A stretch of DNA of 64,000 nucleotides from Craspedostauros australis (Eukaryota; Bacillariophyta; Bacillariophyceae; Mastogloiales; Achnanthaceae). Both the position numbers and the translations under genes were made by a program. The notes beneath the pieces were generated by a model that saw only the letters and a program-made list of their open reading frames with translations, had not been told where the DNA came from and ran no database searches. This document shows, in pieces, positions 1 to 64,000 of this stretch; the first letter of the stretch is position 1; each line of letters opens with the position of its first letter. The DNA lies in the NCBI GenBank assembly GCA_026770025.1, contig JAMXDE010000007.1:1-64000 (forward strand). The letters run 5' to 3'.

Positions 1-757
1 CGTTGCACGCTGCGTGTGCGTCTCCTTCGGGGTAGTCGTCGGAGATGCATTGGTTGATGTACTGGATGGCCTGCTTGCCTTTTCCTTTCTCTGCATCCAT
101 CATGAGGATCAGATCGCTGAAGCAGTCGCATCCCAGCTCGTAGATCTCTTCCATCGCTTCCTTGGCTTCACCGGCGGCTGCCGCGATCTCGCTCACTGTT
201 GGCACCTTGGTCTTGCCCAACATCACGTCTCTCGTCTTCTGTGCACGAGCGTATGCCTTCGCTTGGGACTCCCATGCGCTGTAGTCTTCCTGTTCACCGC
301 TGAACATCGGCGCCTTGATGCGTCGCTTGTTCATGTTGGCTGATGTCGCCATGTTGATTCGTTGTTTCGTTGTTGGTGCGCTCGCGCCCTTGATTTCCGT
401 CTGTTTCTGTGTTTGCGATTCTTCGTTTTTCGCTTGTTGTTTCGCGAGGGTTGATTTGCTCACAAATTCTCCTCCTGATGGTGTCTCACTTTTACCACTC
501 CGTTTGGCTGTGCGAATGCTCTCCGTCACACCAGTCTCCTCTTGCTTGCTCGCCTTGAGAATGCTCTTCTCCTCGCGATGTAGCCTTGCAGACCGTTCTT
601 CTTCGGTCTCGTCGATCGCGCTTGCGTCTGCGCCTGATAGGACAGTAGCCGTGGCTGCTTCCTTCTCTTCTCGTGGTGGAGTCTCACTCGCACCTTCCTC
701 TTGCTTGATAGCCGGATTGGACAGAGGGATGTCTCTCAATTCCTCTTCTTCGCTCAT
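1..757 (-). CDS. Copia-A Gag-Pol polyprotein, N-terminal part
   Basis: The frame starts with ATG at 757 and has no stop that I can see up to the window edge, giving about 252 codons. It aligns colinearly with the first 252 residues of the intact Copia-B polyprotein (start at 30163), without length changes where I compared them. This part covers the acidic Gag N-terminus and the start of the capsid-like region; zinc knuckles and Pol lie outside the window. Whether the rest is intact cannot be judged here. Confidence 0.8.
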   Translation of the reverse strand, partial: MSEEEELRDIPLSNPAIKQEEGASETPPREEKEAATATVLSGADASAIDETEEERSARLHREEKSILKASKQEETGVTESIRTAKRSGKSETPSGGEFVSKSTLAKQQAKNEESQTQKQTEIKGASAPTTKQRINMATSANMNKRRIKAPMFSGEQEDYSAWESQAKAYARAQKTRDVMLGKTKVPTVSEIAAAAGEAKEAMEEIYELGCDCFSDLILMMDAEKGKGKQAIQYINQCISDDYPEGDAHAACN

Positions 758-839
758 TCAGCTTGTTGCTATTGAATGATGTTCGTCTTCCTCGCACGAT
801 CCGAGCCGCGGGCTCGCCCTGATCTATCGTTTATAAACG

Positions 840-1634
840 TGTTGGCAAGTTCCGCTCACGGTAACCTACGATCGTGGAAGATGGTGTTGGTTGATAGTTG
901 TTCGTTTGCTATTTCATTACTTGGCTACTCCGATGCTCTCGGTGTACGCCGTTCTCTCGCCCGATGCTCTCGGTGCTTCAATCTGTTTCGTAGATTCAGT
1001 CTCCGACTATGAGTCGGTACGCGAGATGCTCTCTCGCTCCTCTTCTGTATTCTCTCTCTCTCTCAACATCGTGTGCTCGTCACGCACGATACTCCGTGTT
1101 CGATACGTACTCCGTATTCGACACTCCGTTCATTCAGTACTGGCTCCTACTCCATGAGTACTCGCCATTTGAAGTTCACCTTCTGTATCCATGATGCTGA
1201 TGTCCTTCGGTCATCAGATCTTCGCCTCCTGCTCTGACTTGGAGACAGATGTCGACGTGGTGACACGATGACATCCTGTCGACGTCAGTAGGCGTCCTTC
1301 TGTTCTCCAGATGTCATGTTCCATTGGTGATGCAGCAGCCTGTCAGATGATATCGTCATCTGAGGTTTAGTTGGGAAGTACCTTGAGATTCTCTTGGTAC
1401 CATTGATGGATGGACGGGCGATATTCTAATTCTCTCAGAAATCGTTGATTGCAAATTTCCTCCAGAAATCTTGCTCGTTTTTGTGTGTTCCATTTCCGCT
1501 GTAATTCTGACGAATCACGGAATACTATCGACACGAGTGTAGTTATACCGTCCAAGTGCGTATGAGAGAATAACAGGTGAACGATGCACATATACACGTA
1601 CATCTCGACATATACTCACATGTACATCTCGACA
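840..1634 (-). repeat. 5' LTR of Copia-A
   Basis: This 795-bp long terminal repeat starts TGTTGG and ends CGACA on the plus strand, so it has canonical TG...CA ends. It matches the two LTRs of Copia-B along its whole length with scattered substitutions. Small open frames inside it are not genes. Confidence 0.9.
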
Positions 1635-3844
1635 TGCCGATCAGTCACGCAAGGTGATCTTTGAAGTGGCGCATGATGTCTCTTGCCATAAGTGGGTGGC
1701 TTGGTTGAAAGTTTTGGATCACTTCGGTTGGGATACCTTGGCTTTGATTTGCGAGTTTTGGTTCGGGTTCGGCGAATCCAACGACGTTTGTTGCGTTTTG
1801 GCGTTTGGTCGGACATATCGGTCCGCTCAATCATCACATCATGAAGACTGCGTGTTACAGCTTCATTGAAGCGAGTTGGTCGAACTTGGTGTCGTTTGGT
1901 TTCTTCCTTGGCTCTTGCCTTTGTGTAGACTAGGTAGTTGGAGCGGAGAGTGTATGGCCTTTGCGGGACGTTGGTGTGTAGTAGTACCAGCGTGATGGCT
2001 GTGATCATCCAAACGTTTGCCGCTGCGATATACCATCCATGTGCAACTCCCAGTGCGATGACTTGAAGAATTGTGAAGAACAGGAGCGAGCCAATGGTTC
2101 CGCTGAGGTAGTTGAAGGAAGTGAAGAAGTTCCAGACTAGGGACCACCAGGTATCTTCGTCTTGGCTGGCTGCGGCAGTGAAGCACGTCCAAGCTGCCAT
2201 GTCGATTTCGAAGTTGTCAGTCTTGGGGCTTCCTTTGCCTTTTGCCTTAGCCTTGGGTTTGAAGTTGTCCTGGTGACTCTCAGTGTTGTGCGAGAGGCGC
2301 CATCGGCGACACTTGGCGCACCACATGAAGGTCTTGTTGTTAACGAGCTTGCGCTGTGGTTCCCCAGACTTGGGCGGCTTGGAGGACCATCCGCGATTGG
2401 AGTTGCGGTTGTCGTCATGTTCTTTGCCCTTCTTGGCTGGCACCTTCGTTCCGTTCTTCTTGGTGAACCCTCTGTGTTGTTCAAGGACGTTGGCGCTGTG
2501 CTTGTTCGTGGCGTTGTTGGCGCACGAAGTTCTAGGAACACCGGTGTCCCTGACGCGCCGAGTGGCGTGCCAGCGGTCCCCGCGTACCTCGTTGTCGTAT
2601 GAGGACTGTGCCTTGTTGCAGATCGCCATCCACGTTAGGTCCTTGGCGGCCAGCTTTGGTAGGGCGTGCTCGTACGTGAATACTGGGAGACGCATGAGGA
2701 TCTTCTCAAGGTCATCCTTCATCACATAGAGAGGATATCGGCACTGTTCACCTGAGAGGCTCTTTCTCCCTGCTTGGAGGAAGGCGTCGAGGATGTTGCG
2801 GAGGAGACGGAGGTCAAAGCGACCGGCGTCGTCGAGGCGCTTGCAGAGCGAGCGGAGATGGACGGCCATGGATCCCACGTTGCCACCAGCGAACTGGTGG
2901 CTTCAGACGGAGCGAATGCGATCCGTGATCATGTTTTGCTCATCCAGCGAGTTGGCCGTGATGCTGTTCATGAACTCGATGAAGAGCGTGATGAAGTTGT
3001 TGTGATACTTCGGCTCAATGCGATTCATGAGTTGGTCTTCAAGGACTGGATCAAAGCTGTCACGGAAGAAGGCTGCGGCCGTCCAGTTGTTTTGGACGTC
3101 GTAGTGGTCCCATCTTGGACTATACTCATCAAAGTGCCTTGTGGCGTCCTCGAGAGTGAAGGAGGCTGGAGCGTCAAGAACGCAGGTCATCTCGGATGTG
3201 GCCGTGTCATCAGAGATATAGGCCATGGTGAGGAGTCCGGTCTTCGACAAGTGGTTTCGCACAAGGCGAACGAACTGTTGAATGCTGTTCCCTTTCTTGA
3301 ACTTGTCGGACAACCCAGTTTCGCGCTTGGATTGGTTGGTGGAGTCCACCCTGTTGTGAAGGATTCTCTGCTGTTGGGAGTTCGTCCACATGGTCTGGGA
3401 TTCGTCTTCGAGGCCCGTCCAGGTTGAGTTCGGTGCTCCTCCTGTCCAGGGGACCCAGTTGCGACCTTGCATGAGGAGACCTCCCATGATGGGAGCTGTG
3501 GGCTTGCCGGAAAGGTCGGGGTCTCCGTCTTCGCTGTCACTTCCGGGGCCGTCCCTCTTTTTGGTTCCTGGAGTCTCAATGTTGCCAGAGGGACTCCCGC
3601 TTAGGAAGGAAGGGTCGAGATCGTCACGAGTTGTCGTTCCGGTCCCGCCGGGGTTGAGACTGGCGCGGAGAGGGGTGGCGCTGGCTCCCGACGCTGTTTG
3701 CGTGGTTGCTGCGGCCACCCTTGCTGCTTCTGCAGCTGCTTCGGCTGTGATCGCGGCCTGTGTGAGGCGCGCATTCTCAGCGGTTAGCGCTTGGAGCTGC
3801 GCTTGCAGCTCTTCCAGCGTGAGGGGGCTAGCCTCATCCGCCAT
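1635..3844 (-). pseudogene. retroelement gag-like gene with premature stop, truncated by Copia-A
   Basis: The frame opens at ATG 3844 with an Ala-rich coiled-coil start (MADEASPLTLEELQAQLQAL) and runs 313 codons to TGA at 2905-2903. It continues in the same frame after that single stop for over 400 codons, until Copia-A interrupts it at 1634. The second half has a Cys/His motif (WCAKCRRWRLSHNTESH, near 2280-2330) like the zinc-binding motif of stramenopile retroelement Gags. A Lys/Gly-rich segment and two hydrophobic stretches (about 1975-2150) that look like membrane spans follow. The one in-frame stop could be a nonsense mutation or a readthrough site. The Gag assignment rests on the Cys/His motif and general layout; no protease, integrase or RT is visible because the downstream part is interrupted or outside the window. 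Confidence 0.55.
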
Positions 3845-4959
3845 GATGGATGGCGTGGGCTTAAGAGAGGTCTTTGGACTTCAGGGATCGATCTTTCTTG
3901 CGTCCTGCTGATTTCGCTTGGTCTCACTTCTTTGGAAGGTGTGGACTGAGGCTCGGCGAAAGTTCTTGAGGAGACAAGCGCTTGGTGTTCAAGCGGTTGG
4001 ATTACTTGCTTGGCAGAGGCTGCTGTCAGGTGACGCTGTCGGTCACTGGCAGTTGGGACTTTTGTCTTGGATTGCTCGGTTTTCGAACGCTGGCGTCTGA
4101 TGATGATTCAGATACATTCGGATAAAGACCTTGGGGTCTTGCTTGAGTTGATTTGCTCGGTTTGCAAGCTGCGCCTTTTGGCTTGGTCTCTGAGAGACCG
4201 TACGAGCGGTTGGGAGAGGAAGTTGCTCAATAGAGTTGGGTGAAAGTTAATGAAACCACTCACAGCTACCAGTTGGAATTCGGCTATGTTTGTAGACGAA
4301 CCGGAGTAGGCCTTGTGGACTGCCGGCTTCAGATGAGGCCGATTAATGCAGTTCACTGGGCTTGAATGTTGTATGGCTGTTAAGGCTTGTAACGATGAAT
4401 AGAGTAGTAGTGTTTGTACTAATCTGAACTTGGTTTATTATGAGATAGTAGTTGTAAGCAGGATGAAGAAACGATGTTCCGGTATTGGCACAGCCCCGCA
4501 CTGACCCTCATGGTTCAGTGCTGAGAAGAGACTGTACTTTCCTCTTTGTTCTTACCCTCTGAGTCTTAGGCGATGTCATGCAGCAGGTCTCGTGGCTTCA
4601 GCAGGTGTTGAAGCGATGGGGCTGTGCAGCCGGAGCCAGCAGATTGGTCTTGCATCAGGATTCCATTGCTGAGGTTGAAGCAGCTAGATTTCTCACGATG
4701 TGGCTGGCATAGTCAGTGGACGTCATGGCAGCAAGAGGGAATCCAGGTGGAGTTCATCTGACAGGATCTGAGGAGCATATAGTTCCCACATTCGTTGGTT
4801 GGCTTAGATGGACCGTAGCATGAGAATCGGGAATGGTTCGTGACTGAAAAGAGGGGAGGGCAAAGAGAGGTCTGTCCACTGTCGGGTTTGGACAATTGCG
4901 CGCCAAAAGCAATTTCAAGCAACGACACGGGATACTCTCAAAAGGAAAGTAGTCGGTTC
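3845..4959. other. no gene seen; probable leader or LTR of the gag-like element
   Basis: About 1.1 kb upstream of the gag-like gene on the minus strand. It holds only short, compositionally unremarkable open frames. By position it should include the leader and possibly the 5' LTR of that retroelement, but no second LTR copy is in the window to define it. The DNA transposon inserted at its right end. Confidence 0.4.
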
Positions 4960-4963
4960 TTAG

Positions 4964-5120
4964 GACCCAGGTCAGTGAGTCGACCAACCGTTTGTAAAGT
5001 AGAGTGGCACTTTTTCTTCGATTACAACCAAACTAAGCATACCAACCTACTCATTATGGTGTCCATAGCAACAGGAAAACTACCCAGAATTTCAAAGTTT
5101 ATTGTTTTAGTTTTATGGAC
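4964..5120 (+). repeat. left terminal inverted repeat of the DNA transposon
   Basis: 157 bp, the reverse complement of 32955-33111 with about eight mismatches, all in the inner 65 bp. The inner end of both copies reads TTTTATGGAC. TTAG precedes it at 4960-4963. Confidence 0.9.
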
Positions 5121-5620
5121 AATCCAATATTTGGAGTCGTAGGGGTCAATCACGTGCGTTCCACAATGTAGTTTTTCTGAAAGTTCTTTGCTGTTCTGAG
5201 TGAATATCGGAAGGTGCCCATTCACGTTAGTGTCTCCAGCTTTTTCCTTCCTCCTCGATCGTTTCGAACACGTTAAACAACGTTAGCGGCTCCAGAGTCC
5301 ATTGACATTTCCCGTTCGTGGACATCACACACATCACACACATCACGCACATCATCGCCGCATGCGTATGACCACATCGTCGCCACGCAGACACAAAACT
5401 CCCGTCACATTTTGGAGTCATTCCAAAGCTTCCTCCGCCGATGCAATGCTCATTCTATCTGTTGTGCTGCGGTTGTAGTGTGAGTAGTGAGAGTACTGGT
5501 TGCATTGGCAGTTGTGGTCGCTGCTGCTGCATCCAACACCTCCTCCACTCGCTTTCATTCCGTGTTCTCCAGTGCAATTCGTCGATCAATCAATCAAGCT
5601 ACTCTGTTACCATCAACACC
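5121..5620 (+). promoter_or_regulatory. 5' region of the DNA-transposon gene
   Basis: This is the roughly 500 bp between the left inverted repeat and the preferred start codon. It includes a short CATCACACA-type repeat near 5325-5355. An upstream in-frame ATG at 5441 would add 60 Cys- and Ser-rich residues. It is less convincing than ATG 5621, which sits in a caccATGtcc context and starts a basic, hydrophilic N-terminus. No TATA box is clear. Confidence 0.4.
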
Positions 5621-7066
5621 ATGTCCTCCACCGCCGCCAAAGCCTCCATCAAGAGTGACAACCCATCTCCTCGTAAGAAGCCTCGTTCCTGTGCTGCCCC
5701 TCTCGATTCTCCGTTTGATTCGGATGGCAACTTGGCACCTACTCGTGAGCAGCTGTTGCCTGACAAGCTGTCTGCTGGATTGCAGAAGCCAACCAACATC
5801 ACTCATGCGATCGAGGTGAAGCCGATGCTTCCAGTGGACAGCAACCTTGTTCCAACTTTGGCGCATGTCGATGCTGCCAACTTGCGCGTTGACGTGCGCC
5901 TGTCCAGTGCGGCTGGTGTCATTTTTGACACACCGACGGTCACACTGCGTACGGTGGGACAAGGTGTCGGTGCTATCACAGTGGTGGACGTCAGCGTGAA
6001 CGTGCCACCTCCCGTCGAGTCTCCTGCCAAACCGACTACCCGCGCAAGCACTTCACGACACGCAAACGCTGTCGCTGGAGGCTCTTCCGCTCATGTTGAT
6101 GTTGACAGCGACGACGACTACGTGGATGGCCGTGATCGCAGGAGGAAGCGAACAGGTCGCAACAGAATCATCAAGAAAACGGTGAGAGGATGGCGTCGCG
6201 ATGCGTTGGCCGGCGTCGCAGGGTTGGTTAAGTCTGGTCTATCTCCAAAAGTGTTCGACTCTATGCCGAAGACGGGCTTCGTACTCGGTGGAAAACACGA
6301 TAGGCAAGTCTGGAGCAACATCAAACGGCTGTGGGCACCAATTGCTTGTGCGCTCTGGGATGTGTTGCTCCCAAAAGCAGCCACACCGACTCGCCAGATG
6401 CATGAGGTGGTGCAATTCGTCCGAGCTGGGCAATCACTGCCACCAATGAGGCTTGCACCTAATCTGTACCGCATATGTGTTGGAGGGAGCAAGCTCATGC
6501 ACCTCTGCGCGAGAGCCGTTCTCGTGAAGTCTGCATCTCCAACAACATGCACAGACATTCTCACTGGATACGCCAATGGATTGCCGGAGGAAGAACGCGT
6601 GCGTGTACATGGTAATCGATTAACTGTCACTAAAAGCCAACAGAGCACATTGCATCGTTACCACGACATGTTGAGCGACGGGGAAACCATTCCTCCCAAA
6701 GTTCTTCAATATCGTGTGACTGCGTGTGCTTTGTCTGGTGTGGTGTCCTTTCTCTGCACTACGACCACGTACAAGGCTGGCTTGTGCCACGAAGTGGAGT
6801 GGGAAGGAGTCGTATTCGGGAATGTTCCTGTCTTCGATCGTAGAGGAAAAAGCATCATGGCGCTATTCGACATGTACAAGACAACCACCACCAACCCAGT
6901 GGGCAAGCCAGCATTTAAGGAGATGACGAAGCTACTAACACGATGTGGCAAAGTGAACACAGGACTGTCTTCCTTCGAGAGCCACTTCTTGCTGGCGAGG
7001 TTAACTCTCAAACGCACGATCTCGCGCCTCGTCACACTTTTGAAGGCTAAGTATCCCGCAACAAAC
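5621..7066 (+). pseudogene. DNA-transposon transposase-like gene, segment 1 of 3
   Basis: 482 codons from ATG 5621 (open also to 5441) to the Copia-C insertion after AAC at 7064-7066. The N-terminus is disordered and basic (SPRKKPRS, nuclear-localisation-like). An acidic patch then a basic patch follow (DVDSDDDYVDGRDRRRKR). After these comes a folded-looking stretch with several conserved-type Trp and Cys residues, probably the DNA-binding or pre-catalytic part. The frame continues exactly into 22723-23126 after the second CAAAC copy. The last ten residues of the uninterrupted open frame (7067-7090) are LTR sequence, not part of the gene. No named domain is recognised in this segment. Confidence 0.7.
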
Positions 7067-7779
7067 TATCAACATCTAGATCGAAATTAAGGTACCCATC
7101 TCCCATGACTAGAACGTGATTCAATATTTTCTGATTCGACTCGATTTGAGAGTATAGTCGGATGAGTCTTGATACACGATTAAGATTCAGTCACTACTGT
7201 CATCGAATCTGACGTAGGCACTGACATCATCGATGACATCAGAGGATCGGTCATTGTGATCCTCGGAATCGAGATTATGTTTTAGTCATGGTACGCTGAC
7301 CTGTCTAGCCATGCCGAGTGCATCATTGAGCACGTAGCAACAACATTTAGGATCCAGAACAACATCGTCAGAGGTGATGCATGCACCTCGTCGACGTAGA
7401 CGGATCAACTCATATGTGATCAAACAGAGATCAAGATTAGGCAAGACCAGGAGAGATGAAGAAAGACCCAAGGGCGAGAATAACACGAGATATCGTGTAA
7501 ATCAACATGCCATCTTGGGCAATGTTTTAGGAAAGACTGCGAGATACAACACGAGGTAATCAAGCAGCACGTTAGCAACCGTGCAATAGGCACCATCATT
7601 AGAAATAGGAGATCATCATCTCATAATTCAAACTCAATCATCAATTGACACACCAATAACTTAGCAACCAAATACACCAAACATCTCCAACTTCACCTAT
7701 TGGATTGATCACCCAGGCGGCGTCGTAAGTGCAGTGTTTGGTGCTCTCCTCTTGTCCTGTGTGTAATTGCTGATTATCA
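7067..7779 (+). repeat. 5' LTR of Copia-C
   Basis: 713 bp, starting TATCAACATC and ending TGATTATCA. Apparently identical to 22005-22717. Preceded by the target duplication CAAAC. Confidence 0.92.
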
Positions 7780-7794
7780 GATTAACAGTCGCAG
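7780..7794 (+). promoter_or_regulatory. Copia-C primer binding site, half-tRNA-Asn type
   Basis: GATTAACAGTCGCAG directly follows the LTR. Its reverse complement begins TGCGACTGTTAATC: the 5' strand of an anticodon stem, then a CTGTTAA loop with anticodon GTT (Asn). The same site follows the LTR of Copia-D. Priming by an internally cut tRNA is known from Drosophila copia (initiator tRNA-Met fragment). The Asn identity here is inferred from the loop. Confidence 0.6.
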
Positions 7795-9322
7795 TCTCTA
7801 TCGGAGTACATGAACGAATCCTGAAGCGCTGTGCTGCCTTGGTGACATCACGCTGTCCCTTCCTTTGATTCCGGCCGAAGAATCCAACGCGTTCGTGACG
7901 ACGAACCCAATTGCTCGTGTGTGCAGATTGCTACGTGCCGCCACACCCGCTTTGCCCTGCCAAAGTGCAGAAAGGCTCACCCGCTGTTGCGAATATCGCA
8001 GGCGGAGTAATTCATCCCAACAACCAAGTATCGCATCACTGCATTACTTACGATAGCTGGTCAGCTAAAAGACAAAGGTGTACAAGCCCGTGAAGCAAGA
8101 CACACGTAAACACTTGGCCTGGTCAGCATCGACAAAGGTGAAAGCCCGTGAAGCAAGATACACGTAAAAACTTGGAGCGAAAAGGCCCTCTGAAACCTAT
8201 CGGCAATCTCCCCGTGAGTTGTCGCGACCTGGTCAGTCGTTAACACTAAGTCTAAGCCGTACTTGAGATCGGTTAACGTCCAAAAGGGACGCAGAGATAA
8301 CTGCTAACCGGACTAGCGTCCGCCCTTGACTGGGGAAGAAACGTGATCGGTAGGAATACCGCGGAAGCAACCCGTAAAGCTAGCATTGTGCTGATAGCAA
8401 TATCACACAAGTGAGTCTAACGACACCGGAAGGCAGGTATACGCTGGACGAAAATGCGAGTGGTGGAACCAGGTGAATCAAAGCAGTTGCTGGCACCTGG
8501 GGGGCACCGCGCTCATTAGCGTGCAAAATCCTGTTAGCATCAGGTACATCGGGCAAGCTGCTGCCAGATCTAAAACACGTATAGCAAGCTGATCCGTGGC
8601 ACTCAAAGGAGGCACGGATTGGATCGAAGGTCCAACTGGGTGAAACCAAAGGTGCACCACATCCTGGTGGAGCACAGCTGAACAAGCGCAAGAATACAGC
8701 GTTCGGGGAGACGAAATCCGAACGGGCAGGGCCATCCAACGCGCAATCCATCCGCGACGTTTCATCGTTTCAAGACTAACAAACCAAACAATCGTTCCAT
8801 CAACAACAGCCATTTGCGCTCAGTCCACCTTCTGATTGGCTACGAATTCCTTCAGTTCGTACCATCACTGGCGCGTCATCACCGGCTCACAACTCCTTCG
8901 CCGTTCCAGTCATTCATCCGACTTCGGGTCGCGCGCCAACAAATAATCCAACCAGGAAATTCATACGGTCCTGACTGACATTTCTCACCGTCTTCGCATT
9001 TGGTCAATCGGGAAATTCACTTGGTCCCGTTGGGTGTTTTTATCAATCAGTCATCCAAGATCACCCAACTACAGTCCACTTGAGATACCGTTGACACCTT
9101 CGCCATCACTGGCGCTTTCCATCCGGCACCACTTCCATTCCTGACGAATTCCGACAAGCGCAGAAATCCACCGTCACATCCCGGCGAACACTTCGACATC
9201 ACAGCGGACGGCACAGTCATTTCCAAGTGTGACCACTTTCCTGGGAGCTGCGGGAAAATACTCGTCCGATAATAATAACAAATTGGACCAACGACCACGT
9301 CCTCGCAACACCCAGCTACACG
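7795..9322 (+). other. long untranslated leader of Copia-C with a 62-bp tandem duplication
   Basis: About 1.5 kb without a convincing gene, against only about 320 bp in the related Copia-D. Near 8057-8178 a unit of about 62 bp is imperfectly repeated twice; both copies contain CTGGTCAGC, GACAAAGGTG and AGCCCGTGAAGCAAGA. Such leaders may hold packaging or translation signals, but nothing specific is recognised. Confidence 0.5.
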
Positions 9323-12300
9323 ATGTCCAACGCAATCCCAATCAACGACACCATCCTGGCGCACGTCCTCAGCGTTCTCGGATATGACGACTCGTCTACC
9401 GAATGGCTTATCTTGCATACCGAAGAGATCCGAACCATCATGGATTTCGCTTCGCTTCATCGCGAAGACATGCTTGACATGAACGCCACCATCGCGCGAT
9501 CTGATCCGGAACCCGACTACGTAGCCCAACTGTCTAAGGTAGCAATCCGGAAATTCTCCAATGCCATTGGCTGGTTCAGTGTTCAACCTAGTCCCACTGT
9601 AGAGACATGGCGGGAACTCAACCCAGCTTCATACATGGAGTATGTCGCCCGGACGTTCACACCATCGCCCGCATCCTCAACCGCCATGCCTGACACAGCC
9701 ACCAGCGCATTCCCCTTCGAACCAACGAAGACCGACCCAACGGAGAAGACCGGACGCGACCTCGCCGCAGAGTTCAACCGTAGCATCAAGCGTAACATTA
9801 GCGACTATCCCAAGTTGTCTGATGATAAATACTTCGCTACATTCCATCGTCGTCTGCGTGCCACTGCTGCTGCTCATGGCATCTCAAATGTTCTCGATGT
9901 TGACTACACCCCACCCGATGAACAAGCCGAGCTCTTCAAAGTGCAGTCCACCTTCCTGTTCAACGTGTTTGTATCCAACCTGCAGACCACGAAGAGTAGG
10001 AAGTGTGTCACTCCGTATGAGTCGATCTGTGATGGTCAAGCCGTCTACTGCATGCTGGTCCGCGAGTACACCACCGGTGCCACCGCCGTCAACACCATCC
10101 GACGCATCCGAGACGAGATCATCAAGTTCAAGCTGGACAAGCAGTGGCGCAAAACTCGTGAGCAGTTCCTGGACCTGTGGCAACACAAGGTGCACGAACT
10201 TGAGGCATTGCGTGATGATCCGATCGACGATGCGACGAAGAAGGAGTGGTTGACGAACGCCATCGAGGCCGACAAGGCTCTGTACCAGTCTATCTTCCAG
10301 ACTGACTACCTGCAGACCGCGATCCTGGCCTACACACCCGGCACCTCCGCAACCACCATGGAGTTCGATACCCTCGTTGAGCTCGTTCGGTCGTACGCCG
10401 TCCAACTCGATGGCCACGACGCCAACAAGCCAAAGACGCCACGGCAAGTTAACAACACCGACCAGCGCAAGCAACGTGGGAAGGATAAGGACGACGGACC
10501 CAATCTCTGGAAGTCCAACAAGGACTACAGCAAGGAGACACGAGAACGGCTGCCGCGAGAGGAGTTCCAAAAGCTGACTGACAAGCAACGCAGCGACTTC
10601 CTCCAAGCCCGGCGAGCCAAGTCTGGACGTGGTAAGAAGGACAAGCCTAGGCGTTCTGCCAACAACACCAACCGCAGTGGGTCCACATCCAACCAGAACG
10701 ACCAACAGGACACCCAGACCAACGACAAAGGTAGTAACAATAACGAATCTAGTTCTACCGCTGGAACAGCAATCAACCGTATGCTTTCCAATGCCATGTC
10801 TAGCGCGTCCGGGAGCCCGCCGACTACCCTCGTCATTGACGGTCGCACCTACACTCTGTCTCACACGAACGTATCGTACAAGTTCAACAACACGAACGTG
10901 ACTGTGCAAGGCGCATTGGTGGATGGAGGTGCTAACGGCGGTCTCGTTGGTGATGACATGCTGGTGATGGAGTCCACATCCAACCGTGCTGATGTCTCTG
11001 GAATCGGCGACGCAGAGATCAAGGATCTAGCGCTGGTCACGGCCACCGCTGTCATCCAGACCACCTCAGGACCGGTGATCGGTTGGTTCCATCAGTACGC
11101 CAACTACGGGAAAGGGCGCACCATCCATTCTGCCAACCAACTCGCGGCGTTTGGATTGGATGTCAATGAGCGACCAAAGAACCTCCCTGGCGGCCGGCAA
11201 ACCATCGTCACGCCAGACGGATTCATCATCCCGCTCACCGTGCGTCAAGGCCTCGCATACATGGATATGCACAAGCCAACTCAGGCGGAGCTAGACGATC
11301 TGCCACACGTGTTCTTCACCTCCGACCAAGAGTGGGACCCATCTGTCCTGGACGGGGAGGCTGATCTGGACAACATTCCTGCAGCCGAACGCGGCGAGGA
11401 CGACGACAACGACATCGACATCACCATTTCCAAGTGCGTTCAGTACGTTCAGTCTGCTGCAGCGCTCGGAGATGGGGAGAAGGCAATCAAGGCCGGGCCA
11501 CGCAACATCGTGGGTAAAGCGCCCAATTTCCATGCGCTACGGCCATACTTCGGGTGGATTCCAGCAGACCGCGTGCGTGACACTCTTGCATGTACTACCC
11601 AGTGGTACCGCATGTCTGAGCGTTATCCCATGCGTAAACACTATAAGTCTAGATTCCCCGCCGCCAATGTCAACCGACTACACGATGTTGTTTCCATGGA
11701 CACGTTGTTCTCTGACACGCCTGCTCACCATGATGGAGTCCCCGGACACGGTGGATGTACCATGGTACAGGTGTTTGTAGGATCCAACACGCGCCTCACA
11801 GCGGCGTACCCTCTGGCAAGCGAATCCCATGTTCCCCATGTTGTGCAAGACTTCATTCGGGAGCATGGTGCCATGGACGTGTTGATGTCCGACAACGCCA
11901 CAGCGCAGATCGGGGGCAAGATGAAGGACATCCTCCGGCAGTACTGCATCGCGGACCACCAGTCCGAACCACACCACCAACATCAGAATCCTGTCGAGCG
12001 ACGCATCCAGGATATCAAGCGCACCATCAACGGCATCATGGACCGAACTGGCACCCCTGCCAGGTTCTGGCTCATCTGCACCTTGTACGTCGTGGGACTG
12101 CTCAACCATCTGTCACAGTCCACGGCGGGTCACATCACGCCCATCCAAGCCGCCACAGGCCAACGTCCCGACGTGAGCAAGTACCTCAGCTTCCACTGGT
12201 GGGAGCCTGTGTACTACAAGGTTGGGAACGCTGCCTTCCCTGGCACCACGCAGGAGCGGCGTGGACGCTGGGCTGGACCGTGCGAGCACAAGGGTGACGA

Positions 12301-13214
12301 ACTGACGTTCTGGGTGCTGGATGACGCAACGCGACGGCTGTTGCCACGCTCGAGCATCCGGCGTGTGTCTGATGACGCGCGAAACCTTCGGGCAGACTAC
12401 CCCCTGCCTGATTCTGGGGAGGATGGTGACGTGGATGACGAAGCTAGCGAAAACGGAAGTCCAGATGATTTCGACAGTGACAGCACACCTAAAGCTAGAC
12501 AACCCGTTGTGCATGCACTATCTGACCTGGTAGCCACATCACATGGAGAATCAGATCCTGGTGTAGTCAAAGTCCCCAAGTTCAGTCCTGACGAGTTGCT
12601 CGGATTGACCTTCCTTCATCAACAGGATGGTCTCAAGTGGAGAGCTCGAGTGATCCGCAAGATCAAGGACGGAGACGCAGCCAACCATGACAACATCAAG
12701 ATGCTCATCGCATACGGCGACGACGACACTGAAGAGCTCATTGCGTACACGGATCTAGCTGACATCATCGAACAGCAACACGAGCAGGAGATTGGCGATG
12801 GGGAGATGTGCGTATTCAAAGCCATCACCGGACACGAAGGCCCATTCCACTCCAGTCACAGCAAGTACAACGGCTCCTCCTACAATGTGAAAGTACAATG
12901 GGAGGATGGCAGTGTGACCATGGAACCACTGGATGTGATCGCCAAAGATGACCCTGTATCCTGTGCGAAGTACGCCGCAGACAACAACCTCCTCGGTCTG
13001 CCTGGCTGGAAAAGATTCCGTAAACTAGCAAAGAGAAAGAAGAAACTCAATCGTCTCATCAATGCTGGCAAACGCAAGACACGTGCACAAGGTCCTATCT
13101 TCAAGTTTGGTGTTCAAGTTCCACGCAACGGAAAGGAAGCACGCCAGCTTGACGAGAAGAACGGCAACTCCAAGTGGGTAGACGCTGAGAGAAAAGAAAT
13201 GGATCAGCTCCACG
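9323..13214 (+). pseudogene. Copia-C Gag-Pol polyprotein, N-terminal part
   Basis: Starts at ATG 9323; the genuine part ends at the CCACG target site (13210-13214) where Copia-D entered. The remaining open frame to 13495 is Copia-D LTR. Gag covers about residues 1-500 with a Lys/Arg-rich end (RAKSGRGKKDKPRR). A retropepsin-like motif LVDGGANGG lies near residue 532. The integrase core has Asp in MDTLFSD (about 791), Asp in MSDNATAQ and Glu in NPVERRIQ. No HHCC zinc finger precedes the integrase core, unlike canonical Copia; Copia-D is the same. The frame continues at 20407, giving about 1821 residues in total. Confidence 0.85.
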
Positions 13215-13844
13215 TATTAGCGCACGCTAAATCTCTAACAATAGCGACACCCGTCGACCAATCAGAAATCTCCATTTTTCTTACCTTTTCCGTTCCGAAC
13301 GGAAATTTTGGTCGAAAATCCGTTGTGTCAGATTTGTGTCGCATTTCGCGTCGCAAGAATCGTTTTCCCTCAATCACAGATCCAAAAATGTCGTGGAAAT
13401 TGATTTCTTGCCAAGATGAGCCAATCTGCCCAATCAGGACAGACTTGGATCTTGGGTGTGACACGTGCGAATCTTGCCCTGACCTTCTCAAGTGAATACG
13501 ATCAATCGTGCGATCGTACTACTAGCAACATCGTGAGAAGACGTAATTTACAACACGGGCTATCGCGGTGTTTTGTTCATTGACTTTTGCACCTCATCTT
13601 CACGCAGTAACACGCACATTTGTCGTGTTGTCTCCGTGTTATTTTTACTTGCAATTGCATGAGATCATGTCATGCCTCTCTCATGCTCACAGTTCCAAGA
13701 AGACAATCTTGTGAGCTCGACAGCATTCCTACTACCATACGAATAACACAGTAAACAAACACTCTCCTCACCAACAACAACGACTTGATCACTCTACGTT
13801 CTCGGTGCGGTATCTTCAAACCCATCTACGATTACGTTCTAACA
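13215..13844 (+). repeat. 5' LTR of Copia-D
   Basis: 630 bp, starting TATTAGCGCAC and ending GTTCTAACA. The ends form an imperfect inverted repeat (TATTAG against TGTTAG), which suggests a TG-to-TA change at the start. Same as 19772-20401. Confidence 0.93.
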
Positions 13845-14164
13845 GATTAACAGTCGCAAGTTTTCACCTACTGAATTGATTGCGTGACAATCCATCCATC
13901 CTTCATCCCTCGTCCATCCACGAGCAATCCCTTCACCTTCCATCACGTGACGACGTGATTTCGGCTTTCCTTCGGCTTTCTCGCATCCGCAGAACGCCCT
14001 CCTTTCGGTTCCTCAGCTGAGTTCGGGCCTTCCCACTCAGCCATCCAAGACTTCCTGCAGCACCCTCCCGCACCAGAAGACGATTCAGTCAGTGCACCCC
14101 AGCCTCAGCTATCCTTCAGCCTCCAGCATCCGCATCCACTCTCTCCATCCATCCATCGCCAATC
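13845..14164 (+). promoter_or_regulatory. Copia-D primer binding site and leader
   Basis: GATTAACAGTCGCA at 13845-13858 is complementary to a tRNA anticodon arm with a GTT anticodon, as in Copia-C. The rest is a pyrimidine-rich leader of about 300 bp up to ATG 14165. Confidence 0.55.
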
Positions 14165-17100
14165 ATGTCGACTCCTGAGATGGACCTCGCCACCTTGGAT
14201 CACATCCTCGGTGTCATCGGCATCCCTTCGGACTCCACTCCTCGCGACATCATCGCCCATGCGGACATCGTCAGCCCTCTTGACCTTGTCTCGCTCACCG
14301 AAGATGATCTTCGCAGCTTCCAACTTCGCGATGAGATCGATGATGGCGAGACCATCGTCGCCGTACTCGGAGTGAACCACATCCGCAAGATCCTCAACCT
14401 TGGCAAGTGGTATCTCACCCAAGCCATCCTCGACGACAACACTTGGAACGATCTCGATCGTACCTCGTTCATGGCGTTCACAGCTGAGCAGAACAACCCT
14501 TCCCTTCCGTCTTCGCACTCGCATTCGACTGCAAGCTCTCCCATTCCGTCTCCGATGGGCATGGGCCACCACACCACTCCAGCATCCGCATTCCGTCCGG
14601 TGCCTGAAGAACCTCCGCATGTGAACTTCGCATTCGATCCTTCGGCTTCAGTGCCTGATCCTGCCTTCCCGCAACCACCTGTGACTCCATCCATGGCACC
14701 CTCTTCCAACTTCCAAGGTGTCCATGCCATGGAGCTACCGGCTGACTACGTCAAGGAGTTCAGCAAGGCAACCAAGCGAGAGAGCCTGTCGCTCCCGACA
14801 CTGAAGGACGACAAGCACTTCCTCACCTTCATGCGGACCTTCGAGACTCTTTCCTTCTCTCATGGACTCAACCATCATCTCGACATGGACTTCATGCCAG
14901 CACCCAAGGACGAGGCCTTCTTCGCGAGCCAGAATCGCTACCTCTTCGCTGTGCTCACTGAGCATGTCAAGACTTCCAAGAGTCGGCGCATCATCCGTGC
15001 CTACAAGAAGTCTTGCGATGGCCGCGCGGCCTATGCCGATCTCGTTGACAGCTACACCAGTGGCGTCGTCGGCGAGACTCTGTCCATCAAATACAGAGAC
15101 ACCATCGTCGCCTTCCGTCTGGACCAGACTTGGACCAAGACCCGCGAGCAATTCCTCGATGCCTGGGAAACCAAGCTCGATGACATCGAAGAGCTCGATG
15201 ATGCATGTGTCGATGAGGCGGTCAAGCAACAATGGTTGCGCACCGCCATCGGTCCCGATGTCGACTTGACTCGGGCCTACACCAACGTGAAGTCCAACTC
15301 CCGCCAACGTCACAAGCAATCTCGCGGCTTCATCAAGGTTGGTGTCTCCTTCGAAGACCTCCTCGAGTTCGTTCGAGATGAGGCACAATCCCTCGACGCC
15401 AACCAGCCTCGCACCACATCTCGGCGCAAGGTCAACAATGCCAAGACCGGCGGCTCTGCTGGCAAAGGCAATGGCAAGGACTATGCCAAGGACGACCGTC
15501 GTTCCATCCCCAATGATGAATGGCGTGAGATGTCCAAGGACCAACGCAAGGCATTCCTCGAAGCAAAGGGAAAGTGGCGCAAGAACAAGGGCAAGGGCAA
15601 GGCTGACTCCCACCGAGCTGCCAACAACGCTGCCACATCTTCGGGCACCACCGACACTCCTTCCGCAACCCCGTCCGCTGGCAACACGGACTCTTCCAAG
15701 GCTGGTGACCAGTCCACTGCCATCGATCGCCTTCTCGCGCAGACCAAGTCCACCTCTTCGTCTGACGATACTCCTCAACTGGTCTACAAGGGCCAGACCT
15801 GGCGCCTTGCCAACTCCACGGTGGTCCGGTACAGCTTCAACAAGCTTGTCAAGGACCACTCTGGCTCTCTCGTCGACAGCGGTGCCAATGGTGGCCTGGC
15901 TGGCGATGACGTCCTCGTTCTCTGCAAGACAGGACACACCGCCGACGTCAGTGGCATTGGTGACTCTGCCATCGCCAACCTCGACATCGGTACGGTTGCT
16001 GGTCTCATCCAGACCACCGAAGGGCCCATCATTGGTAAATTCCACCAATATGCGCTCTACGGAAAGGGCAAGACCATCCATTCATCCAACCAGCTTGGTG
16101 CCTTCGGAATGGATGTCAACGAGCGCCCACGGAATCTCCCTGGAGGTCGCCAGACCATCATCACACCAGGAGGCCACATCATCCCACTGGCTGTCCGGCA
16201 AGGCCTGTCCTACATGGACATGGCCAAGCCCACCCGCTCCGAACTCGACAAGTATCCACATGTCGACTTCACCGCGGACGACGAATGGGACCCTTCTTCC
16301 CTCGACCAGGAGATGAACCTCGACGACGTCGACGATGATGACGCCGCAGCACTCCAGCGCCGCGAGAACAACTCTACCGTTCTCACGGCCTACACTGGTG
16401 CTCGCCAAGCCGACATCGCTGACAACCCGGGCAGCATCATTGCCACTCGCAAGCCTGCCGACTACGAGGCTCTCCGACCCCACTTCGGCTGGATTCCAGC
16501 TCGTCGCGTTCGCGACACTCTTCGGTGTACCTCCCAGTGGTACCGTACCGCCGAGCGCTTCTCCATGCGCAAGCATTTCAAGTCTCGGTTCCCAGCGGCC
16601 AACGTCGACCGTCTCCATGAGACGGTTGCGATGGATACGCTCTTCTCCGATACCCCTGCTCACGACGACGGGGTTCCCGGCCATGGCGGCTGCACCATGC
16701 TTCAGGTGTACGTCGCTCTCGACTCTCGGTTCACGGCCGGCTTCCCCATGCCATCCGAGAGCCGCATCTCCGACACTCTCCGTGACTTCATCCGACGCCA
16801 CGGGGCTCCCGACCTACTGATGTCCGACAACGCCAAGGCGCAGATCGGTAACAAGGTTATGGAGATCCTCCGGCAGTATCACATCCGTGATCACCAGAGT
16901 GAGCCGGAACATCAACACCAGAACGGCGCGGAACGCCGGATCCAGGATATCAAACGCACAACCAACGGTGTGATGGATCGCACGGGTACTCCCGACCGCT
17001 TCTGGCTGATCTGCACGCTCTATGTGGTTGATCTCTTCAATCACATCGCGCAGGTCACCGCTGGCTCCATCACCCCCCTCCAAGCCGCCTTCGGACAGCG

Positions 17101-19747
17101 ACCGGACATCTCCAAGTTCCTGTCCTACCGATGGTGGCAACCTGTCTACTACCGGGTTGACAACCCCACCTTCCCCAGCCAGTCCAAGGAGCGCAGTGGG
17201 CGCTGGGCCGGTCCCTGCCTGCACAAAGGCGATGATCTTACCTTCTGGGTCCTCGACGACGAGACCCAGCGACTTCTTCCTCGGTCTGCCATCCGACCTG
17301 CCGACGACTCTGCCACCCGCAATCTTCGTGCGGACTTCCCCTTCCCCATTGTTGGGGAGGACGATGGCTCTGATGCCATGAATGTGGCGAATGGGGAGCC
17401 AGACGACGACATCTCCGTCCCTCCTGACTCCGACCCCATCGTACACTCCCTCGCCGATTCCATCCTGGCTGACCGCCGCGGCACAGACCCTGAAACAGTG
17501 GGGAATGCCAAGGTCCACATCCCGAAGTTCTCTCCTGAGGATCTCGTTGGGATGACCTTCATCCACGAGAAGGATGGCCAGCAAGTCAAAGCGGAGGTGG
17601 TGCAAAAGGTCAATGACCTTGACGCAGCCAACCACCAACGCATCAAGATGCTACTCGCACTGGCTGATGGGGAGACGCATGACCTCATTTCCTACGTTGA
17701 GCTCGCCGACATCATCGAACGGCAACAGGAGCACAACGACGACCCTGACGCCAAGTGGGAGTTCGACTCCATCATCGGACATGAGGGTCCCCTCTCATCT
17801 TCCTCTCCATCCTACAAGGGATCGAGCTTCAACGTCATCGTCAAATGGGGAGACGGCTCCACCTCCACCGAACCCCTCTCCATCATGATTCAGGATGATC
17901 CTGTCTCCTGCGCTGCCTACGGCCGCCGCCACGAGCTGCTCGACGAGCCTGGCTGGAAGCGCCTCAAGCGCCTCGCCATCCGCACCCATCGTCTCGAGCG
18001 CCAGGTCCACAAATCCAAGACCTTCAACCACGCTCCCACCTTCCAGTTCGGCGTCCAAGTCCCCCGCAACCACAAAGAAGCGCTGCGACTCGACGATAAG
18101 AACGGCAACACTCTCTGGGCCGATGCCGAGAAGAAGGAGATGGACCAACTCTTCGGGTACCACACCTTCAAGTCTCTCGGCAAAGGCGCCCCTGTCCCCT
18201 CCGGCTTCCAGAAGATCCGCCTTCAATGGGTCTATGCTGTGAAGCATGACCTCCGCCACAAGGCGCGCTGCGTCGCTGGTGGTCATCTCACCGACCCCTG
18301 CAAGGATGCATCCTACGCAGGTGTGGTCAGTCTTCGCTCTCTCCGCCTCTCCCTCCTCGCCGGTGAACTCAACGGCATTCCAACATGGGTTGGAGACATC
18401 GGCAATGCGTATCTTGAGGCCTTCACTCAAGAACGCATCTGCTTCATTGCTGGTGACGAATTCGGTGACTTCGCTGGTCATACCATGCAGATAGTCAAGG
18501 CACTCTACGGCCTGCGCACATCGGGCGCCCGATTCCATGAGGCTCTCGCCGACACCCTTCGCGACATGGGTTTCCTCCAATGCCGCTCCGATCCCGACGT
18601 CTGGATGCGTGACGCCAACTCCCATTGGGAGTATGTCTGCGTCTACGTCGATGACCTCACCGCGACGATGGCCGATCCCAAGGCTTTCTTCGACATCCTC
18701 TCTTCGAAGTACGGGTACCAGCTCAAGGGAGTTGGTCCTATCAAGTACCATCTCGGTGCTGACTTTGGCCGTGATCCCGACGGCACTCTCAAGCTCTCCC
18801 CGCAATCCTACATCAAGCGGATGATGGAGAACTACGAACGCATGTTCGGCGAGCTTCCCCGCAAGATCAGCTGCCCTCTCGACAAGGCCGACAGTCCGGA
18901 GCTCGACACCTCTTCCGAACTCAGCGAAACCGACAAACGCAAGTTCATGTCGCTCATCGGTGCACTCCAGTGGTGTATCTCCCTCGGACGGTTTGACATC
19001 TCTGTCGCCGTCATGACGCTGGCACGCTTCCGCTCAGCTCCTCGCCAAGGTCATCTGGATCGCGCAAAGCGCATCTACGGATATCTTCGCAAGCATCCTG
19101 ATGCTGCCATCCGCTTCCGCACCTGCGTCCCCCGCTTCGATCTTCACTACGAGGTTCCCAACCATGACTGGATCTACTCCGTCTACGGGAAGACCTCTGA
19201 GGAGATTCCGGACGACATCCCCGAGCCGAAAGGCAAACCTGTCCGAACCACCACGTTCGTCGACGCCAACCTTCTCCACTGCCAAGTCACTGGCAGATCT
19301 GCTACCGGTGCTCTCCATCTGGTCAACCAGACCCCCATCGAATGGTTCTCCAAGCGTCAAGGCACAGTTGAGACCGCCACCTACGGGTCCGAGTTCGTCG
19401 CTGCCCGTCAAGCTACGGAGCAGATCATCTCCCTCCGTCTTGCCCTTCGTGAAATGGGCATTCCGATCGACGGCCCCAGCTGGATGCTGGGTGACAATCA
19501 GTCCGTCATCACCTCCTCCACGGTCCCCAAGAGCATGCTCTCCAAGCGCCACAACGCACTGGCCTACCATCGCGTCCGGTCCGCTGTCGCCGCTGGCATC
19601 CTCTACTTCATCAAGATCCCCGGCACGCAGAACGTCGCCGACGTGATGACGAAGTTCCTTCCATGGGCTGTCTTCTGGCCCCTCGTGAAGCCCATCCTCT
19701 TCTGGAAAGGGCACACCGAGTCCTCTTCCCCGACCTACAAGACCTGA
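14165..19747 (+). CDS. Copia-D Gag-Pol polyprotein, intact
   Basis: 1860 residues from ATG 14165. Gag covers about residues 1-480, ending in a Lys/Gly-rich basic stretch. The aspartic protease motif is SLVDSGANGG (about 570). Integrase has Asp in AMDTLFSD (about 823), Asp in MSDNAKAQ (about 886) and Glu in GAERRIQD (about 923), without an obvious HHCC zinc finger before it. RT has WVYAVKHDL and YVDDL (about 1492). RNase H has FVDANL, TYGSEF and GDNQSV (about 1695-1780). It makes the particle and enzymes for retrotransposition through cDNA. It is clearly related to Copia-C along its length but diverged, so D is a different family that jumped into C rather than a copy of it. Confidence 0.95.
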   Translation: MSTPEMDLATLDHILGVIGIPSDSTPRDIIAHADIVSPLDLVSLTEDDLRSFQLRDEIDDGETIVAVLGVNHIRKILNLGKWYLTQAILDDNTWNDLDRTSFMAFTAEQNNPSLPSSHSHSTASSPIPSPMGMGHHTTPASAFRPVPEEPPHVNFAFDPSASVPDPAFPQPPVTPSMAPSSNFQGVHAMELPADYVKEFSKATKRESLSLPTLKDDKHFLTFMRTFETLSFSHGLNHHLDMDFMPAPKDEAFFASQNRYLFAVLTEHVKTSKSRRIIRAYKKSCDGRAAYADLVDSYTSGVVGETLSIKYRDTIVAFRLDQTWTKTREQFLDAWETKLDDIEELDDACVDEAVKQQWLRTAIGPDVDLTRAYTNVKSNSRQRHKQSRGFIKVGVSFEDLLEFVRDEAQSLDANQPRTTSRRKVNNAKTGGSAGKGNGKDYAKDDRRSIPNDEWREMSKDQRKAFLEAKGKWRKNKGKGKADSHRAANNAATSSGTTDTPSATPSAGNTDSSKAGDQSTAIDRLLAQTKSTSSSDDTPQLVYKGQTWRLANSTVVRYSFNKLVKDHSGSLVDSGANGGLAGDDVLVLCKTGHTADVSGIGDSAIANLDIGTVAGLIQTTEGPIIGKFHQYALYGKGKTIHSSNQLGAFGMDVNERPRNLPGGRQTIITPGGHIIPLAVRQGLSYMDMAKPTRSELDKYPHVDFTADDEWDPSSLDQEMNLDDVDDDDAAALQRRENNSTVLTAYTGARQADIADNPGSIIATRKPADYEALRPHFGWIPARRVRDTLRCTSQWYRTAERFSMRKHFKSRFPAANVDRLHETVAMDTLFSDTPAHDDGVPGHGGCTMLQVYVALDSRFTAGFPMPSESRISDTLRDFIRRHGAPDLLMSDNAKAQIGNKVMEILRQYHIRDHQSEPEHQHQNGAERRIQDIKRTTNGVMDRTGTPDRFWLICTLYVVDLFNHIAQVTAGSITPLQAAFGQRPDISKFLSYRWWQPVYYRVDNPTFPSQSKERSGRWAGPCLHKGDDLTFWVLDDETQRLLPRSAIRPADDSATRNLRADFPFPIVGEDDGSDAMNVANGEPDDDISVPPDSDPIVHSLADSILADRRGTDPETVGNAKVHIPKFSPEDLVGMTFIHEKDGQQVKAEVVQKVNDLDAANHQRIKMLLALADGETHDLISYVELADIIERQQEHNDDPDAKWEFDSIIGHEGPLSSSSPSYKGSSFNVIVKWGDGSTSTEPLSIMIQDDPVSCAAYGRRHELLDEPGWKRLKRLAIRTHRLERQVHKSKTFNHAPTFQFGVQVPRNHKEALRLDDKNGNTLWADAEKKEMDQLFGYHTFKSLGKGAPVPSGFQKIRLQWVYAVKHDLRHKARCVAGGHLTDPCKDASYAGVVSLRSLRLSLLAGELNGIPTWVGDIGNAYLEAFTQERICFIAGDEFGDFAGHTMQIVKALYGLRTSGARFHEALADTLRDMGFLQCRSDPDVWMRDANSHWEYVCVYVDDLTATMADPKAFFDILSSKYGYQLKGVGPIKYHLGADFGRDPDGTLKLSPQSYIKRMMENYERMFGELPRKISCPLDKADSPELDTSSELSETDKRKFMSLIGALQWCISLGRFDISVAVMTLARFRSAPRQGHLDRAKRIYGYLRKHPDAAIRFRTCVPRFDLHYEVPNHDWIYSVYGKTSEEIPDDIPEPKGKPVRTTTFVDANLLHCQVTGRSATGALHLVNQTPIEWFSKRQGTVETATYGSEFVAARQATEQIISLRLALREMGIPIDGPSWMLGDNQSVITSSTVPKSMLSKRHNALAYHRVRSAVAAGILYFIKIPGTQNVADVMTKFLPWAVFWPLVKPILFWKGHTESSSPTYKT

Positions 19748-19771
19748 ATGTCCGGGACACGCTTTGGGGAG

Positions 19772-20401
19772 TATTAGCGCACGCTAAATCTCTAACAATA
19801 GCGACACCCGTCGACCAATCAGAAATCTCCATTTTTCTTACCTTTTCCGTTCCGAACGGAAATTTTGGTCGAAAATCCGTTGTGTCAGATTTGTGTCGCA
19901 TTTCGCGTCGCAAGAATCGTTTTCCCTCAATCACAGATCCAAAAATGTCGTGGAAATTGATTTCTTGCCAAGATGAGCCAATCTGCCCAATCAGGACAGA
20001 CTTGGATCTTGGGTGTGACACGTGCGAATCTTGCCCTGACCTTCTCAAGTGAATACGATCAATCGTGCGATCGTACTACTAGCAACATCGTGAGAAGACG
20101 TAATTTACAACACGGGCTATCGCGGTGTTTTGTTCATTGACTTTTGCACCTCATCTTCACGCAGTAACACGCACATTTGTCGTGTTGTCTCCGTGTTATT
20201 TTTACTTGCAATTGCATGAGATCATGTCATGCCTCTCTCATGCTCACAGTTCCAAGAAGACAATCTTGTGAGCTCGACAGCATTCCTACTACCATACGAA
20301 TAACACAGTAAACAAACACTCTCCTCACCAACAACAACGACTTGATCACTCTACGTTCTCGGTGCGGTATCTTCAAACCCATCTACGATTACGTTCTAAC
20401 A
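19772..20401 (+). repeat. 3' LTR of Copia-D
   Basis: 630-bp copy of 13215-13844, preceded by the polypurine run TTTGGGGAG and followed by CCACG. Confidence 0.93.
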
Positions 20402-20406
20402 CCACG

Positions 20407-21980
20407 AATATGGCACGTTCAAGGATCTCGGAAAGAATGCTCGGAAACCAGATGGATACAAGCAGATCAAGCTCCTCTGGGTGTATGACGTGAAGCACGA
20501 TCTTCGGCACAAGGCAAGATGCGTAGCAGGAGGCCACTTGACAGATCCGTGTAAGGATATGGCATATGCAGGAGTAGTCAATCTCAGATCATTCAGGATT
20601 GCGCTGCTTGCTGCAGAACTCAACAACCTCAAGCCCATGGTGGGTGATATTGGTAACGCCTATCTAGAAGCATACACAAAAGAAAAGATCTGTTTCGTTG
20701 CTGGTCCTGAGTTCCAAGAGTTTGCTGGTCACATGATGATCATTGTGAAAGCACTCTATGGACTGCGCACATCTGGTGCTCGATTCCACGAGTCTCTGGC
20801 CGACACACTCCGCGACATGAAGTTCTTTCAGTGCAAAGCTGACCCAGATGTGTGGATGAGGGATGCTGGTAGATGCTGGGAATACATCTGTGTGTACGTA
20901 GATGATCTGATGGCCGTCATGGAAGACCCACAGTCATTCTTCGACACGCTCATCAACAAGTACAAGTACAAGTTGAAAGGTGTAGGACCAATCAAGTATC
21001 ACCTCGGCGCAGACTTCGACCGAGACAAAGACGGAACCCTGACTATGAGCCCGCAATCCTACATCAAACGGATGCTGGCGAATTACGAACAGGTGCATGG
21101 GGAGCTTCCACGGACCTACACCAGTCCCATGGAACACAACGATGCCCCAGAGCTAGACACATCACGCGAACTAAACCCTGTAGAAACCAGACAGTTCCAA
21201 TCACTCATTGGCGCCCTTCAATGGTGCATCACATTGGGACGGTTTGATATTGCTGCAGCTGTGATGACTTTGTCTAGATTCAGAGCCCAACCCAGGATTG
21301 GTCACATGGACCGCGCTAAACGCGTGTATGGATACCTCCGAAAGCGTTCTGATGCCGCCATCAGGTTCAGAACGGGAATTCCAGATCACGAGCGTTTCTT
21401 CAAGGTTCCTGATCATGAATGGATGTACTCTGTGTATGGTGATGCCGAAGAGGAGACCGCGGACGACGATCCAACACCCAAGGGCAAGGCAGTTCGAATG
21501 ACGACGTTTGTGGATGCCAATCTCATGCACTGCAAAGTGACTGGTAAATCTGCAACTGGTGTTCTCCATCTGCTCAACCAGACACCCATCGAATGGTTCA
21601 GCAAGCGCCAGACTACAGTCGAGACTGCAACCTATGGATCGGAATTCATCGCGGCAAGGCAAGCAACAGAGCAAGTGATTGCGATGCGCCTCACTCTTCG
21701 TGCAATGGGAATTCCGCTGGACGGACCCGCCTGGATGTTCGGAGACAACCAGAGCGTGATCACATCCTCCACCATCCCAAACAGTGTGTTATCCAAACGA
21801 CACAACGCATTGGCGTACCACCGCGTGCGTGCCGCAGTAGCTGCGAAGATCCTGCATTTCTGCAAGATAGACGGAACGGAAAACGTAGCCGACGTCATGA
21901 CCAAGTTCCTTCCATGGGCGAAGTACTGGCCGTTAGTGAGGCCGCTTCTGTTCTGGAAAGGAGAGACTCTGGGTGGATGA
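20407..21980 (+). pseudogene. Copia-C Gag-Pol polyprotein, RT-RNase H part
   Basis: Continues the 9323-13214 frame after the second CCACG copy (20402-20406), with no stop or frameshift. It encodes the RT palm (KHDLRHKARCVAGGHL, then the YVDD active site near 20900) and a Copia-type RNase H. The RNase H has FVDANL, a TYGSEF motif and GDNQSV, and the polyprotein ends with KFLPWAKYWPLVRPLLFW. It stops at 21978-21980, just before the polypurine tract. The first in-frame ATG (20481) is internal and should not be taken as a start. Confidence 0.85.
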
Positions 21981-21991
21981 ACAAGACTCCC

Positions 21992-22004
21992 GACTATAGG
22001 GGAG
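21992..22004 (+). promoter_or_regulatory. Copia-C polypurine tract
   Basis: The tract GACTATAGGGGAG abuts the 3' LTR; its GGGGAG core also abuts the 3' LTR of Copia-D at 19766-19771. This is the expected plus-strand priming site. Confidence 0.6.
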
Positions 22005-22717
22005 TATCAACATCTAGATCGAAATTAAGGTACCCATCTCCCATGACTAGAACGTGATTCAATATTTTCTGATTCGACTCGATTTGAGAGTATAGTCGGA
22101 TGAGTCTTGATACACGATTAAGATTCAGTCACTACTGTCATCGAATCTGACGTAGGCACTGACATCATCGATGACATCAGAGGATCGGTCATTGTGATCC
22201 TCGGAATCGAGATTATGTTTTAGTCATGGTACGCTGACCTGTCTAGCCATGCCGAGTGCATCATTGAGCACGTAGCAACAACATTTAGGATCCAGAACAA
22301 CATCGTCAGAGGTGATGCATGCACCTCGTCGACGTAGACGGATCAACTCATATGTGATCAAACAGAGATCAAGATTAGGCAAGACCAGGAGAGATGAAGA
22401 AAGACCCAAGGGCGAGAATAACACGAGATATCGTGTAAATCAACATGCCATCTTGGGCAATGTTTTAGGAAAGACTGCGAGATACAACACGAGGTAATCA
22501 AGCAGCACGTTAGCAACCGTGCAATAGGCACCATCATTAGAAATAGGAGATCATCATCTCATAATTCAAACTCAATCATCAATTGACACACCAATAACTT
22601 AGCAACCAAATACACCAAACATCTCCAACTTCACCTATTGGATTGATCACCCAGGCGGCGTCGTAAGTGCAGTGTTTGGTGCTCTCCTCTTGTCCTGTGT
22701 GTAATTGCTGATTATCA
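22005..22717 (+). repeat. 3' LTR of Copia-C
   Basis: 713 bp matching 7067-7779 base for base as far as compared, followed by CAAAC (22718-22722). Confidence 0.92.
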
Positions 22718-22722
22718 CAAAC

Positions 22723-23126
22723 AATGCCGAGGACGAGAATGACGTGATTTCCCAACATCTGCGCACAGCCGAGTCTCTGTTGTACGCGTTGGAACTTCTT
22801 GTTGTCTTCGTCAAATGGGAATTCACTGCCTCTCACATGCAGATGGAGTGTGACGACCCACTGCACTCGGCTCAATTCGCGCTCACGCCCAATGAGGAGG
22901 AGAAGAAAACAACGAAACGATCCCAATCAACCCGAGCACGTACTAACAAGCACAAGCTCCGTAAGAAGAGCACCGGAACCAAAGGCATCTCTTCAGTCAC
23001 CAATGACACTCCAAGCATCACAACTGATATTCGTGACATCACTTGTGTGACAGATGCCGCTGCCAATGACACCGCCACTGCCAACAACGAACAGCCTCAC
23101 GTCCCCACAGACAAACAGCACACTGG
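22723..23126 (+). pseudogene. DNA-transposon transposase-like gene, segment 2 of 3
   Basis: A 404-bp orphan coding stretch trapped between the Copia-C right LTR and the Copia-B left LTR. It is in frame with segment 1 (ends 7066) and segment 3 (starts 31046) once the retrotransposons and one copy of each target duplication are discounted. It encodes a hydrophobic helix-like part (ESLLYALELLVVFVKW) followed by a Lys/Thr-rich low-complexity tail. The lack of stops or frameshifts across three separated pieces suggests the gene was intact when Copia-C and Copia-B arrived. Confidence 0.7.
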
Positions 23127-23921
23127 TGTTGGCAAGTTCCGCTCACGGTAACCTACGATCGTGGAAGATGGTGTTGGTTGATAGTCGTCTGTTTGCTATT
23201 TCATTACTTGGCTACTCCGATGCTCTCGGTGTACGCCGTTCTTTCGCCCGATGCTCTCGGTGCTTCAATCTGTTTCGTAGATTCAGTCTCCGACTATGAG
23301 TCGGTACGCGAGATGCTCTCTCGCTCCTCTTCTGTATTCTCTCTCTCTCTCAACATCGTGTGCTCGTCACGCACGATACTCCGTGTTCGATACGTACTCC
23401 GTATTCGACACTCCGTTCATTCAGTACTGGCTCCTACTCCATGAGTACTCGCCATTTGAAGTTCACCTTCTGTATCCATGATGCTGATGTCCTTCGGTCA
23501 TCGGATCTTCGCCTCCTGCTCTGACTTGGAGACAGATGTCGACGTGGTGACATGATGACATCCTGTCGACGTCAGTAGGCGTCCTTCTGCTCTCCAGATG
23601 TCATGTTCCATTGGTGATGCAGCAGTCTGTCAGATGATATCGTCATCTGAGGTTTAGTTGGGAAGTACCTCGAGATTCTCTTGGTACCATTGATGGATGG
23701 ACGGACGATCTTCCAATTCTCTCAGAAATCGTTATTTGCAAATTTCCTCCAGAAATCTTGCCCGTTTTCGTGTGTTCCATTTCCCCTGTAATTCTGACGA
23801 ATCACAGTATACTATTGACACGAATGTAGTTGTACCGTCCAAGTGCGTATGAGAGAATAACGGGTGAACGATGCACATATACTCGTACATCTTGACATAT
23901 ACTCACATGTACATCTCGACA
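23127..23921 (-). repeat. 3' LTR of Copia-B
   Basis: 795 bp, TG...CA on both strands. On the minus strand it is preceded by the purine run AGGAAGGG at 23922-23929, the likely polypurine tract. Confidence 0.92.
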
Positions 23922-23941
23922 CCCTTCCTGTGTGCATTCGG

Positions 23942-26900
23942 TCATTCGAATGTTCTCGATGTGTCAAGGTACGACTTCTCATGTTCACGTTGCAAGTCGG
24001 CCTTGATGTTCTTGGTGAATCCGTCGCTTGTGTTTTGCTCGGATTTGACGAAAATGATTTCGATGGTTTTGTTGATTACCATGTTCCTCACGTAGTGATG
24101 GCGCACGTCGATGTGCCGCGATCGTTGGGATGTCGATGGGTTCTTGGCGATGAAGATCGCTCCGATGTTGTCCACACGGACCTTAATCGGTGTCTTCACT
24201 GGGACGCCCACACTTTCGAGTAGCTGCACGACGAAGAAGATCTCCTTTGCCGCTTCAGAAAGGGCAACGTATTCTGCTTCGGATGAGCTGAGTGTGACGG
24301 CCTTCTGTGCCTTGGATCGCCAAAGGATTGGCACCTTGCACAGGTATAGGATGAACCCTCCTGCGCTGATTCTCGTGTTCTTGTCTCCTGCATATTCGCT
24401 ATCGCAAAAGAGCTCCATGTCCCAGCCGTCGTCGTCTGGACGCACTGGATGGATCTTCAATCCATAGTCCTTTGTATCGATCACATACTTGATGATTCGA
24501 TACATCTCCTTCATTGCGGCCTTGGTGGGCCCGATCAATACCTTGGAGAGTTCCCTCACAGGGTTCGCAATGTCTGGTCGCGAGTGCTTGATGAGGAAGA
24601 GTAGCATACCGACGCCTCGGCGGTATTCGGCATGTTCTTCCGGTCCGACCTTCTGTAGTCCGTTGTCTTCGGATGGTCGTACGATGATTTGACCCAGGGT
24701 TCCCGGTGTCCCATAGCGTTGCATCTTCTCAACCTTGGTTCCGAATTCTTCGATGAGGTGTCGGATGAGGTGTGGTTGACGCAATGTCGCTCTAGTTTTG
24801 TCATGGTTCAGCTCGATGTTGCAGCTGAGGTAGTCTCCGAGTCCGCGCTCGATTGTTACCTTGAACTTGCTGCCTTGGATGTCCTTCAGGAATGTCTCCA
24901 GTGCCTTGGAATCTCCACAGCAGAAGCAATCGTCCACGTAGATGGCTACGATCATGCTTCCTTCGTTCGTCTTCCTGTAGAACAGGCACGGGTCTGCCGC
25001 GCTCTGTTCGAAGTTGATATTCTTGAGGGTCGATACCAACATCTTGAACCATTGCCTGGCGCTCTGCACAAGTCCGTAGATTGGCTTGTGTAGGGTCAGG
25101 GCTTCGTCTGGTTGATGATCCATCCCGTTGGGACAGTTCATGTAGATCTCCTCGTCGAGGTCTCCGTGTAGGAATGCCGTTACGACATCGACGAGTGCGC
25201 AGTCCATCTTCTTGATCAGCATGATCACCATCATGACCCGATAGGTCACGTCATGAATGACGGGTGAGTAGTGCTCTTGGAAGTCCACTCCTGCGACTTG
25301 TGAATAGCCACATGCAACGAGCCGCGCTCGATGTGTGCCGTCACGCTTCAGCTTGAAGACCCATTTGCACTTGCAGCATCTGCGGCCGCGTGGGATGGCA
25401 TCTCGTTTGATCTTGCTATACACCTTGCGTGTGTCCATGGAGTCGAACTCTTTCTTGATGGCTGCTCGATATCCCTTTCGATGGATGGGATCTGGGTGAT
25501 TGAAGGCTCCATCGAATGTTGTAGGTTCGATGTGCTTCTCTGGTTCTTTCTTCTCGTCCTGCATCGACAGTCCGATGTCGATCGCTGGTGATTCGGTAAT
25601 GATTGCATTCATTCCGTACAGTCCTGTTGTGCTATAGTGAGTGATCTCAATCTCTCCTTCATCTGCGATTTCTTCGTCATCTGTAGTTTCGTTGTTGGAA
25701 GCGTCGATCATTTCGTCGCTGAGTTCGTCACTCGCCTCATCAGATGATGGATCGCTCTCATAGCCTTCTTCCTTTCGACCTCGTTCGTTGAAATCTGCGA
25801 GCTCACGTAGAGCTCTGGGAATTCTCTTCCCTGTTGTTGATTTGGGATTAGTTTCTCCCTTCCTGCCTCGTGCTTCGTGACGTCGGATCCTCTCCTTTCT
25901 AGTTGTGTCACGTTTGCTTGGCTTGCTCGGTGGAGGTCTGGATGGTGTGTCATGTGTAGATCTCGCTGGTGTGTTCGGAGGAGTGACGCCTGTGTCATCG
26001 TCGGCTTCGTCGCCGGATGGTAGGATATCGTCATCCTCATGATTGGATTCGCTCCGATCTTCCTCGTCGTTATGGACTAGTTGAGTTACTGCTCCGTCGT
26101 CCTCATTATCCTCATCGTCGCTGTCCGATAGGATGTGGTACATGTTACTGTTAGCGAAAGATACGCTCTTTGCTTTCGATGCTTGACGCGTTGCCGTCCT
26201 TGGCGTTGCTCCCTTCCGTCCGATAGTTGTGAAGCCGTCTGCGTCTGTTGTTTCTGTTTCGTTGGATACGTTCGGTGCTGGTGCCCAGCCACGGAACTGT
26301 CCGTATGATTGATTGAGCCACTTGATGTCGCGTGAGCAAATGAGTGACTTGGTCGATGGTCTGTACATGTTGTAGACCCCTGATGCATGTTGGTGTGCAT
26401 ATCCGATGAACACCATCTCTTCTCCTCTATTCTTGAGTTTGGCGGTAATCCCGCCGTAGGTAGTCTTCACAACACCCACCTCTCCGAACGTGCGGAGTGC
26501 ATCCGCATATGGTGGATCGCTTCCGAAGAATTGTCGATGTGGTGACTCCTTTTGATTCTTCGCTACAGTGATGTTGGCGATGGCGGTGGCAGTGCTAGCA
26601 GCTGCTGCCCACAGGCCATGTCTATACTCTTCGTCGAGCTGTGCTCCATTGAGCATGGAGCGGATCTTGGTGTAGAGGTACGCGAACTTGCGTTCCACTC
26701 TGCCGTTCTGTTGCGGCGTGTTCGATGCCGTGAATTCGAATTTCACGTTCAGTCCTGCATCGATGAGAGTATCCTGCGTGGATTTGTTCTCTCCGCTGTT
26801 GTCACCTCGGAAGATGATCTGTTGGTCACCAGTCTGTGACTTGATCGTTTGGATGAATCGTTTGATGTACCCTGGTTGGTCACTCTTGTTCTTGAGGAAG

Positions 26901-29900
26901 AAACTCCAGCAGTGATCCGTGCAGTCGTCCACGATCAGAGTCCAGTAGCGTTTATCTCCGAAGCTTATGTGTTTAGTGTAACTAATGTCAATGAAGAACC
27001 GTTCGCCGCGGCGAGTCGCTCTCGGAATGGTTGCCTTCGGAATGTTCTTCACTCTTGCGTTCGCGACCGCGCAGTCACGACATACCGGCATCTCGCCGAT
27101 TATCTTCCATCCGTATTGGGCGGCTGTCCGCTTCATGGCTTCGAGTGGCGCGTGGCCGAGCATTCGATGCAAGTTCACCGCGCTGATCTCCTTGGATGGG
27201 TTCTTGACGAGGGCTGTGCAAGCCTTGTCGTCGTTCGTTGGTATGATGGGATGCATCTGCACTCCCGTGATGAATCCGTTGGCCGTTGGGAAGACTCGGT
27301 CGAATACGATCTTCGTTCCGGATCCGTTGATGATGTCCATCAGAATGCCGTTGCTACCAAGCTGGTAACCGTTGTACAGAGCCTTGTTCGTAGAGAAAAG
27401 GTTCACCGCCATTTTCGGTGTGTACTTCACGTCATCGAGCCGGATGATGTGGCCAGTGTTGTCTCGCTGCTTGACCTTCAAGCGAATGGATCCCATCTTG
27501 GGAGAGTCCAGCTTCGTGCTGTCTCCCACTTGGACGAAGGACTTGATGTGCCGCACGTTGAAGAGAGCGGCGTCCGAGTTGATGATGTGACACGAAGCTC
27601 CGCTGTCGGCGAGCCAGGTGTCCTTGTTGACCTTGTCCTTGTGCTTGGTGCTCAGCTCGTGGAGCTGCTCCACGGCTGCTGTGGCCATTTCATCCATGAG
27701 GCCGTCTGCCTCTTCATCTTCATGTATTCCATCTTCGTTGTATGGATTGTGATTCTCGTCAACTTCGTCGTCGCTTGGTAGTTCAGCGAAGCTCGCTGGG
27801 ACGGTGCTGTTACGGTGAAATCCGGTGACCGTGTCATACGGTGTGACGCGTGGTCGTTCGCGCAGGAGCACCTGCATGCATCCTCCGAGCACGTAGTGCA
27901 AGTCCAGCTCAGAGAGTTCCTCCTCTTCGTTTGCTTGCAGTAGTCGGTTGAGGATGGCTGCGTTTGCGAGGATCTCTTCAATCGATTTGAAGTTATCCGA
28001 TAGGATGGTGCTTACCATGTTCACCCAAATGTATCGCAATGGTTCGTTCACGAACCCTGGGAACATCGGCAATGCAGCTGTTAGGACCGCGTCGTAGATG
28101 AGCTGCTTCTGCATTCGTTTTGCAGTGACCGTTGGTTCCGGGAAGGTCTGGAGTCGGTAGATGTCTTCGACTCTTCTGGGATTCGGCTCCGGTGGGAATT
28201 GGATTCGAATTGGGTAGACGACGACCTCGTAGGGGTTGAATGCATCGTTCGTATGGTTCTCAGCTTCGTCGCTGTCCTCTTCATCGAAGATGCCCGCTCT
28301 CTCGTTTCGCATTGCTGCGGGCGGCGGCGCTTCGCCGCGGTTCGCCCCGTCACTGATGGTGTCGTCGTCGTCTTCATCTGCGCCATTGTCGTCGGCGTCT
28401 TCGTCTGCGCCGTTCTCGTTGGCGTCTTCGTCTGCGCCGTTCTCGTCGGCGTCTTCGCTCATTGCCTCTTCGATGTCACTATCGATGGCCTTGTCGTCCA
28501 TCTCGGCTCCGTTGCCGTATGAACCGATCAGGTCGTGCGCGTTGAAGCAGCATTCGTAGCTCACTTCGCGTCTTGGATCCACCTCGTGGATGATTGGCTC
28601 TTCACTGAGCCACTCCGGGACGATCTCATCGTCCTGCACTTCGTCGTCATTCCCGACACACTCGAAGTTATCGAAGAAGGAGTCTTCGATGTAGTCGTCG
28701 GACACCAACATGCAGAGCGGCAAGTCCTTTGCCGAGAGCACCATCTCGTGCCCGCTCTTGTCGTGTCCTTCCGTAGCCGTGTTGGCTTGTTCGTTGTTGT
28801 TCTTGCTCTCGTTGAGCTTCTTCTTTCGGCACTCCGCCTCGCGGTGTCCGAAGATGCCACAGTAGTTGCACTTGCCCTTGAAGCCGCTTCCCTTGTTGCG
28901 CTTTCCGTTCATCTTGTTGTTGTTGTTGTTTTTCTTGTTGTTCGATTTCTTGCGTTCTGGGCAATCGGCGGATCTATGGCCATACACGCCACAGTTGTGA
29001 CAAGTGCCCTTGAAGTTACCGGTGCTTGTGAAGCCGGTGTCGTTGCTCTTCGTGTTACTGTCTTGGAAGTCGTCGACGTATGCCTTGCCTCCTCTGTGAG
29101 TGGCGTATGCAGTACGGAGTACTCCTCTGATTGTGTTGATGGTAACCAGTTCCGGATTGAACGTGAGTTGGTGTTGGAAGTTCACGATGTGGGTTCTGTA
29201 CTCGTTGCTCACCGTGCTGAGGATTTGCATGATCATTTCCTCGTCCGTGATCTCGTACTTGACATCGTGGAGACGTGATCGTAGACTCTCGAGTTGCGTG
29301 ATGTAGATGTCGGGGTCCGTGTCTCTCTTCATCTTTTCGTTGTTGAATTGGCGCTTGAGTTTGATCTTCGTCACCGCGTCGGATGGTCGGAACTTCTCCG
29401 CGAGAACGTTCCACGCTCCGTGTGCGTCTCCTTCAGGGTAGTCGTCGGAGATGCATTGGTTGATGTACTGGATGGCCTGCTTGCCTTTTCCTTTCTCTGC
29501 ATCCATCATGAGGATCAGATCGCTGAAGCAGTCGCATCCCAGCTCGTAGATCTCTTCCATTGCTTCCTTGGCTTCGTTGTCGGCTGCCGCGATCTCGCTC
29601 ACTGTTGGCACTTTGGTTTTGCCTAACATCACGTCTCTCGTCTTCTGTGCACGAGCGTATGCCTTCGCTTGGGACTCCCATGCGCTGTAGTCTTCCTGTT
29701 CACCTCTGAACATCGGCGCCTTGATGCGTCGCTTGTTCATGTTGGCTGATGTCGCCATGTTGATTCGTTGTTTCGTTGTCGGTGCGCTCGCGCCCTTGAT
29801 TTCCGTCTGTTTCTGTGTTTGCGATTCTTCGTTTTTCGCTTGTTGTTTCGCGAGGGTTGATTTGCTCACAAATTCTCCTCCTGATGGTGTCTCACTTTTA

Positions 29901-30163
29901 CCACTTCGTTTGGCTGCGCGAATGCTCTCCGTCACACCAGTCTCCTCTTGCTTGTACGCCTTGAGGATACTCTCCTTCTCGCGGTGTAGCCTTGCAGACC
30001 GTTCTTCTTCGGTCTCGTCGATCGCGCTTGCGTCTGCGCCTGATAGGACAGTAGCCGCTGCTACTCCTTTCTCTTCTGGTGGTGGAGTCTCACTCGCACC
30101 TTCTTCTTGCTTGATAGCCAGTTGGGACAGAGGGATGTCTCTCAATTCCTCTTCTTCGCTCAT
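23942..30163 (-). CDS. Copia-B Gag-Pol polyprotein, intact
   Basis: 2073 residues from ATG 30163. The acidic N-terminus is followed by a capsid-like helical region and two CCHC zinc knuckles (CHNCGVYGHRSADC near 29000 and CNYCGIFGHREAEC near 28860). An acidic insert with tandem GADED-type repeats lies near 28380-28460. The protease motif is WLADSGASCH (about 27600). Integrase has an H-H-C-C finger and the core FFIDIS / RGDNSGEN / QQNGRVERK. RT has KCKWVFKLKRDG and YVDD (about 24935). RNase H has CDSEYAG and SSSEAEY. The gene ends 20 bp from the 3' LTR. The acidic repeat insert between Gag and protease is the unusual part. Confidence 0.95.
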   Translation of the reverse strand: MSEEEELRDIPLSQLAIKQEEGASETPPPEEKGVAAATVLSGADASAIDETEEERSARLHREKESILKAYKQEETGVTESIRAAKRSGKSETPSGGEFVSKSTLAKQQAKNEESQTQKQTEIKGASAPTTKQRINMATSANMNKRRIKAPMFRGEQEDYSAWESQAKAYARAQKTRDVMLGKTKVPTVSEIAAADNEAKEAMEEIYELGCDCFSDLILMMDAEKGKGKQAIQYINQCISDDYPEGDAHGAWNVLAEKFRPSDAVTKIKLKRQFNNEKMKRDTDPDIYITQLESLRSRLHDVKYEITDEEMIMQILSTVSNEYRTHIVNFQHQLTFNPELVTINTIRGVLRTAYATHRGGKAYVDDFQDSNTKSNDTGFTSTGNFKGTCHNCGVYGHRSADCPERKKSNNKKNNNNNKMNGKRNKGSGFKGKCNYCGIFGHREAECRKKKLNESKNNNEQANTATEGHDKSGHEMVLSAKDLPLCMLVSDDYIEDSFFDNFECVGNDDEVQDDEIVPEWLSEEPIIHEVDPRREVSYECCFNAHDLIGSYGNGAEMDDKAIDSDIEEAMSEDADENGADEDANENGADEDADDNGADEDDDDTISDGANRGEAPPPAAMRNERAGIFDEEDSDEAENHTNDAFNPYEVVVYPIRIQFPPEPNPRRVEDIYRLQTFPEPTVTAKRMQKQLIYDAVLTAALPMFPGFVNEPLRYIWVNMVSTILSDNFKSIEEILANAAILNRLLQANEEEELSELDLHYVLGGCMQVLLRERPRVTPYDTVTGFHRNSTVPASFAELPSDDEVDENHNPYNEDGIHEDEEADGLMDEMATAAVEQLHELSTKHKDKVNKDTWLADSGASCHIINSDAALFNVRHIKSFVQVGDSTKLDSPKMGSIRLKVKQRDNTGHIIRLDDVKYTPKMAVNLFSTNKALYNGYQLGSNGILMDIINGSGTKIVFDRVFPTANGFITGVQMHPIIPTNDDKACTALVKNPSKEISAVNLHRMLGHAPLEAMKRTAAQYGWKIIGEMPVCRDCAVANARVKNIPKATIPRATRRGERFFIDISYTKHISFGDKRYWTLIVDDCTDHCWSFFLKNKSDQPGYIKRFIQTIKSQTGDQQIIFRGDNSGENKSTQDTLIDAGLNVKFEFTASNTPQQNGRVERKFAYLYTKIRSMLNGAQLDEEYRHGLWAAAASTATAIANITVAKNQKESPHRQFFGSDPPYADALRTFGEVGVVKTTYGGITAKLKNRGEEMVFIGYAHQHASGVYNMYRPSTKSLICSRDIKWLNQSYGQFRGWAPAPNVSNETETTDADGFTTIGRKGATPRTATRQASKAKSVSFANSNMYHILSDSDDEDNEDDGAVTQLVHNDEEDRSESNHEDDDILPSGDEADDDTGVTPPNTPARSTHDTPSRPPPSKPSKRDTTRKERIRRHEARGRKGETNPKSTTGKRIPRALRELADFNERGRKEEGYESDPSSDEASDELSDEMIDASNNETTDDEEIADEGEIEITHYSTTGLYGMNAIITESPAIDIGLSMQDEKKEPEKHIEPTTFDGAFNHPDPIHRKGYRAAIKKEFDSMDTRKVYSKIKRDAIPRGRRCCKCKWVFKLKRDGTHRARLVACGYSQVAGVDFQEHYSPVIHDVTYRVMMVIMLIKKMDCALVDVVTAFLHGDLDEEIYMNCPNGMDHQPDEALTLHKPIYGLVQSARQWFKMLVSTLKNINFEQSAADPCLFYRKTNEGSMIVAIYVDDCFCCGDSKALETFLKDIQGSKFKVTIERGLGDYLSCNIELNHDKTRATLRQPHLIRHLIEEFGTKVEKMQRYGTPGTLGQIIVRPSEDNGLQKVGPEEHAEYRRGVGMLLFLIKHSRPDIANPVRELSKVLIGPTKAAMKEMYRIIKYVIDTKDYGLKIHPVRPDDDGWDMELFCDSEYAGDKNTRISAGGFILYLCKVPILWRSKAQKAVTLSSSEAEYVALSEAAKEIFFVVQLLESVGVPVKTPIKVRVDNIGAIFIAKNPSTSQRSRHIDVRHHYVRNMVINKTIEIIFVKSEQNTSDGFTKNIKADLQREHEKSYLDTSRTFE

Positions 30164-30245
30164 TCAGCTTGTTGCTATTGAATGATGTTCGTCTTCCTCG
30201 CACGATCCGAGCCGCGGGCTCGCCCTGATCTATCGTTTATAAACG
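30164..30245 (-). promoter_or_regulatory. Copia-B leader with uncertain primer site
   Basis: 82 bp between the 5' LTR and ATG. On the minus strand the LTR end CCAACA is followed by CGTTTATAAACGATAG, which starts with a 12-bp palindrome and is conserved in Copia-A. It is not complementary to a usual tRNA 3' end (no TGG). I could not match it to a tRNA anticodon arm with confidence. Confidence 0.4.
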
Positions 30246-31039
30246 TGTTGGCAAGTTCCGCTCACGGTAACCTACGATCGTGGAAGATGGTGTTGGTTGA
30301 TAGTCGTCTGTTTGCTATTTCATTACTTGGCTACTCCGATGCTCTCGGTGTACGCCGTTCTTTCGCCCGATGCTCTCGGTGCTTCAATCTGTTTCGTAGA
30401 TTCAGTCTCCGACTATGAGTCGGTACGCGAGATGCTCTCTCGCTCCTCTTCTGTATTCTCTCTCTCTCTCAACATCGTGTGCTCGTCACGCACGATACTC
30501 CGTGTTCGATACGTACTCCGTATTCGACACTCCGTTCATTCAGTACTGGCTCCTACTCCATGAGTACTCGCCATTTGAAGTTCACCTTCTGTATCCATGA
30601 TGCTGATGTCCTTCGGTCATCGGATCTTCGCCTCCTGCTCTGACTTGGAGACAGATGTCGACGTGGTGACATGATGACATCCTGTCGACGTCAGTAGGCG
30701 TCCTTCTGCTCTCCAGATGTCATGTTCCATTGGTGATGCAGTGGTCTGTCAGATGATATCGTCATCTGAGGTTTAGTTGGGAAGTACCTCGAGATTCTCT
30801 TGGTACCATTGATGGATGGACGGACGATCTTCCAATTCTCTCAGAAATCGTTATTTGCAAATTTCCTCCAGAAATCTTGCCCGTTTTCGTGTGTTCCATT
30901 CCCCTGTAATTCTGACGAATCACAGTATACTATTGACACGAATGTAGTTGTACCGTCCAAGTGCGTATGAGAGAATAACGGGTGAACGATGCACATATAC
31001 ACGTACATCTTGACATATACTCACATGTACATCTCGACA
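30246..31039 (-). repeat. 5' LTR of Copia-B
   Basis: 794 bp, matching 23127-23921 except for a few substitutions and one single-base deletion (ccattcccc against ccatttcccc, near 30900). Confidence 0.92.
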
Positions 31040-31045
31040 CACTGG

Positions 31046-32834
31046 AGTATGCAACCGTTGTGCAGGGGCGATGCGTTTTGTGGATGACCGATATGTCCCC
31101 TTCGTCACGATGCTTATGGAAGATCACCTTGCGGAACACGCAACAGAATTGGAGTCGATGCTCAATGCCGCGCCAGGGTTCAACAACGAAATACTGTGGT
31201 ACATGGCACACAAAGTGCGCAGCAAGGTGCAATTCGGACAAATTGAGCAGTACCTCAAAAATATCAACAACAGAGAGGATCGTGCGCACGTGGTTCTGGA
31301 CCACAAACAGAAAATTCTTCCGACTGGCCAAGGCGAAGCTCAACAAGAATACTGGGGCAAGAAGGGCATGTCTCTGTTGGGCGCGATGGTGATAACGTGT
31401 CACAACGACGTTTTCACTTATCGCTTCATCGATATCATTGTGAAGGGGAGGCCAACTCAAGACACCCTCCAAGTTGGCGGGCTTCTCAAAATTGTGCAAC
31501 AACAGGTGAGAAAATTGCTTCCATCAGTCACCGAAATCGTCATCCAATCCGACAACGCGTGTTGTTTCGCGAGCCACGAGCACATCTCGCTGATTACCTC
31601 GGTGCTCAACAAGAACCTTGGAACGCGAAATGTCCCCAAGATCGCGGCCTGGATCTACACCGAAGCCCAAACAGGCAAAGGCCGCCTTGACACGCACTTT
31701 GCGTACATCACTGTTGTGTTGCGAGCGTATGTGCTGGAGGACAACGACATCAAAACGGAACACCAACTTTTCGACGCATTGGAAGCTGGCAACATCGCAG
31801 GAACAACGACGGTTTTGGTGGATGCAGAATGCCTGGAGGGGCGCGTTGTGAGTTTCCCCGGCATGCCAAAGAAGCGTTTCTGCGCGAAAGGCCAAAAGGT
31901 ACGCCAAACGCACGAGATCAAGTTTGGAGAAGACGAGGCCAATTTGGTGGCGGCATCTGGTGTCACAGACGATGTTCTCGTCCAGTGCGCTGAATGGAAA
32001 GAATGGGAAATTAACCAGCTGGGCATCCGCACCATCGCGACGCACACGTCAGGAAAGGAACCATTCACCGCGGAATCGCCGAAGAAGAAGAAGAAGACAC
32101 GAAAGCGCGGATCTACTGCAGTGGAGAGCAAAGCGCTCGTCTTTCGCGACGCACTGAATATGGGACAAGGAGAGCTGCCACACAACCACACCGCAGAATT
32201 GAAAGACCAGACCGCGGAAGCAGAAATCCCTCGACTCGCGGTGAAGGGCTGGGCAGTGAAAACCACGCGCAGCAACGCGGAGTTACCATGGTACGTACTG
32301 CAGAAATTGGATGAAATGAGCACGGCAGCCAAAGAGGACCCGAAAAATCGACCAACAGAACACGAAGCGCACCGTCGATTGATGAAGCTGGAGGGAAAAG
32401 CGACCGATTGGTATATCCAGTTGCACGCAAGTCCAATGCGCGTAAAGTCGTACTTGACTGCAGCATACAACAACGCACAGCGCGCGGCAAAGAAAACAGC
32501 CACGGCACCAACTACGACCGACAACAACACAAAAATGGCATCCACATCGTCACCGTCACCACCATCACCATCACCACCTGCGACAGCAACAGCTACAGCA
32601 ACAGCCGCAACTGTCGCGGATCCAACAGGTACGAAGCCAGCAGAGCAGCAGAAGAGCGAAGAAGAGGAAGAGATGGAAGAAGAGGAAAGGGAGAATAGGA
32701 TGTGGTGTGAGGCCAACACCATCAGGAGGCACGCGGAGAACGAAGACAGGGTCCCGGAAGAAGTGAGGGATGCGATTCGCGCGAGGATGAGACGGAGACT
32801 GATGGCGAAAATGGAGCAACAAAATAAGGACTAA
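31046..32834 (+). pseudogene. DNA-transposon transposase-like gene, segment 3 of 3, DDE-like domain
   Basis: 595 codons plus stop (TAA at 32832-32834); the longest open part alone starts at ATG 31071. Candidate catalytic acids are Asp in VVLDHKQK, Asp in VIQSDNACC 84 residues later, and Glu in IYTEAQTGKG 37 residues after that. This spacing and the surrounding hydrophobic strands fit an RNase H-fold DDE transposase. A GKG-x-x-D motif follows directly, as in several unplaced stramenopile transposases. The C-terminus is low-complexity (poly-Pro/Ser, Ala/Thr, then a Glu-rich and Arg-rich tail). The stop lies 120 bp before the right inverted repeat. The superfamily is not identified; the triad is inferred from pattern only. 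Confidence 0.65.
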
Positions 32835-32954
32835 TTAATTCAAAATGTGAACAAATTCGCCAAAACCAAGAACACAAACACGTTATTTTGGATCGAGTTT
32901 GTCGGATGTCTATCGCCCAGTTTAGGAGTAGTCCAAAAATGCGCACATTGACGG

Positions 32955-33111
32955 GTCCATAAAACCTAAACTATGGACTTTGAGATTCTGGGTAATTTTT
33001 CTGTTGCTATGGACACTATAATGAGTAGGTTGGTATGCTTAGTTTGGTTGTAATCGAAGAAAAAGTGCCACTCTACTTTACAAACGGTTGGTCGACTCAC
33101 TGACCTGGGTC
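32955..33111 (-). repeat. right terminal inverted repeat of the DNA transposon
   Basis: Inverted copy of 4964-5120, ending CCTGGGTC and followed by TTAG at 33112-33115. Confidence 0.9.
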
Positions 33112-33115
33112 TTAG

Positions 33116-33562
33116 TTGAACTTCACCTATTTCCATCTCGTCGCACAAATTCCCTTCTTCATTTTTGTATTCACACTTTGCATTCATTGTCCCACTCGCA
33201 CAATTCTCTTCACCTGGTGTGCCACTTACATGTTGCTGATCTGCATGTGGTGTGCCACTGACACGATGCTGATCTTCACACGGTTTCATCGTACCTGTGA
33301 TTCCTGACAGATGTCGCCAGTTGTGAAGGTTCGAGTTTGTGAAGGCCCCAGCTGCAGAGGAGCTATGGCCTCCTAGACATCATGCCATTCCTGTACCATG
33401 TTGCCTCATACACAACATCGAACACGCAAACAAAATGGTCCGAACAACCAACAAATCAAACTCTTCATCTCATAAATCCATCCCAGTTGTCAACCAATCA
33501 CACCAAACAAACAACGATCAACCCTGAACCATCAATCACCAACCAACAAGTACCGAACAACC
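33116..33562. promoter_or_regulatory. upstream region of the secreted Cys-rich protein gene
   Basis: About 450 bp between the DNA transposon and ATG 33563. The last 150 bp are A/C-rich (repeated aaccaac and caatcac words), as in many stramenopile 5' leaders. A short minus-strand open frame (33289-33116) with repeated VSGTP is visible but not supported as a gene. Confidence 0.4.
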
Positions 33563-36500
33563 ATGATCTACACCAAGGCATCTTTTGTCGTCTTTCTCGC
33601 TCTCGCCGACATGGCAACGGTCGACGCCGTGCTCCGCGGCAACAGGACTCCCGTGGGTCCAACCGAGCAACTCCATACGACGATGAAGAAGACCCGCATC
33701 CTCAGGGACGCCGACGGCGACACGAAGACCAACAAGGGCAACAAGAACAAACAAGTGCCACCCACTGAAAACCCGGCTGCTGCAGAAACGACCGCGCCAA
33801 CCGCATTGCCTACTGGACCGCCGACCGACTTGCGTTCCGAATCGCCCTCGATGACACCTGTCACCCAGCCAACTGCCTTGCCGACCTCTCAACCGACTCT
33901 CCTACCAACTGCCAAGCCATCAGCTCCCCCAGCCGTCTTCGACTCCGCCATCGAAGTTTCTTGCAAGCCAGACGGCACCACCGTCCTCTTGCCACAAGAG
34001 ACAAGCGCCAAGACCATCATCTGCGATGCCACCAAGCCATCCTGCCGCGAGGCAGTGACCGCCGTCAAGGAATCCGAGCAATTGCAGAACTTCTTTGGAT
34101 GCGCAGGAGACCTCGGTGAAGGAGCCGCTCGCAAGCTCTTCAACAAGTATACATCCAGCGATATCCTTGCTGGCCAATTGACCCTAGTCGCTGCCACTAA
34201 CGCGATTCTCGTCACCGAACGACCAGACGCAATGAAGGCAGTATGTGCGGACGTCGCGGCGATGCAATCGCCTGTTGTCGCAGACCCATGCTGCCAAGGA
34301 TCCTCGGGATGCACTTCAGTCACCGGTTCCGCCTCCAACTCTCCTCCATTCATGACCATCGCCATTACAGCATGCACCGGCGACAGCGCATGCAAAGATA
34401 TGGGCCCCAATCCCCTCATCCTCGATTCCTCCTGCACTGGAGACAGTGCATGCGAATTGATGAATGAGAACGAGATCAACCCGTCCATCACGGGAGTCAC
34501 CTTCGTTGGTGAGATGGCATGCACCACCCCTCGATCTTGTGAGGGAGTGGGACGCCGTGCTCATGGCGATGTCACCATCCAGACTGGAGCATGCATTGGG
34601 TCAGAGGCATGCAACTCCGCTGGTCGTCGTGTGGAGCAATCAGCACCATCTTTTCGCTTCCGCAGCCACATCGATATTGGTTCGAACGCGTGCGTCGGCA
34701 GCAATGCCTGCAAGGATGCCCATTCCGCTGTCAATCATGGGACTGGTGGCAAGTATGCAGGCAGCCTGACCATTGGTGCTGGCGGTTGCGCCGCCGATGG
34801 GTCATGCGAGAAAATGGGCTTCAGTGACAGGATGAGAACCGACCTCGTCGTCCCTCCTGGTGGATGCGGCAGTGTCAAAGGCTGCAGGGGATGCATGACG
34901 AAGACGGAGTGCAGCTCCGACGAAGTTTACATCATCAGCGATGTCGATGGGGCTTGTCCAAAGGGAGGCAATGACAGCAACATGAATCCCACGGGTGACA
35001 AGGTAGAGGAGTACTGCATTGCCCAAGACACATTGCCCACAGACTGTCCAACTTTCTCTCCAACTCCTTTCCCAACACCTGCCACGTCACCTCCCACATC
35101 AGCCCCCACATCAGCCCCCACTGCTCCAACTTCAGCACCGACATCAGCCCCCACATCGGCTCCTACATCGGCTCCAACATCAGCTCCTACATCGGCTCCA
35201 ACATCAGCTCCAACATCAGCTCCCACATCGGCTCCTACATCGACTCCGACGTCAGCCCCCACATCGGCTCCAACATCAGCTCCAACATCAGCTCCTACGT
35301 CGGCTCCCACATCAGCTCCTACATCGGCTCCAACATCAGCTCCCACATCAGCTCCCACATCGGCTCCTACATCGACTCCGACGTCAGCCCCCACATCGGC
35401 TCCAACATCAGCTCCGACGTCAGCTCCCACATCGGCTCCTATATCGACTCCTACATCGGCTCCCACATCAGCTCCTACATCGGCTCCAACATCAGCTCCC
35501 ACATCGGCTCCTACATCGACTCCGACGTCAGCCCCCACATCGGCTCCAACATCAGCTCCGACGTCAGCTCCCACATCAGCTCCTACATCAGCTCCTACAT
35601 CGGCTCCAACATCAGCTCCCACATCGGCTCCTACATCGACTCCGACGTCAGCCCCCACATCAGCTCCTACATCGACTCCGACGTCAGCCCCCACATCGGC
35701 TCCAACATCAGCTCCAACATCAGCTCCTACATCGGCTCCGACGTCAGCCCCCACATCAGCCCCCACTGCTCCAACTTCAGCACCGACATCAGCCCCCACA
35801 TCGGCTCCAACATCAGCTCCCACATCAGCTCCTACATCGGCTCCGACAGCGGCTCCAACATCAGCTCCTACATCGATCCCAACTCTCAGCCCAGCATCCT
35901 TCACCGTAGGATGTCTCGAAAAACCGGGTGACGGTACATCCACGTTCAATCCCATCGATGGTGACATATTGTGCGATGGTGCAACAGGCACATGCGCGGA
36001 CTTCGTCTCCGACGTTGATGAGCTGACTGATGAGGGGAAGCGCAAGATGATCAAGAGTATCTTTGGATGCGATGATTCAGACCCTCCACAGCCTGTGACA
36101 TTGCAGGAGGCGCAGGAACGCTTTGACAACATCAAGAACAACGAAAGTGTGACCAGCGCACTGGTGACGATCGTGAACGACGGCAAAAAGCTCTTCACTG
36201 GTAGCGGGGAAGTGCTGGATCGTGACTGTGATGGCTCATGCTGCGATGGTGGTGATACTGGTGAAGATGTTGGTGAAGGTGGTGATGTTTGCGTCACCGA
36301 AGGCCAAGTCGGTGTCATGACGGTGAGTTCAGGGTCATGTGTTGGGCCCTTCTCATGCTACGGAGTGCGGCCTAACACAATCATACTTGACAGTTGCAAG
36401 GATGATTCTGCCTGCATGAACGTGGGCAGCTTCTCTCCAAGTCAGCCAGCTGCTGGTGTCAAAGTCGGGTCAGTGGTGATCGGGCCAGGGGCTTGTCTTG

Positions 36501-36952
36501 GACGAGCCAGTTGCGGTTTTATGGGAGCAAACATCTTTGGCGATGTACGAATAGAAGAAGGAGCATGCGATTCATTCGCTTCATGCAGAAGACTTGCTGA
36601 GCGCAGCAGCCAAGAGCCTACAACGGATCCGATCGTGGCAAGTGTCTTCATCGGAAAGAATGCGTGCAAAGGGGAGAGCGCTTGCGTGCAGTTGCACGCC
36701 GGGAACAAATTTGCAGGAAACGTGGTCATCGAAGACGCTGCCTGCTCGGGTGAGAGGGCGTGCCATCAGCTTGGCAATAGTGACAGTGCAACCAATGACA
36801 TCATCATCATCCAAGGAGTCTGTACGGCAGACGCCAAGTGCACCAAATGCGCCCAAGGACACTTGTGCATGTCGGCCAAAGAGACGTACGTAATCGACGG
36901 CGCAGGCGAGGATTGCCCTGGACCAGTCCAATCTGCCTGCGAAGTACTCTAA
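33563..36952 (+). CDS. secreted Cys-rich protein with two homologous heads and a Ser-Ala-Pro-Thr stalk
   Basis: 1129 residues, single exon. A signal peptide (about residues 1-21, cleavage near TVDA) and a Thr/Pro linker lead into a Cys-rich region (about 120-490). That region is built of repeats of the form G-x-C-x-G-x-x-x-C (for example ACTGDSACKDM and ACIGSEACNSAG). A stalk of about 268 residues (508-775) is almost pure PTSAPT. A second Cys-rich head (about 777-1129) has the same plan: a helical lead-in with xxFGC, then the same short Cys repeats (GACLGRASCGFMG and ACSGERACHQLG). Proteins with such stalks are usually extracellular or cell-wall-linked and O-glycosylated in diatoms. No transmembrane anchor is seen. 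The function is unknown; a structural or adhesive role is an inference. Confidence 0.85.
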   Translation: MIYTKASFVVFLALADMATVDAVLRGNRTPVGPTEQLHTTMKKTRILRDADGDTKTNKGNKNKQVPPTENPAAAETTAPTALPTGPPTDLRSESPSMTPVTQPTALPTSQPTLLPTAKPSAPPAVFDSAIEVSCKPDGTTVLLPQETSAKTIICDATKPSCREAVTAVKESEQLQNFFGCAGDLGEGAARKLFNKYTSSDILAGQLTLVAATNAILVTERPDAMKAVCADVAAMQSPVVADPCCQGSSGCTSVTGSASNSPPFMTIAITACTGDSACKDMGPNPLILDSSCTGDSACELMNENEINPSITGVTFVGEMACTTPRSCEGVGRRAHGDVTIQTGACIGSEACNSAGRRVEQSAPSFRFRSHIDIGSNACVGSNACKDAHSAVNHGTGGKYAGSLTIGAGGCAADGSCEKMGFSDRMRTDLVVPPGGCGSVKGCRGCMTKTECSSDEVYIISDVDGACPKGGNDSNMNPTGDKVEEYCIAQDTLPTDCPTFSPTPFPTPATSPPTSAPTSAPTAPTSAPTSAPTSAPTSAPTSAPTSAPTSAPTSAPTSAPTSTPTSAPTSAPTSAPTSAPTSAPTSAPTSAPTSAPTSAPTSAPTSTPTSAPTSAPTSAPTSAPTSAPISTPTSAPTSAPTSAPTSAPTSAPTSTPTSAPTSAPTSAPTSAPTSAPTSAPTSAPTSAPTSAPTSTPTSAPTSAPTSTPTSAPTSAPTSAPTSAPTSAPTSAPTSAPTAPTSAPTSAPTSAPTSAPTSAPTSAPTAAPTSAPTSIPTLSPASFTVGCLEKPGDGTSTFNPIDGDILCDGATGTCADFVSDVDELTDEGKRKMIKSIFGCDDSDPPQPVTLQEAQERFDNIKNNESVTSALVTIVNDGKKLFTGSGEVLDRDCDGSCCDGGDTGEDVGEGGDVCVTEGQVGVMTVSSGSCVGPFSCYGVRPNTIILDSCKDDSACMNVGSFSPSQPAAGVKVGSVVIGPGACLGRASCGFMGANIFGDVRIEEGACDSFASCRRLAERSSQEPTTDPIVASVFIGKNACKGESACVQLHAGNKFAGNVVIEDAACSGERACHQLGNSDSATNDIIIIQGVCTADAKCTKCAQGHLCMSAKETYVIDGAGEDCPGPVQSACEVL
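35087..35884 (+). repeat. 12-bp coding repeat encoding the SAPT stalk
   Basis: Sixty-odd tandem 12-bp units, mostly [AG]CTCC[AT/CC]ACATC[AG]-like, encode Ser-Ala-Pro-Thr. Occasional Ser-Thr-Pro-Thr units recur at intervals, giving a higher-order repeat of about 60 to 130 bp. Synonymous third-base variation is heavy, while the amino-acid pattern is kept. The antisense strand is also open but encodes only a Gly-Ala-Asp-Val repeat. Confidence 0.9.
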
Positions 36953-37284
36953 TCATCACATACACAGCCACGCATACTAGCATGCTCTAATGCGTACCCT
37001 ACCACCATTTTCATATTTTGTGCTGGCAAAGCAGAGCACTTTGTGACGACAATGTAAACTCTAGCTTCGCTTGTGTCTTCTACAGTGTCTCAGTCACTAA
37101 TCGAGTCAAGATACTGTCTTCGTGGCAGACGTCGAGCGTTCTCCGGAGACGTCCGTTGGAGGTCCTCTTCAAGCACATCGTTGCCGAACTGCGAACATGA
37201 GAACAGACATCATCATACCTCATCGCACCTTCATCATCATCACTATCATCAGCGTTACCGCCATCTTCTTCTTCATCCCAAAAT
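36953..37284. other. intergenic, no feature seen
   Basis: 332 bp between two plus-strand genes. It should contain the 3' end signal of the stalk-protein gene and the promoter of the LRR gene. A CATCATCA-rich stretch lies just upstream of ATG 37285. No motif is convincing. Confidence 0.3.
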
Positions 37285-38739
37285 ATGAATAACAATCTGT
37301 CATACGCAATCCCATTGCCTAACCACTCGGTGGACGACTACGTCCGATACGTGAAGAATGCCATCGACACCAACCCCGCTTCGTACAAGCACCTGAAGAT
37401 CGGAAACTTCTTCTTCCGGGGCAACCTGACAAATGATCACGTCATCGGACTGTTGGATTACGCTTGGAAACATCAGAATCTTCCGGATCAACCCATCTCA
37501 GCCTTGCATTCCCTCACGCTGTGCGACATCTGCTTTCGGGATGATACGGCGCTGGCGCTGTCGAGGCTGTTGGCTCGAGATCACTGCTGGAAGGCATTGG
37601 CGTTGCGGTCCTGCTCCAATCTGCACATGCTGCAAACCACGAGCGTTGCCCAAGATGAGACGACAGCACCGGCCTTCCACGTGCAGCATCTCGTCCTGAC
37701 CAAGTGCGCGATGGATGATCAGACTCTGCAATGGCTCGCGACCGTGCTGTCAACGACGTCCTCTCTGGATGCGTTGGATATTGCGGAAGAAAATATGCCG
37801 GCTCACGAAGGAGGAGAACCTGACACGGATGTTGCAAGCACAAGCGATGATGCCGAGGACGAAGCTCCCTCAATCGGTCTCATCGCGTTCGCAGATGCGC
37901 TGGCCAATTCCACGAATCTGAAACGCCTCTTCTTCAACCATTGCACTATTTCCAAAGTGGCCGCCAAGCAAATCTCCCAAGGCTGCCACGCCAACAGATC
38001 CATAACATCCATCCACTTTCCGGGTTGCAAGATGGAAGATGCGGTCGTGTCCATCTTCCTGCGGGACGGGTTGACGAACCACCCCACGTTGAATCGTATC
38101 AACCTCCTTCGTAATCACGGCGACGACCAAACGGCCCAAGCCTTTGCCGACGCCACCTTCCCGCACCTCACCAAGCTCGAATTGCACTACCAGCAGCCAG
38201 AACGCGCCGGACGGTTGCCGATCGATAACATTCTGCGCAACCTCCAAAACATTGCGCCCAAACTCGAAACGCTGAATCTCTCCTTCAACAAGTTGACGAA
38301 CGCGGATGCCGCCACGATCGCCGACGGTTGGCCACGCTGCCTGCGCGTGCTGGACCTGCGTTCCAACAGGATCAGCGATGACGGTATCAGCGCTCTCGCG
38401 GCACGATTGCCGCATTCCAACCTGCAAGAGCTCATGCTATTTGGCAATGCCTTTGGTTTGCCAGGTGCCTCGGCCTTGCACCATGCCATGCAAAACGCCA
38501 TGCAGGTGCACGTGTTGAATCTGGATTACAGCGTGCCGCTCTTTGCGAACATTCAATTCTACGTCTCTCTGAATCAGGCCGGGCGGCGGTTGCTGCGATC
38601 GTCCAACGTGCCGTTGGGACTGTGGCCGCATATCTTGGAACGTGCGACGAAGGTCGCCTTGAAATCGCATGGGGGATGTCATGAGGCGGACCTTCGATAC
38701 CATTTATTGAAAGGCCCGGCCTTGTTGCATTCATGTTGA
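37285..38739 (+). CDS. leucine-rich repeat protein, ribonuclease-inhibitor-like
   Basis: 484 residues, single exon, no signal peptide or membrane span. LRR units of the RNI type (about 28 residues) are clearest at about residues 320-410 (LETLNLSFNKLTNADAATIA, LRVLDLRSNRISDDGI and LQELMLFGNAFGLPGASAL). Weaker ones occur from about 75. An acidic loop (about 170-195) interrupts the array. The C-terminus (YVSLNQAGRRLLRSSNVPLGLWPHILERA and on) matches the cap I associate with the large diatom LRR family: Asn-x-Ala-Gly-Arg, then a Leu-Trp-Pro motif, then a short helix with LLKGPALL. Likely cytosolic or nuclear and protein-binding; the partner is unknown. Confidence 0.85.
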   Translation: MNNNLSYAIPLPNHSVDDYVRYVKNAIDTNPASYKHLKIGNFFFRGNLTNDHVIGLLDYAWKHQNLPDQPISALHSLTLCDICFRDDTALALSRLLARDHCWKALALRSCSNLHMLQTTSVAQDETTAPAFHVQHLVLTKCAMDDQTLQWLATVLSTTSSLDALDIAEENMPAHEGGEPDTDVASTSDDAEDEAPSIGLIAFADALANSTNLKRLFFNHCTISKVAAKQISQGCHANRSITSIHFPGCKMEDAVVSIFLRDGLTNHPTLNRINLLRNHGDDQTAQAFADATFPHLTKLELHYQQPERAGRLPIDNILRNLQNIAPKLETLNLSFNKLTNADAATIADGWPRCLRVLDLRSNRISDDGISALAARLPHSNLQELMLFGNAFGLPGASALHHAMQNAMQVHVLNLDYSVPLFANIQFYVSLNQAGRRLLRSSNVPLGLWPHILERATKVALKSHGGCHEADLRYHLLKGPALLHSC

Positions 38740-39097
38740 AGAGAGGAACAGCCACAAATGAAGCGAGCCAAGCTACGTTCTGTCCCCGCCAACTGCAAAA
38801 GATATAATATCATTTTGCCCCAAATAGAAACTCACGGATGGCAACAATTACAGCCGCAAAAGCAATGAGACAAAGAACATCTTGGGGGCAGAAGTGCGCC
38901 AGGTACATCTATGGTATCAGACTATTTTTGTAGTGTATGTATTCTGCAGATGCCGTCATTCGGTGCTCCACTCTCAGTGGTTTCGTCTCATCTTTGCATT
39001 TTGGTTTGTTCACCGTGTCGACAGTTTGGTTTGGTGCGCACTCGGCCATCGCCTCACGTATGGATGACGCGCATCCGGAGGATAGAGTCGATGCGCG
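38740..39097. other. intergenic, convergent gene ends
   Basis: 358 bp between the ends of the plus-strand LRR gene and the minus-strand SH3-like gene. It is AT-richer than the genes and contains TTTTGCCCCAAATAGAAA-type sequence. No gene is seen. Confidence 0.35.
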
Positions 39098-39769
39098 CTA
39101 CTCGTTGACGGGCTGCAAGTAGCGGAACCCATTCTGCACGGACAGTGTCCAACCACCGCCATCATGACGAATCCACGGTCCCTTGCGAGGCGCGGTCGTC
39201 AGCACCACCTGACCTTCCTTCAAGTGTCCAATGACCTTGCCGTCGGGCTGATCGTAGACGGGGACGCGGCACGTTTCGTTGTCTTGCTGGTGCATGCGAT
39301 TTTGCGTCACCAATGCATGCGCCACAAATCGTTTGCCGATGCCTTCGCTGAGCTCCGCCAGTCGTTTCTTCAGGTCGCTCGCGCACTTGTCGCTGGAGGG
39401 TGTTGTGGCATCGAGGCTTGGCGGATCGTGGAGGCGGAAATCGTCGTAGTCGTCGCCGTCGTAGTCTTTGGCGGACGAGCTCACTGAGTGCAGGGACGTG
39501 GACTTCGTCGTCGTTGTTGTTGTTGCCGTTGATGGTGAGGATGAGGATAAAGATGGCGAGGAACACAGTTTCCTAGATGCTGATGCCGTTCGGTCATTGG
39601 ATGACTTTGGTTTGATGGGGAAGGCTTGAACGAATCGAGATGTTGATGATGACGGATTGATCGTAGCTGACAATGCCATGAGCACAACAATGCTGAGGAT
39701 CTTGGATGAGACCGTGCGTGGCCTGTGTGTGGCTGCGTAGGAGGCGCCGACTTTGATTCGGACGATCAT
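39098..39769 (-). CDS. probable plastid-targeted small SH3-like protein
   Basis: 223 residues from ATG 39769. The N-terminus has a hydrophobic signal-like helix (ILSIVVLMALSATI, about 24-37). A Ser/Thr-rich stretch ends at SRFVQA-FPIKPK: an Ala-Phe junction of the kind that directs secondary-plastid import in diatoms. A low-complexity Ser/Thr/Asp region follows (about 60-125). The C-terminal 70 residues look like a small beta-barrel of the SH3 type (CRVPVYDQPDGKVIGHLKEG, then GPWIRHDGGGWTLS). The SH3b-like reading comes from the pattern of a Gly-x-Leu-x-x-Gly turn and a closing Trp. Substrate and role are unknown. Confidence 0.7.
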   Translation of the reverse strand: MIVRIKVGASYAATHRPRTVSSKILSIVVLMALSATINPSSSTSRFVQAFPIKPKSSNDRTASASRKLCSSPSLSSSSPSTATTTTTTKSTSLHSVSSSAKDYDGDDYDDFRLHDPPSLDATTPSSDKCASDLKKRLAELSEGIGKRFVAHALVTQNRMHQQDNETCRVPVYDQPDGKVIGHLKEGQVVLTTAPRKGPWIRHDGGGWTLSVQNGFRYLQPVNE

Positions 39770-41244
39770 GGTGATGAGTTGAAGCCAATGCTTGAATTGA
39801 TGGGATCCAGGCGACGTGTGCGAAGAATGGTGGAGCAGAACACAGCTGCACTCGTAGCTATTGGTGCAGTCTGTTGCTTTACTGCCTGGTCTGAAGAAAA
39901 GAACACCTTTTTGTTCTGTGGTAGAGATGGAGATCAGATGATGAATGGATGATTGGTTGATTGGTTGATTGATCGATTGATTGCGTGGGTGGATGGATCA
40001 AGGAACAAGTAGAATACGAGCTAGTCTGCACAAACAATGAATGACCAACAGAAGAAATGAGAGTGGCCGAGAATGTTGCAACGGTGTTGGGCTGGGTTTG
40101 GAATGGTTGGGTTGGAGGGTCACTTTGGCGACAGCTCCGCGGCGACCATGGCTGAATCGGCAGTAGAGGCGAAGACTCGTCTGTGTCGATGGCGCCTTCG
40201 ATGCATCCCTCGTTCTTTCTGTATTCTGTCTGGCTCTGTCCAAAGTGGCACACCCCAATGATGTCGATGTCCTTTTCTGGGATTGGTTGTGGTTGGTGGT
40301 GATGGGCTCGTGCCATCAATGGCATTGGTGCCAGCGAAGGAAGAAACAAGTTCTGGGAAAAACGTGATGCCTGTCTTTGACGTTCTGATGACCATCTGGC
40401 ATGTGCAACGCTGCTGACCAATCAGAAGCGCCATGGCGCCATTTTTCGGAGAATTCTTGGTTGAACGGAATTCAGAATTTGGAATTTTCTGCTCGTCCAA
40501 TCGAATTCGACAGGAAACTGTTCACCACAAACTATGTACATGCAACCTAGATAAAACGAGGAGTCGTTCGATTGATGTTGTTCACGTCGACGTTCTAATA
40601 GAACATGGTATGATGACAGAAAACAGCATCCGCAAAGTTGAGAGAATATGTCGCCTTCACTACATCATGGCAACGCGAGATGAAGGAGAAAGCCACATTC
40701 CTTCAAAAGCACAAATCTCTTCACTGTCATTTCTGAAAACTGGAGACTGAACTTGTCTCTCGTTTCTGTCTGAGCTATGGTTGTGCGTGTCCTGCTCCTT
40801 TCGTTGCATCTTGGGCTGATTGAACGACCTGTGCTTGCCATATTTGCCATGATCGTAGCGTCTGATTACCTGCATACAAGCATCGGATCATGTGAGAGCA
40901 CTTGCTTCGTCCACCGAATCCACACATCGCAACCAGAAGAATTCTCAGTCATGTTTAGACCATTCATCATGATTTGTCGGTTGTGCTTCCTAAGATCGTG
41001 TCTGGACCATTTGTGATGTCCAGACTTGATGCCCGTCACAAATCAACGATCTGTCGCAGAAACAACCGCAACCACACGTCCCTCTTGTCACTTCGAATTG
41101 CGCATCATGTGTTGTCGCACGCACACGAACACACACACATAGTCGTACACCAACCATCATCCACCCATCATCGCAATCGGGTCTCATCTCGCTTTCTAAC
41201 TACTTTCCTCAGAGAGCACAAGTTCCATCATCAACACCATCGTC
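39770..41244. promoter_or_regulatory. divergent intergenic region
   Basis: About 1.5 kb between the minus-strand SH3-like gene and the plus-strand SET gene, so it should hold both promoters. Features seen are a GATTGGTTGATTGGTTGATT tandem run near 39950-39980 and an A/C-rich leader before ATG 41245. A 105-codon open frame (40433-40750) has no recognisable domain or targeting signal and is not called. Confidence 0.4.
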
Positions 41245-42369
41245 ATGAAGCTATCCCTGTCATTGTCAGCGACACTCTTGGCTGCGCTGTGTGGAACGCC
41301 GACGACCACCGTCAACGCCTTGGCTGGCGGGTTCGGTGCGTCGAACAAGCCAACGTTCGTGCACACGCCCGACACATCCGCACCCACGGAAGCGCTGATC
41401 AAATTCCTCAAGGCCAGCGGTTCCAAAGGACTCAAGAATGTGGAAATCGGCGTGCATGACGAAACCAGCGTGCGTGGTCTCTTCGCCACCAAAAAGATCA
41501 AGAAGGGACAGATGATCTGCCAAATTCCATCCGATTGCGCATTGGCCTTGTCGGATCCAGCCCAGAAGGGAGAGGACGTCCCGACGTTGGCGCATGCCGG
41601 TGCCAACTATCTGGAGATGTACGCCAACAATGCGCAAGCCAAGAAGATGTGGGCACCGTACCTGGAGAGCTTGCCGCAGTTCGGTGATACCAACTTCGCG
41701 TCGACCCCAGATTTCTTCAACGATGAAGAATTGGAATTGCTGGAGTTCCCCCGACTCATCCGGCAGGCCAAGGAACGCAAGGCAGCGGTGAAGAAGGTAT
41801 CGGAAGAACGCGGCATCGACTACGACGAACTGCAGTACGCCACGTGGCTGGTATCGTCGCGTTCCTTCTCCATCACCATGGCCGCGGCCGATGAAGATGC
41901 CGGATCAATCTACACGGACGATCGAGGACAGGTCGTGACGAAGTCCGGCGATGAAAAGAAGATCAGCGTCCTTGTGCCTTTCATTGACATGGGGAATCAC
42001 AACTCCGATCAGCCCAATGTGAAGATGACTCTCATCGACCCAGAGAAGGACGATGCGTGGTTCGCGCTGGAGGCAACGCGGCCGATCGCTGCTGGCAAGG
42101 AGGTTGTGCTGGCGTACGGATCGGGCGTCATGTCATCGGCGGAACTATTCATGAACTACGGGTTCGTGCCATCCTCGAATGAAATCGATCGATTGATGCT
42201 GAAAAAGGAGAGCGACGAGACCATCAGCAGTCTGGATGGCTGGTCGACGACGCTGGAGGAGGATAAGATGATGCTGGGCATGGCGAAGGACGATCCAAAT
42301 CTAACGAAGGTTCTGGAATTCAGAATCAAGCTAAAGGAATCGTACGGCAGTGATGACAAGCAGGATTAG
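41245..42369 (+). CDS. SET-domain protein methyltransferase, Rubisco-LSMT/SETD-like
   Basis: 374 residues. An N-terminal signal-like peptide (LSLSLSATLLAALCG, ending near VNALAGGF) suggests entry to the secretory route or the plastid. The SET fold follows: RGLFATKKIKKGQMICQIP (about 75-95), an inserted alpha-helical iSET part (about 120-210), the S-adenosylmethionine-binding PFIDMGNHNSDQPN (about 245-258), and the catalytic-tyrosine end YGSGVMSSAELFMNYGFVP (about 292-310). This layout is that of the plant Rubisco large-subunit methyltransferase and SETD3/SETD6 class, which methylate non-histone Lys or His. The C-terminal substrate-binding domain is short compared with plant LSMT. The substrate cannot be named from sequence. 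Confidence 0.85.
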   Translation: MKLSLSLSATLLAALCGTPTTTVNALAGGFGASNKPTFVHTPDTSAPTEALIKFLKASGSKGLKNVEIGVHDETSVRGLFATKKIKKGQMICQIPSDCALALSDPAQKGEDVPTLAHAGANYLEMYANNAQAKKMWAPYLESLPQFGDTNFASTPDFFNDEELELLEFPRLIRQAKERKAAVKKVSEERGIDYDELQYATWLVSSRSFSITMAAADEDAGSIYTDDRGQVVTKSGDEKKISVLVPFIDMGNHNSDQPNVKMTLIDPEKDDAWFALEATRPIAAGKEVVLAYGSGVMSSAELFMNYGFVPSSNEIDRLMLKKESDETISSLDGWSTTLEEDKMMLGMAKDDPNLTKVLEFRIKLKESYGSDDKQD

Positions 42370-42495
42370 TGTACTCTATCATAGATGAGGATTAGAACAG
42401 AACCGAGTCGTCACGGAATGACAAGTATTATACAAAACACGTGCAAAATGTTCCTAAATTGTATGGTACCCGTATGTCATAGTTGTATGTTTCGC

Positions 42496-45400
42496 TCATT
42501 TCACCCAGTACGTCGTCATCGAACCTTTACCCTTGATCGAGATCTCGCCACGAAGACTCACGGGAATGCGAGGATCCTGCGTCATCAGCAACAACGCACT
42601 GCGCTCAGAGCACTGGACCCTGCCCTTCTCCGATGTTCCCTCCATGCGAGCTGCCACATTCACCGTGTCACCGAACACTCCATAGCGAGGATTCAACGTC
42701 CCCACCACGCTGCTCACCACTGGACCCGTGTGGAAGCCACCTCGGATCTTGATGTACCCCTTGCTCAGATCGTCCGAGTCCACAGGGATGCGACTGGCGG
42801 CCTGGACTGCTTCCATGGCGAACTTCGCGATGCGCTTGACGTGATCATCGGGTTGCTCCTTGGCCAGGTTGGATGCGCACATGTAGGCATCACCGATGGT
42901 CTCGATCTTGAACAGATCGTGTTTCTGGGTCAGCTCGTCGAATGCGCGGTACAGACGGTTGAGCATGGCGGATACCTTGAGGGGAGAGAAGGAAGAAGCG
43001 ATGCTCGTGAAGCCCACGATGTCAGAGAAGAAGATGGTGACCTCATCGTGTGATTCTGGTTCTGGGTGTCCACCTCTCTCGAGTACTCTGGCGATGTGTG
43101 GTGGGAACATCTGCGAGAGGAGGTGGATTCCGTGAGCTTGTTGTTGCTGCTGCTGTTGCTGGTGGGTGAGAGGAGGCAGAGATGATGCACCAATGCTGCT
43201 CGTTCCCGCGATGGCAGCAGCAGTGCCAACAGTGCCAGCAGCAGTAGGAATCACGAAGCCTGGTGCGGACTTCATGCCTTGAAGGGATCGTCTCAAACCT
43301 CCTCCGCTTCTCATACCCAAACCCATACTCCCCATGCTTCCCATGCCGAGGCTGCCCATGCCGACATTTCCACCGATGCCCATGCCTGCCGTGGCAAGGC
43401 CTCCAACGTACGTCGGTGCCACCTTCTCGACAGTCAGCTCCTTCAGACGGTTGTCAAACTCGCCTGCTGTGGGACGCAACGAAGGATCCGCCACCATCAA
43501 GAACTTCATCAGCTTCGATACCTTCGGTGGACACGCCGGAGGCACTGGTGGTCGACGGTTGATCTTGATGTCGCACACCTGTTGGAGGACGTCGAGCGCA
43601 TTCTCTCCTTCGTACGGATCTCGCCGACTGTACAGCTCGTACAGGATGATGCCCAGCGAGTACATGTCGGATGCTGCGGTGTTGGATGTCTCTCCCCTCA
43701 GCAGCTCGGGTGCCATGAAGAACGGTGTTCCCATCGCACCCTTCTTCTTGCGATGGGAGAAGCCGAAGTCTGCCACCTTGGCTCGGAACTTGCTGTCCAC
43801 CAGCACGTTGGCTGACTTGAGATCGCCGTGGATGACCTGCGGATCGGCGGAGTGCAGGAAGCGCACGCCTGATGCGATGTCGCGCAGGAAGTTGAGGATG
43901 AGCTCACCATCCATCAGCATGGTCTCGTTGTGGAGGAGGTCGTACAATGATCCGTGGCTCATGTACTCCATGACGAGAGTCGGTTCTTGTCCTTTGGCGA
44001 TGACAGCACCCATGACGGTGGTGATGCATGGATGTCTGAGCTTGGATAGGAGTCTCATCTCTTGTACGAACTCGTCCTTCTGTCTGCTGTACGAGCTGGA
44101 TGATCCATCGTGGTTGTTGCGACGGAAGATGTTGAGGAATCCCTGTGAGAGAAAGCTGAAGCTGTTGCTGATGCTCCTTCCGATGCCGGCGTTGCTGCCA
44201 CTGCCGCTACCACTGTTGCTCTTGAGGTTGTATTTGTACTTGCTTCCACTGTTGCTGTTGCTGTTGTTGTTGCTATTGGATCCACGCTGCACGACAACAA
44301 GCCTCGAGTCGAGACCGGATGCGCGTCCCGAGAGCATGACGTTGTTCCGTCCATCGAATGTGCGCATTCCAGATCTCTTGCCGTTGATGACACGAGTAGA
44401 TCCAGATCTAGAACCAGAACCAGATCTCGATCCTGCGATGTTGCCTGAGAATGTCGCGGATAGCTTGCGTGGCATGCTGGCGGCGGAAGTCTTGGCTGCG
44501 GGCGTTCTGGTCGATCTAGTGGATCGGCGCGAAGTCGAAGCCATGCCTGACTCCATCCCTGATGCTACAGCTGATCCCATACTTGATCCCATCCCTGACA
44601 CAGTGGCTGATGCTGTGGCTGATGCCATTCCGGAGGCCATGCCACTGGATCTGTTCTTGGGACGAATGCTCTCAATGTGACTGGCCTCCAGATCTCTGTC
44701 GAGCTGCAGGTCGAGGGGTAGATCGCAGTCGCTGTCTGTCTCGATGTCTCGCTCATTGATCGTGGATGATGTGGCAGTGGTGAGCGCTGTATTGAAGGGA
44801 CGATGCAAAGAACCATCGCCCGCCGAGCTGGATCGATGGTCATGGATATCACCAACGCTGCTCCTGATATTGCTGTTGGTGTGCGTTGTGCTTGTGGATG
44901 TGATGTCGACCATGACATTGCTCGACATGCCAGATGCGGAATGGAACATGCCCGATTTGAGAGTCTTGGCCTTGAGGGTTGTTGGTGCCGGTGCCGATGC
45001 CGATGCTGCTCCGTTCATCATGCCTGCACTCGATCCAATCGGCTCCACCTCGTCAGATGAGTCTGTTCCACCTTCCTGCGCATTGCCGTTGCCATTACCG
45101 TTGGTGTGACTGCCAGAACCATTCCCATCATGATCGACACCAAACGATGCACGCACCAGATCTTCGCTGTGTGGTGCCAGCACTCTCTTCACTGCCACCT
45201 GCGTACCTCGGTACTCCGCCAGAAGGACGAAGCCGAACGTGCCCTGACCAATGACCTGAGGAGGATCGGTGAACAACAGCTCCTCTGGCTTGACGGCCCA
45301 CACAGAGTCGGCTTCTTGACGCTTCTTCTCGACGTACCACATCACCACGATGAGGAAGAGAAGGAACATGGGGACCAGGATGGATGGGATGAGGATCGAG

Positions 45401-47349
45401 AGTAGCACGCATGTGCCGAAGAGATCGACTGCGTCGTCGTTGCAGACGCAAACACCATCGGCATCGGGTTGTCGTATGTCGCTGTAGTCAACAGAGCAGT
45501 CTCGCTCGATGATCTGGATGCGGAGCGGGCTTTCTGGTATCTGTTCTCCATCGAGGAAGATCTCGAGGATGAGGCTTCCGACTTGTCGTGACATGACGGT
45601 GAAGTGATGGATGTTGCTGTTAACGACGCTGCCAATCGCAACGTTGCTGCCTGTGTCTGTGATGACATCATTGCTGATGATGGTATCGAGCGGGATCTTG
45701 GTGACGGTGGCCTGTCGTGTGGATTGTCCTTCATGCACAGTGACGGTGACGATGGCGTCGGTTCTGTTCTTGTTGTCGATGGCTTGCAGCGTGATGGGTA
45801 TGGTTTGCTGCGATGTTCCACAGACGGACATCTTCGGGCATCCAGCCGATGTGGCCGGGAGTGGCAGCGTTGGTGTTTGTTGTTGCGATGACGATGTTGG
45901 GATGAGGGAGGACACGTCGACGTCGAATGCCTTGAGGCATGGGCTGCAAAGGCATTGATGTCCATCTTTGCACTCTTGCTCGATCTCACGACATCCTTGG
46001 TCGACCTGTTCCTTGGACTTGACGAAGAACCCTGCAGGACACCGGATGGCGTCGTAGAGTTCGGACGGCTTGACGCATTCCCAATCATTGAGCTTCAAAT
46101 CCTGCGCCATGAATTGCGTGGCTTGCAGCATATTCCTCACTTCGGAGTACGAATACGGCGTCTGGAAGCCAGCATACCCGCCGTCATTCATGGCACGCTT
46201 GGCGGCGATGGCGACGTCGTAGGTGGTGTCGCATCGTGTCCACGCGGATGCTGGAAGCCCGGTGAGGTCCTTGCACGCTGCGATGGCGAAGGATGCATTG
46301 ACCGAATCGGCCTCTGCCTGCTGAAGGCACGCTTCAATCGCATCACCCAGCTGTGCATGCTCTGCCATGCTGAACATAGCTGATTGCACCTCCTGCGCGA
46401 TATCCGCCGGCATGTCCCCCGTCGCCGCAAAGCTCCATTCTGGGTAGAGCGGAGTGGATGCCACGAATGGGAAGACTTGGCCGCCGATTGTGTTCACGAC
46501 AGGGTCGACGATCTTGAGGCGACTTGCGTCGATCAGATTGCCCTGCTCATCCTTGGTTCTCTCGATCTGGTCCGTTCGGATGAAACCGACATCGAAGTCT
46601 CCGTTCAACACACCGCGCACGGTGGACGTCTGTGTTCCCGTGAACACCACCTGCCTTGGATCGTTGATGTAGGACATGCCGGCATTGATCATCTCTCGGA
46701 ACTGCATCTGTCCAGCGCCGAAGGCCGATATGGCGGCGGCCGCCACCACCTTGTCCTTCAGATCCGTGATTTCGTTGATGGTGGTGTCATCCGATCTGGC
46801 GATGATGACACCTCCGAACCTGGACAGTTCGAAAACGTTGTCACCGATGACCCGCCTGGAGATGTGAGACGCGAGAGGCTTGACGCCATGCTCGACTTCG
46901 ATGCACGTGAAGATGCTTGGGTTGGTGTAGAAGAAGTCCGCCAGGCCATTCTCGGTGGCGCTGAACACAGAGTCGAAGCCCACATCCATCATGCGGAAGC
47001 TGACGGGAGGATCGAAGCGCCTTCCGGCCGTCGCTGTGAGGTAGTCAGCGAAAGTGGTGTTGTGCCGACCATAGGCCACGTCAGGACCGTTCGGCGAGAG
47101 AACTGCGACATTGTAGACGGGCTTGTGCTGGCTCGGATCGAATGGAATGAGGACGTTACATTGCTGCCCACACGGCCCTCCCTCTGTGCCTTGGGCTTGG
47201 GCTTCCGCACCCCATCCCATTGGTTCGGATGTGAAGATGGTGGTTGATCCCACTGCCAGGAGGGTGAGATTCCGGAGCATGCGGCGGTTCTCTCGATGTC
47301 CGGTTGCTTTCATCATGGTGTTCCTTGATTTTGGAGGCGTCATTGTCAT
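42496..47349 (-). CDS. receptor kinase-nucleotide cyclase 1: PhnD-like sensor, TM, kinase, guanylyl cyclase
   Basis: 1617 residues from ATG 47349 (an upstream TTG in frame is not a likely start). A signal-anchor-like helix lies at about 26-45. A phosphonate-binding (PhnD-type) periplasmic domain follows (about 70-370; ADFFYTNPSIFTCIE, DLKDKVVAAAAISAFGAGQ and GDFDVGFIRTDQIE). Next are a Cys-rich linker, a filamin-like Ig domain (about 520-620), one membrane span (about 646-675) and a TKL-like kinase (about 685-1300). The kinase has GQGTFGFV, VAVK, HGDLKSANVLVD, DFGFSH and APELL, so all catalytic residues are present. A Ser/Gly-rich insert of about 370 residues splits the kinase N-lobe between VAVK and the alpha-C helix. 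The class III cyclase (about 1420-1617) has both metal Asp residues (FFSDIVGFT and TIGDAY), KIET with the guanine-type Glu, and DTVNVAARM. Predicted GTP to cGMP, coupled to an extracellular ligand; tail to tail with the SET gene. Confidence 0.9.
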   Translation of the reverse strand: MTMTPPKSRNTMMKATGHRENRRMLRNLTLLAVGSTTIFTSEPMGWGAEAQAQGTEGGPCGQQCNVLIPFDPSQHKPVYNVAVLSPNGPDVAYGRHNTTFADYLTATAGRRFDPPVSFRMMDVGFDSVFSATENGLADFFYTNPSIFTCIEVEHGVKPLASHISRRVIGDNVFELSRFGGVIIARSDDTTINEITDLKDKVVAAAAISAFGAGQMQFREMINAGMSYINDPRQVVFTGTQTSTVRGVLNGDFDVGFIRTDQIERTKDEQGNLIDASRLKIVDPVVNTIGGQVFPFVASTPLYPEWSFAATGDMPADIAQEVQSAMFSMAEHAQLGDAIEACLQQAEADSVNASFAIAACKDLTGLPASAWTRCDTTYDVAIAAKRAMNDGGYAGFQTPYSYSEVRNMLQATQFMAQDLKLNDWECVKPSELYDAIRCPAGFFVKSKEQVDQGCREIEQECKDGHQCLCSPCLKAFDVDVSSLIPTSSSQQQTPTLPLPATSAGCPKMSVCGTSQQTIPITLQAIDNKNRTDAIVTVTVHEGQSTRQATVTKIPLDTIISNDVITDTGSNVAIGSVVNSNIHHFTVMSRQVGSLILEIFLDGEQIPESPLRIQIIERDCSVDYSDIRQPDADGVCVCNDDAVDLFGTCVLLSILIPSILVPMFLLFLIVVMWYVEKKRQEADSVWAVKPEELLFTDPPQVIGQGTFGFVLLAEYRGTQVAVKRVLAPHSEDLVRASFGVDHDGNGSGSHTNGNGNGNAQEGGTDSSDEVEPIGSSAGMMNGAASASAPAPTTLKAKTLKSGMFHSASGMSSNVMVDITSTSTTHTNSNIRSSVGDIHDHRSSSAGDGSLHRPFNTALTTATSSTINERDIETDSDCDLPLDLQLDRDLEASHIESIRPKNRSSGMASGMASATASATVSGMGSSMGSAVASGMESGMASTSRRSTRSTRTPAAKTSAASMPRKLSATFSGNIAGSRSGSGSRSGSTRVINGKRSGMRTFDGRNNVMLSGRASGLDSRLVVVQRGSNSNNNSNSNSGSKYKYNLKSNSGSGSGSNAGIGRSISNSFSFLSQGFLNIFRRNNHDGSSSSYSRQKDEFVQEMRLLSKLRHPCITTVMGAVIAKGQEPTLVMEYMSHGSLYDLLHNETMLMDGELILNFLRDIASGVRFLHSADPQVIHGDLKSANVLVDSKFRAKVADFGFSHRKKKGAMGTPFFMAPELLRGETSNTAASDMYSLGIILYELYSRRDPYEGENALDVLQQVCDIKINRRPPVPPACPPKVSKLMKFLMVADPSLRPTAGEFDNRLKELTVEKVAPTYVGGLATAGMGIGGNVGMGSLGMGSMGSMGLGMRSGGGLRRSLQGMKSAPGFVIPTAAGTVGTAAAIAGTSSIGASSLPPLTHQQQQQQQQAHGIHLLSQMFPPHIARVLERGGHPEPESHDEVTIFFSDIVGFTSIASSFSPLKVSAMLNRLYRAFDELTQKHDLFKIETIGDAYMCASNLAKEQPDDHVKRIAKFAMEAVQAASRIPVDSDDLSKGYIKIRGGFHTGPVVSSVVGTLNPRYGVFGDTVNVAARMEGTSEKGRVQCSERSALLLMTQDPRIPVSLRGEISIKGKGSMTTYWVK

Positions 47350-49258
47350 CAACAACTTCAGCTTTGTGGGAAAGTGGCTTATGAAGAGCCGCGGAGAGCG
47401 CAAGTTTCGTAAGTTGCGAAAGTCGTAAGGTGTGTGTGGGAAGTAGGTGCGTGCGAATTATGTGTGGTACGATTGTCCACTCGGCGAGTGCCTTCGTCTC
47501 CCTCCCCTTGTTGTATGTAGTCTGTTGCGTTGTTTGGCTCTTGGTTGGAGATGATTATGGGAGAGATGTACGATCCACGCATTTTATGGACGGAGAAGAC
47601 GCTGAGTGCTGCGAAGAAGGTGAGCGAAAATGTTCCGCGTCCGCTGTTAACGCACCGTACTGCCGCCAAAGAAAACAGAACCCGGGAGGCGCAGCTTTCC
47701 AAGCTTTGGCAAATGTCAAGCGAAGCTTGAGCGACGTTCCCCAAAAGCGAATACGGTCATATGTCTTGTGTTGCAGCCGCCCAATCGGTTTGGTGCACGC
47801 CGACGAGCATCATTTAACTTGGGCCATAATGGCATTGATACAAGATGTCTCCACCAAACGCGATCGCAAACCATGTCCCAAAAGGCGCGCGGTGATTTCG
47901 CTTCTCTGTTGGGCCTAATCAAGACAAACGTCGAGGGAGAAATTCTGGTTGGGACATCCGCTGTGTCCAATTCCAATCAGTTGGATGGCCTGCTTCTTTG
48001 TTGTGCGCTCCTAATTTTGCTTGTGTTAGTGTTTGTGCGGTTCTGCGATCCCGCATCAGCAACGACGAACCATGCAGCGATCGGCCCATGGCGATGCCTC
48101 GATTCGGCGACTATCCCTCTCTCTCTCTCTCTGTTCCTTCCTTCATTTGTTGACGCACGCTCGGACCCGTCTCCGGAGGCTGGAACCCTTCGTCTTTCCT
48201 GATTCTTGGACAAATGTTGCTATCCCGCACAGTGAAGGAAGTCACCTCGCACCTCCGTGTAGCATCAGAACATGGGACTACCTCGCTGTTCGTTTGTTAT
48301 GCTTGGTGTCCAAGCGAGAAGCTCGCGAGAAGCGTCTCAGAAAAGACCTCAAAGCACTCCAAGATGATCGAATGTACAATTGGCTCGTAGATAGACCACA
48401 CACCAACGAGCACAAGAGCAGCGAAGTCCAAGACGCGTTGAACCCCCAAGGCCATCCATTCTGCTGCACAAGACCAAGGCGGAGGAATCCACACAACTTC
48501 AACGTCTTTGCCTCGACCCTTGCTCTGGGAGAGCTTCATCTGTGACGGGATCGCCACGGCAGGTCAAAAGCAGGAATCCACACAAAAGCAACACACAGCC
48601 AATGTCTGCCCACGACTACAACCCCGACGCCGATACCACGATGGCTCTACAGCAGGCACGCAGGAGTACCGCAATGCAAGGCACTGCCAAATGCCGGCTT
48701 CCGACGGTACCTCCGCCAAAAGGCAGTCCACTCCACAAGCTCTCCATCGAGAAGTAGGCACTCTTGGGAAATTCAGGCGGACACAGAATGTTGCGAAGTC
48801 AGCGAATTGGTCCACGGGATGGCCGAAGGTGACTGCACTGCAACCGCCCTCCGAAAGATCGCAGCACAAGTATGCTCACCTGGAGACACAGAATAACAAA
48901 CAACAACTAACGGGGAGACAAACAATCACAAACCAAAAGACGTCATAGGCCTATTACAAACACTGCGCGACAGACACTTTGTCTGGCCAACGTGTGGATA
49001 GGCCATTCCAACCGAGCAAAAAAGGCAAAATCCAGCAATACTGTCAAAATTGGTTGGAATTTTGAGTTCTTTGTTCGTTGCAAAATTCGCTGGGGCAATC
49101 CCACCCCAAACTTCTGTTCAATCAAGTCCCTACACAACTTGTGGGCCCGAAGGCATCGATAATACGCTGTGAATTCAGACTAGAGTAAGAATTAACTCAG
49201 TGAAGTCTCTTGGCCGAGTGCAATATCAGGACTCGGAATTCAGATCCATGGTTTGGAC
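47350..49258. promoter_or_regulatory. intergenic between the two receptor genes
   Basis: About 1.9 kb containing the promoter of receptor 1 and the 3' region of receptor 2. There is a (CT)n run at 48116-48132. Several open frames of 100 to 170 codons overlap on both strands, but none has a domain, signal peptide or consistent coding look. No similarity to the region upstream of receptor 2 was seen. Confidence 0.4.
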
Positions 49259-52200
49259 TTATTTCACCCAGTACGTCGTCATCGAACCTTTACCCTTGAC
49301 CGAGATCTCGCCGCGAAGACTCACGGGAATGCGAGGATCCTGCGTCATCAGCAACAACGCACTGCGCTCAGAGCACTGGACCCTGCCCTTCTCCGATGTT
49401 CCCTCCATGCGAGCTGCCACATTCACCGTGTCACCGAACACTCCATAGCGAGGATTCAACGTCCCCACCACGCTGCTCACCACTGGACCCGTGTGGAAGC
49501 CACCTCGGATCTTGATGTATCCCTTGCTCAGATCGTCCGAGTCCACAGGGATGCGACTGGCGGCCTGGACTGCTTCCATGGCGAACTTCGCGATGCGCTT
49601 GACGTGATCATCGGGCTGCTTCTTGGCCAGGTTGGATGCGCACATGTAGGCATCACCGATGGTCTCGATCTTGAACAGATCGTGCTTCTGGGTCAGCTCG
49701 TCGAATGCGCGGTACAGACGGTTGAGCATGGCGGATACCTTCAGGGGAGAGAAGGAAGAGGCGATGCTCGTGAAGCCCACGATGTCAGAGAAGAAGATGG
49801 TGACCTCATCGTGTGATTCTGGTTCTGGGTGTCCACCTCTCTCAAGCACTCTGGCGATGTGTGGTGGGAACATCTGCGAGAGGAGGTGGATTCCGTGAGC
49901 TTGTTGTTGCTGCTGCTGTTGCTGGTGGGTGAGAGGAGGCAGAGATGATGCACCAATGCTGCTCGTTCCCGCGATGCTAGCAGCAGTGCCAACAGTGCCA
50001 GCAGCAGCAGGAACCACGAAGCCTGGTGCGGACTTCATGCCTTGAAGGGATCGTCTCAAACCTCCTCCGCTTCTCATACCCAAACCCATACTCCCCATGC
50101 TTCCCATGCCGAGGCTGCCCATGCCGACATTTCCACCGATGCCCATGCCGGCCGTGGCAAGGCCTCCAACGTACGTCGGTGCCACCTTCTCGACAGTCAG
50201 CTCCTTCAGACGGTTGTCAAACTCGCCTGCTGTGGGACGCAACGACGGATCCGCCACCATCAGGAACTTCATCAGCTTCGATACCTTCGGTGGACACGCC
50301 GGAGGCACTGGTGGTCGACGGTTGATCTTGATGTCGCACACCTGTTGGAGGACGTCGAGCGCGTTCTCTCCTTCGTACGGATCACGCCGACTGTACAGCT
50401 CGTACAGGATGATGCCCAGCGAGTACATGTCGGATGCTGCGGTGTTGGATGTCTCTCCCCTCAGCAGCTCGGGTGCCATGAAGAACGGCGTTCCCATCGC
50501 ACCCTTCTTCTTGCGATGGGAGAAGCCGAAGTCTGCCACCTTGGCTCGGAACTTGCTGTCCACCAGCACGTTGGCTGATTTGAGATCGCCGTGGATGACC
50601 TGTGGATCGGCGGAGTGCAGGAAGCGCACGCCTGATGCGATGTCGCGCAGGAAGTTGAGGATGAGCTCACCATCCATCAGCATGGTCTCGTTGTGGAGGA
50701 GGTCGTACAATGATCCGTGGCTCATGTACTCCATGACGAGAGTCGGTTCTTGTCCTTTGGCGATGACAGCACCCATGACGGTGGTGATGCATGGATGTCT
50801 GAGCTTGGACAGGAGTCTCATCTCTTGTATGAACTCGTCCTTCTGTCTGCTGTACGAGCTGGATGATCCATCGTGGTTGTTGCGACGGAAGATGTTGAGG
50901 AATCTTTGTGAGAGAAAGCTGAAGCTGTTGCTGATGCTTCTTCCGATGCCGGCGTTGCTGCCACTGCCGCTACCACTGTTGCTCTTGAGGTTGTATTTGT
51001 ACTTGCTTCCACTGTTGCTGTTGCTGTTGTTGTTGTTGCTATTGGATCCACGCTGCACGACAACAAGCCTCGAGTCGAGACCGGATGCGCGTCCCGAGAG
51101 CATGACGTTGTTCCGTCCATCGAATGTGCGCATTCCAGATCTCTTGCCGTTGATGACACGAGTAGATCCAGATCTAGAACCAGATCCAGATCTCGATCCT
51201 GCGATGTTGCCTGAGAATGTTGCAGATAGCTTGCGTGGCATGCTAGCGGCGGAAGGCTTGGCTGCGGGCGTTCTGGATGTTCTGGTCGATCTAGTGGATC
51301 CAGCTGATCGGCGCGAAGTCGAAGCCATGCCTGAGTCCGCACCTGATGCTACAGCCGATCCCATACTTGATCCCATCCCTGAGACAGTGACTGATGCTGC
51401 GGCTGATGCCATTCCGGAGGCCGTGCCACTGGATCTGTTCTTGGGACGGATGCTCTCAATGTGGCTGGCCTCCAGATCTCTGTCGAGTTGCAGGTCGAGG
51501 GGTAGATCGCAGTCGCTGTCTGTCTCGATGTCTCGTTCATTGATCGTGGACGATGTGGCAGTGGTGAGCGCTGTATTGAAGGGACGATGCAAGGAATCAT
51601 CGCCCGCCGAGTTGGGTCGATGGCCATGGACACCACCAACGCTGCTGCTCCTGATATTGCTGTTGGCGTGCGTTGTGCTTGTGGATGTGATGTCGACCAT
51701 GACGTTGCTCGACATGCCAGATGCAGAATGGAACATGCCCGACTTGAGAGTCTTGGCCTTGAGGGTTGTTGATGCTGATGCTGATGCTGTTCCGTTCACC
51801 ATACCTGCACTTGATCCAATCGGTTCCACCTCGTCAGATGAGTCTGTTCCACCTTCCTGCGCATTGCCGTTGCTATCGCCATTGCCGTTTGTGTGACTAC
51901 CAGAACCATTCCCATCATGATCGACACCAAACGATGCACGCACCAGATCTTCGCTGCGTGGTGCCAGCACTCTCTTCACTGCCACCTGTGTACCTCGGTA
52001 CTCCGCCAGAAGGACGAAGCCGAACGTGCCCTGACCAATGACCTGAGGAGGATCGGTGAACAACAGCTCCTCTGGCTTGACGGCCCACACAGAGTCGGCT
52101 TCTTGACGCTTCTTCTCGACGTACCACATCACCACAATGAGGAAGAGAAGGAACATGGGGACCAGGATGGATGGGATGAGAATCGAAAGTAGCACGCATG

Positions 52201-54055
52201 TGCCGAAGAGGTCGACTGCGTCGTCATTGCAAACGCAAACACCATCGGCATCGGGTTTTCGTATGTCGCTGTAGTCAACGGAGCAGTCTCGCTCGATGAT
52301 CTGGATGCGGAGTGGGCTTTCTGGTATCTGTTCTCCATCGAGGAAGATCTCGAGGATGAGGCTTCCGACTTGTCGTGACATGACGGTGAAGTGATGGATG
52401 TTGCTGTTAACAACGCTGCCAATCGCAACGCTGCTGCCTGTGTCTGTGATGGCATCATTGTTGACATCATTGTTGATGATGGTATGGAGCGGGATCTTGG
52501 TGACGGTGGCCTGTCGTGTGGATTGTCCTTCGTGCACAGTGACGGTGATGATGGCGTCGGTTCTGTTCTTGTTGTCGATGGCTTGCAGCGTGATGGGTAT
52601 GGTTTGCTGCGATGTTCCGCAGACGGACATCTTCGGGCATCCGGCCGATGTGGCCGGGAGTGGCAGCGTTGGTGTTTGTTGTTGCGATGACGATGTTGGG
52701 AGGAGGGAGGACACGTCGACGTCGAATGCCTTGAGGCATGGGCTGCATATGCATGTGTAGTCTTCAGATGGACACGACAAGCCCTCTGTTTGGCATCCAC
52801 GGTCGACTTCCGCTCGTGATTTGCGGAAGAAGCCATCGGGGCACTGAATAGCCTCATAGAGCTGCGATGGTCTGGGACATTGCCACACACCTGATACTGG
52901 ATGCTTTTTCAAGAACCGGATCTCCTCTAGCATGCCACGCACAGGCGCATAGGTAAAGGATGTTCGGAAACCTGCGTATTTGCCGTTTTCCATCGCTCGC
53001 AGCGCCGTCTTGGAGACTTCGTAGGTGGAGTCGAAGCGCAAGTCTTCCGTTTCGACGAGCTTGGAAAGATCCCTGCAACTGTTGACCGCCGTGATGTTGC
53101 CGTTCCCGATGCCCTCTTCGCATGCTCGGATGCGCAAGCCGATGTTGGAGTGATCCAGCAATGCGATCATCGCAGACTGCACCTCCACATTGACCTGCGA
53201 CGGCACGTGTGCCAATGCCGCCAAATTCCATTCTGGGTACAAAGGCGTCAACGCCGTGAAAGGAAACGGTTCTCCGTCGATGTTGAGTCCGTCTTGCTGA
53301 TTCAGAATCTTGAACACGGACGGGTCGATCGGTTCACCAGTTTCGTCATCCTTCGTTCGTTCGATCTGATCCGTGCGGATGAAGCCCACATCGAAGATGC
53401 CCTTCTTCACCCCGTTCACGATTTTGCCTTGGTTGCTCGTGAAAACGACCTGTTTTGGATCTTGGATGTATGACAGCTTCGCGACTTGCAATTCGCGGAA
53501 CTGCATCTGCCCAGCTCCGAAGGCAGAAACGGAGGCTGCTGCAATGGTCTTGTTTCGCAGATCTTGCAGCGTGTTGATCCTGTCGTTATCTGCTCTGACA
53601 GCGACGACGCCGCCGAATTTGGATAAGATGTATTCCTCTCCGTTGACGAACCGCTTGGATATGTGAGACACCAGGCTCTCTGTTCCAAACTCAGCCTCCA
53701 GGCAGGTGGATGCACTTGGGTTGACGTAGGTAAAATCGATGGACGCCGCTGGCTGCGTTGCGTCGAACATACCCTCGAACCCCAGCGCGACCATTTCGAA
53801 GGAGATGGGAGGATCGAAACGCTGTCCAACCGTCTGCGTGAGGTACTCCGAAAAGGTGACATTGTGACGTTGGAAGGCGTTGTCGACGCCTGTGATGGCC
53901 AGCACGCCGATGGTGTACTTGGATTTGTACGTGTGGTTGCGATGCTTTGGAAGACCGTGAGAAGCAGCGCACTGCTCGTCGGCGGTTGTCTCCAATGTCG
54001 CAGCGCCCAAGGCGAGCAAGCCGAGAGCAACAGCATGAGTCGAGAAACCTCTCAT
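49259..54055 (-). CDS. receptor kinase-nucleotide cyclase 2, tandem paralogue with a divergent sensor
   Basis: 1598 residues from ATG 54055, with a clean signal peptide (THAVALGLLALGAATLETTA). Same domain order as receptor 1: PhnD-like sensor (about 45-345; IDFTYVNPSASTCLEAEFG, SAFGAGQMQFRE and GIFDVGFIRTDQIE), Cys-rich linker, filamin-like domain, membrane span, kinase with the large Ser/Gly insert, class III cyclase. From CSPCLKAFDVDVSS to the last codon the protein is almost identical to receptor 1, with small insertions and deletions only in the low-complexity insert. The sensor half is only about half identical by eye. All kinase and cyclase catalytic residues are kept (HGDLKSANVLVD, DFGFSH, FFSDIVGFT, KIETIGDAY and DTVNVAAR). 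The second purine-selectivity position is Gly (RYGVFGDT) where animal guanylyl cyclases have Cys, so GTP preference is likely but not certain. Confidence 0.9.
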   Translation of the reverse strand: MRGFSTHAVALGLLALGAATLETTADEQCAASHGLPKHRNHTYKSKYTIGVLAITGVDNAFQRHNVTFSEYLTQTVGQRFDPPISFEMVALGFEGMFDATQPAASIDFTYVNPSASTCLEAEFGTESLVSHISKRFVNGEEYILSKFGGVVAVRADNDRINTLQDLRNKTIAAASVSAFGAGQMQFRELQVAKLSYIQDPKQVVFTSNQGKIVNGVKKGIFDVGFIRTDQIERTKDDETGEPIDPSVFKILNQQDGLNIDGEPFPFTALTPLYPEWNLAALAHVPSQVNVEVQSAMIALLDHSNIGLRIRACEEGIGNGNITAVNSCRDLSKLVETEDLRFDSTYEVSKTALRAMENGKYAGFRTSFTYAPVRGMLEEIRFLKKHPVSGVWQCPRPSQLYEAIQCPDGFFRKSRAEVDRGCQTEGLSCPSEDYTCICSPCLKAFDVDVSSLLPTSSSQQQTPTLPLPATSAGCPKMSVCGTSQQTIPITLQAIDNKNRTDAIITVTVHEGQSTRQATVTKIPLHTIINNDVNNDAITDTGSSVAIGSVVNSNIHHFTVMSRQVGSLILEIFLDGEQIPESPLRIQIIERDCSVDYSDIRKPDADGVCVCNDDAVDLFGTCVLLSILIPSILVPMFLLFLIVVMWYVEKKRQEADSVWAVKPEELLFTDPPQVIGQGTFGFVLLAEYRGTQVAVKRVLAPRSEDLVRASFGVDHDGNGSGSHTNGNGDSNGNAQEGGTDSSDEVEPIGSSAGMVNGTASASASTTLKAKTLKSGMFHSASGMSSNVMVDITSTSTTHANSNIRSSSVGGVHGHRPNSAGDDSLHRPFNTALTTATSSTINERDIETDSDCDLPLDLQLDRDLEASHIESIRPKNRSSGTASGMASAAASVTVSGMGSSMGSAVASGADSGMASTSRRSAGSTRSTRTSRTPAAKPSAASMPRKLSATFSGNIAGSRSGSGSRSGSTRVINGKRSGMRTFDGRNNVMLSGRASGLDSRLVVVQRGSNSNNNNSNSNSGSKYKYNLKSNSGSGSGSNAGIGRSISNSFSFLSQRFLNIFRRNNHDGSSSSYSRQKDEFIQEMRLLSKLRHPCITTVMGAVIAKGQEPTLVMEYMSHGSLYDLLHNETMLMDGELILNFLRDIASGVRFLHSADPQVIHGDLKSANVLVDSKFRAKVADFGFSHRKKKGAMGTPFFMAPELLRGETSNTAASDMYSLGIILYELYSRRDPYEGENALDVLQQVCDIKINRRPPVPPACPPKVSKLMKFLMVADPSLRPTAGEFDNRLKELTVEKVAPTYVGGLATAGMGIGGNVGMGSLGMGSMGSMGLGMRSGGGLRRSLQGMKSAPGFVVPAAAGTVGTAASIAGTSSIGASSLPPLTHQQQQQQQQAHGIHLLSQMFPPHIARVLERGGHPEPESHDEVTIFFSDIVGFTSIASSFSPLKVSAMLNRLYRAFDELTQKHDLFKIETIGDAYMCASNLAKKQPDDHVKRIAKFAMEAVQAASRIPVDSDDLSKGYIKIRGGFHTGPVVSSVVGTLNPRYGVFGDTVNVAARMEGTSEKGRVQCSERSALLLMTQDPRIPVSLRGEISVKGKGSMTTYWVK

Positions 54056-54669
54056 TGTCGAAGTATCGTCGTCGTTGTGGAGGCTGCTTGGCTTGGCTTA
54101 GGTTTTTGTGGGATGTTGATTGTGGTCTCGGAGCTGTCTTTGTGATGAACTCTTTGTGATCGTAGCTAATACGTGGACGGTACCGTATGAGTATGCGTGT
54201 ATGTAGCTACGTGTGTTGATTCAGTGTCGTCTGCACTTTGTGGTGGTTGTAGCTTGCGATGGTTGCTTCGCCAGCTTCGCATCAGGCTGGTCACCCCTGT
54301 GTTGGCGCCTCTCTGGGTTGGTGTTTTGTGGGGGCTCCAGCAGCTTGTTGGTGAGTTGGATGCTCTGTGTGTGTCATTCCTTTTCTTCGTGTTTGCGCTG
54401 CCTTTGCGAGCAGCGCTATTTTTATCACTTCCCCCTGGTGACATTTCCTCGCGTTTCCCATTTCGGTGATGTCGCGAATAGCGCAACAAATATCATTTGT
54501 ATGGAACCTGGCTCACAAGAGATAGAGGGCGTTTTGACCGAATATGACCCCTTTTACAGTTCGTGTTGCCCAATTCGGTTTATTTGTGGACAACAGCGAC
54601 TATTCTAATAGTGCGCAGTACAATGGTCATTCAAGACAGAAATCAAGGACCATGAAGACTTCGAACAAG
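54056..54669. promoter_or_regulatory. upstream region of receptor 2
   Basis: About 600 bp, T/G-rich on the plus strand (A/C-rich when read towards the gene). Only short open frames without support. The right end abuts the putative Harbinger element. Confidence 0.35.
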
Positions 54670-54867
54670 GGAAGCGCGGTAAATACGTTTTCGGCGTCGT
54701 TTTCCGATGGGACTCCATTGGTAGTCCAAGTAGTCATCGTATAACATGTTCACAATCTAGAAGGTACTCCCATAGACAGTTCATCGACGTAGTGTGAACA
54801 TGGTATTACGGTTGGTCACTAGTTATGTTATGTTGGTTGTTCGTGCTGCATGGGACTCGCTCCACTC

Positions 54868-56775
54868 TTACTCAGTCTGTGTGGTTTCGTCCCCCTCACT
54901 CTTGAGGCTCGCCGATGGCAGGTTGACCTCCTCCTGGCCGTCGCTGTCTGACTCGCAGTCAATCTTAATCAACTCGGGCACACGCTTCCTGCGCCTGACT
55001 TTGGTGCAACGCTGGTTGCTGGCGCTGGAGAGAACAGCGGAAGGCACCACGACGGGGTCAGGAATATCAGCGTGACGAGCACGTCTGCGAGCAGCCGCGC
55101 GGCGGGAAGCACGAGCAGGCATGTCCATCGAACCAACAGTCACACGAGATGGTTGACGAGCGTACTGCGCAGTGAAAAAGCAACAACGCAAGGATGTGTG
55201 AGTGAACAAGTGGGAGTTGTGAAGAACAGAAGACGAAACCGGTATTGACAACACTTACCTTTGCAGAATGCCCTGATCCGGTAGCTTTGCGACCACGAGC
55301 AACTGTCATGCGAACAGGAGCAGGACGGGAAAATGTGCACTCGTCATCGGACGAACTGTAGTCATCCTCTCTCAGGTGAGCACCAGAGTTCAGCTTAAGT
55401 TTGCTATGCCTCTCTGTTCGCCTGTAACGCGCCAAGTTGGTGGCGCAATGGGTGACTGGGCTCGCGCTGTAAACCGGCACCATGCGCACGATCAGCAGGG
55501 GCGCATCAGTGTGCACATCGCTCTCCCGATCATTGATGCCAACAGAAGGATTGATAAAATCAATCCCATGCATGGCTTGGTCGGAGGTCATTTCAAACCG
55601 GTCACTGACTTGGATTGGCAAGAACTCCTTGTGCACACGGGCAGGCTGCGGGTGCCCACGACACATGTTGCGAACTGCCAACGCGTATGATTCGCTTCGT
55701 TCGCGTTGCCCGCGGAAAGAACGAATCTTGAGGAGCGAAGGAACCGTTTCGTTGAGGCGCTCAAGCAGCTCGTTGTCCGTGGCAGCGGATGATGCGAGTT
55801 CTTGGTTTTGCGTGATTCTCACCTCCAACACGCGCCCGTGCTCCTTGATGAGCACGTTCACATCGCCGTAGCATGTTCCGCCAGGCAGCTCGAACGTGAT
55901 TTCGAACACCTCCCCACGACCGGCTGGGGAGTACACGTGGCGAACAGCGGGCAAGAAAATTTCGGTGTTCTTGTTCATCCACGTTTCAATCGCACGCGCA
56001 CGACTGGGGCCCTCTTGCAAGGGTGTCCCAGTAACAGTGTTCGTCACCAGCATGCCACGACTTGCAGCAAAGCCAGGAGGAGCAGCAGGAGGAGAAGCCA
56101 CATGCGGTGGAGGGGCATGAACAGACGAGGGCTCAGTACGAGCAGCAGTCATCGTGTCCATGGCGTGGTAGAGAGGTCTTGGGGTTGGTGGTGGATGGGT
56201 GGGGATGGGCGATGCCATGTGCGCCGTGTTTGGTTCGGCAGAGGGACGGGCTGCTGTTGCCATTGCAGGGGTGGGTGGTTCTGGGCCGTAGGCCATGCGC
56301 GAGAACGTGTTCATCGTCTCCTTCGCGTCTTCTGGTTTCTGTGTTGACACCTTTTTGATCACTTCGTCAAATTGATCTTTGTACGTCGTTGCGTTCGCGA
56401 CAAGATCAGAAACGTTGGGGGAGAATTTTGTATCCATGCGCACTGGGAAGGGTGAGAAATTGATGTCGTGAATGAACGAGTAACAAATGGCAATTTTCAG
56501 GCATGCACTGCAAGTCACGTACCGGCCCCAGTTGCCTTCTTCGAGCGGTTTCTCTTCACGGTATTTCGCATATTTCGGAGATTCCGAGCAAAATTGCGCC
56601 TTGACAGGAACGCCAATTCGGGGTTCTCTTTCCACACAGCTCTCGCGCTCTTGTTCATCGGAATTTCGCCGCTCTCGATCTTCGCCCTCAATTCGCGGAT
56701 CTGAGAGTACAGCTGCTCGTTCCACTCGGCTCCATCGGAACTTTCTTGCTTGGTGGGACCAGTCTTTCGTGGCAT
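54868..56775 (-). CDS. transposon accessory gene, three exons
   Basis: Exon 1 is 56775-56523, exon 2 is 56442-55259 and exon 3 is 55164-54868. The introns (80 and 94 bp) start GTACGT and GTAAGT and end AG; the phases fit and give 577 residues. The N-terminal domain (about 18-80, EWNEQLYSQIRELRAKIESG, then ENPELAFLSRRNFARNLRNM) is helical and basic and recurs in stramenopile proteins of unknown function. A Pro/Ala-rich linker and a globular middle (EVFEITFELPGGTCYGDVNV and on, about 245-400) follow. The tail is Arg-rich then acidic (SRRAAARRRARHADIPDP, CESDSDGQEE). No Myb domain, the usual second Harbinger protein, is recognised, so it may be a different partner. Divergent from the transposase gene. 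Confidence 0.6.
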
Positions 56776-57505
56776 GTTGTAGCGGCACTTACTTGTGAAT
56801 CGTGCACGAGTGATCGATGGACTTCTGTGGATGGAGTATCAACGTCATTTGTGAGAGGAAGACTTCGCTCCATTCCAAGGCAACCTGAGGAGTTCGTGTG
56901 CGACGTGTGATGAACCGGTGCCTTGCGCTGTGGAGCACGCACCCTGGGATGATCCGTCGAGCAATCGATCACCGCGTTACAGTGTGATAATGCGAAACAC
57001 AAAAACACGGGATACGTAGACGTCTACGCTGCCCTACTATAGTTCAACGCATCCGTTTTGCCTGGAAGATCCCATAGTATATCCGTTTTGATTTATTTAA
57101 AATGCAATGAATGTATACATTGAATAAACATAGATGTTTCCTATAAGCATCAAGGACTATACGGCTACTAGTATAGTGCATATCTAGCGTTGTTCTAGAC
57201 TCAACGCTCGACGTATCTTTTTGATTTGCTCCTGTTAGTCGACGATTGTGGAGAAACATGGGTCTTCTGTCGTGTGTGACACTCTCTCGGAGTATACACA
57301 TGTAAGTACACTGGCGTGTTGGCACGTCGCCATGTGTTTCGTGAGGAACGACATGGGGAGTTCGTTTGTGGGGAGCCAACGGGACATTGACGTGAGGCTC
57401 GCGTGTGTTTCACCATGTGCAACACGTCGGGACAGACACCGACATGACATCGATCTGCGACAAGCACGACATGGACATGCGACAGACACGACAGAGGACC
57501 GGATC

Positions 57506-57574
57506 GACGAGCAAGGGGACGCGGAAGTGACGAGCAAGGGGACGCGCAAGTGACGAGCAAGGGGACGCGCAAGT
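57506..57574 (+). repeat. 23-bp minisatellite, three units
   Basis: Three tandem copies of GACGAGCAAGGGGACGCG followed by (C/G)AAGT, in the non-coding middle of the putative Harbinger element. The same unit recurs at 57890. Confidence 0.85.
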
Positions 57575-57889
57575 GACGACCAAATTTCTCGCAATTACCG
57601 CGGTTTTGTCGGTGCGACATGTCGCGAAAGTAGACCATACTACGATGTCTAATCTAGTTGTATGTTAAAGGGCGGCAGAGTGCACTTTTCAAAAATAGAT
57701 TACATGAATGTAAGCGTACTATCCGTATAATAGTAGCACCCATATTTGATCGTGATCGCAACATTATTCTGAAGCACAATTGATATCAGAGTTTTGCATC
57801 GCAGCGTCTCCAGAACTGATCACCTACGATACTGTGACATCTCTCTATAAGTAAAGTGCGGTAAGGGAGGTGTCGATTTTTCAGGAATC

Positions 57890-57981
57890 GACGAGCAAGG
57901 GGACGTGCAAGTGACGAGCAAGGGGACGAGCAAGTGACGAGCAAGGGGACGAGCAAGTGACGAGCAAGGGGACGAGCAAGG
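57890..57981 (+). repeat. 23-bp minisatellite, four units
   Basis: Four tandem copies of the unit also found at 57506-57574, with position 17 varying (GTG, GAG). About 315 bp of AT-rich sequence separates the two arrays. Confidence 0.85.
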
Positions 57982-58706
57982 GACGCGACTTCAGCGCGAC
58001 GTGAGCACGACGTGAGCACGACTAGTACAAGACCGATTCACGACAAGGGTAAGACTCCACGACAGTGCGCGGTCCGATGTTGTCTATTCATGGCTGGATG
58101 TCCATGATTGTTCGTGTTGAGCGCAAGGTCTATTACGGACGCCCCAGATAGAGCACAGCAGCACGCGTGCAAGAATGATACAGCACACAGGAGGGCATTC
58201 AGCTCGATACTCGTTTCCCTCCCCTCCAGAGCGTGCTTGCTTGCAGTGCCGGGCGAACGGAGCAGCGCGCACGTTCGTCCAAGAGAGCCTCCCATGAAGT
58301 CGTGGATGTGCTCTGATCATTACAGTACATACAACAACGAAGGAGTTAATCCGCTCTTTCGTCCGTTGAATCCTGCCTTGCTCGGCACCCTTGGTCACAG
58401 CGAAGCACAAGTGGGGCGCAGCATTGGAGGACAACGGTACAACGGTACACTTTGTCCGCCTTCTCTGCGATTAGCGCGGAAGAACGCCCTTGCTTGATTG
58501 GCTCCCCCACAGCAAAGCGCGGAACAACTGCTGTAGCTGGAGAGCATGCGAAGCCACACAAGAAAGCTCGTTTCGTCATTGCCAAGTCGCAGTTGACTTG
58601 CGCACAATTAGTACTAGTTCAACGGTTACTTGTTGACATTGTTGTTTTTCGCCTCATTTTGACATTTCTAGTTGCACAAGAGCTCATAATTCGCAACAAC
58701 ACGAGA

Positions 58707-59720
58707 ATGCTTCTACCAAGTGGAACTTTCGCCGCTGTGGGGTTCGGGCTGATTGGGTCTCGCCCAAGAGGCTTGGGCACAAACAGCCTTTCCAGGGAGT
58801 CACTGCGGCAGTTCGCATCCGTGTTCGGAACGCATCCTGACATCGTGCACATCTTGTGGAACGAGCTCTGTCATGCGCGAGCTCTGCCACTCACGGCGAA
58901 ACCGAAACATCTCCTGTGGACGTGCGCGTTTCTTCGTCTGTACGTGTCTGAGACTGCCCTTGCCACCATGTGCAAGTGTTCTGCCAAAACACTTCGGAAA
59001 TGGATGTGGCTAATGATGGAAGCCGTTGAAACCGTTAAGGATCGCATTGTAAGTACTAATAAATTCGCACACCCGAACTACGACACAAAATTCTGTTCAC
59101 TCCATTCACTCACACATGGTTCTGATTTTTCCTGGTACCGCTCCAATTGACAGATTGTCTGGAACCGTCGTTTCGTTGGCGCAAGTCACGATGCAAAAGC
59201 GCTTGTCACTGTGGACGGGACTGACATGCGAATCACCGAACCCAAACCGTTTAGCCAGAAGTGGTACTCGTTCAAGTTTCGCGCTGCTGGCGTGCGTTAC
59301 GAGTTGGCTGTTGCGATCTCTACTGGCGAGATTGTTTGGGCGAATGGGCCTTTCCCGTGTGGCCTGTTGAACGATCTTTCGATCTTCCGCCTGGGCCTGA
59401 AGCCGAAATTAGTGCAACACGAAGTCGTCGTCGCAGACGCCGGATACCGTGGGGACCCTTGTGTGTTCCCCCCAACTTTTCGCGCGGATGGCATCATGCG
59501 GTGCCGCCACGAAACAGTCAACAGGCGAATCAAGCACTGGCAATGCATGCACCTGAAGTGGCGGCACCACGTGGACAAGCATCGCCTTGCATTCAACGCG
59601 GTTGCCATCGTGACGCAAATTGAATTGAGCAACGGCTTCCCCTCGTTTGACGTGGTTGTCGCGATGCAAGAAGCACGCGAACGTGCCATCGCCCGTGCAG
59701 ATGCACAACACACACACTAA
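58707..59720 (+). CDS. PIF/Harbinger-type DDE transposase, two exons visible
   Basis: Exon 1 ends at 59048 and exon 2 is 59154-59720; the 105-bp intron starts GTAAGT and ends CAG, and both exon edges are phase 0. ATG 58707 is the first in-frame start, but the frame is open to 58350, so the true 5' end is uncertain. The N-terminal part has an HTH-like region (LRKWMWLMMEAVE, in the last 25 residues of exon 1). The catalytic triad is Asp in VDGTDMRI, Asp in VVADAGYRGD and Glu in RHETVNRRIKHW, with the conserved WANGPFPCG between. This is the DDE_Tnp_4-like pattern of Harbinger and IS5-type enzymes. It cuts and pastes the element in the nucleus. No inactivating change is seen in the triad. Confidence 0.8.
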
Positions 59721-60799
59721 TTAGCGCATCCCACCTAGTACAAACAAATAGCCAGAATTTAACAAGCATAAAATTATAATCGTAGATGTCCTCCCTTGTC
59801 TGTTGTAGTGAGTTCGTGTTTGGTGTCCTGGTTTGAAAAAACGCGAGCACAGCATCACACTGACTGGTTCATCGTGTAAGTGCTATGCTTTACTGTGGGG
59901 AACACTATTTGTCAAAAAATGCATCTCGGACCCACTGATAGTGCACTGTGGAGAACGGGTAAGGACGTTCGTCCCCATGGGGCGACATGCTTCCTTGATC
60001 AAAAGAGGATGGACTAGGCAACCAGACACTGTTGCTTGCGCAAAACAATCCGAGTGTGTCCTAATGAAACGAACGAAATCACCAGAGAAACATCTGGACT
60101 GTGCAATCACACGCACGTTCAGCGGAGGGGTGGGAGGATGTTCACAGCAACAGCCGACGATGAGAGCGACACGAGCAGGGGAGCGACACGAGCAGGGTTC
60201 ATCACGCAACGACGCGTGCCTATCAGGACAGGAAAGGGAGGACATGATGCTGCCTACCCCCCTGTGAACGAACATGCTCACTTTCGTCACGGGTGTGGAG
60301 AGTGACGAGTGAAGAACCGAAGTACACTGGGCAAGAGTATGATGAGACAATGCATGTTTGTTGGAGTGCTGCGCAGCAATGAATTGTGGCGCGAAAAAAA
60401 CACCCCCACGCATTCGAGAGTTGTTCCGGCACGAAGACATGCACCAGCACGAACAACGAATGCGAAGCAAGGACCCTCTTGAAAAGCAAGGGGCGATTGA
60501 GCTGAAGGGCTGTCATGGTTGAAAGGAGGCAATGTGACGTAGCGGGTTTGGGAATGGCGCTGTCTTGGAGCAGACACGAAAGGGTGGAAGGAGAGCAAAG
60601 CGGACGTCATTGGCACGTTCACACAGTGTTGGACATCGCCAGGCACTCACGTGAATAAGCGCAACGTCACGCCGACACGGGAAAGGCGTGCTCTAGTAGT
60701 CGCATGAGTCGGTGATCCCAACGAACAAAGCACGGCAGAACACGCTTCAAGCGTGAATAAAGTACAAATCGACACATGTGGTGTCTTTACCGCGCTTCC
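59721..60799. other. right non-coding arm of the Harbinger-like element
   Basis: About 1.1 kb from the transposase stop to the right inverted repeat. No gene is seen; the open frames here are short and without recognisable features. A homopurine-homopyrimidine patch (GCGAAAAAAACACCCCCACG) lies near 60390. Confidence 0.4.
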
Positions 60800-60803
60800 C
60801 AAG

Positions 60804-62201
60804 CGAAAATGCGACATTGTTGTCACATACGGTACCGATCACCGCACGACAGTATTCGCTCTCATGGACCAAAAAAAGCCATTTTTCGCTTTGTCCATTT
60901 CGCACGCAGAAGGTGGAGACCCGCGACCTTCACATCGATAACCTCTTGGGCATGTTACGAGAACCACAAAGTTCCGAGATCGTCTGAGTAACTATTCGCA
61001 AGGGTCTCACATCACCAACCCATTTTCCGCAACAGGCGGTCGTAAAATGTCTCTGAACCCATCTGTGATCATCCGTTTTGATGCGTTGTTGCGGAGATGG
61101 ATCGTCAAGCGATACCGAGAATCGGCAAAACACGGCTCATGCCCTCACCTCCGCAGGTCGGCCGGATGAACATGATTCGAGCTATGTATTGGCAAACATC
61201 TGGAGTCTGTGCGGAACTTTGATCCATTCAGCAACGGTGGCAGTTGACCAGAAACCAACACGCCCATCCTGCCGCGTTCTCTTCCCATCTCACTTATTCA
61301 TCTCTACCGAAAAGCTCCTTCGTTGTGGGAGGCATCGCAAGAGGATTCATGCATGATAGGCCGCGGTCTCATGGAGGGAAACATCGGGTTCACGATGTCG
61401 GGGAACCACAGTTGTCTTGTTTGCAAGACCAACCTCCCTGCCCGGCTTTCTCTTTGGCTTTTCAATTCTATCCACGCGACCGGATTTCACGTCCATTGCT
61501 CAGAGATATTCTCACGCGCAAGCATGTGCACAAGCGCGAGGGTTCTACACTGAGTAGTTCGTTCCCATTGCGCTTCCAGAGTCGCCATCGTCGCCATCGA
61601 AAAGCTGTTGTCGTTCTCATTTACCGCGAGGTCGAACAGTGGGGAATGCCCTGGTCGGAGAACACCGTCTTCGTTGTCCATACCGTGCTGATCACCCTCG
61701 ATCCAATTCTCCCATTGCCTCCAATCCACGATACGAGCGCTGTGTTCATTGGTTTCCTGGTTGCCGCCAAGAGCGTATCGCACGCGTGGCTTGTCAAATG
61801 TGAAGGTTCCACTTGTGCCTCATCTTTTGCGCCTCATTTTGAGTTTCGCATGCAATTAGACCAGAGCAGAGCAAGTCTTCGATTCATGAGGCGGAACCAG
61901 CAATTCCGCAAAGGCAGAACTGAGTTCAAGAAAGCATAGTTGTAGTCGTAATACTTGCATCATACTGCCATACATTGTGGCCGGCCATTTCACCGACGGC
62001 TAATCTACATGGTTTCCGGACTCTTCACGAATGTTTGGATCGAGCGGCACTCGATCAACCTGGTTCCGTGGCGTCATTCCATACTGATGTTATTGCTGTT
62101 ATTTTCGAGCTATGCATCTCCTTTATCGCATGGCACTCTCTGCGACCACACTCCAACTTGATGCCTTCACACAGAGAGAGAGAGAGAGAGAGCACTCGCA
62201 A
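60804..62201. other. about 1.4 kb without a confident gene
   Basis: The best coding-like stretch is on the minus strand, about 61840 to 61310, with peptides such as VDWRQWENWIEGDQHGMD and a single in-frame TGA at about 61487. It has no ATG and may be a spliced or decayed gene. A plus-strand frame (61244-61939) overlaps it and looks like its shadow. An (AG)n microsatellite sits at 62173-62192, close to the end of the FKBP gene. Confidence 0.35.
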
Positions 62202-62966
62202 CTAACGAACCCTCGTCACCTGCACCTCGAGGAATACGTATTCTCCCGGCACATCCTTGCGCACGTTCTGCACCCGCCGCATTTGCTGCCGCGGTCCAAA
62301 CCCAACGGGCAACGGCCCCGGCTTGCCATCCTCCAATCCTTGCACGTAGGCCAAGCTCGGCGGGATGAGGATGCGTCGCACGGCGCCCTGCTGCATGCCG
62401 CGCACGCCTTCGTCGACGCCGGCGATGGCCGAGCCGTCTCCGACCGTGAAGATGAATGGCACGCTGCCGCTGACCTCGGAACTGTCGACGAAGTATCCGT
62501 TGGATTTGCGCAATACCCATTGCATGTTGACGCGGCTGCCCTGCTGCACCTCCATGCCGCTGCCGGGGCGCAGATCGGCGTAGACGACGCCGGATGAGAG
62601 CTTCTTGTACGCCTCGCGTGGGACGGGTGCCTGGTCGTCCATGTCGGACAGGGCGAAGGTGCCTTGCCGGTATTCCTCCGGCAGCGCCTTGGTTTTGCCA
62701 GGCGGTGGATTGCCTTCCACCAAAGCTTCGGCGGTTGATGCGAATCCTGTGATGCCCATCATGACGCCCGCGCATGCGGCCGATGCCGCGCTGCGAACGA
62801 AATTGCGTCGATCCTGTTGCTGAGGCTGCGCTGTACCATTGGATTCTTCAGCTGCGGCAGGCTGGGCAGATGAAGATACCGATGGCTTGGCATCATGGAT
62901 TGGAACACCGAAGGCCGCGGCCCGGTCCACTGCCAACAGCGCAACAATTCCGGCAACAAGCTTCAT
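62202..62966 (-). CDS. FKBP-type peptidyl-prolyl isomerase, predicted thylakoid lumen
   Basis: 254 residues from ATG 62966. Three targeting elements in order: a signal peptide (KLVAGIVALLAVDRAAA), an Ala-Phe junction (AAAFGVP) opening a Ser/Ala/Gln transit region, and a twin-arginine lumen signal (DRRNFVRSAASAACAGVMMG, cleaving near STAEA). The FKBP domain covers about residues 120-254 (GVVYADLRPGSG, FVDSSEVSGSVPFIFTVGDG, VDEGVRGMQQGAVRRILIPP). Part of the usual aromatic pocket is changed (NGYFVDSSE in place of DGTVFDSS), so activity may be weak, as in several lumenal FKBPs. Lumenal FKBPs assist folding or assembly of photosynthetic complexes; the specific partner is unknown. Confidence 0.9.
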   Translation of the reverse strand: MKLVAGIVALLAVDRAAAFGVPIHDAKPSVSSSAQPAAAEESNGTAQPQQQDRRNFVRSAASAACAGVMMGITGFASTAEALVEGNPPPGKTKALPEEYRQGTFALSDMDDQAPVPREAYKKLSSGVVYADLRPGSGMEVQQGSRVNMQWVLRKSNGYFVDSSEVSGSVPFIFTVGDGSAIAGVDEGVRGMQQGAVRRILIPPSLAYVQGLEDGKPGPLPVGFGPRQQMRRVQNVRKDVPGEYVFLEVQVTRVR

Positions 62967-63582
62967 GATGTTGTCTATCTATTGGTATAATATATTATAA
63001 TATTATACTTCTTTTTGCGGATCCGTGTGAGTGTGAGTGTGAGTGTGAGTGCGAGTGCAGAGTGCAATAGATTCTGACAGACACAACGATGCTTCCAATG
63101 CTCTCGTATTCGGAAGTGCAAAGTCGGTGGATGTGGATGGTGTTGCTGAGCAAATCCACCGAGGTGTCAGCAGTGTTGATGCCGATTCTTCGGATCCGTT
63201 GACATGATGTGACGTTGTTTTGATGATGTGCGACAGATCGCGGGAAAACTGCGACAACAACGTTGGTCTGCACATCTGACGTGGTTAGGTCGTTGTAGTC
63301 GCACTCGCATAGATTCTTTAGAATGATATTTCATTTGTCTGACCGTGCATCAGTCGGATGTAACAATGTGACGTAAATACTTTCGCGAATCTCACCACAC
63401 ATCAACCAACACCAACAAAAAGCGCAAATCCCAAACACGATGCAACTTCGCATTTGCTGTCTGCCGAAATCACGCTCCTCACAAACCGCAATGCTTCGAT
63501 GCTTCGGCGTCCGAACTGGCTTTGACCTTACATCCACCTTTGTGGTTCAACGCATAGACTAAGGAGGAAAGGAGGATCCAAG
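62967..63582. promoter_or_regulatory. shared divergent promoter region
   Basis: 616 bp between the divergent FKBP and mitochondrial genes. An AT-rich block (TATTGGTATAATATATTATAATATT, about 62981-63006) lies just upstream of the FKBP start. A GTGAGT tandem run follows at about 63026-63056. No defined factor site is recognised. Confidence 0.4.
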
Positions 63583-64000
63583 ATGCTTCGACGTTGCATC
63601 GCTGCACATACCGTGAGGGCCGGAAGGTCCCAGCTTGGTGCCTCTCCGAACGCGATTTCTCTGAGCCGTCATTGTTCATCAACACGATCGCTGTCATTGC
63701 AGTCATTGCAGTCACCATGGTCGCCATCCTCGCCAGCGCAGTCACCAATCATTGGAGGGCGCGAACAACCAAGGGTGGCGATTGGATCAAACATCCATGC
63801 TTCGAATGGACTGCATGTTCCTTCTCGAAGCAGCATCCACGTTCACCGCCGCGCCTTCTCGACAAGTGGTGGCGGCCATGACGCCATGAAGCGGATTCTG
63901 GAGAAACGGATGGCAGCGCATCAGCAGCAGAAGGGTGCGAGACCACCACAACAGCAAACGGTGACAGCGGCAGCAGCGGCCGTCGCATCGGCATTACCTA
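63583..64000 (+). CDS. N-terminal part of a predicted mitochondrial protein, runs off the window
   Basis: Opens at ATG 63583 and stays open for 139 codons to the window end. The N-terminus is a typical mitochondrial presequence: Arg-, Ser- and Ala-rich, no acids in the first 60 residues (MLRRCIAAHTVRAGRSQLGA). A second Arg-rich stretch precedes a likely processing site (HRRAFSTSGGG, about residue 91). The mature part begins MKRILEKRMAAHQQQKGARP and then turns into Gln/Ala-rich sequence. The function cannot be judged from this fragment. Strongly basic composition and absence of stops support it against the overlapping frames. Confidence 0.6.
   Translation, partial: MLRRCIAAHTVRAGRSQLGASPNAISLSRHCSSTRSLSLQSLQSPWSPSSPAQSPIIGGREQPRVAIGSNIHASNGLHVPSRSSIHVHRRAFSTSGGGHDAMKRILEKRMAAHQQQKGARPPQQQTVTAAAAAVASALP

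What the first reader, a model, noticed from the sequence alone, without database searches (positions are those of the whole stretch)
42496..54055. Tandem receptor kinase-cyclases: swapped sensors on a homogenised signalling module
Two neighbouring genes share almost identical sequence from about 45946 (gene 1) and 52741 (gene 2) to the last sense codon. Upstream of those points their sensor domains are only about half identical. The boundary is abrupt (AGGCATGGGCTGCA, then divergent). The near-identity also ends exactly at the stop codon (TGA in one, TAA in the other) with unrelated 3' flanks. This fits gene conversion or a recent domain exchange that keeps one output module while ligand-binding heads diverge.
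Basis: partly seen in the sequence, partly recalled or inferred. Interest (0 to 1): 0.8.

Follow-up and report, generated by a model that had tools for sequence, protein, structure and literature searches.

The report
Tandem algal receptors sharing converted output
Two neighbouring receptor genes in an alga have old, different sensor ends but an almost identical signalling end, most likely because one gene recently overwrote that half of its neighbour by gene conversion, a known process seen here in an unusual-looking receptor.

Summary
Genes A (42496-47403, -) and B (49259-54055, -) go from about 57% to about 97% nucleotide identity within one codon (A 45948, B 52747) and stay alike to the last sense codon; the 3' flanks are unrelated. 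Synonymous divergence falls from about 1.5 to 0.01-0.15. A third paralogue, C (contig C25), gives the history. In the sensor A pairs with C (71% aa; A-B 48%; A+B clade rejected, p 0.001); in the output A pairs with B. A-C divergence is alike in both halves; B is the mosaic. Best explanation: a 3.45-kb conversion tract from A (or its lineage) overwrote B's membrane-proximal, transmembrane, kinase and cyclase parts. Localised homogenisation also appears in a tandem cyclase-phosphodiesterase pair on C63 (42% to 97% near the cyclase border) and, more weakly, in the dispersed pair G/H. The process is known (mammalian TLR1/TLR6). The receptor make-up looks unusual: a phosphonate-binding-like head, a kinase with intact motifs and a cyclase; one relative has a histidine kinase and two receivers instead. 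Ligand, biochemical activity and species were not established.

The parts
42496..47403 (-). Gene A: receptor with phosphonate-binding-like sensor, Cys-rich module, membrane-proximal domain, one TM, kinase, class III cyclase (single ORF; first in-frame ATG about 47349)
49259..54055 (-). Gene B: tandem paralogue of A, same architecture, mosaic (old sensor, A-type output)
46039..47115 (-). A sensor: periplasmic phosphonate-binding-like domain (PF12974, E 5e-27)
52841..53917 (-). B sensor: PF12974 (E 2e-17), 48% aa identical to A's
42499..45948 (-). Near-identical tract in A (inferred donor): from the CSPC motif to the last sense codon
49262..52747 (-). Near-identical tract in B (inferred recipient)
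45340..45396 (-). A transmembrane segment (only 19-residue stretch over mean hydropathy 1.6)
52127..52183 (-). B transmembrane segment, same residues as A's
43435..45255 (-). A kinase domain; glycine loop, VAVK, HGDLKxxN, DFG and APE motifs present; includes the insert
44077..45171 (-). A: Ser-rich insert between VAVK and the EFxxEM stretch (375 residues from motif to motif; 383 in B)
50198..52042 (-). B kinase domain with the same insert
42499..43134 (-). A class III cyclase domain (PF00211, E 5e-53); FSDIV, ETIGD and GDTVN motifs present
49262..49897 (-). B class III cyclase domain (PF00211, E 2e-53)

Best explanation
A and B are old tandem paralogues. A gene-conversion event (or several overlapping ones) copied about 3.45 kb of A, or of a gene of its lineage, into B, replacing B's membrane-proximal domain, transmembrane segment, kinase and cyclase and leaving B's phosphonate-binding-like sensor. 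The tract runs from a short conserved Cys motif (CSPC) to the stop codon. Both ends fit the limits of pairable homology: upstream the sensors differ at about 43% of bases, downstream the flanks are unrelated. Shown: the step, the two-ended tract, discordant relationships, synonymous collapse, A-C divergence alike in both halves. Inferred: direction A to B, conversion rather than double crossover, and the use: two different heads drive one interchangeable kinase-cyclase, able to form mixed dimers because class III cyclases act as dimers (recalled).
For: Sensor: A=C at 287 sites, B=C 123, A=B 102; output: A=B 916, A=C 36, B=C 23 (Fisher p 2e-159 on A=B/A=C). Sensor tree joins A with C (100/99); A+B clade rejected (AU p 0.001); A+C rejected in the cyclase (p 0.04; A+B support there 89/93). 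Codon identity at shared residues: A/B 87 of 180 in the sensor, 1014 of 1073 in the output; A/C 156 of 267 and 382 of 677, alike in both halves; B/C 86 of 195 and 380 of 676. Over the 28 pairs of eight members, B-C (sensor 0.52, kinase 0.92) is out of line with other pairs of similar sensor identity (A-E 0.48/0.58, B-E 0.47/0.59, C-E 0.47/0.58, F-G and F-H 0.54/0.70). The junction is at a homologous codon in A-E. Other homogenised groups: L041/L050 on C63 and, weaker, G/H.
Against: The kinase protein tree does not resolve A, B and C (A+C not rejected, p 0.42; A+B 58/0). Differences inside the tract are clumped (variance/mean 2.99 against 0.98 expected, 0 of 2000 shuffles as high), so one clean event is too simple; the longest mismatch-free run (243 bases) is not exceptional (163 of 2000 shuffles as long). 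Four-fold sites are close to saturation for A-B and B-C in the sensor (54 of 83 and 55 of 88 differ), so direction rests mainly on protein identity and the tree. No population or sister-species data were available.
Confidence: 0.85

Rival explanations
1. Recent tandem duplication of A followed by replacement of the copy's sensor with a diverged one.
For: Gives the same hybrid coding sequence; modular exchange exists in the family: C10 joins the same sensor type to a histidine kinase, and C6 joins the same kinase-cyclase type to another ectodomain.
Against: A duplicated 3' end should carry a recognisable copy of A's 3' flank; there is none. The junction sits at the homologous codon, as homologous recombination predicts. 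The duplication break would have to fall at the stop codon.
Confidence: 0.08
2. Strong purifying selection, also on synonymous sites, keeps the output half alike without any exchange.
For: Kinase C-lobe and cyclase are more conserved than the sensor in A-C and A-D (not the kinase insert or the second linker).
Against: A-C shows dS 0.87-3.24 in the same output domains; L040-L044 have a cyclase 95% identical in protein at dS 1.25. Conservation does not keep synonymous sites alike here.
Confidence: 0.02
3. Conversion ran from B to A, or both ways (a variant of the best explanation; the odds overlap).
For: Clumped differences suggest more than one event; of 94 differences C shares A's base at 36 and B's at 23, 35 undecided, which does not settle it.
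Against: A-C codon identity is equal in both halves, while B-C changes from 52% (sensor) to 92% (kinase) protein identity.
Confidence: 0.1
4. Assembly artefact (copied or collapsed sequence).
For: Tandem near-identical repeats are hard to assemble; no reads were available.
Against: 94 substitutions plus indels are spread over the tract, too many for a copied sequence.
Confidence: 0.02

Closest known systems
TLR1/TLR6 gene conversion in mammals (PMC2077338; abstract and section 6 read)
   Same: Tandem receptor paralogues; the C-terminal part including TM and most of the intracellular domain is homogenised with abrupt borders while the N-terminal part keeps the old tree; codon identity at conserved residues jumps (56% to 96% there; 48% to 95% here).
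   Different: There shown in nine species as independent events; here one genome. There leucine-rich repeats and TIR; here a phosphonate-binding-like head, kinase and cyclase.
Arabidopsis OAK receptor-kinase cluster (PMC3136440; passages read)
   Same: Tandem receptor kinases with an identical 2.7-kb fragment that the authors put down to recent gene conversion.
   Different: There the ectodomain side is the converted side.
Trypanosoma brucei receptor adenylate cyclases (PMC6027212; passages read)
   Same: Venus-flytrap/periplasmic-binding-like variable ectodomain, one TM, highly conserved cyclase domain.
   Different: No kinase domain and no conversion tract are mentioned in the passages that I read.
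Animal receptor guanylyl cyclases
   Same: Ectodomain, one TM, kinase-like domain, class III cyclase; among solved structures GC-C matches the cyclase best, followed by adenylate cyclase 9 and the ANP receptor.
   Different: Kinase catalytic motifs are intact here, whereas animal ones are pseudokinases (recalled); the guanine-selecting Cys (recalled) aligns with Gly.
Bifunctional cyclase/phosphodiesterase of the diatom Seminavis robusta (PMC4726125; passages read)
   Same: A membrane cyclase with a PDE, as in L041 of this genome.
   Different: A and B carry a kinase and no PDE.

Membership tests
Ectopic gene conversion between tandem paralogues (TLR1/TLR6 type) | Relationships of the two parts disagree | tested here: met
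   the kinase-only protein tree is unresolved
Ectopic gene conversion between tandem paralogues (TLR1/TLR6 type) | Tract bounded at both ends, with low synonymous divergence inside only | tested here: met
Ectopic gene conversion between tandem paralogues (TLR1/TLR6 type) | Independent recurrence at the same genes in related species | not testable with these tools
   the genome has no relatives in the held set
Receptor guanylyl cyclase | Ectodomain, single TM, kinase-like domain, class III cyclase in order | tested here: met
   signal peptide and topology were not tested
Receptor guanylyl cyclase | Kinase homology domain lacking the catalytic Asp (animal members; recalled) | tested here: not met
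   HGDLKSAN, VAVK and DFG present
Receptor guanylyl cyclase | Cyclase metal and transition-state residues | tested here: met
   (alignment with GC-C; roles of the residues recalled)
Receptor guanylyl cyclase | GTP-selecting Glu/Cys pair (recalled) | tested here: inconclusive
   Glu present, Cys aligns with Gly; adenylate cyclase 9 chains rank second to fifth
PhnD-like phosphonate-binding proteins | Match over the curated cut-off of PF12974 | tested here: met
   (A 95.2, B 63.9 bits; cut-off 27)
PhnD-like phosphonate-binding proteins | Phosphonate-binding pocket or binding | not tested
   no solved relative by sequence; the model was too poor to use

The most novel reading that the evidence does not exclude
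In this alga, conversion repeatedly re-standardises the catalytic ends of receptor cyclases (kinase-cyclase and cyclase-PDE families alike), so that diverging sensors stay plugged into interchangeable outputs and neighbouring receptors can form mixed dimers that integrate two ligands.
Probability: 0.25. Interest if true: 0.7.

Novelty: new variant of a known kind. Interest (0 to 1): 0.45.

Why it matters
It is a clean case, with a third paralogue to orient it, of conversion limited to the signalling half of tandem receptors in an alga. It suggests how a large family of receptor cyclases could vary sensors while keeping outputs exchangeable. It also draws attention to receptors that join a bacterial-type phosphonate-binding-like head to a kinase with intact motifs and a cyclase, or to a histidine kinase with receivers.

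Tried and rejected
Purifying selection as the cause of the near-identity: rejected by A-C and by L040-L044. Whole-gene duplication with later sensor swap: disfavoured by the unrelated 3' flanks. Simple unequal crossover: it should put A's 3' flank behind B; not seen. Solved relatives of the sensor by sequence: two matches, E 0.47 and 0.74, not credible. Structure prediction of the sensor from the two window sequences: mean pLDDT 38.7, not used and not fold-searched. Leucine-rich and Calx-beta-like stretches that I thought I saw in the C6 ectodomain: Pfam gave only a marginal PAN match there (22.8 bits, cut-off 21.4) and weak kinase matches, so not claimed. A filamin/Ig-like reading of the membrane-proximal domain: no Pfam match, so it is only called membrane-proximal. 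Naming the species: not attempted beyond the light-harvesting proteins. Literature: (terms around phosphonate, cyclase, receptor, diatom) each gave 0 papers with all terms; other searches were made, of which I saw the listings. Passages of PMC2939053 were also read and not used.

Full report
Setting. The window is the first 64 kb of contig C5 of a 74.8-Mb, 90-contig genome. It is a eukaryotic alga: 61 matches to the chlorophyll-binding family PF00504. One of these proteins, searched against solved structures, gave LHCI chains of entry 9vfj first (E 8e-46 and weaker) and fucoxanthin-chlorophyll proteins next (best E 5e-32). That it is a diatom is my inference; the species was not identified. 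The genome gave 150 scored matches of 155 candidates to the cyclase family PF00211 (exon by exon, so not a gene count) and 8 to the phosphonate-binding family PF12974.

Observation. A and B are long open frames on the minus strand, about 1.9 kb apart, with the same Pfam order: PF12974, kinase, PF00211. In 40-codon windows A-B identity is 40-67% before the border and 87-100% after it; the window that holds the border reads 88.0%. At base level the last mismatches are 3 and 1 bases before the codon at A 45948 / B 52747, and the next one is 45 bases after it. The near-identity ends with the last sense codon. The 1.5-kb 3' flanks and the 5' regions share nothing significant. Downstream of A a SET-domain ORF on the other strand ends 126 bases away.

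Synonymous divergence. A-B dS is 1.53 in the sensor and 0.06, 0.15, 0.04, 0.13, 0.05, 0.01 and 0.06 across the seven output parts. Codons are identical at 87 of 180 shared residues in the sensor and 1014 of 1073 in the output.

The third paralogue. C lies on contig C25 (L017). In the sensor A-C is 71%, A-B 48% and B-C 51-52% identical in protein; in the output A-B is 94-100%, and A-C and B-C agree within 2.5 points in each domain. A-C codon identity is alike in both halves (156 of 267; 382 of 677), so A and C behave as plain duplicates; B-C goes from 86 of 195 to 380 of 676. Site patterns reverse across the border: A=C 287, B=C 123, A=B 102 in the sensor; A=B 916, A=C 36, B=C 23 in the output. 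The sensor tree of 8 members joins A with C at 100/99 and puts B next (96/95); the AU test rejects A+B (p 0.001). The cyclase tree (8 rows) joins A with B at 89/93 and rejects A+C at p 0.04. The kinase tree (9 rows) does not resolve A, B and C (A+B 58/0; A+C p 0.42), because the proteins are nearly identical there.

Mechanism. The tract is bounded at both ends, sits at homologous codons and carries no 3' flank. That fits conversion between existing paralogues better than duplication with a later swap or a single unequal crossover. B is the mosaic, so A (or a gene of its lineage) was the likely donor. The 94 differences in the tract are clumped (variance/mean 2.99; 0 of 2000 shuffles as high); 47 of them lie in tract bases 840-1800, inside the kinase insert. 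Repeated or partial events, or faster change in that low-complexity stretch, would explain this. The longest mismatch-free run, 243 bases, is not exceptional (163 of 2000 shuffles).

Is it general? I compared 27 cyclase loci of about 3.5 kb held from searches, 351 pairs; 71 pairs had cyclase identity of at least 0.6 and dS under 1.5, and 11 of the 71 had cyclase dS under 0.5. Of the 11, three (L041 with L037, L050 and L053; one gene against three) show a low-dS cyclase (0.31, 0.17, 0.21) beside upstream dS of 0.91 or more. L041 and L050 are tandem on C63, 6.8 kb apart. In 20-codon bins their identity goes from 42% to 97% about 20 codons before the Pfam-matched cyclase, stays at 78-100% through it (two dips, 82% and 78%), falls to 36-77% after it, and is high again over parts of the phosphodiesterase (mostly 87-100%, with low patches down to 33%) (PDE match). 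Of the other eight, L001/L002 are A and B themselves, whose border lies beyond these loci; seven show no such step in the stretch held, though dS outside the cyclase reaches 0.63 (L037-L050) and 0.54 (L050-L053). Separately, G and H on C15, 935 kb apart, are patchy: dS 0.71 and 2.48 in two windows near the N-terminus, 0.16-0.82 over the sensor, 0.04-0.31 around TM and kinase, 0.08-0.47 over much of the cyclase, and 0.95-2.04 in four windows near the C-terminus. This is weaker evidence than a step. So localised homogenisation appears in three groups; how common it is genome-wide is open.

Function. Kinase motifs (glycine loop, VAVK, HGDLKxxN, DFG, APE) and cyclase motifs are intact in A and B (GC-C alignment). 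The Glu of the guanine-selecting pair is present and the Cys is Gly (pair recalled); GC-C is the best solved match and adenylate cyclase 9 the next, so GTP is likely but unproved. One hydrophobic segment suits a single TM; a signal peptide was not tested. I infer that ligand binding outside drives the kinase-cyclase inside, and that A and B give the same kind of signal for different ligands; neither ligand nor activity was tested.

Relatives. PF12974 sensors occur in A, B, C, D (C33), E (C10), F (C1), G and H (C15), each with kinase matches. E ends in a histidine kinase and two receivers instead of a cyclase. A gene on C6 has the same TM-kinase-cyclase type but no PF12974 match in the genome search; its ectodomain, seen only in part, gave a marginal PAN match.

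Known or new. Conversion that homogenises the signalling half of tandem receptors is known from TLR1/TLR6 (PMC2077338, abstract and section 6), and conversion in tandem receptor kinases from Arabidopsis (PMC3136440, passages). Variable flytrap-like ectodomains on conserved cyclases are known from trypanosomes (PMC6027212, passages). Three searches of the held open-access library found no paper with all the terms chosen for a phosphonate-head receptor cyclase; subscription papers were not covered, and no eukaryotic sequence collection was available. I rate it a new variant of a known kind.

Noticed in passing
L018 555-6683 (contig C10): A relative with the same phosphonate-binding-like sensor and kinase but with a histidine kinase and two receiver domains in place of the cyclase.
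   Followed up: partly
L019, L020, L021 (F, G, H): Cyclase domains of F, G and H appear to have lost catalytic residues (GDTVN reads GDTVR in F and GDAVK in G and H; the FSDIV motif is degraded), so they may be pseudocyclases.
   Followed up: partly
window 44077-45171 and the other kinases of the family: All nine kinases examined (A-H and the C6 gene) carry a long insert between VAVK and the [EDN]F[IV]xEM motif, 126 to 383 residues from motif to motif.
   Followed up: partly
L041 and L050 (contig C63): Tandem membrane cyclase genes, L041 with a phosphodiesterase match, with identity steps near the borders of the catalytic domains.
   Followed up: yes
window 7067-22304: Probable nested Copia-type retrotransposons: repeat pair 13214/19771 around an RVT_2 ORF (14021-19747) inside a second element with repeat pair 7067/22005.
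   Followed up: partly
window 23126-30544: Another Copia element (ORF 23942-30163) with repeats at 23126 and 30245 and a further copy at 839.
   Followed up: no
window from 34991, about 0.9 kb: Array of 12-base units inside ORF 33476-36952, which matches the PT disordered repeat.
   Followed up: no
window 57480-58013: Two small arrays of a 23-base unit a few hundred bases apart.
   Followed up: no
window 37201-38739: ORF with leucine-rich repeats.
   Followed up: no
L067 with L003 (contig C6): Same TM-kinase-cyclase type under a different, long ectodomain (seen in part) with a marginal PAN match.
   Followed up: partly
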